Shown: piece by piece, positions 1-64,000 of the stretch
How the letters are laid out: each line of letters begins with the position of its first letter
Numbering within the stretch: the stretch's first letter is position 1
NCBI GenBank assembly: GCA_014871385.1
Contig: CM026429.1
Location: forward strand, 8,495,342 to 8,559,341
Direction: 5' to 3'
DNA length: 64,000 nucleotides
From: Ceratodon purpureus
Lineage: Eukaryota; Streptophyta; Bryopsida; Pseudoditrichales; Ditrichaceae
Notes under the pieces: model-generated
What the model was told of the DNA's origin: nothing
Databases searched by the model: none
Seen by the model: only the letters and a program-made list of their open reading frames with translations
Program-made: the position numbers and the translations under genes

Positions 1-179
1 ATCACTTTCAACAATCACAAAATATCAAGATCTCAGATACACATCTGCAAACTGAAACAATCACTGCTACCCAAAATATGTTCCTGAAGTGATGATAGAA
101 AAATGTACGAACTTACCTTGATTCAGTCCTCACATTGGTCATATCCAAATAATTTACTCATGGATCACTCCCAAGAATT

Positions 180-3100
180 TCATTTATGTTCAGTCTGATT
201 CTCCGGGTTGTATACACTAAAATCGCCAAATTCTCGGCGCCCACTGCCAACAGACATTCATAAGCTTCATTTTTGGTTAAAACACATATAACCATACTGA
301 AAAATCGTCTAACACTAACTGACATCCTTATGAGAAGTATATAATGCCTTTCTAAAAGATTGAATACAAGGATATCGAAGACACAGTATACACACCTGTG
401 AGTCACGTCCCATCCAGGTGGGAGAAAAGTCGGTTGCAACGCATCCACGAACACTGCCCTCCATACTTGACAAAATCGGCGTATCCCTTCATCCCCCTCC
501 TTCTCAATGATTATATCCACCACCTGTTTGCCATGAGGACCATGCCCAAGCAGAGACTCCTTGTTGATTGACCTCCTGGAATGTCTACGTGGAGCTTCAG
601 CTTCCAAAGTTGATAATTTAGTATCCTCATCGCTACCTGAGGCACCAACCTGCTGCTCTTCGTCTGGCACACTGGTTCTCTCCACCTGGCCCACCTCGGA
701 CTTCTCAGTCTGGTCGACTTCAGATTTCTCTGCCCGGTCCGCCTCTGAGGGAGGAAGTGGGGTATCATCCTCCATCTGATTAGAGATACTGGTTATGGCA
801 TCAGAGGTAATATGTACGTCATCTCCATTTGTTATATGTGAACTATTTTCCAAGCCCTGTGTTTTGACATCCATAATGTCAATGTCTTCATTCTTGCTGG
901 GATTGCTTGCACGTTGTTGCCTCTGATATTTCTTCTTCAAAAGACGCCGGTGCTCGCGTGGGCCCATTCCAACTATAAGAGCTGCTTTCAGATCCTCAGG
1001 GGTAATTTCCCTGCCTCCGTAATATGTTTTTAGAATCTGCAGAAAAGGGAGCCTCAGAATCAGATAACTTCTAATATTTTACATCGCCATTCAGCTTTCC
1101 TACAGCAAAATATCACTTTCTTCACCTAAGAGCTCACGTAAACATACCTCTTCCAGCTGCTTGCGGCGTTCAACGGGCATGGTTGGCCCATGGCGAGTGA
1201 GTGCCATGGCAGCAGTTCGAAGTTGCAAGGGCGAGACGCCTCCTGTCTCTCCTTCAGCAACAAAAGAGACTTCGTTCTCACCGGCAGCTTCGCTACCAGA
1301 ATCAATCACCCGTTGGGCAAAGAGAGGAACCCCAAACTTGACAACAATTTCACGTTTGTGTTTCTCAGCAGCCTTGTGAGCAATTTCATGGCAGTCTACA
1401 CAAAGCAGTACTATATCATGCGAGCGGTGACTCTTCAAGTGCTCTGGGAAATGCTGACGGTAACATGAAGGTATAATCCGATACCGAAGGTAGTGGCTAC
1501 TTTCTCCACACCCCACACAGCGGTTGCTTTTGCGTGAGATGTAAAACTCATTGTTCTCATCTTCAGGTCGCCCTTTCGGTTCGAATAGCAATCGTATAGC
1601 TGGAGGGTCCTCATTCAATTCTTCTGCCAGGCCTCGTTTTATGTACCTAAAACAAACAAGGCAGAAAGTACACTCAGGTCATGAAGTAAACCGCTTCCGA
1701 GCCCACACCAATTCTGTAACTAAACCAAAGGAAAGTCCACTCACCATTCAAGTTTCTTGCGGTCGCAAAAGCACAGAAGGCGGCCATCACCGGCATAGAT
1801 ACGACAATTGTGATAAACCGGTGCTTTGCAAGCAAACTTCTTCACAAATTGCAAACGTGCCTGCTCAGCATTACCCAGGCGCCATTTCTTCGGTATGGTT
1901 CTGCGCACCCAACTCTCTTGTCCCCTGGTTCCAGATGGTTTCCCATCCTTCCCAGTGATGTATACTTCACCATTTGAGCTACTGTTATTACCCGGCAAGA
2001 ACCATATTGAAGGGATGCGAAGAACACTGCAAATTCTCCCATAAAGAGAATCAGCTGTGTTGTTTGTGCTAGTCCTCCAAGGCCACACATCGTCCTTGGG
2101 GTCTTGGGTAAAGTCCCACAGCATATCACAAAGCTCAGCGATATGATGCTGGACAACTGGAGAAGGCGATGGTAGGGGTGGCAATCCTGGCACTGCTATC
2201 TCTGATGATCGTGATAATTCATCTGCAGCTATGATTGTGGTAAAAATCAATTCCTCGCTGAGAGGTCTCTCTTTAGCCAATGCTAGCAGAGCTGCATCGG
2301 ACATCACAAAACGCAAACTTTCATCCTCCGCACGCGCCTGTACAACCACAAGTTCGGTAATCAATTGTCAGCTTAAGGCTGTCTACATAAGCACGGAGAC
2401 TAATTTTGAAAAAAAAATAAAAAATCTAAATTCTCGAAAAGCAATGCCCGAGACATGGATCGATACTCACCAATGCATCCCTCCATTCAACAAGTCTCTG
2501 GACCAACTTCCGCAGAAAAGCATCCTCCTGGACAACAAAGACACAACTTCCTCAGACAGTTTCGTAAACGCTCAGGACAATGGTGATGTGGGTGATTAGC
2601 ATGCCTTGAGTGGTGTGAGTCACAATAATGCATCAACCAACACTACACTACCAACCTCGCCTCGCATTGCAGAACTTGAGTTGTTATAGAATCGACCGAG
2701 TATGGAAGCCACCGCCGTGGATGAGGAGACCCCCGCTCCTTCCTTCTCATAGAGCTGAAGGCAAACTGCGTTTGACCGACGTACAACCTCCAATAAAAGT
2801 TCGTTTCCATTGCAGCTTCCACCGTCGCCAGTCTTTGCTGCTGATGGCAATTCCAATTGTAGAATATGCATAAATCATTTTTATCTCAATATATATATGC
2901 ATATAGTTTGTACTAACTAAATGCTACCACCAAAACTGCAAAAGTCGAGGGATCAAAAACCATAGCAACTGCTCCACAACAACAAGTCACAGCTTCTACA
3001 CATAAATATTCTAATTGAGATGATTCACAATGAGAATTGGGTATTACAAGATTCAATCAAGTCGGTTCGCATGCGTTGAGCAATGTAGAGTAAGTAGTGC

Positions 3101-4878
3101 GCATCGGTCCGTGCATACTGCTCCATCTCAGCCGGCAATGGACGCACTCGCCAGTCTGCCCTCTGGTCACCCGTGAGTACGATCATGCCTTTTCGTTTCA
3201 GTACGGCTCACTTCTCCAAAAAGTTGAAATGACAAACCTCTCACACCAACGTCGTCCATGGAGAACAAATGATTTTTCTTGAAACTAGATGTATGGTAGA
3301 GACAAAGAGTAAATGACAAGTACCTGGTATATTTTGTTAGTTGACACGCCGCAATACAACTGTAGTAAATACGACAACGATCTTTGTGGCTTCCCTAGAA
3401 CATCGCAAGCCTGCACGGTTTCCGATGTGCACAACACGCAATTACTTATAAAAGCAGACTTCAAGAGTTTCCTAATCCTACATTGTGATTGTACATGACC
3501 ACAAATACAGAGAATCAATTTTTCAAGCTTAAACATGGTAAAGTAGCACTCACACGAGCAGTGTCGAACAAGTTCACAATGTAAATATGAAAGTCTCTCT
3601 GCAACCAAAGACTATCACTATCCGCACCATGGAAGATCTGTCCAATTCCCAGCACGCATTGTAGGTCAGACCTTCGAACCAGGTAGAAAACGGCAAAGTC
3701 AACAAACACCTCGATTCGTAGTCAAATCACCTAACTAAAACACGTCTATGTCAACAGTTAATACAAAAGGTCAGGATGATTTCACTTCAACTCAAAAATA
3801 ACAAAAAGAAAATCTCTGAACACCACACCACCTTCAAAATAGCTGGATTAGCAAATATCGGATGAAGGAGGTGCATGTCATCATGCAAAGCAATTGCGTC
3901 CACTAGATAATCAGTCGTATAAGTCGAAATCTGTTTCATTCCCAAAGTCCCAGGTAACACATCACGTGGGAAGTCAGCTTCTGCAGAACATCCGTTCTCC
4001 TTTCAAAATCCAGCTCACAAAACCGAATTTGACATCACTCCATGCTAGTGCTTGTTGCAGATTGATTCATAACAACAGAAAGGCAGCACCACTCCTACAA
4101 TATGTAAGCGTCAATTTCTTTCCCAAATAAAACCTCCTGATCTTGATGATACCTGAACAAGAGACGTGAACCCACGAAATGAACGGACATGGTGATGTTC
4201 AATGTCCACTCCGATTTCCTTTTCCTCTTTCAGCACCTCCACAAGTGCCTCCAGCTGACTTCTCGTTTGAACCCAAACACATGGCCCGGCCATACCAGGC
4301 GGCATTACAGCGTCTCCATAATACTGTGCAAATGACGGCTTCGGATCCTCAGCAAGGGCCCGTACAACATCTTCATAGGGATGTCCCTCTCGCAAACCTG
4401 ATACCCGAAGAACAATGCAGACAAATAGTTTTCATTCCCATAAATACACATAAGGTATCTCAAATTACGAGACAATTGCAATCTTCAAGGACAACATTCA
4501 AGTCCGAATGGCAGAATAGGGTAGTCGGCAGTCACAGTCTGCTTGAGAAGGAGGAATTGCCAAAAGTGGAATGAAGCCTCGTTTCATCTCCCATATTCAC
4601 ATCAGAATTATAAATCCAGAACGTCTCCAAAACAGGGGTTCTCTCTGAAACGAACCAGTGACAGGAGACGGGAAATGCTGAAACGGTGAATCGGAGTTAT
4701 CAGCCAACAACCGCTTAAACCTCTTCTGAGGTTTATCATCCCACAACAACTGCTTCTGCAGCTTCTCCTGACGCCGGTGATGAGCGTACACAATCGCCCC
4801 AGCAGACACAGCAGCCACACACACTGCAGCTGTCGCAACAACCGCCACTCTGCTGCAGCTCCCCCTTGCCTCTCCCAT
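180..4878 (-). CDS. RRP6L3: RRP6-like 3 / EXD2-type 3'-5' exonuclease with HRDC region, 12 exons
   Basis: This is a DEDDy-family 3'-5' exonuclease of about 963 residues that probably acts on RNA or DNA ends at a membrane. My exons, in transcript order, are 4878-4656, 4397-4153, 3930-3832, 3637-3554, 3410-3324, 3162-3048, 2840-2656, 2527-2471, 2337-1745, 1646-1148, 1036-396 and 243-180; all join in frame. Residues 10-32 are a hydrophobic anchor followed by basic residues. Exo I is VDIEHHH (D139, E141), Exo II HGADSD (D195), and Exo III YARTD (Y262, D266), so the DEDDy set is complete. An HRDC-like helical region follows (about 285-400). The C-terminal part has a Cys-rich HNH-like segment with [13 protein letters not shown] and LLCVDCH, typical of EXD2 and plant RRP6L3. 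The conserved tail [11 protein letters not shown] closes the protein. The least certain junction is the exon 1 donor. The first ATG is 4878; upstream in-frame codons are non-ATG. Confidence 0.9.
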
Positions 4879-6074
4879 CCTCAATCCCTCCCTCTCTCCC
4901 TCGCCCTCCTTCCCTCACTCAACAACCCATACTCCAGCAACCAAACCCACCCAACTCCTGCCACCCAAACTCCAAAAATCAAAAAACTCCAATCCTGGCA
5001 CCTAATCAAGGTTCAGTCCATGATCAGCTTAACTCAGAAATCTAAACCCAAGAGCAAGATCCCTAACCACCATCAACGACTAGCACTGAAAACAACGTGT
5101 GAAACCTGTCAATCAATCCGAATATCTCACAGATGGAAGCTTTGCTATGTGGGCGGCACAACAATGATGTGCTGATGATTGGCGACCTCCACCGCCTGCG
5201 TCGGACGAATGTGCAACGTGCCGCCCTTTGGCGAGGCGTGGCTCCGAGAAACTTAGAGCTTCATTATCACATCGCATTGTAGGTCTTTCACATGGGCCAG
5301 GTCCCCGTGTGGAGCGTCCGATGTGATATCCGGCGTTCGGGGTGGTCCTAGTCGGCAACTGCGATGGGGCTCGGCCCATGGGAATCTGTGGGACAATAAT
5401 CACACAGTGGGCTTGAGTCATGTCTTATGTTTTGTTTGGAATCAAAAGAACAGTAACTTCGTTGAAGAAGGAATAAGAACTCCGGAAATGAGCACCTTTG
5501 TCCTTGTTTTCACGTTTTCACAGTTCATTCGGAGGCATGAGGTGCTGGACTTGGTGATTTGGAGCTCAGCTTTGTTCTCTCTCTGCAATTAAATTTGGGT
5601 CCATCACCAGTGATCAGGTTGTGTTTACGACCTCGCAGAAATTAAGTTGGCTGCAGGAGGGTTTTTGTTTTTGTTTTTTTTTTTTTTTTCTTTGTTTGTG
5701 GGTGTGATGTGGCAGGAGGGTTATGCGAAACCCATACTATTTGCACTTGTAGAGGGAAGGTTTCAATGTGGGACAAAGCTAGTGCGCTGAGAGATTCATG
5801 TCGTCTGTGGTCTTTGAACTTTTATCGCAGGCATAATGTCAAATCCTATCATCCCGTGACTCTAAAAATACATAGCCCTGGACAAGTGACGGTGCGCCAG
5901 AGCCTGACTGTGAGAGTGGAGGGTTAGTTTGGGCATGGCGATGTCCTCGCTGCCAGGAGAAGAGCAACAGGCACCACGCGCACTCAGTAAGTAGCAACGT
6001 AGTAGTGTAGTGGGGTTGCAGAGACTGAGGCGGGCAGAGCAGCGGCGTCTTCCATCGCAGTCCTCGGGGCCGCC
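4879..6074. other. Intergenic region between divergent exonuclease and COX23 genes
   Basis: About 1.2 kb separates the starts of two divergently transcribed genes, so it should contain both promoters and 5' leaders. A short poly-T run lies near 5678-5690. The open frames here are short and resemble no family I know. No tRNA or other structured RNA was recognised. Confidence 0.6.
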
Positions 6075-7219
6075 ATGGGGGAGCCTACGGAGCCTCGTGT
6101 GTTTCCATCACCACCGCCACCGCCTGCCAGTGGCTCTGTCAAGCTCTCCGACTCCATCTGTGCCCCGCAGTACGCCGCTTCTCTCAAATGTAAGTTATGC
6201 ACCATTCCTCTTCCCACCACATCCCCGGTTCTATGACCAGACGTGTTTTGGAGATTGTTCATGTCGTAATCATTTGCTCTGCAGGTTGGGGATGCCTGCG
6301 AGGGTTCGATTTGGTCAAGTAGGTGGTGGTGGAATTCTTCATCGTCTCACACGTTTTTTGGGGATGGGGGTTTGCGGTTGCGGTTGCGGTTGCTCGCATT
6401 GCAATGAATTCACATTTGAGAATCAGATTCCTAAGCTTGAATTACCATATGTAGTTGAAGGTCGAAGCATATTTTAGGGTTGGAGTTCGCTGATCGTCAT
6501 TGCTTGGATAGATTCTTCAGAATTTCAGCCATAGATCCTACGGGTAGTACAATTACCTCGTCATTTTCTGTTGTTTTTTGCTACTGGATTGCAACGGTGG
6601 CATGCCCTTATAAGTTTTTCAATTCGAGTCGTGAATTTGCATTTTGGGATTTGCTGTTTGCCTTTCGCAGTGATCGTTGGTGGTTCTTCCGTGCCGTGAT
6701 TTAACCTAAATGTTTGCGCAAACGTACCGACGGTTGCAGGTCTTACACTCATATGAAACTCGACGTGTGTGGCAGGTTTGGATGACTTCAATTATGACAA
6801 GAGTAAGTGCCAGGATTACTTTGACGCCTACAAGGAGTGTAAGAAGCAAGAGGTGACCGTCACGCTCACCCTTTCTTTCTAAATTTTTAAGTTTTTATCC
6901 CTTACGAACATTTAGTCATTATGTGTGTTTTCGAGCCATTGGACGTTGGTTCACAGTCCTATAGAAAATCAATTTCCGCCAAGAACTTTCTATTATGCTC
7001 AGTGTGTGTTGCAAAGCAGCATGTTATGCCATAGTCATCGTCGGCGAAAGGATAGAATAACCTATTTCATCGTGCTTTGCATACTGGATTGTGCTCAAGA
7101 TGTTGTGCATTCCGAGGAAATATTACTGTACAAACCTCTAAATTATACTTCAAAATTATGACAACCCGCAGAGAGAATTACGCCTTGAAGCCAACCGGAA
7201 ATCCAAAAGATTTTTTTGA
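6075..7219 (+). CDS. COX23/CHCHD7-like twin CX9C mitochondrial protein, 3 exons
   Basis: This small protein of 79 residues belongs to the twin CX9C (CHCH) family. These proteins are oxidised in the mitochondrial intermembrane space, and COX23 is needed for cytochrome c oxidase assembly. Exons are 6075-6189, 6776-6852 and 7172-7219, all with GT-AG introns and a closed frame. Visible cysteines are C29-X9-C39 and C50-X9-C60, with the characteristic CQDYFDAYKECKK around the second pair. The Pro-rich N terminus and the short basic tail ending RKSKRFF match the plant COX23 family. It lies head-to-head with the upstream exonuclease gene. The second and third exons are too short to stand out as open frames. 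COX19 is a less likely alternative; the YFDAYKECKK signature favours COX23. Confidence 0.88.
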
Positions 7220-7353
7220 AGTTCCTCCAAAGCGTGACGGAGCAAAATCGAGGTCCCCTTTCACTCATGGTAAGTTCGTACCCTTAACAACAGTCTTGTG
7301 GTTCCTCAAATTGGATCATAGCCAGCATCCTTGGCAATGAAGGATGTTGACAA

Positions 7354-8425
7354 GCTTCATTCCACCTTTGGCAATTCCTCCTTCTCAAGCAGACTTTGGC
7401 TGCTGACCACCTTATTCTGCAATTCGGACTTGAATGTTATCCTTGAAGATTGCAATTGTCAGGTAATTTAAGACACCTTATGTGCATTATGGCAATGAAA
7501 ACTATTTGTGTGCATTGCTGTTTGGGTATCAGGTTTGCAAGAGTGACATCCCTACGAAGATGTTGTACGGGGCCTTGCTGAGGATCCGAAGCTGTCATTT
7601 GCACAGAACTACGAAGACACTGTTATGCCGCCTGGCTTGGCCGGGTGTTGGAGTTACCCGATGCGAGGATCATCCTGAACTGAAGTGACCCTGTGTTCGG
7701 TACTGGCTAACTGTAGAACCTGGAGTGGATAGCACGATTACCCTTCTTAGTTAGAATTCGCATGCCAAGACAGGGTTCCCTTCAAAAGTAGCCGCTGAGA
7801 GACCAGCTGAACAGGGTTGGAGATGCTCGTAATCCTATGGTGTCCTTTCTCTGTGAAGGTAATCTGAGTATGCGTGAGCTTTTGCTCCAAGATTCCTTGT
7901 GTTAGTGAGCGTATGAACCAAGGGTGTTCTTCCCTGGAATTTAACTGTTTTTCAAGTTCTAAGACTCTGGAGATACCCAGCCTTTGTCACTGTGTGTGTG
8001 TTCAACGCTTGGCTTTGAGTCAGTGTTTTTGTGCAATTAATCTACGTGTAAGTTCGATCATACATCACAATACTAGGCCATGTGTTTGGGTTTAAACGAG
8101 AAGTCAGCTGGAGTCACTTATGGGGTGCTGAAAGAGGAAAAGGAACCCGGAATGGACACTGAACATCACCATGTCCGTTCATTTCGTGGGTTCACGTCTC
8201 TTGTTCATCAATATCTAGAGGTGTTATTTGGAAAACACTTGACGCTTAAATCTTGTCGACGTGGTGCTACCTTTCTGTTGGGGATCGGTCCAACCGTCTT
8301 TATTCTCAGAACTACAGACATCGTCTTCGATGTCCTGATATGCAATCTTTTAAAAAGGCAACATATGCTTCACATAAGGATGTCCAAGTGCCAGTTAGTG
8401 TTAGACGATTTTTGAATATGGTTAA
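7354..8425 (+). pseudogene. Broken inverted copy of the RRP6L3-like exonuclease gene
   Basis: This stretch reads, on the + strand, as a degraded copy of the gene at 180-4878. It matches intron 1 (7354-7530), exon 2 (7530-7665 and 8070-8210), the start of intron 2 (to about 8265), and then jumps to the end of intron 11 (about 8310-8425). Because introns are present, the copy arose from DNA and not from mRNA. About 400 bases of unrelated sequence (7670-8068) interrupt exon 2. The Exo I stretch survives as MDTEHHHV, but no complete exonuclease frame does. The sequence diverges from its source by scattered substitutions, so the copy is not very recent. No function is expected. Confidence 0.85.
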
Positions 8426-8470
8426 GTGAGTCTGTTGGCATAACTGAGCTAATCCACGTCTGTTCGCAGT

Positions 8471-11007
8471 GGCTGGAATACGTGCATATATGTATGAATG
8501 GTACGCATACCAAGGTGGACCTCGCACTCCAGAACATGTTTCAACCGCAAATGTGATATTTGTTGAAGATGAGTGAGAATTGGTCGAGTGACATGATGAC
8601 GGGACGTAGTTGCTTGGATATCTCTGTTCAGGGCTGCTTTGAAGCTGAAAAGAGGACTCTTGCGTGAAACGGTGTTGAGGTCTCCAGTCCTGATCCGAAA
8701 GGAGACATGCCACAGCATTGAAGAAGGACCCTACACACCGCAGTGCTTTTAGCTCAGAAATATTTCTCTCGAGTATAGAAGGGTGATTTAACAAACTGAT
8801 CTGCATGCCGGAGATATGAGGAGGAAAAAATGAATCAGATGTAGAGCTGCAGCTATGAAGCAGTGACCCTGAGTTGGGGATCCAGGAGATTGGCTATAAA
8901 TTTCCTGGAGCTGACGTCGGAGTTCCGGCTGTGATTACAGATGCATAAGTTACTTGGAGTGATAAATCTGCATTAATAGGCGATGATGAATATGTTGGAT
9001 GGTGGTGGCACTTGGGCAGTGTTGATGAATAGTGGTTTTGGTGTGGGATAGTGGTGGTGGTGGAATAATGATTGTGCCATAAGGATTGGCAGATGAAGGG
9101 GGAGGGTGGAGGTACAAGAGGGGCCTGATGAGAGGGGAGAAGCATACCTTTCTCGGCCTTTTGGCTAAGATCAAGTGTAGTATCTGTTCTTATCAGTTTA
9201 ATATCTGATACGAGGCTCATCGAGCCTCATGATATTAATCTAATTTTTCTCGGGTGCGGGTCCATCCGGCAGCTTGCTGCCCGGACCCGCGCGCGTCGCC
9301 TTGGTATTGCACTACCTCCTTGGCTGGCGCAGCCCTCCCCCTCCTCCAGGAGGGACCCAATACAAATTCCAAACAGCAATTGCCTCGCTAAAAGCAAACT
9401 TGAACCTATGTTGAAACAATCAAATACATAGAAATATGTTTTCATACTTTTGTTTCTGTATCCTTGAAATTTCTTGATTCTTTGGTTTTCTCCTTTCGAA
9501 TCACTTGTGAACAAACCTACTACTCAACCACAACATTTGGAACTTTAAGAAATGTTTTGGTAATTTTTTATTCTTAGAACACAATTCTCTTCATATTTGG
9601 AATGGTTTCAAATATTTCAGCCCACGGTTTGGAATTGTCAATGCTTTTGAGAAATGGGTCCCCATCTTTTTAGTTAAGATTCAAAAATTTCTTTTTCTTT
9701 ATGACATTAGGCATACGGAATTTGTTTGTTATTTTTTTCATTTTAAACTTCAAGATTAGATATCGACCTGTTTTTAGATCGCATGGATGTTTTAGATGAG
9801 TTTAGAAAAAAATAAAAAATGAGTATTACCAATAATTAGAACCTATGTTCCTTTCACAACTTCTTTCCCAATGCTACACCTTTTTTCTACCTCTTAAATT
9901 TAATGGACAAGTAACTAACATCATGCATATTATATTAGGATAAAAAAAACTATGTTTTTCCCTTCAAGTCCTATGATTAAACTCTATGATCTTCTAACAT
10001 GTGCAATCAAATCTATTGAAATGTTTTGGGCATGATCTTTAAGAAGTCTTAGCTATAGCCATGCAATTAGATCTGCAAAGAAAGCTTTAATTTTGGTAGT
10101 TAGAAATGCAAAGATAGCTTTAATTTAGGTTGTGTTACTCTTGCTTTAAAAAATGACAATTGTTTAGAGTGATTTTGGTGAAAAATGGTCACGGCCAATT
10201 AAGGAATAATAAGAAGATTAGTAGACAAAAAATTTATCATCAACAACAAAATTTGTCTCTATAACCAATTTGTAAGGATTTATAGAGTAATGATACAATA
10301 TGATCAATGTACATGGCCTCACTAGAGGTCGATATTGGTACTTTAACTACTAATTATTTTGAGATAGGAAAGAATGCATCCTTTATATTTGAGACTTGTA
10401 CCGTGATGTGGTTATATTATTATATGAAGAATTTGTAAAGTAGTAGTTATGAAATTATTAGCGGTGAAAATAGTAATTGAGGCGACCTTAACCCCTAAAC
10501 TTCTAAAGGCCTTCGAAACCATATTATGTTTGTAGGACTTTTAGGCGGGCTATTCAAAGGTCTCATTATTTAATTATTTTTTGAAATTTTTATTATATAT
10601 AGCTTTCAACGATAGCTTTCCAATCGCGCTAATTTCAAAGCATTTGGAATTACAATACAAAAGTTAGAAGAATGTGCTCTAAATTTGGGTAGCCAATGGC
10701 CAATCATAATCTTCCAATTTCTACCAAAGTTGCTTGTCATTGACAAGAGCAGAAAGTACCAAGTCTCAATTTCAAAGGATGGGCACTTACAAAATAATGG
10801 GTCTAATATTTTTTCATCCATACAAATTGATGATAATTTTCATCCGATATAAATTTTTCATCTTACTAAATATTTCTATCTAAAGGGGTTGCTGAAATTA
10901 TACATCCAAATAATAGTTATCATCCATAATTCTCTTTACATCCAAAGTATTTTTTCATCCACCAAATATTACATCAAATCTTATTTTTATTGAAGCTTAA
11001 TGAATTT
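8471..11007 (+). repeat. Left arm of a 2.5-kb near-perfect inverted repeat
   Basis: This is the left arm of a palindrome. Position x pairs with 22137-x through most of the arm, and the pairing continues inward to 11007. In the outer part I found one substitution near 8691/13446 and one 2-base length difference near 8660/13480, so the pairing sum becomes 22135. The arm ends at 8471, where GGCTGGAATA starts to match the right arm. It contains a U2 snRNA gene. From about 9500 inward it is strongly AT-rich. Every open frame longer than 70 codons in the inner part has an identical mirror-image partner in the other arm. I compared sampled segments, not every base. Confidence 0.97.
9144..9339 (+). 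ncRNA. U2: U2 spliceosomal snRNA, left palindrome copy
   Basis: The sequence begins ATACCTTTCTCGGCCTTTTG, the invariant plant U2 5' end, and has the branch-point pairing GTAGTA. The IIa stem uses GAGGCTC-ATC-GAGCCTC in place of the usual seed-plant pairs, so the stem is kept by compensatory changes. A U-rich Sm-like site (AATTTTTCTC) follows. A 3' stem pairs GCGGGTCC with GGACCCGC, and a terminal stem includes the TGGCTGGCGCA typical of plant U2. I set the 3' end at 196 nt by family length. No canonical plant upstream element (RTCCCACATCG) or TATA was seen at about -70/-30, so activity is uncertain. Transcription would run toward the palindrome centre. Confidence 0.92.
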
Positions 11008-11129
11008 CATCTAATATCTATGACGTGGAAAGGCATCCATCCATAGGACCTCCTTTTATCAAAATTGCCTTTCAATATAAAAGAAAAAAATACAATTTAC
11101 ACTTTAAAAAAAAATTCTTGAAATTTGAA
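11008..11129. other. Non-palindromic spacer of the inverted repeat
   Basis: These 122 bases separate the two arms; pairing stops at 11007 and resumes at 11130. The spacer is AT-rich with short poly-A runs. I see no gene, direct repeat or recognisable transposon end in it. Confidence 0.9.
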
Positions 11130-13664
11130 AAATTCATTAAGCTTCAATAAAAATAAGATTTGATGTAATATTTGGTGGATGAAAAAATACTTTGGATGTA
11201 AAGAGAATTATGGATGATAACTATTATTTGGATGTATAATTTCAGCAACCCCTTTAGATAGAAATATTTAGTAAGATGAAAAATTTATATCGGATGAAAA
11301 TTATCATCAATTTGTATGGATGAAAAAATATTAGACCCATTATTTTGTAAGTGCCCATCCTTTGAAATTGAGACTTGGTACTTTCTGCTCTTGTCAATGA
11401 CAAGCAACTTTGGTAGAAATTGGAAGATTATGATTGGCCATTGGCTACCCAAATTTAGAGCACATTCTTCTAACTTTTGTATTGTAATTCCAAATGCTTT
11501 GAAATTAGCGCGATTGGAAAGCTATCGTTGAAAGCTATATATAATAAAAATTTCAAAAAATAATTAAATAATGAGACCTTTGAATAGCCCGCCTAAAAGT
11601 CCTACAAACATAATATGGTTTCGAAGGCCTTTAGAAGTTTAGGGGTTAAGGTCGCCTCAATTACTATTTTCACCGCTAATAATTTCATAACTACTACTTT
11701 ACAAATTCTTCATATAATAATATAACCACATCACGGTACAAGTCTCAAATATAAAGGATGCATTCTTTCCTATCTCAAAATAATTAGTAGTTAAAGTACC
11801 AATATCGACCTCTAGTGAGGCCATGTACATTGATCATATTGTATCATTACTCTATAAATCCTTACAAATTGGTTATAGAGACAAATTTTGTTGTTGATGA
11901 TAAATTTTTTGTCTACTAATCTTCTTATTATTCCTTAATTGGCCGTGACCATTTTTCACCAAAATCACTCTAAACAATTGTCATTTTTTAAAGCAAGAGT
12001 AACACAACCTAAATTAAAGCTATCTTTGCATTTCTAACTACCAAAATTAAAGCTTTCTTTGCAGATCTAATTGCATGGCTATAGCTAAGACTTCTTAAAG
12101 ATCATGCCCAAAACATTTCAATAGATTTGATTGCACATGTTAGAAGATCATAGAGTTTAATCATAGGACTTGAAGGGAAAAACATAGTTTTTTTTATCCT
12201 AATATAATATGCATGATGTTAGTTACTTGTCCATTAAATTTAAGAGGTAGAAAAAAGGTGTAGCATTGGGAAAGAAGTTGTGAAAGGAACATAGGTTCTA
12301 ATTATTGGTAATACTCATTTTTTATTTTTTTCTAAACTCATCTAAAACATCCATGCGATCTAAAAACAGGTCGATATCTAATCTTGAAGTTTAAAATGAA
12401 AAAAATAACAAACAAATTCCGTATGCCTAATGTCATAAAGAAAAAGAAATTTTTGAATCTTAACTAAAAAGATGGGGACCCATTTCTCAAAAGCATTGAC
12501 AATTCCAAACCGTGGGCTGAAATATTTGAAACCATTCCAAATATGAAGAGAATTGTGTTCTAAGAATAAAAAATTACCAAAACATTTCTTAAAGTTCCAA
12601 ATGTTGTGGTTGAGTAGTAGGTTTGTTCACAAGTGATTCGAAAGGAGAAAACCAAAGAATCAAGAAATTTCAAGGATACAGAAACAAAAGTATGAAAACA
12701 TATTTCTATGTATTTGATTGTTTCAACATAGGTTCAAGTTTGCTTTTAGCGAGGCAATTGCTGTTTGGAATTTGTATTGGGTCCCTCCTGGAGGAGGGGG
12801 AGGGCTGCGCCAGCCAAGGAGGTAGTGCAATACCAAGGCGACGCGCGCGGGTCCGGGCAGCAAGCTGCCGGATGGACCCGCACCCGAGAAAAATTAGATT
12901 AATATCATGAGGCTCGATGAGCCTCGTATCAGATATTAAACTGATAAGAACAGATACTACACTTGATCTTAGCCAAAAGGCCGAGAAAGGTATGCTTCTC
13001 CCCTCTCATCAGGCCCCTCTTGTACCTCCACCCTCCCCCTTCATCTGCCAATCCTTATGGCACAATCATTATTCCACCACCACCACTATCCCACACCAAA
13101 ACCACTATTCATCAACACTGCCCAAGTGCCACCACCATCCAACATATTCATCATCGCCTATTAATGCAGATTTATCACTCCAAGTAACTTATGCATCTGT
13201 AATCACAGCCGGAACTCCGACGTCAGCTCCAGGAAATTTATAGCCAATCTCCTGGATCCCCAACTCAGGGTCACTGCTTCATAGCTGCAGCTCTACATCT
13301 GATTCATTTTTTCCTCCTCATATCTCCGGCATGCAGATCAGTTTGTTAAATCACCCTTCTATACTCGAGAGAAATATTTCTGAGCTAAAAGCACTGCGGT
13401 GTGTAGGGTCCTTCTTCAATGCTGTGGCATGTCTCCTTTCGGATCGGGACTGGAGACCTCAACACCGTTTCACGCAAGTCCTCTTTTCAGCTTCAAAGCA
13501 GCCCTGAACAGAGATATCCAAGCAACTACGTCCCGTCATCATGTCACTCGACCAATTCTCACTCATCTTCAACAAATATCACATTTGCGGTTGAAACATG
13601 TTCTGGAGTGCGAGGTCCACCTTGGTATGCGTACCATTCATACATATATGCACGTATTCCAGCC
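11130..13664 (-). repeat. Right arm of a 2.5-kb near-perfect inverted repeat
   Basis: This is the mirror copy of 8471-11007, 2 bases shorter because of the length difference near 13480. The outer border is at 13664, after TTCCAGCC. Beyond it the open frame that starts inside the arm continues without a break to 13766. In the left copy the same frame is cut off at the border. This suggests that the right side is the original locus and the left arm the added copy. It contains the second U2 gene on the minus strand. Confidence 0.97.
12798..12993 (-). ncRNA. U2: U2 spliceosomal snRNA, right palindrome copy
   Basis: This is the exact mirror of the U2 gene at 9144-9339, reading from 12993 down to 12798, so all U2 features of that copy are present. 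The two genes point at each other, about 3.5 kb apart. No plant snRNA upstream element is visible on its 5' side (12994-13090), where the sequence is instead Pro/His/Ser-codon-rich. Either copy could be an expressed variant or a full-length pseudogene. Confidence 0.92.
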
Positions 13665-13766
13665 TACCTCCCAAGTGCTCAAATGCATCCTACCAGTTAT
13701 TATATCGTCACTTTGTGGCCCCTGACTGGTTTTGCGCGAGTCCCAACTATATTTCCAAGTTGCTGA
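12994..13766 (+). pseudogene. Possible remnant of a Pro/His/Tyr-rich coding sequence
   Basis: Composition here looks coding-like: a Pro/His/Thr/Ser-rich stretch around 13020-13240, then frames with RGPPWYAYHSYIYARIP and AYLPSAQMHPTSYY up to 13766. Stops and frame changes interrupt it, and I do not recognise the family. The second part crosses the palindrome border at 13664. It could be exons of an unannotated gene, a decayed gene, or chance composition. Confidence 0.3.
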
Positions 13767-15209
13767 AGATCATTAACCTAGCGGTATCAGAACAGTTTTC
13801 CAACAATCATTATCCATCCACTTTTCTAGTTTTCTGACTTGTAAACTTTTGAACTGACGGATGGTCCCTTGAAAATCGAGATTATGTTGACATGGCTTGA
13901 CTGAATGTTGGAGGGTAATTCCGCACAGTTTTAGTAAGAAGTAACAATGTTCTGATGAGTGTGATTTTTCCTGTACCGCAGTATTATAACGTGTATTAGA
14001 CCTTTGTGATTGTGTCCCAAAGGTGCTCGGAAGTGCTCTTCAAAGGTGACGATCGTTGTGAAGTTAAGCTGGGTGCAAGGGTAGAGCTAGACTGAAGAAT
14101 GTACAAACGAAGTCTCAACATGATTTTGGCATCCAGAATAGATATTAGTGTTTGATGTTTAACAAAGAAATCTGGAATGGACGGAAGACACATTCACATT
14201 TGAAATTCGAGGCTCCACGAGTCCTGCAAATCCTCTCGTCAAGCATATTCATAGCATGCCTGTAATGAGTTGAGAGCATGCTATGAATATGGCGCCTTTC
14301 AATTCGGCCAAATTGGAGACGTTGAAACTCGCTTGCGTATCTTAAACTAACTCTCAAGGCAAGCGACGACCTTATTCATCCCGTGGCCCTCACGCCATCA
14401 ACCCTACCGTTGGAACCATCCAAGCCAAGCAAAATCATACTCAGGTCGCATGATGCAACTATGAATATTAAAAGACCCAAGGTGCGTTGCCTTCATTCTA
14501 ACGTCTCGACAGTGAAGAGTGAGCTGGGCCGCAAGCCCAGCAAGTGAAGGGGCCCCCTGGACGAGGTACCCCCTCCTCCATAGAGGATAAGCAAATCTCA
14601 AGATGGATGGACGAGGCCCGGCCAGTCCAACAAATGGGAGTATAAGGACACGAAACGTGACAATCTGGTGAGCAAAAAAGACGAATGAGGATCACGGTGA
14701 TACCGGTAACGGCAGCGATCGAATCAGGACAAACAGTTGGGAAAAATAATAGAAGACAACCAGGATGAAGAGATTTACATCAGCTCCATGAGAGCCGATC
14801 CTCACTCGTGCGACAACACTGGGTTAGAAAAATTATCCTTCAGCGTAGACCTGCATTGCAACTCGTCACTATCATCGTCTATTCCATCACTTACAACAAC
14901 CATCGCATCAACACGGCACAAGCGAAGTTTTAACCGACGGAACCGCAACCACTAAAGAGCCAAGAGGCTAGCCACATTTAAAGCTTGCACACAACAATGG
15001 AACATTAAGTCCAAATAGCTAGATGCAATCACCTGCTCATCGAGTACAAAACAAAGACACCTCAAAGAAACCATTGTAATCGGCAACACCATAAAAACCA
15101 CAACAATGTAACCAGACAGGCACTCTAAACCTGGACTTGATAAGGTCTCGTAACAGAGGTGGTGTTTAATAACACCAGTTTTTGGTAAGTCAAAGACCGA
15201 AGAAACCAT
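13767..15209. other. Intergenic region with a strong 16-bp hairpin
   Basis: I found no gene between the palindrome and histone H4. Short frames on both strands lack family features. The one notable structure is the hairpin at 14244-14291, listed separately. The last part (14950-15209) should include the H4 3' untranslated region. Confidence 0.6.
14244..14291. repeat. Perfect 16-bp inverted repeat with 16-base loop
   Basis: CATATTCATAGCATGC (14244-14259) is followed after 16 bases by its exact reverse complement (14276-14291). Transcribed from either strand it would form a 16-bp hairpin. Its role is unknown. Confidence 0.9.
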
Positions 15210-15524
<315 letters not shown>

Positions 15525-15705
15525 TCACCGGTGGATGATGGAACACGAAACCCTAGCGGAGAAAACGAGGCGGAATACACTACGGAGCTGAAATGCAGAG
15601 AGAGCGAGTCTGTGAATGGGGAAAGAGGGAGAGAGAGCTGTGTTTGTAGTGGAGAGGGAGGGCGCGGGAACGTTTGAATTTGCGTTCGTGGCTTTCGATA
15701 AGGTT

Positions 15706-15715
15706 TTGGCGCCAA
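15706..15715. promoter_or_regulatory. E2F-type site upstream of histone H4
   Basis: TTGGCGCCAA is a perfect palindrome matching the E2F consensus TTTSSCGC (TTTTGGCGCC at 15704-15713). It lies about 185 bases upstream of the H4 start codon. A second GC-rich E2F-like box (GGCGCGGGAA) sits at 15661-15670. Function is inferred from the motif and its position. Confidence 0.6.
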
Positions 15716-15782
15716 GTTTTGGATCTAGGAGTGTCGTGGATTTGGGAGGTGGGAATCGTGGGATGCGTGGATGTGTGTTTTG

Positions 15783-15790
15783 GATCCGCG
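15783..15790 (-). promoter_or_regulatory. Plant histone octamer motif
   Basis: On the strand of histone H4 this reads CGCGGATC, the octamer found in many plant histone promoters. It is about 262 bases upstream of the start codon and in the same orientation as the gene. Together with the E2F-like sites it supports replication-coupled regulation. Confidence 0.65.
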
Positions 15791-15839
15791 TATGAGGTCG
15801 TTTTTTTTGGAGGGGTTTGAGACGGGATTATGGGAAACA

Positions 15840-18779
15840 AGCCTATTTGCTAGTTTTTGAATAATTATCATAGTTAAGGTAATGGTGCTGAAAACTAATC
15901 AAATTTCAGATTTGGCAAGTATATTGTGGAGTGGTGAAGGGTATATTTTTAGAGGAATCTGTAAAGTTTGTGGGATGCCGGGGATGATGGAATCATAATT
16001 TTCGAACTCTTTTTGAATTAATTCTGAAATTTTGAATGTAAAATCATAGGGGTTTCCAAAACCAATCACCCTAATATCTAGCTCACTTGTACATTACGTT
16101 TTGGAGTTGGAAGCTAGAATCTAGCTTTCAAGTGATTGCCCCTACTAGTTGGTTATTGGTACTGATTGGTTTTGAGTACCATTACTTTATTGTTATTAAA
16201 AAAAATCAATCTTTTTTAAATTTTGTTAGGAAGAGAGAAGTGATTTTAGTCCGTTAATGATAGATTTTTGGACACTATATGAATAAATTATTATGAGTTT
16301 TTAAGATGTTTATTATATGTATGTTGAATTCCAAATGTAGACTTTCATGTTTAGTAAGTATACACTATTGTCTGCATTATTTATTAGGTTATGGTGATTT
16401 ATTTTGACATGGAAATGTCTAAAATAGGCAAAGGCTTGGAAATACGCTAGTTTATAATTTGATTGTGCACATATACGAAGTTACATGGAAGTTCTTTTAG
16501 TGTACCTATGAAAAGGAGGAAGGTATAAAATATAGGATGGTTTAGATGGTTTTGAAGGTTTGGATGGTATAGATGGTTTAGATAGTTTAGATGGTTTTGA
16601 AGGTTTGGATGGTATAGATGGTTTAGAAGGTTTATATGATTTAGATGGATATAGGAAGTAATTGAAGGCTTGAAGTGTAATTTCTATCTTTATTTTGGAC
16701 ATGTAAGAGATAAGATTTATTATGTAATTTTATCTTTTATTTTACTTGTAAGACAAATCTTTGTTCTTTTAGTTTGTAAATGTTGGAGGATATAGATGAT
16801 GCCAATATATGTTATAATATGTACATTTTATAATTGTAAGAGATCAAGGTGCGTTTTTTCTTGGATTAACATAATAAAATTAATTAAAAGCATGATGTCC
16901 TAGAGTTGAAATATAGCTTCAAAGTGTATACGTCTTTGTGTGTTGTAATTTCAATCCTATCTATGAAAAGCATACAAAAAACATTCAAAAAACACAACTT
17001 TCCAATTTTAGAATTTGATATGAAGGGAGATGTCAAACAATTATTGATCTAGTGGTTAGATTGGTTTTTTCTTTGTTTTTCCAATGGTTTGTATTGTATG
17101 TGGAAAGTCTCCGTCCTTCAGTTGTGAAGATTATACAATTAAATAAGTTATAACATTATTATGCAAGAAATACGGTTGTGCAAAATCTCATCACATTTCT
17201 ATCTAGAATTGTTGACTCAAACGTGAGGAGTTTTAAGCTTTCTTTGGCATTTACCATACTTCCTTTACAATAATTGTATTGTAGCCAAACTACCTAAAAT
17301 TTTATAGACTGCAACTCGTTATGCAACTTGAATTGGTCGCTATTACCCACTACAAACATTGTTTGTGTTTTATCTCTTACTAGATATTTCTTGCATTGAC
17401 AACAACTATTAAATTTAACTTTACTTTATCTTACTCATAATCAACTTGTAAGACATTAGTATAAATTTACAATGTAGTGATTTATCATATCTTGCAATAC
17501 TATTGCACATATGTTTTGCCCATATTATATGGATATGAGACTAATGGATGTTCCAAATGGATATAGATCTAAGATACCGCAAATGGACGGCCAAAGCAAG
17601 CTTGCGTATAAGCCCTCAATATCCCCCCTTCTTTTGTGTATACAACTCCACTTCAAAAGTTAAATCTCTTTGATTAAATTAATGAATTCACACATTTTTA
17701 CACTTTCTCTTAAAATCTCATATTTTATGATACAAATATTGGACCATTCCAAATCCTTAGCTCTTACATCAAACCATTATCGCTTTGCCCAACAAATTTG
17801 ATTCATATGATTTTCATCAGTTCTAGAAGGTGGTTGAAGCTATAAAATTCAAAAGTAAATAAGATCAACGACAAAAATTCTGTTATCATTGTTTAAGTAC
17901 AGTCTACGACAAATCAATTTACAAGTTTTATTGTATAAACGCTTTCACTTTGATCATTTTTGCCTTACTTGATGGATTTGACATGCTTCATTATTCTTCG
18001 AGAGTAAAATATTAATAAATACAAAGGGCTATGTACTGACTCTTTTAAATCCCGTTTTACATTAAAAAAACATAACAAATAAATAAAAAAACTTGTCAAT
18101 ATTGATAGATAGCTCTATTCTTGCAAAGACAACATTCAAAGTATCCTTTAACAACAATAGTGTTATTTAATAATTCAATAGTGTAATATCAAACAACAAC
18201 ACTACAATTTAAAACATGATACATTAGTTTAAGATACATGGTAGTACAATTTTTTTATCACAATGAAAATACACCTTCTCCAAGAAAATATAATTCAATA
18301 AAATAATCCACAATAATTTACTTGTTGTCAATAATAGAATGAATTGACGTCCTTTCCCTACTCATTGATGGCAATACCATATATCCTAGAATAGCGCTTT
18401 ATGCCAAGGATCGCCATCTACTACAATACCATAGCGAGTTCATCCAAAGATATTCACAAAAGATTGAAATATGAAAATTAAAATTCTAAAAAAATAAAAA
18501 TAGAAATTGCTAATAAAGAAATAGAACTATCCCAAACCACTTAAATTCATAAAGAGTAAGTTTTTCAAAAAACACAAAAATCCATCAATCACCTTTGGAG
18601 AAACAAACCGTATTTTTTAAAAATAAAATTAAAATATTTGCCGTTCACAACAATGAACATAGAGATCCGGAACTTAATAGTTAGTTAGCCAAATGAAAGT
18701 ACCAAATTACAAATTTGATTTTGGAAATTTAGGATTTTTTTCGGTTCAAAACCTAAATCTTACCTTAAATCATATCACT
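15840..18779. other. AT-rich gene-free region
   Basis: About 2.9 kb of AT-rich sequence has no open frame worth naming and no RNA gene I could recognise. It includes a short tandem repeat at 16535-16648. Decayed transposon DNA is likely but no ends or domains are visible. Confidence 0.6.
16535..16648. repeat. Short degenerate tandem repeat (GGTTTAGAT-like)
   Basis: The segment is built from variants of GATGGTTTA and GAAGGTTTG, a period near 9 bases. A longer block of about 50 bases (TTTTGAAGGTTTGGATGG and following) occurs twice. The Ser-Pro-Lys-rich minus-strand frame across it is a by-product of the period, not evidence of a protein. Confidence 0.75.
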
Positions 18780-19416
18780 ATCACCCAAGTATCAACCAAG
18801 TATCACCCAAGTATCACCAAAGTATAACCCAAATATCACCCAAATATCATCCAAATATCAACCAAATATCAACCAAATATCAACCAAGTATCAACTAAGT
18901 ATTAGCCAAGTATCACCAAAATATCATCCAAGTATCACCCAAACATCATCCAAGCATCACCTATGCATCACTCAAGCATCACCTGAGTATCACCCAAACA
19001 TCATCCAATCATCATCAAAGTATCACCCAAACATCATCCAAGTATCAACCAAGTATCATCCAAGTATCACCCAAACATCACCAAAGTATCAGCCAAACAT
19101 CACCAAGCATCACCTGAGCATCATCCAAGCATCATCCAAGCATCATCCAAGTATCATCCAAGTATCATCCAAGTATCACCCAAGCATCACCAAAGTATCA
19201 GCCAAACATCACCTAAGCATCACCTGAACATCATCCAAGCATCATCCAAGTATCGTCCAAGTATCACCTGAGCATGATCCAAGTATCATCCAAGTATCAC
19301 CCTAGTATCACCCAAGTATTAACCAAGTATCACCCAAACATCATCCAAGTATCACCCAAACATCATCCAAGTATCACCCAATCATCACCCAAGCATCACC
19401 CAAGCATCACCCAAGC
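18780..19416. repeat. Minisatellite of 11-bp units (ATCACCCAAGT)
   Basis: About 58 units of 11 bases run head to tail. The consensus is ATCACCCAAGT, with frequent ATCATCCAAGT, ATCAACCAAGT and ATCACCCAAAC variants. One strand is C-rich and contains almost no G outside AAGT/AAGC. Because 11 is not a multiple of 3, the open frames across it are incidental. Confidence 0.95.
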
Positions 19417-20056
19417 ATCATACATAATTTACCGAATAATCTTAGTAAAAAGAAGATAAGAGTTGGATGCTCTGAAACTTCCCGAGCCATGGTGGAGAGA
19501 TGCATGAACGAGCTATGGCGCCACGGCACTCAGTGTACTTGATTGATGTACCAACAACATTCATGTATTTTGCTGTCCACTTTGTTGCAGGCAGACGGAC
19601 ACGATGGTGCCCGTGCCATGATCGCCCCGATCCAACGCACGCCTGCACTTACCCGCACATCTCCACCCGATCGGCACCGTGCTCTGTGCTCTGTGCTCTG
19701 GATCACAGCCAGGTCTCACAATGCATGGTTGTGTCGGAATGGCCAGGATCAGCCTCTCTCGCCAGCTTTTTCCATAACTTTCCGAGTCCACCCGTGGAAG
19801 GTTTTTTCTGCGAGGAGAGTGCGTCGCGAGTTGCTCGTCTCTCGGGATCTGCAATCGATCGTGAGCACGGCGGCATTGGCCGGATGGTAGCGAGCGCCAA
19901 TTTGCTGCAGATTCCGTTCACTGCAGACTCTGACTCGAGAGAGAGAGTAACGTAACTTAAATATTGAGATGCATTGAGGATAAGATTTGGCTCCGACATT
20001 GGATGACGAGAAAGGAGGTTCGCCTTTTGGAGCTTGCAACTGGAAAGATCGGAATA
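19417..20056. other. Intergenic region, no confident gene
   Basis: Several overlapping frames occur on both strands (for example the minus frame 19703-19999, Arg/Ser/Lys-rich). None has a recognisable domain. It may hold a further exon of the minus-strand hypothetical gene at 20057-20374, but I could not choose a splice pattern. Confidence 0.45.
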
Positions 20057-20374
20057 CTATCTGCGCATTGAAGATACCTTGGCTGCGCTCTTAATGGTCA
20101 GGAGAGGGGAGGAGGTGTAAAGTTTCGGAGGAGGAAGGGTTTGGTGTTGGTGGAGGTTGGTTTTATGTTTGCGGGATCCAATGAAGGCGTTCGAGGAGGA
20201 GTTAACTGTGTTGTTGGAAGGGGAGTTGTGAGGGTTGTTACTGTAGGAGTCCGATCCGGTCTTGAATGTGGTGGTATCTTGGCGTGTGGATAGGTAGCGT
20301 GAAGACTCGGCTATGGACTTTTCGTTGTGATCGTTGATCGGGTGGCTGCTTTGCGGGAGCTTGTGATTCGGCAT
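20057..20374 (-). CDS. Hypothetical Ser/Asn-rich protein or first exon
   Basis: An open frame of 105 codons starts with an ATG at 20374, rich in Ser, Asn, Thr, His and Pro. A possible donor (AAG then GTATCT) lies near its end, so it may be only a first exon continuing toward lower coordinates. It is divergent from the DnaJ gene beginning 274 bases away, and they could share a promoter. I recognise no family. It could equally be a chance frame in the DnaJ promoter region. Confidence 0.35.
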   Translation of the reverse strand: MPNHKLPQSSHPINDHNEKSIAESSRYLSTRQDTTTFKTGSDSYSNNPHNSPSNNTVNSSSNAFIGSRKHKTNLHQHQTLPPPKLYTSSPLLTIKSAAKVSSMRR

Positions 20375-20647
20375 TGTGGAAAATATCTTGAGAGAGTTTG
20401 AGTATAAATTTTGATGTTCTGGACTGTTTTAGTGTAGAATCAGGATCGTGGCCATCGGTCGAAGGTTAATGTGTCGTCGGCCGTAGCGTAGAGAGGAATA
20501 TCGATCCGTGTTCAGAGTTTGAAGAAGACGGACGGACTCTGGTCGTGTGCTTTTCAGAATACGATTTTTTTATTTTTTTTTCTATTCTCGCGAGTGTTAC
20601 GTAACGATTTGGTCTTGAAATTTAGTGTCTGTTTACAAGGTGCTATC

Positions 20648-21793
20648 ATGAGGAAGCTTCTGCGAGGAGGCCAGGTGAGCATCACCCGAGCGTTTGTGGA
20701 CAACAATGTGGAACGGGTGATCCTTCAGAGCTCCCTGCACGCCGACGCCGTGTCGCACAGTGTTAGCTCTTCAAGCCCCCCGAAGCCGTTCAAGCTGGAG
20801 GAGAGGTTTCGGAAAGTTGGAAGAGCGGGAGCTTCGATACGAGCATCGAACGAAGTCGGGAATTACCGTGAGCATTTCGCAACTTTAGGTCTATGCGCTG
20901 CCGCCTCCAAACAAGATATTAAACAAGCGTACCGCAAGCTGGCTCTCCAGGTGATCTCTCTGTCCCTTCCTTTTGTTTTGATGTATTACACTTGAAATTC
21001 TTCACGAAGCAGCTTTAGTATGAGGCCTTGCGAATGTGCCTGTGGACGTTTCGTGTTTTTTGTAGTCGATTACGATGTGCTCCTTGATTTCTAATTGTGA
21101 ATATTGCATCCTAGTAGAGTTTTTGACTGAATTATAACTCTCCCGTGGTCACTGAACATAGATCGTGTTTTGAAAAATTGTGTCAGCATCATATCTAATC
21201 TGGTTACATTAACAGTGACGAGATCAAAGGGTGGATGATGATTATGGTCTTCTGCGTTATATCTTTGGGCTTGAATCATCTTTTGGAGCTTTCTGCAATA
21301 ACTTTGATGCTAAAATGCCTTGCTATTGATGTCTGCAGTATCACCCAGATGTGTGCAAGGGGGAACATTGTGACGTTATGTTCAAACAAGTGAACAATGC
21401 CTACGAGGTAATTTACAAGCTTCCACCTTCTATTCATTTTGAACTCCAAATTTTTGCTATAATACTGTCATCATCCCTCTTATTGTTAATCAATAGATAG
21501 AGAATACCATCTTCATTCACGTTTAGAGATGTACTCCATCATATATGTCATGAACGTGCTTGTAATGTGAGTACTGGCACATTCGTTGAGGCTTTAAAAC
21601 ATTTCATTGTTTGAGGCATCAGGGTGCCCTTGATGCGGAAGAGCAAGGAATCGCTGATGTTGGTGATGATCTTCTGGACGGGTTTATGGGAGCCACCGAT
21701 GACTCCTGGGAGGACTGGGAGGAATGGATGGGTTGGGAAGGTGCTGGCGTTTCTGACTACTCTTCCCACGTCAACCCTGCTTACAGCTTCTAA
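20648..21793 (+). CDS. J-domain (DnaJ) protein, probably chloroplast, 3 exons
   Basis: This is a 180-residue Hsp70 co-chaperone of the small DnaJ (type C) group, resembling plant chloroplast DnaJ 8. Exons are 20648-20950, 21339-21407 and 21623-21793, all in phase 0. The J domain covers about residues 75-125: [21 protein letters not shown], then YHPDVCKG with the essential HPD at 103-105, and FKQVNNAYE. About 75 residues precede it, rich in Ser, Arg and Lys and low in acidic residues in places, consistent with an organelle transit peptide. The C-terminal 57 residues are very acidic and Trp-rich ([15 protein letters not shown]), a feature of this family. There is no Gly/Phe or zinc-finger region. 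The partner Hsp70 and clients cannot be told from sequence. Confidence 0.9.
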
Positions 21794-22922
21794 GAACCCA
21801 GGCAAATTTATATGACATTGTAAATAAACTAAATTCGCCGAAATCTTTCGTAGACTCGAAGGGAAGTCTCTGATCTCTATCAGTGAACACTTTTGTACAG
21901 TAGATGTGTATTCAACTTGCCACTTCGTTGGCAATATCTAGACTGATATGAAGCAAGTCTGAGTTGTGATGGTTAAACCACATTGATGGTAAAGACTTAA
22001 AACCCGTGGGTTCAGAGCACGGTATTGTATAATTAGCTGCTTTTTAACGATTTCTTTCAATTTCTCTAAAATGCCACACCTGCATAAGGATTTCTTACAT
22101 CTTTATGTCTGATCGAGTCGTGTGCTAGGTGTGAGAGTCTGTTAGTGTCTTGTTGCGTATTCTGAGGCTGTTAAGTGCTCGTTATTCTTGGTTGGATACT
22201 TTCTCAGCTGCGTGATTGATCTTTGGGAGATTTGTTCTGTACATTCGGCACCAATTGAATTTCCTTCTACCGGTATGGCAAAGAATGAGGGACATTTGAT
22301 GGGTTTTACATCTCCGTGTGATGGCCTCTGTGACCTTACAACTGGAATAATACAGAGTTTAGACTGAAGATGATTTGAAAAGTTATTTCCCTATACCCCA
22401 AGGTGAGACGCTTTCATGAATGTAATATTGGTTTTTTGGTGATGTGTCCACGGTAATTTAACTTTGAATTGTTATATTGTAAATTGTCATTATTTGGAAC
22501 TTCATCTTTTCATTTACAATCTATCTTCAGCACTACCTACCATAATGGAATGTACTATTTATCAATGAATGTACTAACTATCAATGTGATGTCAGTTTTG
22601 GTTCTTTCTTTTCATTAAGTAAAGAATGAATCGTATGCCTTAACATACACTAGAACATGTCTTCAAATAAAATAATAATAATAATTTTTTTTTTTTTTTA
22701 TAAGCATAAGACTTAAAAACCTCATATATATTATAACTTTAGTAAGTAGGTAGTTTGAATAGTAATTTGATTAAGAATATTACAAAAAAAAAATTCTAAT
22801 TTTTTAAAATTAAATAGCTGCTCGATTTTGAATAGAAAACAAGTTCTACATTGAATAATCCTCAAAAAATAATAAATTCACCAAAATTCACACATTTTGG
22901 TTAAGTTGACAAAAGAATTGAC
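21794..22922. other. Intergenic AT-rich region
   Basis: This contains the 3' untranslated region of the DnaJ gene and AT-rich sequence with an (AAT)n and poly-T stretch near 22668-22700. I see no gene here. Confidence 0.6.
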
Positions 22923-23568
22923 TTGAACTTGTGGAAGAAGGCTGTGAAAGCGCTGCTCGGGACGAATGGCTTAATTTTTGAGCAAGCAAAGCCGTTGGAA
23001 AAGCCTTCTAATAACGTCGTGTACCGATCGGAGGTGCAATACAGACGTGCCATCACACGAGAAATCCTAAACCTGTCTCCTTTAGACCTTCTATATGGTA
23101 GCCGCGAATCCATGGCTGATTATGATCGACTTTGTAAGGTAAGTGAAAACTTGAACAGGAAAGCTATGAATTCTGAATTTTAGGCACCCAGGTATTATAC
23201 ATTTTAGTATTCAATTCTGAAGTGCGACCGACTGCATTGTGTGCAGATGTTATCGAGTCAGTTTGTAGAGGACACAAAGACAGGAGTGTTGCAGTTGGGA
23301 TTGTATGGAATGGCCGGTCTTGGCAAGACAACAATTTCCAAGGCCCTGTGATTATTTAATTCACACTGAATTGATGGGCAGGGTGTGCCGTGTGGAGTTA
23401 AGTAGTGAGATCACCAAACTCCGATCGCGTGAAGAGCTTCTGAAACGTCGAGGGGAGGTATTGGAGCGTCAAAGGGAGGTATTGATCCCCCACCCTCTGT
23501 CACCCATGCTAGCCATGACTCTGCAAGGACTACAACAGAAGACCATCTTCTGCATGCTCGAAAGTTGA
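22923..23568 (+). pseudogene. NB-ARC resistance-gene fragment with frameshift
   Basis: Two exon-like pieces of an NBS-type immune receptor are visible. The first (to about 23140) ends ADYDRLCK before a GTAAGT donor. The second begins after TGTGTGCAG near 23247 and encodes LGLYGMAGLGKTTISKAL, a clear NB-ARC P-loop. The frame then hits TGA at about 23349. Shifting by one base restores CDYLIHTELMGRVCRVELSS and a further 50 residues, up to a stop at 23568. No kinase-2, GLPL or LRR region follows. The break and the missing remainder mark it as a pseudogene. Its sequence differs from the nearby complete TNL, so it is not simply a copy of it. Confidence 0.75.
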
Positions 23569-24477
23569 GCTGCCACCTCACAAATCATTCACTGCTTCAA
23601 GAATTAGTCTGTGACATCATGCTTGAATGCATGTGGAGATTCAACCCTACGAGGTCTCCAAAGGGGCTTTGTAGTTGTGCTCTTTCTCAAAAGTAGAAAA
23701 CAACAATCCTCAGCTTTCATGATGGTTTGGTGCGAGAAACTTTCTGTGATCTAGTTACTATATGTGCACCGTTACTCGAAATGAAGAAGAATTCAAGATC
23801 TACCTGGACGGTATAAAAGAGTCTGGAAGTACACACCGACTACCTGACGAAGCAATTCGAAACAGAAGATCGACACTAAAAATGCTGCCTCAAAGCTCCT
23901 CAAGAGCACTTTAGTAGAATCTACAAAGACTCGCTCGTGGGTAAGCTTTTCGGTGGAAGCACATTAAATGCAGCACCTACTGCTCAAGTACTACATCATA
24001 TTGAAGATAAAAAATTCTACATTGTTGTTTTCTGTGACTGCCAGGACAGTACAATATGATCTACTCCGTGGCCAAGGGTCTGTTATCAGCGAGCAGTGGG
24101 CCATGGAGCCAAGCATTGTACTCGACACTTTCTGACCACCAATAAAATTTCCAGCTTAGATGGCTTTTAGATTTGGACTCTTCTACATATGTAGTTATAT
24201 GTATATTTAAATCTTCCTGCAAGCACTTACACAACTTTTGCCACTTCCCATCGTTCAAGACACACGTGATTACTTTGTATTGATGAAAAATACACCTTGA
24301 AAAAAATCGGCCAATGTGCAAATTGTGTGAAGACTCCAATAGCAATCTAGTGATTGCTACTGAAAACCTAGGATCACTACATAATTTCAGGTCGCACAAG
24401 TATTTGCCCTCGCACAAGCAAGCGATGGCTGTGTAAGTGGCCTATGTTTCTTTCGGCTTAGCAGCCAATGCCTTCTT
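23569..24477. other. Region with decayed sequence, no intact gene
   Basis: This contains short interrupted frames that may be decayed continuation of the NB-ARC pseudogene on the plus strand. The lowest part of the dehydratase copy's former reading frame (KKALAAKPKET, then a stop at 24442-24444) also lies here, on the minus strand. No intact gene is visible. Confidence 0.5.
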
Positions 24478-25729
24478 TCATTGACGAATCATGTGTGAAT
24501 ACATCCCTGGGCTCCCTGCAGGCACTCACAAAACATCCTTGCGTCAAAAACAACTCTTCCATGTGCCAGGCCTTCGCAAAGAATCGACAGGAGAGAACAA
24601 GATGAATACCTGGAATATAAGCGAAGATGGCCAATATTGATGCGTAGTAATAATCGAAGGCAAAGTTCAGCTTGTTTGGCATACGAAGTGAGTAAAGACC
24701 AGTTTCCTGTCCACAGGGCAAATGGCATGACTGTTAGTGCCAGTTGAGCGGAAAATGCATTCACTCACATATCATGATCTGGTTAGAATCGAAATAGGTT
24801 CTAGGCGATTTGCCAGGATCAACACTGTATGAAGCGCGCGATTAGACAACATAGATCTTACTCGCATGTATGGCAGAGCAACGTATATGAGACCAGCTTC
24901 ACTACAGATGCCTGTTGGGTACAAGATGTAGAAAGTCGTGCAACTGCGAGAACAAAAAAAACATGAATAGCATTATGGGTCTAAAAATTTGGAACATGAA
25001 GGATTTCGAACAGGAACTACTGCGTTGTAACGTCTAGTGAGATTGAAGAGTAAGTGCACAGCAAAATAGCGAATACAGTGAATGCGCAATCGATGAGATG
25101 AGCCAGACCTGAGCCAGAGAAGAAAGCGGGGTGCTGAACCGAACACCTCCTTCAAACCGAAGAACGAGGACCGGATGACCTATAGGTTATGGGACGACGA
25201 GGATCTTCAGGAAAAAAGGAAGATAATAAGTATGATGAATTCGATTACAGGGCAGGACCAAATCAGATTCTCACCTCCGTAACAGCCCAACTGAGGATCA
25301 ACGAAGTCACCAACCAGTGGTCCCTCACCTGCAATTTGTTGAAAGGTTAGGAGTGCAACATTACCATGCTCAAAATATGAGATATAATTTGTGATACATG
25401 TATGTAAGCAGAATGTCATATCAAAACCAGACCCCCATGATGCAAGATCCCTAATGTTGACTGACATGAACAAATAGTCAAAAAGTTTGAGTAACATTCA
25501 GTGCTAATTACAAGGATTCACTACACAAATAGTTGACTTCGAACGTGCCCAAATACCGATCCTATCAATGATTCTGAGTTCAAATTATGATGGACGTGAA
25601 GAACCAATGAATATGAGTTGTCCAAGGAAACGTGACGTACTTCGGGGAAACTGAAAAGAACGCCCCAGGTGATGAAGACGCGTGATGCAATCTGCGGCAG
25701 CGTGGCCATCACTCGGGACCTCGTGATGC
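24478..25729 (-). pseudogene. 3-hydroxyacyl-CoA dehydratase (HACD/PAS2) copy, 5' truncated, early stop
   Basis: HACD proteins remove water from 3-hydroxyacyl-CoA in ER fatty-acid elongation. Seven exon-like blocks match the family in order: 25729-25641 (ATLPQIASRVFITWGVLFSF), 25328-25275 (HWLVTSLILSWAVTE), 25179-25109 (FFGLKEVFGSAPRFLLWL), 24943-24862 (LYPTGICSEAGLIYVALPYM), 24706-24610 (LRMPNKLNFAFDYYYASILA) and 24515-24478. The first five are complete with GT-AG borders in matching phase; I count six blocks, the last being short. The catalytic Tyr (LYP) and Glu (SEAG) are present. Two defects are seen: no first exon encoding the N-terminal VRR-Y-YN-F-GW region could be found up to 26.8 kb, and a TGA after HMIRQ removes the lysine-rich tail. 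Intact splice sites suggest the decay is recent, or that the missing start lies somewhere I failed to recognise. Confidence 0.8.
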
Positions 25730-26830
25730 CTGCGCCAGAGGAGAGAGACTTAGTCGAATAGTTCCATATGGGCACAATCAGGTCATGAGGGAAAAGATGG
25801 GAAGTTACAAGACCAGTACCAAAGCATTGAAACCAAGAGAAAACGGAAAGAATTCGGGAACCCAATGGGACATGAATTAAATCCTACCCAAGAATAGACC
25901 TGAAATGGACACAAGACAGGCATACTACACCGAGCAAAACTACTGTGGCATCAATAAGGTTACTGCATGGGATCAAACCTCCATTGCATTGTTACCAACG
26001 AATTTCAAATCCCTATCAAGGAGAAAGAAAACCTCAAACAATGCAGCTGTTTGTCATATCTGGAGAGGATGGGTGATAACTTAACTTGATTGATCCTCGA
26101 TTTCAGACTTGTTTCCAGTGAATTCCAACATCCATGGTTCCAACATGGTTCCGACTCTCTTCGCTCGGCTCTAGATGTGGCTTGCTGCGTGCAGGGTAGC
26201 GTGGTATCGATTCCTGGTGCACTTTCTCTAACGAAATGGGATACAGCGAGTGGGCTCCAGATACTGCACACGACGAGTTGCTCAAGGATTTTCTTGTAGT
26301 TCTAACAAATGTTTTGAGAGGAATATGTCAAATGTTTGAGTCACATTAAGGATAGAATTACTTCAAGGCATTGTAGACACAAAGCTCATATTGTTAGCTG
26401 TAACGTTATTTCCCTGTCTCTAAATCCTTCAGCAGCTGACAGAAACAAGGTTTTGTGGAGACAGTGCCATCTTTATGCAAATATTTCATTGACTTACACT
26501 GAGTGCCAAACTTTTTTGAGATAACTTTCCATGCCATGTTGTCAAAATAAAAATAAAAATGCATCAAAGTTGCAGTTTGTGATTCGGAAAAGAAAGGAAA
26601 GCTTTTATGCACCTTGCACAAGCTCACTGTGCTGTACATGATGAAAAGCTGGGTTTTCTGATACACACAAGGGCCACTCTCCTCTTCCCGATTGTTGGGA
26701 ATTGTGTACAGGCCATGGAGAACTAAAATTGCTGCTTGCACCTCTTCTCTGCACCAGTCAAGTTACAAAAAACGTGCTGCAAAATTATATAAACGTGCTG
26801 CAAAATTAACCGGGATGCTTGTCCAGTTCG
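25730..26830. other. Region upstream of the dehydratase copy, no gene seen
   Basis: I searched the minus strand for the missing HACD first exon and found none. Other frames on both strands show no family features. Confidence 0.5.
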
Positions 26831-27110
26831 CTGCGTTGTGTACGGGTCTTAAAGAAATTAGATTGCATCTCTGTTCCACAACGTGATCAACTGACAGCAG
26901 TTCACCTTGTGGGCTCGTTGCAAAATTGACCGTCCACTCTTAGTATCGTGCGCAAGGCGTAAAAATCCACAATTATTCGCTTTGACTACTTGCAAAACCT
27001 TCGAATCTCGGCGGCTCAGAAAGGCACCGGAGGTGTCGACGTATAAGTACCTCTACCTCGTGTGGAAAACAAAGTCAGGGACCCCGAGAACCCTTTACTC
27101 GCAATTTCCA
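26831..27110 (-). repeat. Degraded tandem copy of the TNL gene's 3' end
   Basis: This repeats, 308 bases further from the gene, the sequence at 27139 to about 27400, which includes the last codons and stop of the TNL gene. Shared blocks include CTGCGTTGTGTACGGGTCTT and TCGTTGCAAAATTGACCGTC. Similarity falls off toward 27110. It is a relict of a tandem duplication or unequal exchange, not a functional exon. Confidence 0.85.
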
Positions 27111-27183
27111 TGTCAAACCACTCTGCTCCTCCGATCGGCTGCGTTGTGTACGGGTCTTAAAGAAATCAGATTCCACCTCTGTT

Positions 27184-30100
27184 CTACAACGTAATCAACT
27201 CACAACAGTCCTCCTTGTGAACTCGTTGCAAAATTGACCGTCCACTCTCAGCATCTTGCACGAGGCGTAGAAACCCACAATCATTTGCTTCCACCACTCG
27301 CAGTTCCTTCAAATCTCCGCGCACGGAATAATATTGGTTGACATCGTCGTAGAAGTACCAAGAAGGATCACAATAATTTCTGTCCAAAACAATTAGACAT
27401 GATCCTGAAAGATTGGTGACGGAAGTGCATCCCCAAATGCGAAGGCCTGGCAACACTCTCAGCACACCCAAACCCTCCAGGCTGCCACAATCCAATATTC
27501 CCAACCACACCAGCGCACTCAGCTGCCTGAGAGACTCCGGGAGTGCCTGCAACTCACCGCACCCCTCAATGCTCAAAACCTCAAGCCTGGACAAGTGGCC
27601 GATGGACTCCGGGAGCTTGGTGAGGGATCTGCAGTGCGCAATCGATAGGTATTTCAAACTCGTGAGGGCACCCAAACAATCAGGCAGAGTCTCCAGGCTG
27701 CTGCAGCTTCTCAGGGTCAGTGTCGTGAGCAGTTTGAGTTGTCCGATGCAGTTGGGGAGCTCCCGCAAGCTCTCACAACGCCATAATACGAGCCAGTCCA
27801 GATTCGTGAGAAGTCCGATGGTGTGAGGGAGCTTGCTCATGGCCGGGCAGTCACGAAACTGAAAGTCGGAAAGGTGGTGGAGATGGGCGAGTGAACTCTT
27901 TCTATCGAGCCATGCGATTCCCTCGTCATTGCAGTTGTTTACTATGAGTATTTTGAGCCCGTGGAGTTGTCCAACAGCGACTGCTTGCCATTCAGTGGCG
28001 AGGTCTGTACTAAACACGGTAAGGCCCGTCATGAGCCCCATTGTTTCTGGCACCTTGGACATGGATGTGCACTCGTCTATGTAAAGCTCTTGCAACCGAG
28101 GCAGGGCAGTGATGGAATCCGGCAATGATTCAAGGCTTTCACAATCTTGTAGATGGAGCAATTCTAGTTGTGAGAGTTGTCCAATCGTACTTGGCAGTTT
28201 CTGTAGATTCTTGCATCCAAATAAGTCCATTACTTGAAGTTGAGATAATTGCCCTATGGAATCAGGGAGAGTAGTAATTGATGTGCATCCTTTCATATAA
28301 AGATTGAGCAAGTTTGGGCAACCCTGGAAAATAAAAAGTAAAGGGACGTCAACTAAATCATTTGTTGTACTTTAGAATATAATATTAAATTTGGGCTATT
28401 AAAAAAATATAAGTTTTAGTTCCTATTATTATTACATTTAGTCATTTAATCAAATGATTTTTGTTTTTGTTATTATTACTACAAGTATACTTGAACATAA
28501 CATAGTTCTAAAAAGGGAAAATATATACAACATAACATACCTCTAAAGCTGGATTTGAATTTGCCCATAAATCAGGTACCTTGATAGTGTAAGAAAAGTC
28601 CAAGGATATCAAGTTGGTAAGATTCAATATGGGAGGTGGTTGAATCATTGGCATATCCCTCCATCGCAAACACCGTAGTTTCTTAGAGATAATTGTATGG
28701 TCGCCATTAACAAAGCAACCATCCAATATGAGGAAATGTAGATTGCTCATCTTTGTAAAGTATAGAGATTCTACTTCATGCTGTCCACCATTTGCCAAAT
28801 TGAGTGCCCTCACTTTCATTGGCCTCTGATTCATTACATCAAAATGTACATATTCAAAAAAGAGCTTGAAATAAATGATCAAATAGCAAAAACATAGAAA
28901 CTATATCTATTTCACATAAAAATAACCCTGTACTATGCTTTGATCATATTTTCATTCCATAAATCAAAGTCTATATCTAAGTTGTATTTCAACATTACGA
29001 AAGGTCGTCAAACCCAATTCAAATACTCTCCTTAAATGTACCACTTCATCACTTTGACATAATAGAAAAACTTACTTGATTGATGGCTTCCACTATACTT
29101 GTGGCTCTCTCCACCCATATATGACTTCCGTCATCCATTCCTACATACCTTCCCAATTCTTGTAGCAGGCCATGCATGGCTAAAACACCTCCACGTCCTC
29201 TTCCGTTGGTCATATCAATGACAACCAACGACTTGTCTATCAACTTCGCCAAAGATGTATGAGGTGTCCGTACACCACAACACAAAGATTCTTTGCAACT
29301 TTTCCAAATCTCCATGGCCTCGTTCTTGAACCATCCACAAAATATGCACGCTATATCTAAGAACATCATCTTTTCTTGTTTTGATAGGCAATTATAGCTC
29401 CATCTCAAAACATTCATGACATTGGCATCTTCTCTCAATGCGTCCACTGCCTCCAGCCATATGCATTCCAAATCCTCATTTGATTTCTTGTCAATCAAAC
29501 TTGAACCAATTACCTTCAATGCTAGTGGCAAACCCCCACATGCTTTGCTCACATCATTGGCTATTGCCTTGAACTTCGGAGGAACTTCACCATTCCCAAA
29601 TGCATGCAAGTTGAACAACTGTAGAGAATCATCACTCCTCAATGGTTTCACTTCATGAAGGAAAAAGTTGCATTCTCCACCAATTGCCTTCAATACGTGT
29701 CGATCGCGAGATGTAACAATAATGCAACTCCCAGAAGCAAGAAGGCCCATGTCAAGAATAACTTGATCAAACTCACTTCTCTCGTGCAAATCATCCAAAA
29801 CAACCAATATTGGCCCTTGACATGATATCTTACCAAACCAATGGTTATAGCTTTCTTCATTCTTGTCCTGTACATGGAAAATATCCCAAAGTAGTTGCTT
29901 TTGCAACCTCTTCAAAAAACTTGATCCACCCTCCTCTATTTGTAAGAAACTCATAGCTTGAAACTTCTTGCAACCAACAAAATGGTTGTAAATTGCTTTA
30001 GCAAGAGTGGTTTTTCCAATTCCACCCATACCAATAAGGCCCAACAATCTTGTAGGACCAAACATCAACTCCCCCATCATTAAGATGCATGCATTCATTT

Positions 30101-31144
30101 GATCTTCGACACCCACCAAGTGGTGCTCAATTGGCACGGGCTTAACTCTCCATGTGAAGCTCAATACAACATCCACCACTTCTCGTTTCAGCTCTGCTTC
30201 ATTCCTACAATAAACAAGTAAATCACATTCCATTAGTTTCATATATTACAGTCCTTCATTGAGTATATATCTTCTTTTCAAACTAGAATAAACATTACAA
30301 CAAAATGAGGAGTTTCTAGGATGAATCTTCAACTAAAACACAACATAGGTCATTAACAACTTCCTTTTAATATAAATGCTTCCCTCCTTCCCTTACTCTG
30401 ATCATATATGCTGCAAACACATGTCCATTAAAAGGAAAGCCTTGGCCGCTACATTATTTTCTTACCATGTAAAACTTCCAACTCTTTCTTCCCTAACTTT
30501 TTCAAGAAACCATAATATAGCTAGAGCCCTTGAAGTGCAATCCACAAAAAAAGAATTTGGAGAAGTTTCAAAACAGACATGTCTAATTGTTTTGCACAAA
30601 CTAGGAAAGAATCTTACCCCTTGTAATCAGAGAGACGGAAGCAAAACCCGGTGATATCCGCCAATTCCTGAAGCGCATCCCTCCACTCCTCCACTTGCTG
30701 CAGCGTTCTCTTCAACTTGTGTTTCTCAAATGCAGCTGCAAATGGGCCATTCTCCACCCACCGCAAGTTCACAGGCTCCACCTCATAGTACACAGGAATT
30801 ACTGGTTTTCCGCTCCTCATCATGGCCACCAGTTCATTCAGGCAATACTTCGACTCTGCGTACCCTTTCGAGATAACTGCAACATGGATCTTCGCCACCT
30901 CCAGAGCGGCATTTATGGACCCGAAAGCAGGATGCCCCTTCCTCAAGGATGCCTTGTCCAGAAACGGATTCAACCCAGCAGTCCGAAGTGCCTCGTCCAA
31001 ATGGGATATGAAGCCAGCTTTCACATCAGGCCCACGGTGGTTCAGGAACACGTCGTAATCCACATCCGTCGCTGCAAATGAAGAAGAGCATTGGCCTCGG
31101 TGCCGTTTGCGAGGCCGCGAGAGTTCGAGAGACTGATCGTCCAT
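27184..31144 (-). CDS. TIR-NBS-LRR (TNL) immune receptor, 4 exons
   Basis: This is a complete intracellular immune receptor of about 1026 residues. Exons are 31144-30618, 30204-29076, 28825-28541 and 28323-27184, all closing in frame. The TIR domain is about residues 25-170 (DYDVFLNHRGPDVK, LNPFLDKASLRKG, FAAAFEKHK), with the catalytic-type Glu region SKYCLNELV. The NB-ARC domain shows P-loop GMGGIGKTT (about 234), kinase-2 ILVVLDDL, RNBS-B CIIVTSRD, GLPLAL, and FLDIACIFCGW. The expected MHD motif reads MHG. Residues 553-1026 form about a dozen leucine-rich repeats of the plant LPDSIGQLSQLQ type. TNLs sense pathogen effectors and signal through TIR NADase activity. The exon order TIR/NB/LRR is typical. 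Its 3' end has been partly duplicated downstream. Confidence 0.95.
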
Positions 31145-31540
31145 GGCTGCACTAGTTTCCGGTCACGACCATGTCTTCGGGAGAAAGATGGTCACATGGA
31201 GAGCCACCTTGGTCGCACAGTTGCACTACACCAAACCCTGCCGACAGTATGATGAACAGTGCTGGTGAACAGTTCTGTGCTAGGGAATCAGCACCACCTT
31301 CACCTGGTACCCCTTCTCCGATCTGTGCATACACCAGAGAAGCAATTTAATACTCTGCATCTACGACTCAGCAATGTAAATCCTTTTAGCGTCAGTAGGA
31401 TTTCAATTGATAAGTGGCCTCTCATCTCAGAAGATGCACATCACTCGTGAGGATTATTTCTCTATCTCTTACAAAAATGTGTACACAATGGCGAGTACCA
31501 AGACGGGGATGAATAAATTACAAAATGTCCAAAATCTTAC
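31145..31540. other. TNL promoter region / breakpoint next to CRAL-TRIO fragment
   Basis: These 396 bases lie between the TNL start codon and the last CRAL-TRIO exon. I looked for the continuation of the CRAL-TRIO domain and did not find it. The segment should contain the TNL promoter and a rearrangement breakpoint. Confidence 0.5.
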
Positions 31541-33049
31541 GTTTGGAAATTGTTTACTTGATATGACAATAATCACTGGTCTTCCATCTTTGGCAAGATA
31601 ACTATGCACGTAAGCTTCGCCAATGCTTGCAACCTTGCTAACCGATGCTTCTGTAATCTCACCCACGCCGAATTCCCTTCGCCACTCCTATCAATAGCAA
31701 AACAAGCAGATATTCACTTCAGGACGGCGACCAGCAACTCTCCATACAATATGTTTCTGAACATCACACTAGACTTTAATGCCAACAGATATTTGCACTC
31801 TTAGATAATCCAACTAAGACGCACATGAATATGAATACACGATGGATGGAGGCCTTACAAAGGCACAAGTTGGTTTTAACGATTATCAGGGCTTCGACGA
31901 GTTTCGCAACTGCGGCATCAACATCAAAATTTCGATCACGAAGAAACCACAGAAGAAGATCTTCGTCGCCCCTGCCATTCTTTCCAACTGGTAGGTCTGC
32001 ACGCCCAGTTTCAAGGCGAGCCTACACTCTGTCTACATACGTTGGAGAAGAGATTTTCGCAAAAAAGGGCATTAGCATGTGACCAGCAACTACTGCACGT
32101 ATAAACCAAACAGCTCATGATCCCAAATAATGGATTCTTTCATATTTGTCTTGATCGTGTGTGCCATGAACTTCAAGACAATTTGATACCAACAGCTAAT
32201 AATCTTTAAGACTTGCTACCTTTTATCATCAATAAGTCGCACCGATGAACTCCCATGTATTACTCACATGTGAGTGAGTTATTTCATCTTTACACTTTGC
32301 TAACCGACATCAATATTCAACTCCCCACATAATTCAAGTTGGGCGCCATTCAATGATGTGGCACACATTTTAAGATGCTCATTAATCAGAAGCACACCGA
32401 AAAGCTTACCGTCTGATAATCTGGAGGAACCGGAGCAGCCTCTATACTTTGATGAGTAGCTTGAGCAGAATAACAACGCCTGGCATTGTGACCCAACAAA
32501 TCTGTGGACGTACCATGATTTTTCAAATCACCTGAACGAAAATAGTACACATGTTTACTACTCTTGTACAGACGCACGTGCTAGAGGAAGTAAATGTCCG
32601 CAGATTAGAGTATAACCAACATGACAAAGAGCTCATGACACAAAGGCCTTGCGAACTATTATCAAACACGTATCCACTTCAGAAAACTAAAACTCAAGAC
32701 TGTCATATCTTTCGTTCATATTTCAAAACCCTAATCCCTTTCACTGACGAAAAACCTGCTCCTAGTTGACCATTGATCAGCGACAAACCTCGGCCAGTGA
32801 GCCAACCTTTATGGCTCTACAATTAGAATTCGGCACCCATCACGAGTACAGTTTCCTTACAATGCCTGAGCGAACTACAAGCACCGATTCCCACTCGCAT
32901 AATTCCCATAAAGCCCAAAATGCCAAAAGAGCTTACCACTTACCCCTGCCGAATGCCAACTTCTCCACTTGTCGAACACTCCGGACACTAGAATCGAAAT
33001 GGGACAGCAAGTGCTGTCCACAACAAAGTACACGGAAGGTAGGCAACAT
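31541..33049 (-). pseudogene. CRAL-TRIO (SEC14-like) gene, 3' half missing
   Basis: Four exons encode the first half of a SEC14-type lipid-transfer protein: 33049-32944, 32531-32410, 32021-31887 and 31687-31541. Exon 1 starts MLPTFRVLCCGQHLL, Arg-rich without acidic residues at first, like an organelle presequence. Exons 3 and 4 encode DEDLLLWFLRDRNFDVDAAV (the CRAL-TRIO N-terminal helix motif), EWRREFG, and AYVHSYLAKDGRPVIIVISS. The lipid-binding core that must follow is not found before the TNL gene. The exon 3 donor reads CTG-AT where CTG-GT is expected, while every other junction is GT-AG. Both defects point to a pseudogene. A shortened or fusion transcript is the alternative. Confidence 0.75.
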
Positions 33050-35290
33050 GGCAATAAAGTTAGAGTTACGCTGGTACAACTCCTTACAACAGACAGATCT
33101 CGAGAGCTCCAAACCACCGACAGAGGTGGAAGTGGTCGAGAGAGAGGCAGTACCGGACCCTAAAAACGACTGCAATCACTGAAAGAGCAAGACCAGAAGA
33201 TGACTGCCAGATCAAGCATCGGCTAACATCAAGCCACCAACCCAAATCTTCCGCTTCAAATCACAAGCAAAAGAAAGATTTCCAAATTAGCGTGAGACAG
33301 ATCAAACAAGGATCACTTCAAGTCGACTCTCCTTTCAAAGCTTATAAGTTTATGGCGATCAGCAAAGAAAGAAACCCACTCACCTCGCTCAAACACCAGT
33401 CTGATGCACCGCTGCTACTGGGCTGCACACATCTCCTGAAAGGAGTTCACAGGCCGTCGGAAACAGGTGTGAAAACCCTCGCTCTCTTAAAATGGGTGAA
33501 GACCGACAAAGTAAGTGGTGTCACAGTTCACTGTGTTGCAGTCGGGAAGTAGAATTAACTTATTGCTCCGCCAGACTGAGTCCACGTCCACTTGGCAGCA
33601 GTGCAAGTTGCAGGAATCGTGGGAGGAGCGATGAACGTTGGAGGGAATGGATGCAAACAGTCCTGGCAGGCAGACTCCTAATGATTGTGTGTTCTCCAAG
33701 TCAGTTGGGATGAATGATGCATGATGTGATCTCTGCACCTAACTTAAGGTAGTGGTACTGAAAACCGAGCGGCTCCAATAACCGAGCAATAGCCATTAGT
33801 GTAGGGTTCCAAAAACTTGTCCAGATTGTTTTCCAGAAACTGATCAAGAGTGGTGCTAAAACCGTCCATGCCTTAAAAACTAAATGCTTCTGATTGGTGT
33901 AAAAGCGTTTTATTTTCAAAATCCAACCTCTCACGAATGTCAGAACTCTATGCTCGGTTTGTGGCCCACCTAAGGTTTGACAATCAAAAATTCATAGGAA
34001 ATTAGAGACTTATTCAAAAATGTGTTTTTTTTTGGGATGGACTTGCACTAGCCTTGCAGACCATCTAAAAATTCTAAATTTTATCTACCACTGTTCTATG
34101 TATGCACACCTGAAATTTGCTCGGTTTTCAGTACTACTACCTTAGAAAGCACATCCCTAGGCATCCCCTAATTGTAAGCCCCTAAAGGTCCTTCGAAGGA
34201 TAGCTTCAGTACAATTATAGGTTAAGTGGAATTTTACAATTATAGGTTAAGTGAAATTTTAGTCCTTTCTTACAGGTAATCTGTAAATTGTTTCTTTACT
34301 TGGGTTTGGTTTTCTTTTGTAACTTGTTGTAGGGTTTTGCTAGTGGAAAGAAGATAGAAAGATGAGAGCTTGATTTTTTTTAATTCCAACAGTTGTTTTT
34401 TTAAAATTCCTTGACTATGTTTCACCAAAAAACGCTCCAAACCTACCATTACCAATGTAGAAAGCATGAATGACTAAAAAATCATTATTGTCTAATTATA
34501 ACCGTAAAATCTTCAACTAGTAGATAGCTCAAACATTTTCATCATACTAAATTGTAGAAATTAGAAGATTATAACAATTGAAATTTGACAACAAACTTTT
34601 TTGACATAATTTTTTAATAGGCTAACACACTCTGACTTTTTGTTTCTTAGGTTTTTTGCATTATGGATTTTGGAGGTTTTGGTGCATATTAAAGAAGGCT
34701 AAGTTAGCTAATTGTATAAAAAAAATTACACACAAAAGTTAAGTGTAGCATGTTGAAAGCAATATTTTTATTTAAGTTGAATACATAAGAATGTTAAATC
34801 TTATTTCTTTCTTAGAAATTCCATTATTTAATAAAGTTCCAATCCAGACGGTCAAAGTAAAGATTGATGTCCATCTATTAAGTGGAAAAAAAAAATAGAA
34901 AAAATCTAAGATAATGTTTTTCTAACTTCTATGAAGGAAAGAAGAAGTGTTTTTAGTACAATGCCCAAAACGGTGAGAAAACTTTAGTATCTTGTGGAGT
35001 GAATATTATGTACTCACGAAGTTTTTTTTTGGAAATCTCAAAGATGACATCATGAAGAATATATAGAAATATTCTTAGATGTAATAGATGTCTTTAGCAT
35101 GGCTGCCCAAATTGCCCACCGAATAGAAATTTTCACTTTGGATACCATAACTATTTTTTCAAATGTCCAATTGAAAAAATGTTAGATTCCCTCAAAGTTC
35201 TTGTTATGGCCTACATTCACAAAAAAATTCAAAAACAAATATCTAGAATTGACATTATAAGTACCTTCCCAAAATTAAAATAAAAAAAAA

Positions 35291-35325
<35 letters not shown>

Positions 35326-35447
35326 ATTCTAGGACAATTGTCCTTTAGGGGTTAAAAGTGGCCTAGAATGGCCTCAGGCTCTCAAATTTACAGGTCCATG
35401 GTCCTTTTGGGGTCGCGGCTTGGATAAGAAAGATGTTTAGAAGTCAC

Positions 35448-35619
35448 CGTTGGTAAGTTATAAGTCCCTTAAGCCTTTGACCCAAATGAAGTTGGATGAA
35501 GGTTTAACTTCTAAAGGACAATAAGGTTGAGGCCGTTGGTAAGTTATAAGACCCTTAAGCCTTTAACCCGAATGAAGTTGGATGAAGGTTTAACTTCTGA
35601 AGGACAATAAGGTTGAGGC
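35448..35619. repeat. Tandem duplication of an 86-bp unit
   Basis: Two adjacent 86-base units (35448-35533 and 35534-35619) both start CGTTGGTAAGTTATAAG and both end ATAAGGTTGAGGC. I count only four differences, so the duplication is recent. Confidence 0.93.
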
Positions 35620-36255
35620 ATTCATATTGGACCACGTCCCCATAACCGATCAGTAGACTTCTCTAATTCCGACAAGTTTTCAGATTTAAAATCTTGGGAG
35701 ATCTAGAAGAAAGTACGAAGCATGATTGGTAGAAAGGGAATCATATCGAAATATTCTGGTAGTAATATAGCTAGTGATCAAGTTTTGGTGTCATGGTGGC
35801 CGGTTTTAGGTGAGCCTACGTATAGGTTATATGTATTACACAAAAAATGGCTTTAAAAATTCATAATAAATTAAATATTGAAGTAAATATGAAATTTAAA
35901 GTTGCATTCCTCTTTAAACCTATTTCCCCTTCAAGGAAAAATCTCCCTCAACTTATACATCCAATCGGGAAATCTCTTTAACTGGTCGGTTTTAGGTGTC
36001 CTCTGAATTTTAGACGGAGGACGCTTATAATCAGCACCTGCAAAGCGTGGAACATACGTCTGACAGGAAGTCTGCCCGAGCAACTAAGAATTTGAATTAA
36101 TTCAGTTTGGCTAATGTTTACTGTCACCCTTGGTGGATAGTAGATACATGTCACTCTCCTCCTTATTATGTCAACAAATAACAGAAATTTATTGACGTAA
36201 CCGGCAGTTCATTCTCGAGCTGGTGGTAGATTTGAGATTTCACAATGAGATGATA

Positions 36256-36289
36256 ATAATAAGGAGAAGAGGCCTCTTCTCCTTATTAT
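36256..36289. repeat. Perfect 34-bp palindrome without spacer
   Basis: ATAATAAGGAGAAGAGG is followed directly by its reverse complement. The half CTCCTTATTATG also occurs alone about 120 bases upstream (near 36158). It could form a cruciform or hairpin; its role is unknown. Confidence 0.93.
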
Positions 36290-38411
36290 GAGTATCTGGC
36301 ACTTCTTTAAGCAACGTTTGATTAGTGTAATCTGAGTCAGAGTTCATTACCTTCAACAGATAACCACAGAGGAGGTTGGACCTTCCATGGCCTGCTTGGA
36401 TTTGTTTATCAATGTTCTCTCTAGCCATGGTCTTGCCAAATTTTCAAAATGAGAATCGTCATTCGTGAGGAATAGATTGACCAGATGTACAGTAATTTTC
36501 AGCTTGAGAAATTGTAATAGTTTCACACCCACAGGTTGTAGAACAAGTCTGTTTTATATTGCCTATCATGCTGAATGCCTGTTGATTCCGAATCGGATGC
36601 AACTGATCACCCAGATTCGCGTAGGCACTTTCCTACAGGATTTACTAGAAACCTCCTCTGTAGGATGGTTCCTATCAATCTTTGAACTAGATTATGAAAC
36701 ACTCATGGAATAGTGGGGCACCACAGCTTCCCGCGATACTCAGTTTGTTTAGTTCAGCATTTCAAGATTGCTCTTAAAAAGCTAAACCAGTCGACCCTAC
36801 TTCCAGTCCACAAGAAATGAAGTCTTACTTGGCAGCCGAAACAAGGTCTAAGTTAATATCTCTCTCTGGTGCAGGTTAAGTAACGATGGCAAATTAATCA
36901 AGGCCTTGAGATACTTAGACCTGAGTGGACAGTTTCATTTCTGAACCTGGAAGATTTGCAATGTGCAGGCCACACTGGCATTGATTCTTCACTTCAAGTG
37001 CAGGATTCGGAATAGAATCTTGCTGGGACCCGAGAGTCAGATGTGCAAATCCCAGCTCAGTGTGAAAGATCTTGACAAATGCACACAATCAGATCGGCAC
37101 GAACTCAATTGCTGATTACTTACACTGTTTTTGAGAAGAGTGGATTCGATTGTAAGTTGGCAGACACTATGACGAAGCGCAGGCATGCGGGTATAGAATA
37201 AGGTCGACCAAATCCTATCACGGAACAAAGACTATTCCCTCTCAAAACAGGATTCATGGGGGTCTCCGCTGGAGATTCGTGGCAGTCAATAGTTTATAAT
37301 TTTTTGAGATGTCAAGGTATATTGTCCCTTTGCGGGCCACTTTCACTGCCAACTCCATACAGCATACGCATATTTTGACTCAAGTCCCTGATGGCATTTC
37401 CAAGCCAGCTTTGAACATTAGGATGTCGGTATCAAAAAACTACAAAATGTAGATATATTCAATACGTTTCGGTAACTCCGTCCTTACAGGTCATACGAAA
37501 AAGCCTAGTAGAAGTTGATACTTTCACAAAAATAGATGCTAAGTCTGCAAGAAGTTAATCGTCCTGAAATGTTTGTCAGGATGCCGTAACTTAAGCTCAC
37601 AAAAAATTGTTCCAGGAGGATGGATCTCCATCTAACTCAATACCCAACTTTTCAGTAAGTCTATTCGTGTACGAGTCTAAGTGGAAGAGTCTCCAACGAA
37701 GCCCCAGAACTCTAGTGACTAGAAGAGACGGTCGGCAGTTCTCAGCTGCTTCTGTGAAGTTGGATGTCTAAAGCAGTTACTCTATGTAATGTCACGGATC
37801 GGTAGGAAGGCAAGTCTCGATTGCAGATGCAGTCGATCTCTCTTTCTGGCACCTGCAGAAATGTTTGCGCTCTACACGCAACTGCTGTTACAGGTCATTG
37901 TGTTCACTTTGCTGGATAGGATCAGAAGAGACTTGGTCATCTGAGGCTTCTTGTGTCAACACAGGTGTTCCTTTTCCTCTCAAGTGCGAGGTCGTATCCT
38001 GCCATTCCACAGCTGTCGAAACAAAGTTTTCACAACATCAGAATATGATCAACCTCTACTTGAATGTGCGGCTACAAGCCACAGAAAGTTTTGACGGAGT
38101 AAATTTTAACATGGAAAAACGTCCTTCCAATTAATCCAAAGTGTTTTGAGAACATGCTCGGATACTTGGTAAATCAAACTTGCCTCGTGGTACCTAGTTT
38201 ACCATCAGGGGTGAACATAAACCAATTTTAAGAATATTTAGTAGGAAATCACGAGGGTGATGTCAAGAGAAGATGAGTGAAGTCCGCGATTTAAACCAGT
38301 ATAAGCACACTTTTCGAACTCCTAAGCAACCGCTACAGTTGTCTGATAACCTTAAAATCTTCCTGAGATGAGAAAGGGCAACAACCTCACCGCCAAATTC
38401 AACTTAGGGAA

Positions 38412-39761
38412 TTAAGGAAGAGAACCAAGTGACTTACTGGGAGAAACCTGCTTCTCATCTGCGAAAAACTTAATCATCTCGTAGGCGTCTGCGCCATCTC
38501 GGTAATACGCAACTTCAAAAATCTTGACCCTGATTAGAAACCAGAACAAGACACTGTTACGAGTGTTTAAATTTCACGGTTTAAAGTCAACTGTCAACAA
38601 ACCACAGCCCATTTGCGCACAATTGTAGTGCGTGTGTACTTACTTGTAGCCAAGTGTCTTAGAATAGAGGCAAAATGCAGCATCGTTCATCTTGCGCACA
38701 TGTAAAGATACACTTCCTGCACCGTAGACATCTCGCATTGCTTGCTCTGAAATGCCAATAATACCAACCTTAGTACTGTAGAACAGCAGATCAGACAGTG
38801 GCAGTAACCCAGTTCTTCGTCCATCAAGATGATCGTCAATTATCAATGGCTCGAAATTAGTCAAGATTGCCATTTGCTCAAAACGAGTCAATTTCGCAGA
38901 GCGCTTCCAGTTCGTGTCAATACATCCCGCACTTACATATAACCATGCAACGAAATTCAGGAAGCATGCGCTGTCATGAAATACATGTGAAGGAATGAGG
39001 GCTATCTTGCCTGCAGCCTTCATGAGCTTTGTTGCACACCCAAGCTTGCGGTGTGTCCGGAGCACAGCCAAGGACGCGATCTGACCGTGACAGTAGCTCA
39101 ATTCTTCGTCTCTGAAGGCAACAGATGACCGTTAAAACACCTGATGTAGTCTAATCTCTTGCAACAACTCCGAAGTCATCTACAAAAGGCAGCCAAGTAA
39201 AAGCGAGCAAGAAGATCACTTACAAGCTCCCCAGCACGTACCCTACAATCTTTCTGTTGCAATCTTCCGCAACATAAAGGAGTTGTGGCCAAGAAAGAAT
39301 ATGGTTTATATAGAACTACATCCAAGTACCCCAACCATTATGCATTAGTCATCCTCCAAACCTCGTCAGTTGCAGCTACAAGTTAAAATCATAGACACAA
39401 TTCCAGAGACTACGCCATCAAAGAGACCACAGACCCACACAATTCTGAACCCACAGGACGCACATACAGCAGAGAAACCCTCAGAAGGTACTACATAGGA
39501 CAGTCTGCAAAGGCAACCCAACTTTCGAAGGGCGACAACACCTACATTCAACCGGTAATTCTCAGGCAAGCAAACAGCGTTGATATTCTGAATCTCCAAC
39601 AAATCGTCGAACTGCCACAACAACCAGACATAGATTAGCTCTGGAGCAATCATTTCCAGTACAAGTTCCACAAAATCCAGCACAGAAGGCGCAGCGCCAT
39701 GACTCACTACCCAAGTTCACCATGGAGCACACATTACCGAAGCTCGCCGAACGCAAAACAT
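38412..39761 (-). CDS. NAA10-like N-alpha-acetyltransferase catalytic subunit, 6 exons
   Basis: This GNAT-fold enzyme, the catalytic subunit of the NatA type, acetylates N-terminal residues of nascent proteins together with the NAA15 partner. Exons are 39761-39738, 39611-39546, 39315-39233, 39111-39011, 38746-38644 and 38529-38412, giving about 164 residues with a closed frame. Family blocks are [57 protein letters not shown] (acetyl-CoA binding RxxGxA), [20 protein letters not shown], and [11 protein letters not shown]. The intron after exon 4 has a GC donor (G/GCAAGA); the others are GT-AG. The sequence is more diverged than typical plant NAA10 (SYCHG, GCATK). A GTAAGT near 38437 leaves open a further 3' exon that would replace the last few codons. 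It could be a diverged paralogue. Confidence 0.87.
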
Positions 39762-43181
<3,420 letters not shown>

Positions 43182-44159
43182 ATGAAGCGAAAGTTTGAGT
43201 TCGATGAGGAGATAGCAGAGTGTCCCCTCTGCAACGAGTTCCTCTCCCCACCAATTCACCAGGTAATTTGTGTTTTCTAGAAAAGCCACGCAGAGTTGTA
43301 ATTGGTATTGTCATTCTGGTCCTTTTGTTTTGTCATTCTGGTTCTTTTGGTTTTGGTCATTCTTTTCTGTAATGTGAGAGGAAACAACTTGTTCTGTGTG
43401 CTTGCGTGCGAGCGAGGTGTGATCAACTAGTGAGGAATCTAATGAGGATGGTTATTTGGATTGCAGTGCAAAAATGGTCACTTGGCATGTAAGGATTGTT
43501 GTGAGATGCTCAAAAGGAAAGAATGTCCCACCTGCCGTGCAAAGCCTTTTGCCCATTCACGAAACTTAGGATTGGAAAAGATGATAGAATCCCTTCAAAG
43601 TGCTTGCGTGCATGCTCCGTACGGGTGCACCGAACTGGTGAAACTCGAAAAAGAGAAACACGTAGAAGATGCATGTGATTACCGTCAATTCAGATGCCCT
43701 GTAATGTCATGCAGCTACACGGGACCCAAGCGCGAAGTCCCCGAGCATTTCAAGACTTTACACAATGCTTCAGTTTTTCGAGATCCGTACGGAATTCGAA
43801 GGAGACAATTCTATGTCCAATGGAGAAAGAAATTGCATCATATCGTATTCGTGTTAGACACGGAGCTCTTTCTTGTCCACATTCATGAAGTCTCTGAGGT
43901 ACCCCTTCTAGTTGGAAAGTGGAGTTATAATCATCGCGTCATCATGTTTGGCTGCTCGTCATTTGGAAACGATTCCTTGAAGTACAATATCGAAATAACA
44001 GTGAAGAGCAAGGAGGGAGTGTCATCGACTTCTAAATTGGATGATGCTTTGGCCTTCAACAATCAGACCATTGGACATATTTGGGGCGAGGATAATTTTA
44101 TTCTTCTGCCGAATGTGAACCCGACATCAGAGTTAACTTTGAGGTTGAATCTTTTGTGA
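43182..44159 (+). CDS. SINA/SIAH-like RING E3 ubiquitin ligase, 2 exons
   Basis: This 257-residue protein has the arrangement of seven-in-absentia ligases, which bind an E2 enzyme through the RING and select targets with the C-terminal domain. Exons are 43182-43262 and 43467-44159. The RING starts CPLCNEFLSPPIHQ (C14, C17) and continues CKNGHLACKDC and CPTC. The intron falls just before the third zinc ligand, as in many plant SINA-like genes. A SIAH-type zinc finger follows (CVHAPYGCTE, HVEDACDYRQFRCPVMSC, HFKTLH). The rest (about residues 140-257) fits the substrate-binding domain but is shorter than in classic SINA proteins, so it belongs to the divergent SINA-like group. An upstream in-frame ATG at 43065 exists; I prefer 43182 because it begins the conserved region. 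Confidence 0.9.
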
Positions 44160-44807
44160 ATGCTCAGAGAAGCTAATGTTGAAGAGTACTAGAAAGTTCT
44201 GCCCATGTACATCAATCGTAAGTCATACTTTGACTCAATTTCTATGTTACAGTATGTTACATGTTCTACATGTTTTGGACAATTCTTCTTCTTTGTTACT
44301 CAAGGATTTGCTCCACTTCTCAAATCTCTGCCTTTGTTTTAACCAGATTTTAGGAATTGACTGTTTTGGATGCACTTTCCTCATCTCAACCTAGTGGATA
44401 TCACAATGTTCACTGTGTAGGAGCTATGCCATCGTTCACTGTGTAGGAGCTTTATGTTGGAACCGTGGATAGTATGCTTGCACTGATTTTATGATGCTTG
44501 CATTGGCGCTTTCAAATGAAGACGCTTGCATATTGATGGATAGCCCTTGCTCAACATGCAGAGCATGCAACATACAAGCACCTAGATGGTGCCTATTTCC
44601 TCCAATTAGCATTCCCATGTGTTTACAACTTCTTGCATGAATTGGATTGGATTTGGATCTTACATGCAATTGAGGTTTTTTTTTTGGAAGGTCACTTTGA
44701 AATTCTCATTCATAGCAACAGTTCATATTCTAAAACTCTCATTTTTAATGAGGTAATAACACGAATTAGGTAACTCAACGAGTGAGACATATTTATATGC
44801 AAGTACG
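44160..44807. other. Intergenic region
   Basis: The 3' flank of the RING gene. GTTCACTGTGTAGGAGCT occurs twice in a row near 44407-44450. No gene recognised. Confidence 0.5.
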
Positions 44808-45290
44808 ATAGTCTGATGATTCCAGGGTGCTTCACGGGACAACCCCCGGCCTCGTTTATGATGGCATTGCGCTTCGCTCTTTCGTTGGGCTGATTCCTCA
44901 ATTCCTTGCGCGCGAAGGGAATCCAGCTGGGAATGTGCTCTAGTTTCGTAAGTATCACCTTAGTTACGGTCCCATATCCACCATGAGCGCGCCGGCCCGG
45001 CATGGATACCACGCTAACAGTTGATTCCAGCCACTTGAAAGTTCCGCTGTTGCAGTGAGCCATAAGAGCATCTTCAAGGGTTGATTTCCATGGTGAAATC
45101 TTCTTGTCACGAGATTTCGACCATCGCGGACACGTCTTGGAGCTGCTTGCACAAATTGTGGTACCCTTCTTCGTTTAGATGGACAAACGTCCTTTGAAGC
45201 ATGGGGTAATTCCTCATCGCATAAAAATGAATACCAATCCTCCGAGCTTCCTTGAGGTACTCTTCAGTTGGGAAAAGAGGACTCTCGGTT
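44808..45290 (-). pseudogene. Protein-kinase gene fragment
   Basis: Read on the minus strand from about 45290, the frame gives EEYLKEARRIGIHFYAMRNY and a further 45 residues. It stops at TGA near 45110, and with a one-base shift continues KKISPWKSTLEDALMAHCNS. It then shows kinase features: HGGYGTVTKV (glycine loop), WIPFARKEL (the ATP-anchoring Lys), and VKHPGIIRL. The sequence ends there; no catalytic loop, DFG or C-lobe follows. The frameshift and missing two-thirds of the kinase domain mark a pseudogene. The N-terminal segment may belong to a moss kinase family, but I cannot name it. Confidence 0.6.
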
Positions 45291-46127
45291 GTAGAATTCT
45301 CTAAGAGATTATAATTTTTTTAGAGTATTACAGAAGCTTTTAGAAGGTTGTTGAAAGCCCTTGATTACATGTCCATGACACTTCACCACCACAATATATT
45401 ATTCAGAAAGAAGCAATCGACTACCACAAACATACAGTAATCCAAAAGCATCTAGAATCTTCCATAATTTTCCAGTACCTTCCATACTCTTTTAAAGCGT
45501 TCACACCCTTCTAGAAAATTTCTAAAACCTTCTACAACCTTCTGAAAGCTTCAATGAGCTTCCAAAAGCACAATGCCATATTTAAAGCCCTGTTTGGTAC
45601 TTGAAGGGTGTAATGTAACACAAATGCCTTGCTGCAATCACCTGAATGTGTTACTGACAAAAATTGTGAAGTGTACAATAGCTGATGTTAGATCAGCCAG
45701 ATAACGTCATTATCACGGAACACAGACTTTTACAGCCTCAAGTAGTTCGACATTGTTTGAAGGGCTACCTAAGGTGCAGAGTCCGCTGCACAAACAATAA
45801 AAACTGACTCAAAACGCTTCGTGTTGAGTCACAACTGAATCAAACCGTCACGAGCCCTGGGCGTACGATCTATAAATGAGTAATGAATCCAGAGACTTCT
45901 GTGAAACGTGAATCGCTAGATTCTAATTGACATAAGCTAATCAAATCAGTGAACAAGGTGTTCGACACCTGCCAGGAAAACGTCAATCTTCTGATCAATG
46001 AACTCTACTACCGACTCGAAACTCCAAAAGATTCGAACCCAATCCTTGTAATTAGATCAAATATCTTCAGTAACGTTGGTCGTTAAGTAGCACAAAAACG
46101 AGGTCTCACCCTTAATCCACCACAGCA
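45291..46127. other. Intergenic region downstream of MurA
   Basis: Around 45450-45560 there is a loose direct repetition of CTTCTAGAAxxTTCC-like words (about five degenerate copies). The MurA 3' untranslated region lies at the high end. I see no gene. Confidence 0.5.
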
Positions 46128-49100
46128 TTATAGCGTCAGCTCCGTAGGAAGGCAAGGTAACCTTCGGATTGAAGCACCTAGCAGCCGCAATTTTTGATCG
46201 AGTCTCTCATACCCACGATCTATATGGCCAACTCCCTCTATATGTGTCGTCCCATCGGAAGACATTCCCGCCAAGACAAGAGCTGCTCCTGCCCTTAAGT
46301 CAGTTGCCAATACAGGCGCTCCGTACAGTGAACTGCAGTTACATAGATTGTATACGTGAGACCAAAGGGGTTGTACATTCTGTTAAAACATTCGCCGCAA
46401 AAATAAGTGCATATGGAGGTAACCTGAGATGAATAGGCTCATTTACGGGCTCAGATAAGCGATTACGAGGTGCTAGAAGAATCTTACAAAATAAACATAA
46501 AATTCATTGGTAAACAAAGAATCCCTAACTACTCAGGTCTATGTTCATTCCTCACGCTATTTTCATGAGTAGTGCAGGCAAGGCCCAACTTCAATAGCAT
46601 TCAAAACACATGAAAAGAAACGTGCTGTATAAATTACCTGCCAGTGTCCTTGCCGTTTATGATAGCAATGTTCCGACTCACTTTCACTTGGGCCCCAAGC
46701 TTCTGTAATTCCTCCGCTGAACAATCACATGCAATGCTTATTAAGAAATGCCACTTCACCAAGGATAGCAGAAAGGGAGAAAGTGAAATGAGGAGAAGAA
46801 CATTTTATAAGAACATCAAACATACCGTGACGCATGCGTCCTTCAAAAACTGTTTCTTCTATTAAACTTTGACCACTGCAGGTAGTGAGAAGGGACATCA
46901 GCTGCGGCTGTAAGTCAGTAGGGAAGCCTGGATAAGGAAGGGTCTTCACTTCGCAGCTCCTAAGCACCTCATTACAACTTATCTGCAGACATAAAGCCTC
47001 AAAATATTGAGAACTAGGAAGATTAATAGAATAGGGAAGTGCATGCCAGACAACAAATGACGCACAGATTACGTTATCCTGATAAACCTCAAAGGACGTA
47101 TTCGGAAAACAAAAGCATCCTTTACTCTGATGACCAATCATGAAGTATGTGATCTTAACAACTCTACTTCAAAGGTGCAGCTCATTGAAGATAATCAAAG
47201 CAGATACAATGGAAAAAAACAAAAGGAGATGATGACAAAAACGCACCTGGAGAGAGTTCCACCTTGTTTGTTGAACTCGGCAACCAATCGAGCGAAGTTT
47301 CTCAACCACTGATGTCAGATGTTTGGGAATGACAGGGCTCATGGATATTGCAGATCGAGTGATTGCTGCAGCTATTAAGAAAGTTCCGGCCTCAATTCGA
47401 TCTGGTATAATTTTGTACTCCGTACCATGAAGTTTTCTTGTCCCTGTAATGCTCAAAGTGTTGGTTCCAGCTCCTTTTATAAACGCCCCACACGAAATCA
47501 AGAAATTCGCGAGATCAACTACTTCTGGTTCCTGCATGCCAGACATTTGAAATTTAAGACATGACGTATCGAACTTTGACACAGTTAAATCAACCTCTGA
47601 AGGACCTAAATACTCACAGGTGAGACGGACGTGACACACCTACGAGAAGATCAAATCTCTCATACTCATTAAGACGCCCCCAGAGACTTTTAGTGTTTCA
47701 AATTACAGCATGGAACGATTGTGAATTCGACCACTTCGAAATGAACTACTATTACAGCTATGAATGACCTGCTCTATGTTTTCATCCTTTCCATGTGAAC
47801 AGAGTAGAACTGAGGGTTGGACTTCAAAGCATTTATCACATTCACATTTTATAAACTTCATGTCTTATACACCAATTTTTAAATTTCAAAACTTCATTAG
47901 TAAAAACCTACATGATTTCCATTGCAGCACTAATTTCAGCACCTACATTGAATAGGCGGATCAAAAAGTATCATCACGTCGACCTTTGATACTTGAAATC
48001 AAACAGACAATTGCAGCTTTCCAACTTCCTAAATGATCAGCACAACAAATGCCTTGCCTGCCTGCATTTGAAACGTAATTTAGGAACAAACTTCATACTA
48101 GTCACGCGAATTATTTTGTAACGTGTATTATATTTTTACTCCAAGCAACAAATGAACGAATATGAGAATATACTTCTCGTAAGGTTAGTTGTTAAATCGC
48201 GGATGAGAAATATGAATACTCTATCATTGAAACATGCAAAATGAGATCCACCAGGCATACCTGAGCGACGTTAGACAACGTACTGTGACCGTCCGCGAGA
48301 GCTGCCGCCATCATAAGTGTCTCTGTGGCACCCACACTTGGATAATCCAGACAAAAATTGCCACCAATGAGATTTCTTCCGTTCTGTGCCCGAGCGTAGA
48401 CTTTGCCTTGCCTGCGAAAACGTGGATCTGTGAGTGACCCACACACCATTCTTTGCAATTCTTTCTCGACTTTAGACTTACATCTCTCGTGTTGAGTGAC
48501 AAACCCTGACGACATGCTCGCCTTGAACCAAAGCGACCTACCTTGTTTGCTAAAATAGCTTGTAACACCGGGCGTAAACATTTCAGATCCAGGATCTTAG
48601 ATTTACCACAGAGAGAAAATGCTCCTAAAAGAACCCGGGCTAGCTAAAATCAGTTCTAACGTGTCAGCTATATGACAAGTATCCTCAACACAATTAAGAG
48701 TGTCGGGCCGCTTTGATCGACTATGCTTCATTACTTGATTAATGTGACAGTTTTCTGAATTTGGTTAAGTTGTATTGCAGAGCAATGTGAAAGGTACCTT
48801 ATTTCAACCTTGGCGCCTAGGGCTTCTAGACCGCGAACATGGAGATCAATTGGACGTGCTCCGATATTACAGCCTCCTGGCAATGGCACAACAGCCTCTC
48901 CTCTCCGACCCAAAAGGGAACCGATCACAAAGAAGCTTGCCCGCAGCTTACGCACGGCCTCCGCACACGGCTCTACTGATGTCAAATCCCTTGCATCGAC
49001 CATAAACCCACTCGAAGTCCTCTGTACACTGACCCCTACGGACTGTAAAACTTGGAGCATACGCCGAATGTCATGAAGATCTGGAATCATCTGAAGATGA

Positions 49101-49921
49101 ACTTGCCCTTCTGAGCATATCGCACCCGCCAGAATTGCAAGAGCGGAATTCTTTGCGCCCGAGATTTGCACTTCACCAGAGAGACGTATTCCTCCTTCAA
49201 CTTCAAAGCATTCAACCAGCTGCGCTGGCCGAAAGGGACTCACCTCAGTATGCTTTCCTAGACCAGGAACAGAATCCTTCGAAGGAGCTAGCGTATGAGT
49301 TCCGTTGGTGCTTCTGCTTCCATGTTCAGTCCTATGCAAAGCTGAAGATTCAATGTAGCTGGCGGATGGTAATATTACAGCCCCAGAAGTATCTGAGGGT
49401 ATGTTGCTCCCAAAAGTCTCGACTAAAACCTCCGAAGCAACTCCATTCTCTACCCCGCAAATCGGAGGCACGCATGTTTGTTTCCTACCCTTAAAGAACC
49501 CGTCAAAAAGCTTCGATTTCCTTACATTAATGCTGCTACGCCCAACCCTAAACCTAGACGAAGCAATGCTGCACGATTTCCCACCATGAGAACTTAAACC
49601 CTTTACTCCAAGAATTCCCTGCTCTTCCTCAGAAACTCTAGCAATGGCTGTCCCAATCTCCTGCGCCGGACCACCACACCCCGCGTGATTGTCCCACAAT
49701 AGAGGCCGCCTAATATCCAATTTCACCAAAGAATGTGAGGATCGAAACCCCTCAAGAACAGCTTCACAAGCCTCCCTCTGCAAATTCTTCTGCTTCCGAG
49801 AATATGCACAGTAATGCGTTCCAGAAACCCTCCCGTTCCTTACGCAGCTGGAAGCCTCACGAGGAGACAGCAGCTCACAAGACCTCCTGGCGAAATTGGC
49901 GGGCGCCCGGAAAGCCTCCAT
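46128..49921 (-). CDS. MurA: MurA, UDP-N-acetylglucosamine 1-carboxyvinyltransferase, plastid type, 6 exons
   Basis: MurA transfers enolpyruvate from PEP to UDP-GlcNAc, the first committed step of peptidoglycan synthesis. In mosses Mur genes act in chloroplast division and the plastid wall. Exons are 49921-48798, 48411-48261, 47531-47247, 46982-46826, 46716-46638 and 46332-46128, giving 666 residues in frame. The core starts near residue 237 and matches bacterial MurA throughout: the Lys of SGAKNSA (K257), RASFFVIG, the active-site Cys of [12 protein letters not shown] (C351, the fosfomycin target), FPSVGATE-type DYPSVGATE, the catalytic Asp of [10 protein letters not shown] (D543), and [14 protein letters not shown] plus HIDRGYERL near the end. 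The roughly 236 residues before the core are Ser/Arg-rich and low in structure. They should include a chloroplast transit peptide but are longer than one usually is. Confidence 0.96.
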
Positions 49922-52900
49922 AGCCCCGGAGCCCCACTCCTAATCCCCGAAACCTCTTCCAACACTGCCTCCTCAGAAGCCCCCGAACTCCCTTCAGATT
50001 CAATCACCACAACCGACGACCACATACTCGGATTCAATCACCCTGCACACCACTATCATAAAAAAAACACCGTCACAAATTGGGTATCACCTAAATCTGC
50101 TCCCAACTCAGCTCAAGAAAAAAAAAAAAAACTCTCCACTCCCAAATCTCACACCGCCATACAACACATGAACATAAAACCATTTCACATCAAGACAGAA
50201 AATTGGGTAGAAAGAATTCTCATCATACCTTGCAGTGCAAATTGAAGAACACTATAAAACTCGCCAAGGCACAACTTCATTGTACAAAAGCACCATCTCC
50301 ACGATCTCCATCTCCATCTCCATCACCATCTCCACGATCTCCATCACCCGAGGATCATTCCCAGCCATCACCAATACTCAAAATCTGAGTCCCACCGGAA
50401 TCCTCGTAACAAGTTCAGCAAGAGCTCCAACAAGATCAAGACTGCGGGAAACACAACCAGATGAAGAACATGATGACACTATGCAATCGACACTTGCTGG
50501 AAATCCTGTCGTGGATCCAGAGCACCAATTACACATGCCAGCATGCGATAATGTGGTAAATTCCACACAAAATGGTCATCTCAACTGTTTTCACTTAGGT
50601 CTGCGAAGGTGAATGAGAGTAACTTAAATCGAGTTTGTGGGGATCTGGTCATGGCGACATGAAGCGAGGCTCGTGATGCGCACGGATCCATAACCGGAGT
50701 CGCCATTGACACAGTCTCGGCGAACCAACACTTCTGGTCGAGGAGGTGTATCGAAAAGCGTTATTGGACCCGTCACGGGTGGTATCTTCGGACAGAGCAG
50801 ATTTTGGTTTCTGGAATCTCGGGGGGAGGACAGTGTTGGGTTTTGCGGGGGGTGTTGGGTTTTAGGTGCCTCTTCGTAGCCGTCGTTTAAAGAGAAACTC
50901 GCAATATCTTCGGTTGATGTACATTCCAGTGGGTTGAAAATCTAGATGTTTGGGCTTCATGTACTTAGCGGTTCTGGCTATCGGGCGCTCAGATATTTAC
51001 CGTCTCTAAATAAGATACAACTGGTATCTACCGTCGATGTACATTAGTGTTCACAGAAGAAAATCTCCGTCGTGCGGCTTTGGGTACTGTGACGGTTCTG
51101 GGTACCCGAGAATGTTTCGTTCCTATTTTCAAGCTCTCTCAAGAAATTTCGTTCACCTGACATGGGCGTGTTCCATGCATGGATTGGACGTTTCGTTCTA
51201 GTTTCGTCCGAGGAGGAGTTCTGTAAAGCGCGCCAAGAATTCATTTTCGTTGCTTCGGGGCTTTGTCGTTATGGTTTGGAATGTAGCGTTCGTCGAGGTG
51301 TCATTTCTCGTTCATCGGATGCGGGAATTCTGTTGGCAGGTCCCAGAAGGCTGGTTTTTATTGGACGTGAAAAATCGATCATCGATTGTTCATCCACTTG
51401 TCGAACTTTCGAAGCTGACTTGCTGAATATTATTTGAATATTCTATCTGCTGCTGAGATTGGGTGGATCCTACCACGGTGTATTGTAAATTCAGTAAGTA
51501 GTAGAGCAACGCTTTTTTTCGTTTATGCAATGGACGAAGGTTTTATTCATCTGTATTTTGTCATATTTTCGTTAAAATGTACATGTTCTCCATCTGATTG
51601 TGCAATTTTTATTTCATTTTTAAAGAAATGTTGAAGCAATTTGGAAAAAAAAATCTTCTTTATCCCTTTAAATTAATATTGTCTTTTGTAAGCAATAATG
51701 TATTTGACAATCTAGCTTTGTTTTGACAAATAAATAAAGGTCAAGGTAATGCACTAACCATGTAGTTTCTACAAACAATAAGACAAATTTTAATCTTCTG
51801 ATAAAAACATATCCTCTAAGCCATCCTATGTGGATAAATTTAAGTAGTATTTGTTAAAATGTTTCTCATTAAATAGCAATGAATAAGTAGTAATTCAAAA
51901 AAAATCAACCATATGTCCGAAACTAAGAGAATGTCAATAATCCTTAAACCATATTTTAAAAGAACTTCAATAGTTTTCATTGAATCAACAAAAAAAATTG
52001 TTCATGATACCTTAATTTATTTTTTCTTTGTCAATCTAAATTTAGATTTAATAAAAAATGATAATATATATTCCTTCTTTTATAAACAAATTTAGTACTT
52101 TAATCAATACGAAACATTATTAAATACCTATCTCATTTTGGTAAACATCAAGCAAAAATTTATGTTGAAAACAAATCATCACATATGGTTATTAGAGTTT
52201 GTCTTTGGAAAAAGACTTTCCCTGTGCCGTATGCTATTGAGGTCATAGTGGGCTTTTGGATTGTACAAAATCCAATAAACTCCTTGTTTGTAACTTTGGC
52301 ATAAGTTAAAAATTTCACTTTTCTTTGCACACATTGTGCCAAAGGTAAATGCTGCAACAAGTGTTCCAGAAAAGAGCACCTGTAGCACAAATGCACATCA
52401 TCTAGTCTACGAAACCATATCATTTTTCACACTGATTAAAATCTGTTATCATAATTTAACACACGGTCCCTTGGTAACACAGACACTGAGCTACAGTAGT
52501 TCTGGAATATCATGCCACCAAACCAAAATTAATGACAAACCGTCACAACTCAGAAATGTTCACACAGTCTACTTTGCACACAAATAGACCACCTGGTACG
52601 ATGTTTAGAACAATGAATGGTTATAAACAATCTCCACGGCCGTCATTTCCTCTGGAGATGTTTCGGTGACCTTCCAGCCCCATTTCTTTGCAGGATTTTT
52701 GTGAGACAGTTGGTGCCAGAATTGAGCGGAGCTCACCCACTGCAGTTGCCCACGACGGTGGTCAATGAATTATGGAAGGGGAAGGTCCTTCCTGGTGCAT
52801 GGAGATGGACCCCGACTCGTCTCGTGCATGTGCCACATGGATTGAAAGATCTCTTGCAAACCTTCTTCCCATAATTCCTCCCTCACTGCCTTCCTTCCCG

Positions 52901-54784
52901 TGTTGCTACAGTTGTTTGTCACTGAAATCACATGTGAATGATCCAAACAGAGGTGCAATACGGTATTGTTGTACCCTACGTTTATGGCACCGCAGCTTGT
53001 AAATAGTGTACTGATAGTAGAGGAGAATTTGAAGGTTTACAATGCATAGATCTTTTCAAGAGTGGTACAGGCTACAGCTATTCAGAGTAGGAGGCAGGGA
53101 ACTTTGGCAAGTTGCACGTTGTAGGATTGCTAGAATCCTCCCAAAAGAAAATGAATGATGTGAGCATGGTTAGAGGGAGTGTGGCACTGTTGTGGAGGAA
53201 ATGTACTTCCTCATCCGATAGAAAGGTTCCAGTACTTTGCACTTGCACCTCCCATCTCGATTGTGACTATTCAAGCACTAGATTTTAGGAATAGTGGAAA
53301 GATTCCTGTGTCACATGGCAACCTCGTTACGACAAGAGCACTCGAGATTCGAGGAATATAAAAGGATTCCCTACATGGAGGACCTTTGAGGGGTTCGGCG
53401 ACAAGATCGCTAAAGATGCAAGGAACAGTATAAAGATTCCCACATCGGAGGGACAAGAACTCTTACGGATGGACAAAATTTCTAGCCCTGATTAGGACTC
53501 GGGGCTGCGACTTCACCCTCTGAGGAGCCATGGATCCATGATCTTCCGAGGTTACATAATCCACTTTCTACTCTTTTTTTTTTTCTTTCAAAACAATAAA
53601 ATATCTAATCCAACGCAGCCTGTAAAGCACACAAGTTGCAACCATGTGGACCCTGAACACATTTAGACACATGACGATGCAATGAACGAAACTGGAAACA
53701 TGATTGCAGAATGAGACCACCTAAGTCGCATTTCTAGGCACACTGTAGGTACCCCTAAAACCACATCCTCGAGCACCACAATTGCCAGAGCAACCACTCT
53801 CAAGAAAACTTAAACTAAGACTGGCTGTGCATGGGATGATAAAAAAATTCTACTGAGGGGTTACAGCAAAACCTTCAAGCAGATCAAGAAAGTGAAACGT
53901 GGATCAGGAGGCAACAACAAGTCGAGTAAGGTTCTCTTTTCTGTTACGCAAAGACAAATATATTTCATTGCAAAAGTGCAAAAGACCTTGTACTCAGTGT
54001 GGGAGCACATACCCCGGAAGGAAGACAATCTCAAGTACAGACTGCGAACCTTGGAAGTGTTACAGTGCGTTGTCACACAACGCTTGCCATCCCTTAGGAG
54101 GATCATTCCTAACTGACTCTGGTCCATATACACCATATGTGCACCACCTGCTATCGAAAAGATAGGGCAACGCTAGGATAACAAAATCAAGCCCTAAAAA
54201 CCTGGACTAAGTTGAAAGCTTTCAAAACATCTATTGTTGAGGAATAAATTTCTGCTGTAAACAAATGAACATCTATTGTGATCTACATCCTTACCATCAG
54301 TTCTCACCTCCCAGGTCTTCTCCATTCGGACTAGATCCACTACCAGCATACGAGAGCTGTTAAAGCATTCTTTACATCAGCCGTTAAACTCTCGAATCAA
54401 CTTCTGTATTAGCGCTCAACACTTCCACTCCAAATTATCATATACGTGCATTGGAAGTACATAAAAACAGAGAGCAAAGAATGACGACGACAACAAAAAA
54501 CAGATGTTAGTGGCAAAAGATGCAATGGTTGAAAGACCCACTAGCAAGTTAAAAATGATACTTGATGATTCACGTCATAAAATGACCCACATAGGATCGG
54601 GATCGGTGCACCTGAGTCGGCAAAGGACGAACCAGTCAAGATATTCGGGTAGAAGCTCAAAGCTTGAAGCCACTGTATCAACATGCCAAAGTCACGCATA
54701 CCGTAAGTCCTAACCATCCTACCCAGTCAAGCATGTACAAGTACAAATTTGTTGATCTATATATATGACAAGAAAATTACAAAT
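49922..54784. other. Long intergenic region without a supported gene
   Basis: The MurA promoter and leader occupy the first few hundred bases, with a (CCATCT)n-like stretch at about 50286-50348. 51640-52150 is AT-rich. Degenerate repeats lie at 53280-53450, the last with a TTCCCACATCG motif. Near 53580 is a poly-T run. Many short frames exist, but none has domains or consistent splice structure. Confidence 0.5.
53280..53450. repeat. Three degenerate tandem units containing GGAA...GATTCC
   Basis: The units begin near 53290 (GGAATAGTGGAAAGATTCC), 53354 (GGAATATAAAAGGATTCC) and 53421 (GGAACAGTATAAAGATTCC), about 65 bases apart, and each is followed by a CACATGG, ACATGG or CACATCGG word. The third includes TTCCCACATCG, one base from the plant snRNA upstream element. 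Confidence 0.65.
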
Positions 54785-55888
54785 TTACACAGACAGCAAA
54801 CTCGGCTGAAAGAGGAAGGACTGAGCATCTGTCGACTTATCATGTGGGCACGGCTCAAGCTTGTCCCACCTCTCTTCCTGCTTTAAATAGACTACAAATA
54901 ATGAGGAGTATCTGCGGGCTTTGGCACTGCCTACGACACATAACCTGTTCCCTTTCGCAATGCAATTCTGAATCTTTTCAAATTCTCCTAAGATATTGCG
55001 TGGCATCTCAAACCTCTTGGTCCAATTCTTGCTGACCAGATCCAGCTCCGAAACGCAGCCGTCCAGCGTAGTCATCAGAAACAACGACCCGTCCCACTCG
55101 AAGATGCGGTTGCTCTCAGAGTACCCACGGTTGTTGAGATGATATCCCACCTCCGCCTGTTGCTCGTAATCGAAAGTGTCCAGCCAGACATTCGTCTTCG
55201 AGTTGTAAGTAGCCAGGTCACTCTTCCCCCGCATGGTAGGAACAACAAAGAACAACAGGTCTTTGCATTGGACACCTTTGGTACCACTGGCAAGGCAGCC
55301 GACTCCATGGATCGTACCTTCGTCCCATGACTGGGAGGTGGAATTGAAGCGCGCCCAGTGTTCTTGGTCCCCCATCATGAATTTGTACGTGTCGGCTTCG
55401 GTGTCCGCAATAGGGTGGGCGAACGCTCCACACACCCAGTCTCGAGCAAACGGAGGCAGCTCCCTCGAGGCTTTCGTCAACGGGTTGTACACCAGGCATC
55501 TCGTGTCGGAGCGGTTGGTGTAGCTCGACAGCATGAAGAACAGAAGCCCCCCCGCCGAAAAATAATCCACCTTCTCTCCCGACGCCGCAGCTGCACGAAC
55601 CGTTTCAGGAAATGCCGGCATAATCGACCACCGTTTCCACTCGAAATCGTAGGTCGTCCACTCCAAAGATTCCTTCCCTTCATAGCCTACCGCCAACATC
55701 GGCTCTGCCATGAGAGGCGTCTTCAATGGCCGCGAAAGAGCCAAGGTGGCCGGATTCTCAATAACCGATTGCCAGTGCTTGCTCACGCACTGCAGACGCA
55801 TCAATGCTCGCAGGGGCAACTTCGCCAATATGTGATACAGTATATCGAGCGGCAACTTCTCCCACAACGACGCCTCCATGGCTGACAT
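54785..55888 (-). CDS. F-box protein with kelch-like/galactose-oxidase-type repeats
   Basis: This single-exon gene encodes 367 residues. The F-box is near the N terminus (about residues 8-48: LWEKLPLDILYHILAKLPLR, then LQCVSKHW). It should bind SKP1 and place the protein in an SCF ubiquitin ligase. The remainder has repeating blocks with Trp and Gly patterns (WSIMPAFP, CLVYNPLTKASRELPPF, NRIFEWDGSLFLMT, SKNWTKRFEMP), typical of plant F-box proteins with a kelch-like propeller that recruits substrates. A second ATG three codons downstream (55879) is also plausible as the start. The target is unknown. Confidence 0.92.
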   Translation of the reverse strand: MSAMEASLWEKLPLDILYHILAKLPLRALMRLQCVSKHWQSVIENPATLALSRPLKTPLMAEPMLAVGYEGKESLEWTTYDFEWKRWSIMPAFPETVRAAAASGEKVDYFSAGGLLFFMLSSYTNRSDTRCLVYNPLTKASRELPPFARDWVCGAFAHPIADTEADTYKFMMGDQEHWARFNSTSQSWDEGTIHGVGCLASGTKGVQCKDLLFFVVPTMRGKSDLATYNSKTNVWLDTFDYEQQAEVGYHLNNRGYSESNRIFEWDGSLFLMTTLDGCVSELDLVSKNWTKRFEMPRNILGEFEKIQNCIAKGNRLCVVGSAKARRYSSLFVVYLKQEERWDKLEPCPHDKSTDAQSFLFQPSLLSV

Positions 55889-58800
55889 ACAGAAAAATCA
55901 CCCCCTAAAACTAAAACCACTCCCTACAACTCCCAAACTACTCTCAATCCTAACCTCCCCACAAAACCAAGAGAAATACGCAGATTTCTATCGCAACATC
56001 GGCCAGCCCCTCAACACCAAAAACTCAGATTCACACACATTTAACGCAAAAAAACAGCAATCCACTAAAATATCCAAACTCGCAAACCGAGCACTACAGA
56101 CATGCAAACCAGAACTCCAAGAGCAAAAACCAACAGCATTAACCGAATTCACAACATACGGTTACACAACGCAACCAGATTCCAGCGCTTTCATTATAAA
56201 ATATAACAAATATTGTCACACTAAATCATACACATGATCCTTCCTCCCTTAAGCCTTAAACACCACCACCTCTACACATCCAAAAACCTTCACAACTGCA
56301 ACCCAACTGGCTAAAACACTGCAACTCTGCAGAAATTATGTCTCACCCTGTAACTACCACTTCTTATAGGAACATGAGCACAGACCCACTCCGGCCAGAT
56401 CTATTCCTGTCCCTGAGGAGAACGAGTCTCCAGTACTAAACTCTCCCGGTGCACCGTCCAGACACGAATCACGAAAGACACGGAAAACAGAGGAGCTCGA
56501 TTCGGAACCAAAACGTATACTACAGCCAAGAAGCGCTCGCTCGCTCTCTCTCTCTCTCTCGCTCTGTGGAATTATCTCAGCTCTGCCCAAGGCGACTCGA
56601 AGATCATCTCGATTAATGAATGGGGCGTCGCGCTAGCGCCGTGGTTAAGTCGCGAGAATTTACTACCGTGACTTGGTTAGTGAGTTGCGCTCCTTGCCCG
56701 GGCGTCCGTCGGGCGGTCGCTCCCGGGCGGCCAGATGGAGGTCGTGTGTGCAGTGCGGGCTTGTGGGAACAGTCGGGAGTGGGCCCGGGGTGGGAGTTGA
56801 CGTGTCATGGTGGGCCCGGGGACTTGCATTGACCCGATGGCCGTTGTTTGTGGTGGGGTACGTGGGCGTATCACCGTTGTTACCGCGGGGGAGGGGAGGG
56901 GAGGGGGGGCTTTGTTTGGGGGAGTGGGACTGTTGAGGATATAACTTCCGGGGGACGCAATGTCGGGGCCCATGGTGCAGGGTCCCAGGCCCATACTGAT
57001 GACGGAATTTTGGATCATGTGGGAGTGTAGTTGCACACTTCCCACTGTACAGTCACTGTTGAGTTTGGGAAGAAATCGTGGAATTTAGGAGCCTGCGTGG
57101 TTCGGCGACGGGTTTTGGAGCCGTTTTTGGTGGATTCCTTGCGCTAGATTCGTGTGCCGTGGTGGGGTGATAATGTGTTATGATTCATGTAAAATTGAGG
57201 AAATTAGCAACAGGACTAGTATTCACCTTTTTATGGTGTGGAGTCACTGGAGTGGGAACAAATGTGGGACATGATACACTAATTTATGAAAGGTACTTAC
57301 ATCTCGAGATTTTAGTGATTAATCAATGTACCAATTTGGATTCAGAATGCCTCATACGTAGGAGTGGAATATCTTGATGTTTTGAAAATTTTAAATTTTG
57401 TACAGGATTTGGAGGTTGGCACTTTTGGAATTGAAATGTTGCTATTAATTTATTTTTCCAGATATTGGAGGGTTTTTAGAAAAATATGATCAATGTGTTT
57501 TTCTTCACAACCTCCGACATTTGGCTTCATCGATTCTAGCATATTTTGTAGAATATGACGAATATTGTAAATTGGTATAATGGAAATTTAAGGATAAGAA
57601 ATAATTTGAAAAATTAAATGTTTCATTATTTTACCAGATATATGCTTGATTGCCTGTCAGAATACATGACTTCTAGGCCGTTAGTTCACAAGAATACCTC
57701 ATTGTAACATGTATTTCACATGAATTTTTGCATGACAGTAACTGGAAAGTTTTCCTAGTTTCATGAAATCTGACTCTCTTACAGACTTGTGTCACGATAG
57801 TTGATCACGCAATTCACATAGAACCCATATAAGGTATACACACCCATGAGGGATCACTTACCCATGACTGATGTAGGCTCCCCCATTCCAGAGCAATGAG
57901 AAACCAGTAAAGGATAATCGATGAACAGTAGATTTAGGATGCATCCTCCAATAGAATGCCTCTGTGAGTGTTATGAACATGTTGTTGTTCACTAATTTGA
58001 GTATGGTCGGTCATTGGTACACCTATATGTCAGCCATCGGTAAGTGCCACTTTTGGACAAAAACATTTGTAGTAATTTGAATTTTACTGAAATTTTTTTG
58101 AAAAAATGCTCATTCTTCATGAACCTTATGATACTACGCACGAAAAATAACTCCTTATTGAAAACCCAAGATTTACTATGCTGAAATGCTTAAGTGATCG
58201 GTCATAGGTGTGTATACCTTAGGAACACATGGTTTCACTCTACTTTATTGCATTCGAGAAAATTCTTTATATATCCTTGACTCTTGAATTTCTATTAGAT
58301 GAAGGAGAAAGAGGTCCAATAATTGTCACATCCAATGATTCCATGTCTACTTTGTTATATAGCCAGGCCTTCTCTGTGGTGGAAGTGATTTGCAGCTTCA
58401 ACCTTTTCCTCGAAAAGGCTTAACTCAACATGAGAGGAAGGGAAGACCCACCACTTGTTGGAGATCTTAACAACATACACGATTTGCCATAGAGGCTTGG
58501 AGATTGGAGGGTTTGAACTTTGTGGTGCTGTGCAGATTTATAGATTTTGCCAACTTGTAATGATGAACTGATGAGGATGTGGACTGCGTTTATAAAGCAA
58601 AGTTGGGATGCTAATGATTTCATTGAGCCAGAAGGAGCATGTGCCAAGGGTTCAAAGTGCCTACTGGAGTCTCGTCTGAAAATTGCGGGACTTTACATTG
58701 CTTACCAAGTTACATGCATAGCTACTACACACAATTTGTAGCTACTGGTAAGTTGTTACTGTACTTGTCGAGAGCAGCCCTACTTGTCCAAACATTGTCA

Positions 58801-60000
58801 ACAATGGTTGTTGACTGTTCATTTGAAGTAGCTACGCTTTCAATAGCATGCTCCATTTTATACCTGCTTGCTAGATACTGGAAATAAGAAACCTACCAAG
58901 CTACAAGACGTTTCTGAGTCATGGGGATAAAGGGGCTCAGGACTATGATTTTTATGCATGATAATACTGCAGGATTGCAGGGAAATTAAGATGTCCAAAT
59001 TTTACAGTGCCTTAAATACCCACTCGCCAATTTTACCCTACACACATATAGAGGACATGGTGACACATGTAAACAGTGTGGACAGGTGTGGACCACACTG
59101 ACATAGGAAAGACTTGTTGGACTTGGGCTGGATAGCATTAAGATTGGGTTGGCCCTACTCTTGCACTTTTTAAAGGACCCACCTCCAATCACCATATCAA
59201 GGGTCTCTTTAGTTTCCCCCAACGAGCGTAGCAGTTCCTTTTTTCGAGGGCAGGGGCAGCCCGCTCCTCCCCGTCCCTCCGCCCTCCCGACCCACGCCCG
59301 GCCCGACCCTTTCCCCGGCCTCGCCCGACCCCCCGCGATGGCTCCCCGGCCCCGTGCGCCCCCGCCCGCCCGTGCTTGTCGCCCCCGCCCGCCCGGTCCC
59401 GTCCTCCACCCGGCACAGTTCTCATCCAGTGCATCTCCGTCGTCGTCGTCTCTCTCCCCTCGCCGCCCGCGACTGCAATCAATGCGTGTCCTCAGTGTCT
59501 CTCTCGGGTGTTTGCTGGGGTTTAGGACAGGCGATGGCGGAAGTCGAGGTTTAGGGTGTAGGGTTTTAGTAAGAGAAGGAGATGTGCACGCTGTGTTCGC
59601 TTTCGTCGTGGAGGTGGTGACATCATGCGAGAGTTTCTGTAATTAAGCTTCCCGAAGAGTATCGGGTTAGGGTTTCACCGGTCACGGAGGAGGAGGTAGA
59701 ATCAAGCAGAGTCGGGAGCGGCTGGAGAGGGAATTTACTCCGCGTGGGGTTTAGACGTTGCAGCTGCGCCGACTGCTGCGTACTGTCGGTGGTGCGATTC
59801 GCGGGTTTACGGTGGAGCAGGCGAAGTACGAGGGACTGTAGGGGCAGGTCTTCAAGGTGACGGCGCGGAGGAACGTGGTGCGGAGAGGAGCGAAAGAGCG
59901 TCGACGGAGGAGCGGCAGCAGCACGTCGACCGCGGCATCTCCATCTCCTTCGACTTAGGATTTCTAGTACTCGCAGCGTGGGCGCAGCAAAAGAACCAAC
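55889..60000. other. Long intergenic region
   Basis: 55.9-56.6 kb is the F-box promoter side and includes a (GA/CT)n run near 56537-56562. 56.6-57.0 kb is GC-rich, 57.2-59.1 kb AT-rich, and 59.2-60.0 kb GC-rich and likely the promoter and leader of the next gene. The frames seen have no recognisable domains. No tRNA or snRNA found. Confidence 0.5.
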
Positions 60001-63000
60001 ATGTCGTCGCTGTCTTCCCTGGTATGTTGTTCCTCGAACCCCCTCCCCCCCTCAGTCTGTTGCCCTTGCTGAACGTGGTGCGGAGATAAGCGAACCAGAG
60101 TCCCGCTGTTCTCGTCGTCACCGGTGGTTTAGGGTTTGGATCCAGAAGGTGTTTGCAAATGTGGTTATACATTCTCTCGTTTGCTTAGGGATCCATTGTG
60201 ATCTGTACTAACCTATACTCTTGCTCGTTCGGCCTTGTCGCCTTCTCTTCACGTGTCTTCCGCACAATGTAATCGCTTATCCTCTATTACATTCTGTCTA
60301 TGTTCATGTTTTTTTTTTTAAGTTTAATGTCTTCCTCTTCTCTCTTAGAACAGTGGGGTCGTGTTTATGTTACTTTCTCTCTTTTAATTGTTTTAAATTT
60401 CAGATGTCTGATGCCCTTCTCTCGCTCCACTGTACTTCCCCTCAGTCATCTTCCTTATTCCATATCTTACATATTGCCTTCATTAGTGTCTTCTCCTCTC
60501 CAGCGTCCGTGTTCGTTGCCGTCCCGGTCTAGGATCCAGACCGTTTGCGAGTTTGCTGTTCCCTTCCCTATGTCGATGGTGGTGTCCTGTTTTGCTTCTT
60601 TTATTTTTTTTTAATTTTTTTTTTGGTTTAGAACTTAATGGATGATCCCCCCCTTACTGCAACATTACTGATTTGGAGCTATGTTTTCTTTGCCGCAGAT
60701 TTCGGCCTCTAACGCCCCGGACCTCTCCCGCCTCAGCGACGAAGACGCATGCCGAGTGTTGAAGGCTAGAGCGACTATCTTGGATGTGGCCTCTCTGTCG
60801 CAAGAATGGCAGGATCGGATCGCGACGCAGAACCCGGGAATCGTCGAAGGGGTAAGTGTGACCTCCCTTTCTCTTACTCTTTTATTTCTTCGGTTCGTCA
60901 TTTCACCGGTGTTTCAATGAAATCGAGACTTACTGTTTGTTAGTGTAATTCTCTGTACACAGCTGAAGGTGAAAGGCAAGTTTGGGAACGAAGAGGTCAT
61001 AGTATGCCAGAGTACCTGGACATGCTATGACCCCAACAGGGACGCCTTCACCATGTCGGAGTACGACTGGCTGATGGTGGAGGTCAACCTCTTGTGGCGC
61101 AGGAAGTATGCGTCCTCCACAGGATCCGGGAAGGCTCGGGCAAAAATTCCTTTCGTGTGCAGGTATTGCAATGTTGACATGATAGACAAGGCGAACCTGG
61201 GATGGCACAGGCAGATGGATATGTGTGCGCACTATGACGCCAAGAAGAGTGGTAAGCTCAAAATTTACCCATCCAGGGGGATTGATGGGAATAAAGAGTC
61301 CCGCGCTGTCTTCCGCAAGTATAACCTTCCCGTACCATGGCAGATGGTAGGGAAGCACATGCGGCCCAAGGAACCTGCTTCGGGGAGGAAGGGGAGGGTG
61401 GTGCTGGACTCCGATACCGGGGAAGACAGCGGATCAGGGGACGACGACTTCGTGGATGAAGTAGTCGCACAAAAAGTCCCCGACATAGTGAACCTGTCCA
61501 GTCCAAGTGGAGAGCCTGCGGACCCCGCCACGGTTCAGCCTGCAGGTGCGAAGACTCCATACTCGGACGTGGACGTGGGGAAGGGACCGAGCGTAGCGGA
61601 GGTCTTGGAAAGCCTGAAGTCGAACCAGAAGGGCAAGGCTGCGGCTACGGGGGGCTCACATAAGGGGAAAACGAAGGCGAAGGTAGGGGAGAGCAGTGGC
61701 AAGGGAGCGAGGAATGCTACAGGTGGAGCATCGAGGGACCGGGCAGGAGGTAACGTCCTCTTTCCAGAAGGTATAGGCGGGCGCACAAGGGCTGCCCAAG
61801 CGGGGTCGCCTGGGTCGCAGAAGGGAAAGCGAGCGAGGCGGGAGGGGAGCGAGCCCGCGGTGGAGGGAAGGGGAGATGACGCAGTGCCATTGGCGGCAGA
61901 AGGGGAGGACTCACCAGCGCAAGGACGGCCCGGCAAGCGTCCTGGTCACCAGCGGGCTACTTCACAGGAGCGGCTTTCGAGTTGTGGATTTCGCATCGAC
62001 ACCGCTAGGAGGGTGCGCTGCACGGTGTTGCCGAAAGATCCTGTAGCGAGGGCCAGGGCGGAGTGTCACATGGCGGCGCGTGAGAGAGCTGCACAACTCT
62101 TTCCAGATGTGCCGTACTCAGCTGCCCCTCCTACGCCAGGCCCACCGCCGGGGCTTTACGCACTCGTCCATTGCACCGGTGACATCCTCCCACTGGAGTC
62201 TCTGAAGGACCTGCATGCACCTGTGGATGCTCTTCGGGGACTGCAGGAGCTAGGGCAGTTGGGCCGAAAGGTGGGCAACGCATGGGGGGCCATCCAGTTC
62301 AGCCCTGACCTGCTGGTGAGCTTCCCGACTTCGTGTTTTTATTTTTATTTTCCAACGCCCTCTGTTCTTTCCTGTTTATGTCTAACCGGGTTTGGGTGTC
62401 ATGTAGGACAAGTTGCCGGGTGCCACCGTGGAGGCTGTGAACAAGTGCGTGGCCGTCTTCATGACTAAAAAAGCAGCAGACATTGAGAAAGAGATAGAGA
62501 AGTTTTACCTTCACCATGACGACGTCCTCAATTACCCGGCCCGGCAGGCGGAATACATTGAGTCAATTCGGAAGGTTGAGGAGTGTCGGGCGGGTTACTT
62601 GAAGGAAGAACTCAAAAAGTTTGAGACCGGCTTGAAGATTGAGGCCGAGGCAGCTGACTGGGACTGGTCCCCACTCTACGCGAACTTCATCCTGAATCCC
62701 ATGCCGACCATCCTAAGCCGGCCTTTCAGCCACACCAAGGAGGAATTCGATGGACTGCTCGACTGGCTTCGAGACGAGGGGAGCCGGATTGGCCTAGCGA
62801 ATCCCCCGCCCCACTTCGCACGGGCTCTAAAGCTGTTCAGACGGAGTGAACTAGGAGCACGGACACCTATGCTGTGCCCAGTGAAGGGCTTGACGGCTGC
62901 CACTCTCAATGCTCGACCCCAGCAGGTGCTCTTTGCTATGGAAGAACTGATTAGAGTTGGGAAAATCTACTTCCCTACACTCGATACACTAGGGGAGGAC

Positions 63001-63222
63001 TTCGCGGATTTCCGGGTTGTCTTAGACTCGGGGAACAATACGGGCGAACAGGTCGAGAAGTACACGGCCTGGAGAACGAATACCTTCATCAGGGCTTGTG
63101 TGGACATGGTTGCTTTGGACCAGGCGGGCGTGATGCGCGACATGTGGCTGCACCGGGAGGGAGTGGACCGCGAGGCTGTTTGCAGGTCCTTCAGAACAGT
63201 TCTCCGGGGGGAAGCACAATAA
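60001..63222 (+). CDS. Unrecognised 780-residue protein with one zinc-finger-like motif, 4 exons
   Basis: Four exons (60001-60021, 60699-60851, 60963-62315 and 62407-63222) join in frame with GT-AG introns, all in phase 0. I do not recognise the family. Residues 1-58 contain PDLSRLSDEDACRVLKARA. Residues 124-148 form a possible zinc finger, CRYC, then H140, C146 and H148 (C-x2-C-x12-H-x5-C). Residues about 185-390 are low-complexity, rich in Lys, Gly, Ser and Asp/Glu, and look disordered and nuclear. A Pro-rich part follows (PPTPGPPPG). The C-terminal 270 residues are ordered and mostly helical in pattern, beginning KLPGATVEAVNKCVAVFMTK with many charged residues. Base composition is GC-richer than the surroundings. 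The final five codons lie in a transposon-like repeat. A domesticated transposon gene is one possibility; no transposase motif is visible. Confidence 0.7.
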
Positions 63223-63942
63223 AGTGGACCACCAAGTGCAATATGTGATCACTAGGAAGTGAATACGAAGTGTGCTGTTTTTTATAGCTCAAAGCTGATT
63301 TTGAGCATTTTGGTGTAGTTTTTGAGCATTTTAGTCACTTTTTAAGGTGTCACAAGGTATCTTACACACATCTCCATGAAAAAAACATCTTCAATTGAAA
63401 CTTAATTTGACCCCTAGTTCTAAATCATGAAAATGAACTTTTCCAAAGTCTTGATTTCTTCATTTGGGGCCCTCTATTGTCTTTAGAGGAAGTTTTTTCC
63501 AATTTTAAAAACAATGTTCGGTGAAAAAAACCTCACGAAAAGTTTCACCGAAAACAGTGTTTTAAAAGCGTCCCGGGGATACTTTTTGCCAGTCTAGGAT
63601 TGCAAACACGGCCACTTGGATCATTTCTACAAGCGTAATGTACAAACAAAGGGCCCCACAAAGTCAAAAGTGATTTCTGTCAAAACTACAATGTAATACG
63701 GTCACTTTTCCAAATGACTGCATTCACTTTGTTCAACTTTGTGGTGTTCATAGAGGTGTCTCAACTCAACAACTACGAACGCAAATTTCGGAAGTTGTAG
63801 TACATCAAGTCTACTTTCTGTATCACAAACTTAATTTCCCATCAAGAAGTTTTAGATGCCACTTTGTAGCGTGTTTACACAACAAGCTGAAATTGGCAAT
63901 GAGCTAAGCACTTTTGTGGTCCACTTTATTGTGCTTCCCCCC
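63206..63942. mobile_element. Small non-autonomous DNA-transposon-like element with ~33-bp terminal inverted repeats
   Basis: The left end (63206-63238) begins GGGGGGAAGCACAATAAAGT and continues GGACCACC. The right end at 63910-63942 carries its reverse complement with one or two changes. CTCC precedes the left end and follows the right end, a possible 4-bp target duplication, though the run of G/C makes the exact border uncertain. The 670-base interior has no coding frame, as in a MITE. The left end overlaps the last codons and stop of the 780-residue protein gene. Confidence 0.72.
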
Positions 63943-64000
63943 CTCCTTCTTTGAGAAAATATTGATTTGGAGTACTGCCTAGGCTCCTTGGAGTGTACCG
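63943..64000. other. Window end, nothing recognised
   Basis: Fifty-eight bases of flank beyond the transposon-like element. No feature seen. Confidence 0.6.

Follow-up and report, generated by a model that had tools for sequence, protein, structure and literature searches.

A near-perfect palindrome around a U2 snRNA gene in the moss Ceratodon purpureus, one of several around multi-copy genes

Long near-perfect palindromes are usually thought to be unstable, or to be special to sex chromosomes. In Caenorhabditis, the F44E5.4 inverted-repeat gene pair has 2207-bp arms that are 99.7% identical around a 126-bp spacer, and such pairs are found both convergent and divergent, with gene conversion proposed for them and persistence between species shown (PMC1803023). 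Palindromes with gene conversion are described in a 200-kb region of the willow W chromosome (PMC7023750) and, as cited in that paper, on the mammalian X and Y. The fold-back inverted duplications among human CNVs have spacers of 766-70,466 bp, are very large and often come with a terminal deletion (PMC3907307). In the moss Physcomitrella, concerted evolution by conversion has been suspected for highly similar neighbouring duplicate genes (Lang et al. 2008, as cited in PMC3045890). In the literature that we searched, mostly outside subscription journals, snRNA palindromes of mosses are not described.

Here we describe a U2 snRNA gene of Ceratodon purpureus that was probably duplicated in inverted orientation together with about 2.5 kb of its surroundings, in a real and recent event. 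It lies in what we call the window, the whole 64-kb stretch of DNA analysed. A near-perfect palindrome here holds an essential small RNA gene, and together with the siblings confirmed by sequence it makes twelve palindromes, spread over six chromosomes of this moss.

The palindrome of the window and its U2 genes

The left arm (8471-11007, + strand, 2537 nt) and the right arm (11130-13664, - strand, 2535 nt) flank a 122-nt spacer (11008-11129). In the self-comparison of the window they appear as two inverted matches, both 100% complementary, one of 2349 nt (8659-11007 with 11130-13478) and one of 188 nt (8471-8658 with 13477-13664); within the 64 kb there is no second inverted repeat of comparable size. 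The base-by-base alignment bears out exactly, at the same coordinates, the near-perfect palindrome with 2.5-kb arms and a 122-bp spacer reported by the first-pass annotation, as well as the one substitution and the one 2-base length difference which it had placed in the outer 250 bases. These sole differences lie within 8657-8691, outside the U2 gene: the CT insertion at 8657-8658 and the T/C difference at 8691. Similarity ends at 8471 and 13664, beyond which the two flanks are unlike each other. An exact inverted match of 2.3 kb cannot be due to chance. The palindrome is confirmed in the sequence, and its arms are more than 99% identical around a spacer that is single at the locus, although the repeat to which this spacer belongs is dispersed.

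The two convergent U2 genes announced for the arms were likewise recovered, at 9144-9337 (+) and 12800-12993 (-). The two copies have the same sequence and are full length (RF00004 covariance match, model positions 1-192, 182.1 bits against a gathering score of 46); no other Rfam match in the window reaches its gathering score. The fold of the left copy has an MFE z-score of -5.4, and none of 200 shuffles was as stable. A plant-type snRNA promoter combines a USE and a TATA element at a fixed distance. About 70 nt upstream of the left gene lies the USE-like element GTGCCATAAGG (9074-9084, +), and about 32 nt upstream the TATA-like GTACAAGA (9112-9119, +); by arm identity, the right gene has the mirror copies of both, at 13053-13063 (-) and 13018-13025 (-), respectively. 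When the upstream region of the window gene was aligned with those of 12 other U2 genes (two of the 13 being identical to each other), the USE-like core CCAnA was found at one position in 13/13, and a TA-rich box at an aligned position whose letters vary (GTATAAGA, GGATAAGA, ATACATGT and others, with ATCCCACATCG carried by two identical C11 copies). The elements near -70 and -32 of the window gene fit the plant-type layout, with a shared USE core and a variable TATA-like box. Judged from its sequence, the U2 gene of the window looks usable, and this one locus may supply two U2 doses.

Sister palindromes around other multi-copy genes

The 362-Mb genome contains at least six U2 palindromes, whose arms are mostly unrelated to each other. 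All 12 of the equal-score inverted pairs checked by sequence, out of 18 such axes, proved to be palindromes: six for U2, three for U5 and one each for U1, U4 and U6. They sit on C1, C2, C3, C9, C11 and C13, and none on the giant C6. Equal scores are little informative for U4 and U6, where one score is common to many places and one pair each was sequence-checked. A U1 pair on C7 (258 bp at 96%, unequal scores) was rejected as a palindrome. The list of U2 pairs is the same with all 40 matches as without 21 of them (match not cut at the masked start), except for the second gene pair of palindrome C, whose right-hand gene comes from a separate search. Equal-score inverted pairs, candidates by score, exist also for SRP RNA genes and for the light-harvesting genes (PF00504) that served as control protein family. 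A special link to U2 therefore fails, and a U2-specific cause is rejected, since U1, U4, U5 and U6 genes also lie in confirmed palindromes. The window palindrome is of a known kind and is not special to U2.

It is one of several around multi-copy genes, and at least a part of these arose independently. The U5 palindromes C11a and C11c are paralogous (77-89% alike in matched stretches) but differ in the place of the axis: in one it is upstream of the gene, so that the genes diverge, in the other downstream, so that they converge. This opposite placement led us to reject a single inherited ancestral palindrome and to consider that the two formed independently. The U2 palindromes B and D have no homology left near their axes when compared with each other; their paralog on C10 is not palindromic within the 10 kb examined, which would speak for separate origins of B and D.

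Among the small RNA gene matches listed, equal-score pairs comprise 18 inverted axes versus 7 direct pairs (P = 0.04), equal scores being a proxy for identity and the axes being merged by hand. The top 32 of the 85 PF00504 matches gave 5 inverted versus 2 direct pairs, and all 85 gave 8 inverted axes versus 9 neighbouring direct pairs (hand-merged), so that a general excess of inverted pairs does not hold in this family. Where P values for orientation or pair type include the protein family, they do so with its top 32 of 85 matches. As to orientation, all six confirmed U2 palindromes are convergent, and for the small RNA genes together the hand-merged axes number 14 convergent and 4 divergent (uncorrected P = 0.03). 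Such figures might be expected of an old palindrome under selection for its structure, for example if convergent read-through gave a dsRNA regulating U2. We regard this as highly improbable, as divergent inverted pairs exist for U5, U4 and U6, and the light-harvesting axes are split 4 to 4 when all 85 matches are taken; a bias to convergent orientation is not claimed. The long double-stranded RNA that the first-pass annotation expected from read-through likewise finds no support in this analysis.

Origin of the palindrome and upkeep of its arms

A dispersed repeat of about 627 nt, complete at 10503-11129 (+), stops exactly where the palindrome has its axis. Elsewhere in the genome, the 40 candidates scored out of 782 match the repeat at 76-81%, and its boundaries are marked by the 31 of these 40 that begin at window positions 10488-10510 and the 35 that finish at 11125-11130. 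The repeat runs unbroken through the left inner arm and the spacer, which is its tail, and its last base adjoins the first base of the right arm; the inverted copy (11130-11634, -) lacks the last 122 nt. The unduplicated spacer is thus contiguous with one arm, the left, in the order of the repeat, as fold-back inverted duplication requires. Because only the left arm completes the repeat, axis and polarity together indicate that this arm is ancestral and that the right arm was copied from it in inverted orientation, beginning where the repeat ends. The same one-sided completeness supports the very recent event that had been proposed at first pass. The repeat is not a general cause of palindromes, since the other loci checked by sequence lack it, save for one weak 68% match in both arms of palindrome F. 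The U5 palindrome C11a gives a similar picture, its spacer having a relative next to a U5 locus at which the main U5 matches share one strand.

We consider it probable that the window palindrome results from a recent inverted duplication, with arms kept alike by conversion, and that it belongs to a group of palindromes of which at least some are independent. At the far end of the dispersed repeat (11129), a broken or stalled DNA end would have folded back or switched template, resuming on the opposite strand at 11007, 122 nt within the repeat. Copying would then have returned through the repeat and the U2 gene as far as 8471, producing the right arm and leaving the unduplicated loop as the spacer. 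The fold-back step is what we infer from this geometry; afterwards, gene conversion between the arms has probably preserved their likeness.

The gene conversion between arms that the first-pass annotation had envisaged is plausible for these palindromes as a group, and its statistical support comes from two sister loci. In the U5 palindrome C11b, 10 differences fall within the outer 740 nt and 0 within 1891 nt (P = 2.5e-5), and differences are also clustered in the outer arm of F (P = 2e-4). Clustering was seen in these two of four tested arms: the 24 substitutions and 5 indels of D are spread nearly evenly (P = 0.06), and the window value (P = 0.02) is post hoc and concerns two differences only, so that conversion, though it may well act there, is inseparable from youth at this locus. 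The arms could indeed be alike only because they are young, older palindromes decaying or vanishing, with no conversion at all. This we hold to be rather unlikely. The two differences at the window, the nearly even divergence of D and the existence of a less similar inverted pair (the U1 pair on C7) agree with it; however, confirmed arms are mostly 98-100% alike, against 15-30% difference between paralogous loci, and differences are clustered in C11b and in the outer arm of F, although nested duplication steps could give the same pattern.

Two further explanations touch the duplication itself. Near-perfect arms around a short AT-rich spacer have the usual look of an assembly or library artefact, such as a hairpin read or a missed adapter. 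The first-pass annotation had raised this doubt, which now seems very unlikely to be justified: the window arms differ at two places, their outer flanks are unlike each other, and 11 other palindromes were confirmed by sequence, several with 1-3 kb spacers or diverged arms. In one of them, F, a single arm contains a 4.8-kb LINE-like element with an 18-nt target duplication; this speaks for a true structure and against an artefact. The recurrence of U2 palindromes and the dispersed repeat at the window axis could instead suggest a foldback-type mobile element carrying U2, an explanation to which we give almost no credence. From one U2 palindrome to another, the arms show no relationship beyond U2 and its near flanks, except that B, D and C10 are old paralogs and that A and F share a weak repeat match. 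None of the scored copies of the repeat elsewhere forms a mirror pair. The part of the inner arm that lies outside the repeat (9380-10487) matched two places among the 40 scored of 1133 candidates, both in this palindrome; the outer arm (8471-9060) matched its own two places and four partial, old ones at 73-82% (6/6 candidates scored), and the old matches at C5:2289509 (73%) and C10:4924210 (74%) have no scored U2 gene next to them. No near-identical copy of the window arm outside the repeat, and no recurrence of the same inverted arms at many sites as in a foldback transposon, was thus found among the scored candidates. With the inner arm confined to the palindrome and the outer matches partial and old, no mobile unit with the window arms is seen, and a mobile element carrying U2 is not supported.

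Significance and comparison with known palindromes

The twelve palindromes offer replicate natural experiments on the origin of inverted duplications and the upkeep of arm identity. In practice, short-read counts of these snRNA genes cannot distinguish the arms. A wider proposal is that, in the nuclear genome of this moss, multi-copy genes commonly end up duplicated in mirror image, because very active homologous recombination would collapse young direct repeats but could not delete inverted ones, the surviving palindromes being homogenised arm to arm. If true, the uniformity of spliceosomal RNA genes would rest on many palindromes of independent origin and not on tandem arrays. We find this doubtful, the more so because inverted pairs no longer outnumber direct ones on the complete PF00504 list. 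Gene targeting is feasible in mosses, so the recombination explanation is open to direct test.

Physcomitrella offers, like Ceratodon, moss duplicates with suspected conversion (Lang et al. 2008, via PMC3045890). The human CNV fold-backs resemble the window in having an inverted copy beside the original, an unduplicated spacer and sometimes repeats at the junction, but the window palindrome, with its 122-nt spacer and 2.5 kb, is of another scale and is interstitial (PMC3907307). The mammalian X/Y and willow W palindromes share with the moss set highly similar gene-bearing arms, and their signature of conversion has a possible counterpart at two of the moss loci; they are on sex chromosomes, and those of willow are far longer, whereas the moss set is on C1, C2, C3, C9, C11 and C13, not C6 (PMC7023750). 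The Caenorhabditis F44E5.4 locus comes closest in form, being a near-perfect gene palindrome of the same dimensions, of a kind present in both orientations as in the moss. The Caenorhabditis palindromes persist between species, whereas the moss set is known from one genome, and it carries small RNA genes (PMC1803023).

The window palindrome and the order of its arms

Self-comparison bore out the inverted arms (8471-11007 and 11130-13664) around a 122-nt spacer described in the first-pass annotation, and base-by-base alignment limited their differences to CT at 8657-8658 and T/C at 8691. Each arm holds one U2 gene, as also claimed there; both are complete (182.1 bits each), and nothing else in the window reaches the Rfam gathering score. 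The U2 RNA fold is much stabler than its shuffles (z = -5.4, 0/200 as stable). Upstream of the window U2 lie two promoter-like elements, GTGCCATAAGG (USE-like) and GTACAAGA (TATA-like). Their positions match those in a comparison of 13 upstream regions of U2, drawn from loci both inside and outside palindromes; the USE core is common to all 13 and the TATA-like box is variable. Complete genes, a stable fold and upstream elements at their usual positions make both genes look usable. Two U2 copies on contig C11 (C11:4082654 and C11:4097301) both carry ATCCCACATCG, presumably the plant-type USE; unlike the palindromes, they are direct repeats, 14.6 kb apart.

The window corresponds to C9:8495342-8559341 in a genome of 362.5 Mb (151 contigs). 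When 10400-11180 was searched against this genome, 43 matches were listed (40 of 782 candidates scored), three being the window locus itself. The other 40 listed, spread over many chromosomes at 76-81% identity, are copies of a dispersed repeat of about 627 nt; the start falls at window 10488-10510 in 31 of these 40, and the end at 11125-11130 in 35. One complete repeat (10503-11129) consists of the inner 505 nt of the left arm plus the 122-nt spacer. The right arm begins at the end of the repeat and holds it inverted, without its last 122 nt. A repeat that is whole across left arm and spacer, and inverted and incomplete in the right arm, argues that the former represent the old order and that the right arm is the copy. 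An inverted right arm with the spacer as the loop is the outcome to be expected of fold-back priming or a template switch, according to the available part of PMC3907307. Outside the repeat, the inner arm had the window palindrome as its sole match among those listed; the outer arm (8471-9060) matched the palindrome and, with all 6 of 6 candidates scored, had further matches, partial and old, on C5 (73%), C10 (74%) and, twice, C1 (82% over 85 nt).

An older imperfect inverted repeat (4073-4577/7354-8280, 86-89%), ending 190 bases left of the palindrome, may be an old palindrome or transposon terminal repeats. Just outside the left arm, 8323-8472 is a 77% inverted match to 241-382 at the window's left end. 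The window also contains a tandem array of an 11-base unit (18681-19400 and beyond) and several gene-like frames: a resistance-gene candidate (27184-31162) which we take to be TIR-NB-LRR-like, a Sina-type ubiquitin ligase (43446-44159) and an EPSP-synthase-type transferase (46725-49939), both from Pfam, and a candidate at 54785-55897, assumed to be F-box-like.

Inverted pairs across gene families

Genome searches with U2 gave at least 40 and at least 45 scored places. The matches include convergent pairs, and six U2 palindromes, A to F, were confirmed by sequence. A is that of the window. B (C9:8859789-8867120) has arms of 2310 nt, with 2 substitutions in 2245 compared, and a spacer of 2712; C (C2:22776883-22790481) has arms of 5478 nt with two U2 genes each, 0 substitutions and one indel in 5348 compared, and a spacer of 2642. 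D (C3:4352679-4364387) shows 24 substitutions and 5 indels in 4245 around a spacer of 3053, E (C1:5826122-5829763) has about 1.76 kb without differences apart from masked bases and a spacer of about 0.1 kb, and F lies at C2:23985153-23997415. Of 27 U2 places taken to have a canonical start, picked by hand among the matches listed, 14 fall within these six. The two short C1 matches to the window U2 upstream region (C1:7995456-7995540 and C1:8012416-8012500) have equal scores and opposite orientation, 17 kb apart, and one adjoins U2 at C1:8012116; they hint at a seventh U2 palindrome.

Inverted pairs with equal scores and no more than 30 kb apart were grouped by hand according to their axis, which gave 6 axes for U2, 4 for U5, 3 for U1, 1 for U4, 3 for U6 and 1 for SRP RNA. 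Small RNA genes thus have at least 18 inverted axes, of which 14 are convergent and 4 divergent; direct pairs among the matches listed number 7. All 12 of the 18 axes that were fetched are palindromes (six U2, three U5, one each of U1, U4 and U6), some extending past the fetched ends; a U1 pair on C7 with unequal scores was not palindromic when its sequence was examined. tRNA genes (Gln, Asp, Gly) are mirrored in both arms of the U5 and U1 palindromes at fetched loci L066, L067, L069, L070, L072 and L073.

A U2-specific cause was rejected, since U1, U4, U5 and U6 lie in confirmed palindromes and SRP RNA and light-harvesting genes show equal-score inverted pairs. The latter family (PF00504) served as protein control; around C4:2613989 (C4:2597460-2630518) its genes are mirrored to the base, two per arm. 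Its 85 matches in all comprise 8 inverted axes against 9 neighbouring direct pairs, and therefore no excess of inverted pairs. Base-perfect mirroring was also seen across 79 kb at C4:5111321-5190422, where each side has a single gene, matched in two pieces.

Artefact, independent origins and gene conversion

The strongest witness against the palindromes being artefacts is F. Its left arm is interrupted by a 4.8-kb LINE-like element (L057:3416-8226; C2:23986915-23991725), one long open frame with reverse transcriptase (RVT_1) and RT zinc-binding (zf-RVT) domains. An 18-nt duplication flanks the element inside a tRNA-Lys gene, presumably in the A-box region, and this tRNA is intact in the right arm; the element is possibly a tRNA-gene-targeting LINE. 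The arms are otherwise 99.9% identical over 904 and 1483 nt, and their outer 793 show 95% with indels.

U5 loci C11a and C11c are paralogous, their matched stretches being 77-89% alike; the axis lies upstream of U5 in C11a, with divergent genes, and downstream in C11c, with convergent genes. Judged from this sequence layout, the two palindromes are of independent origin. The C11a spacer has a relative (89%) upstream of another U5 locus (C11:9.03 Mb) that has its main U5 search matches all on one strand, so the spacer seems part of the old order, as at the window. B and D are paralogs (flanks about 68-83%) of a C10 locus, which has no palindrome in the 10 kb fetched.

The first-pass annotation had raised ongoing conversion between arms. 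The longest difference-free run was compared with random placement along four arms, picked after viewing the difference profiles, giving P = 2.5e-5 for the U5 palindrome C11b, 2e-4 for the outer arm of F, 0.02 for the window arms (two differences) and 0.06 for D. The low values make gene conversion likely at some sister loci (C11b, F), and at the window it is unproven. Nested duplication steps could also be the source of clustered arm differences.

Neighbouring duplicates are mostly parallel in vertebrates (72-94%), Arabidopsis (about 80%) and rice (88%), according to the accessible part of PMC2547482, so this moss may differ, on small counts among the matches listed. The window palindrome is real and of an already known kind, and its interest lies in its siblings across several gene families within one moss genome. 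Its closest precedent, as far as the available portion of PMC1803023 describes them, is the Caenorhabditis inverted-repeat gene pairs (F44E5.4 locus).
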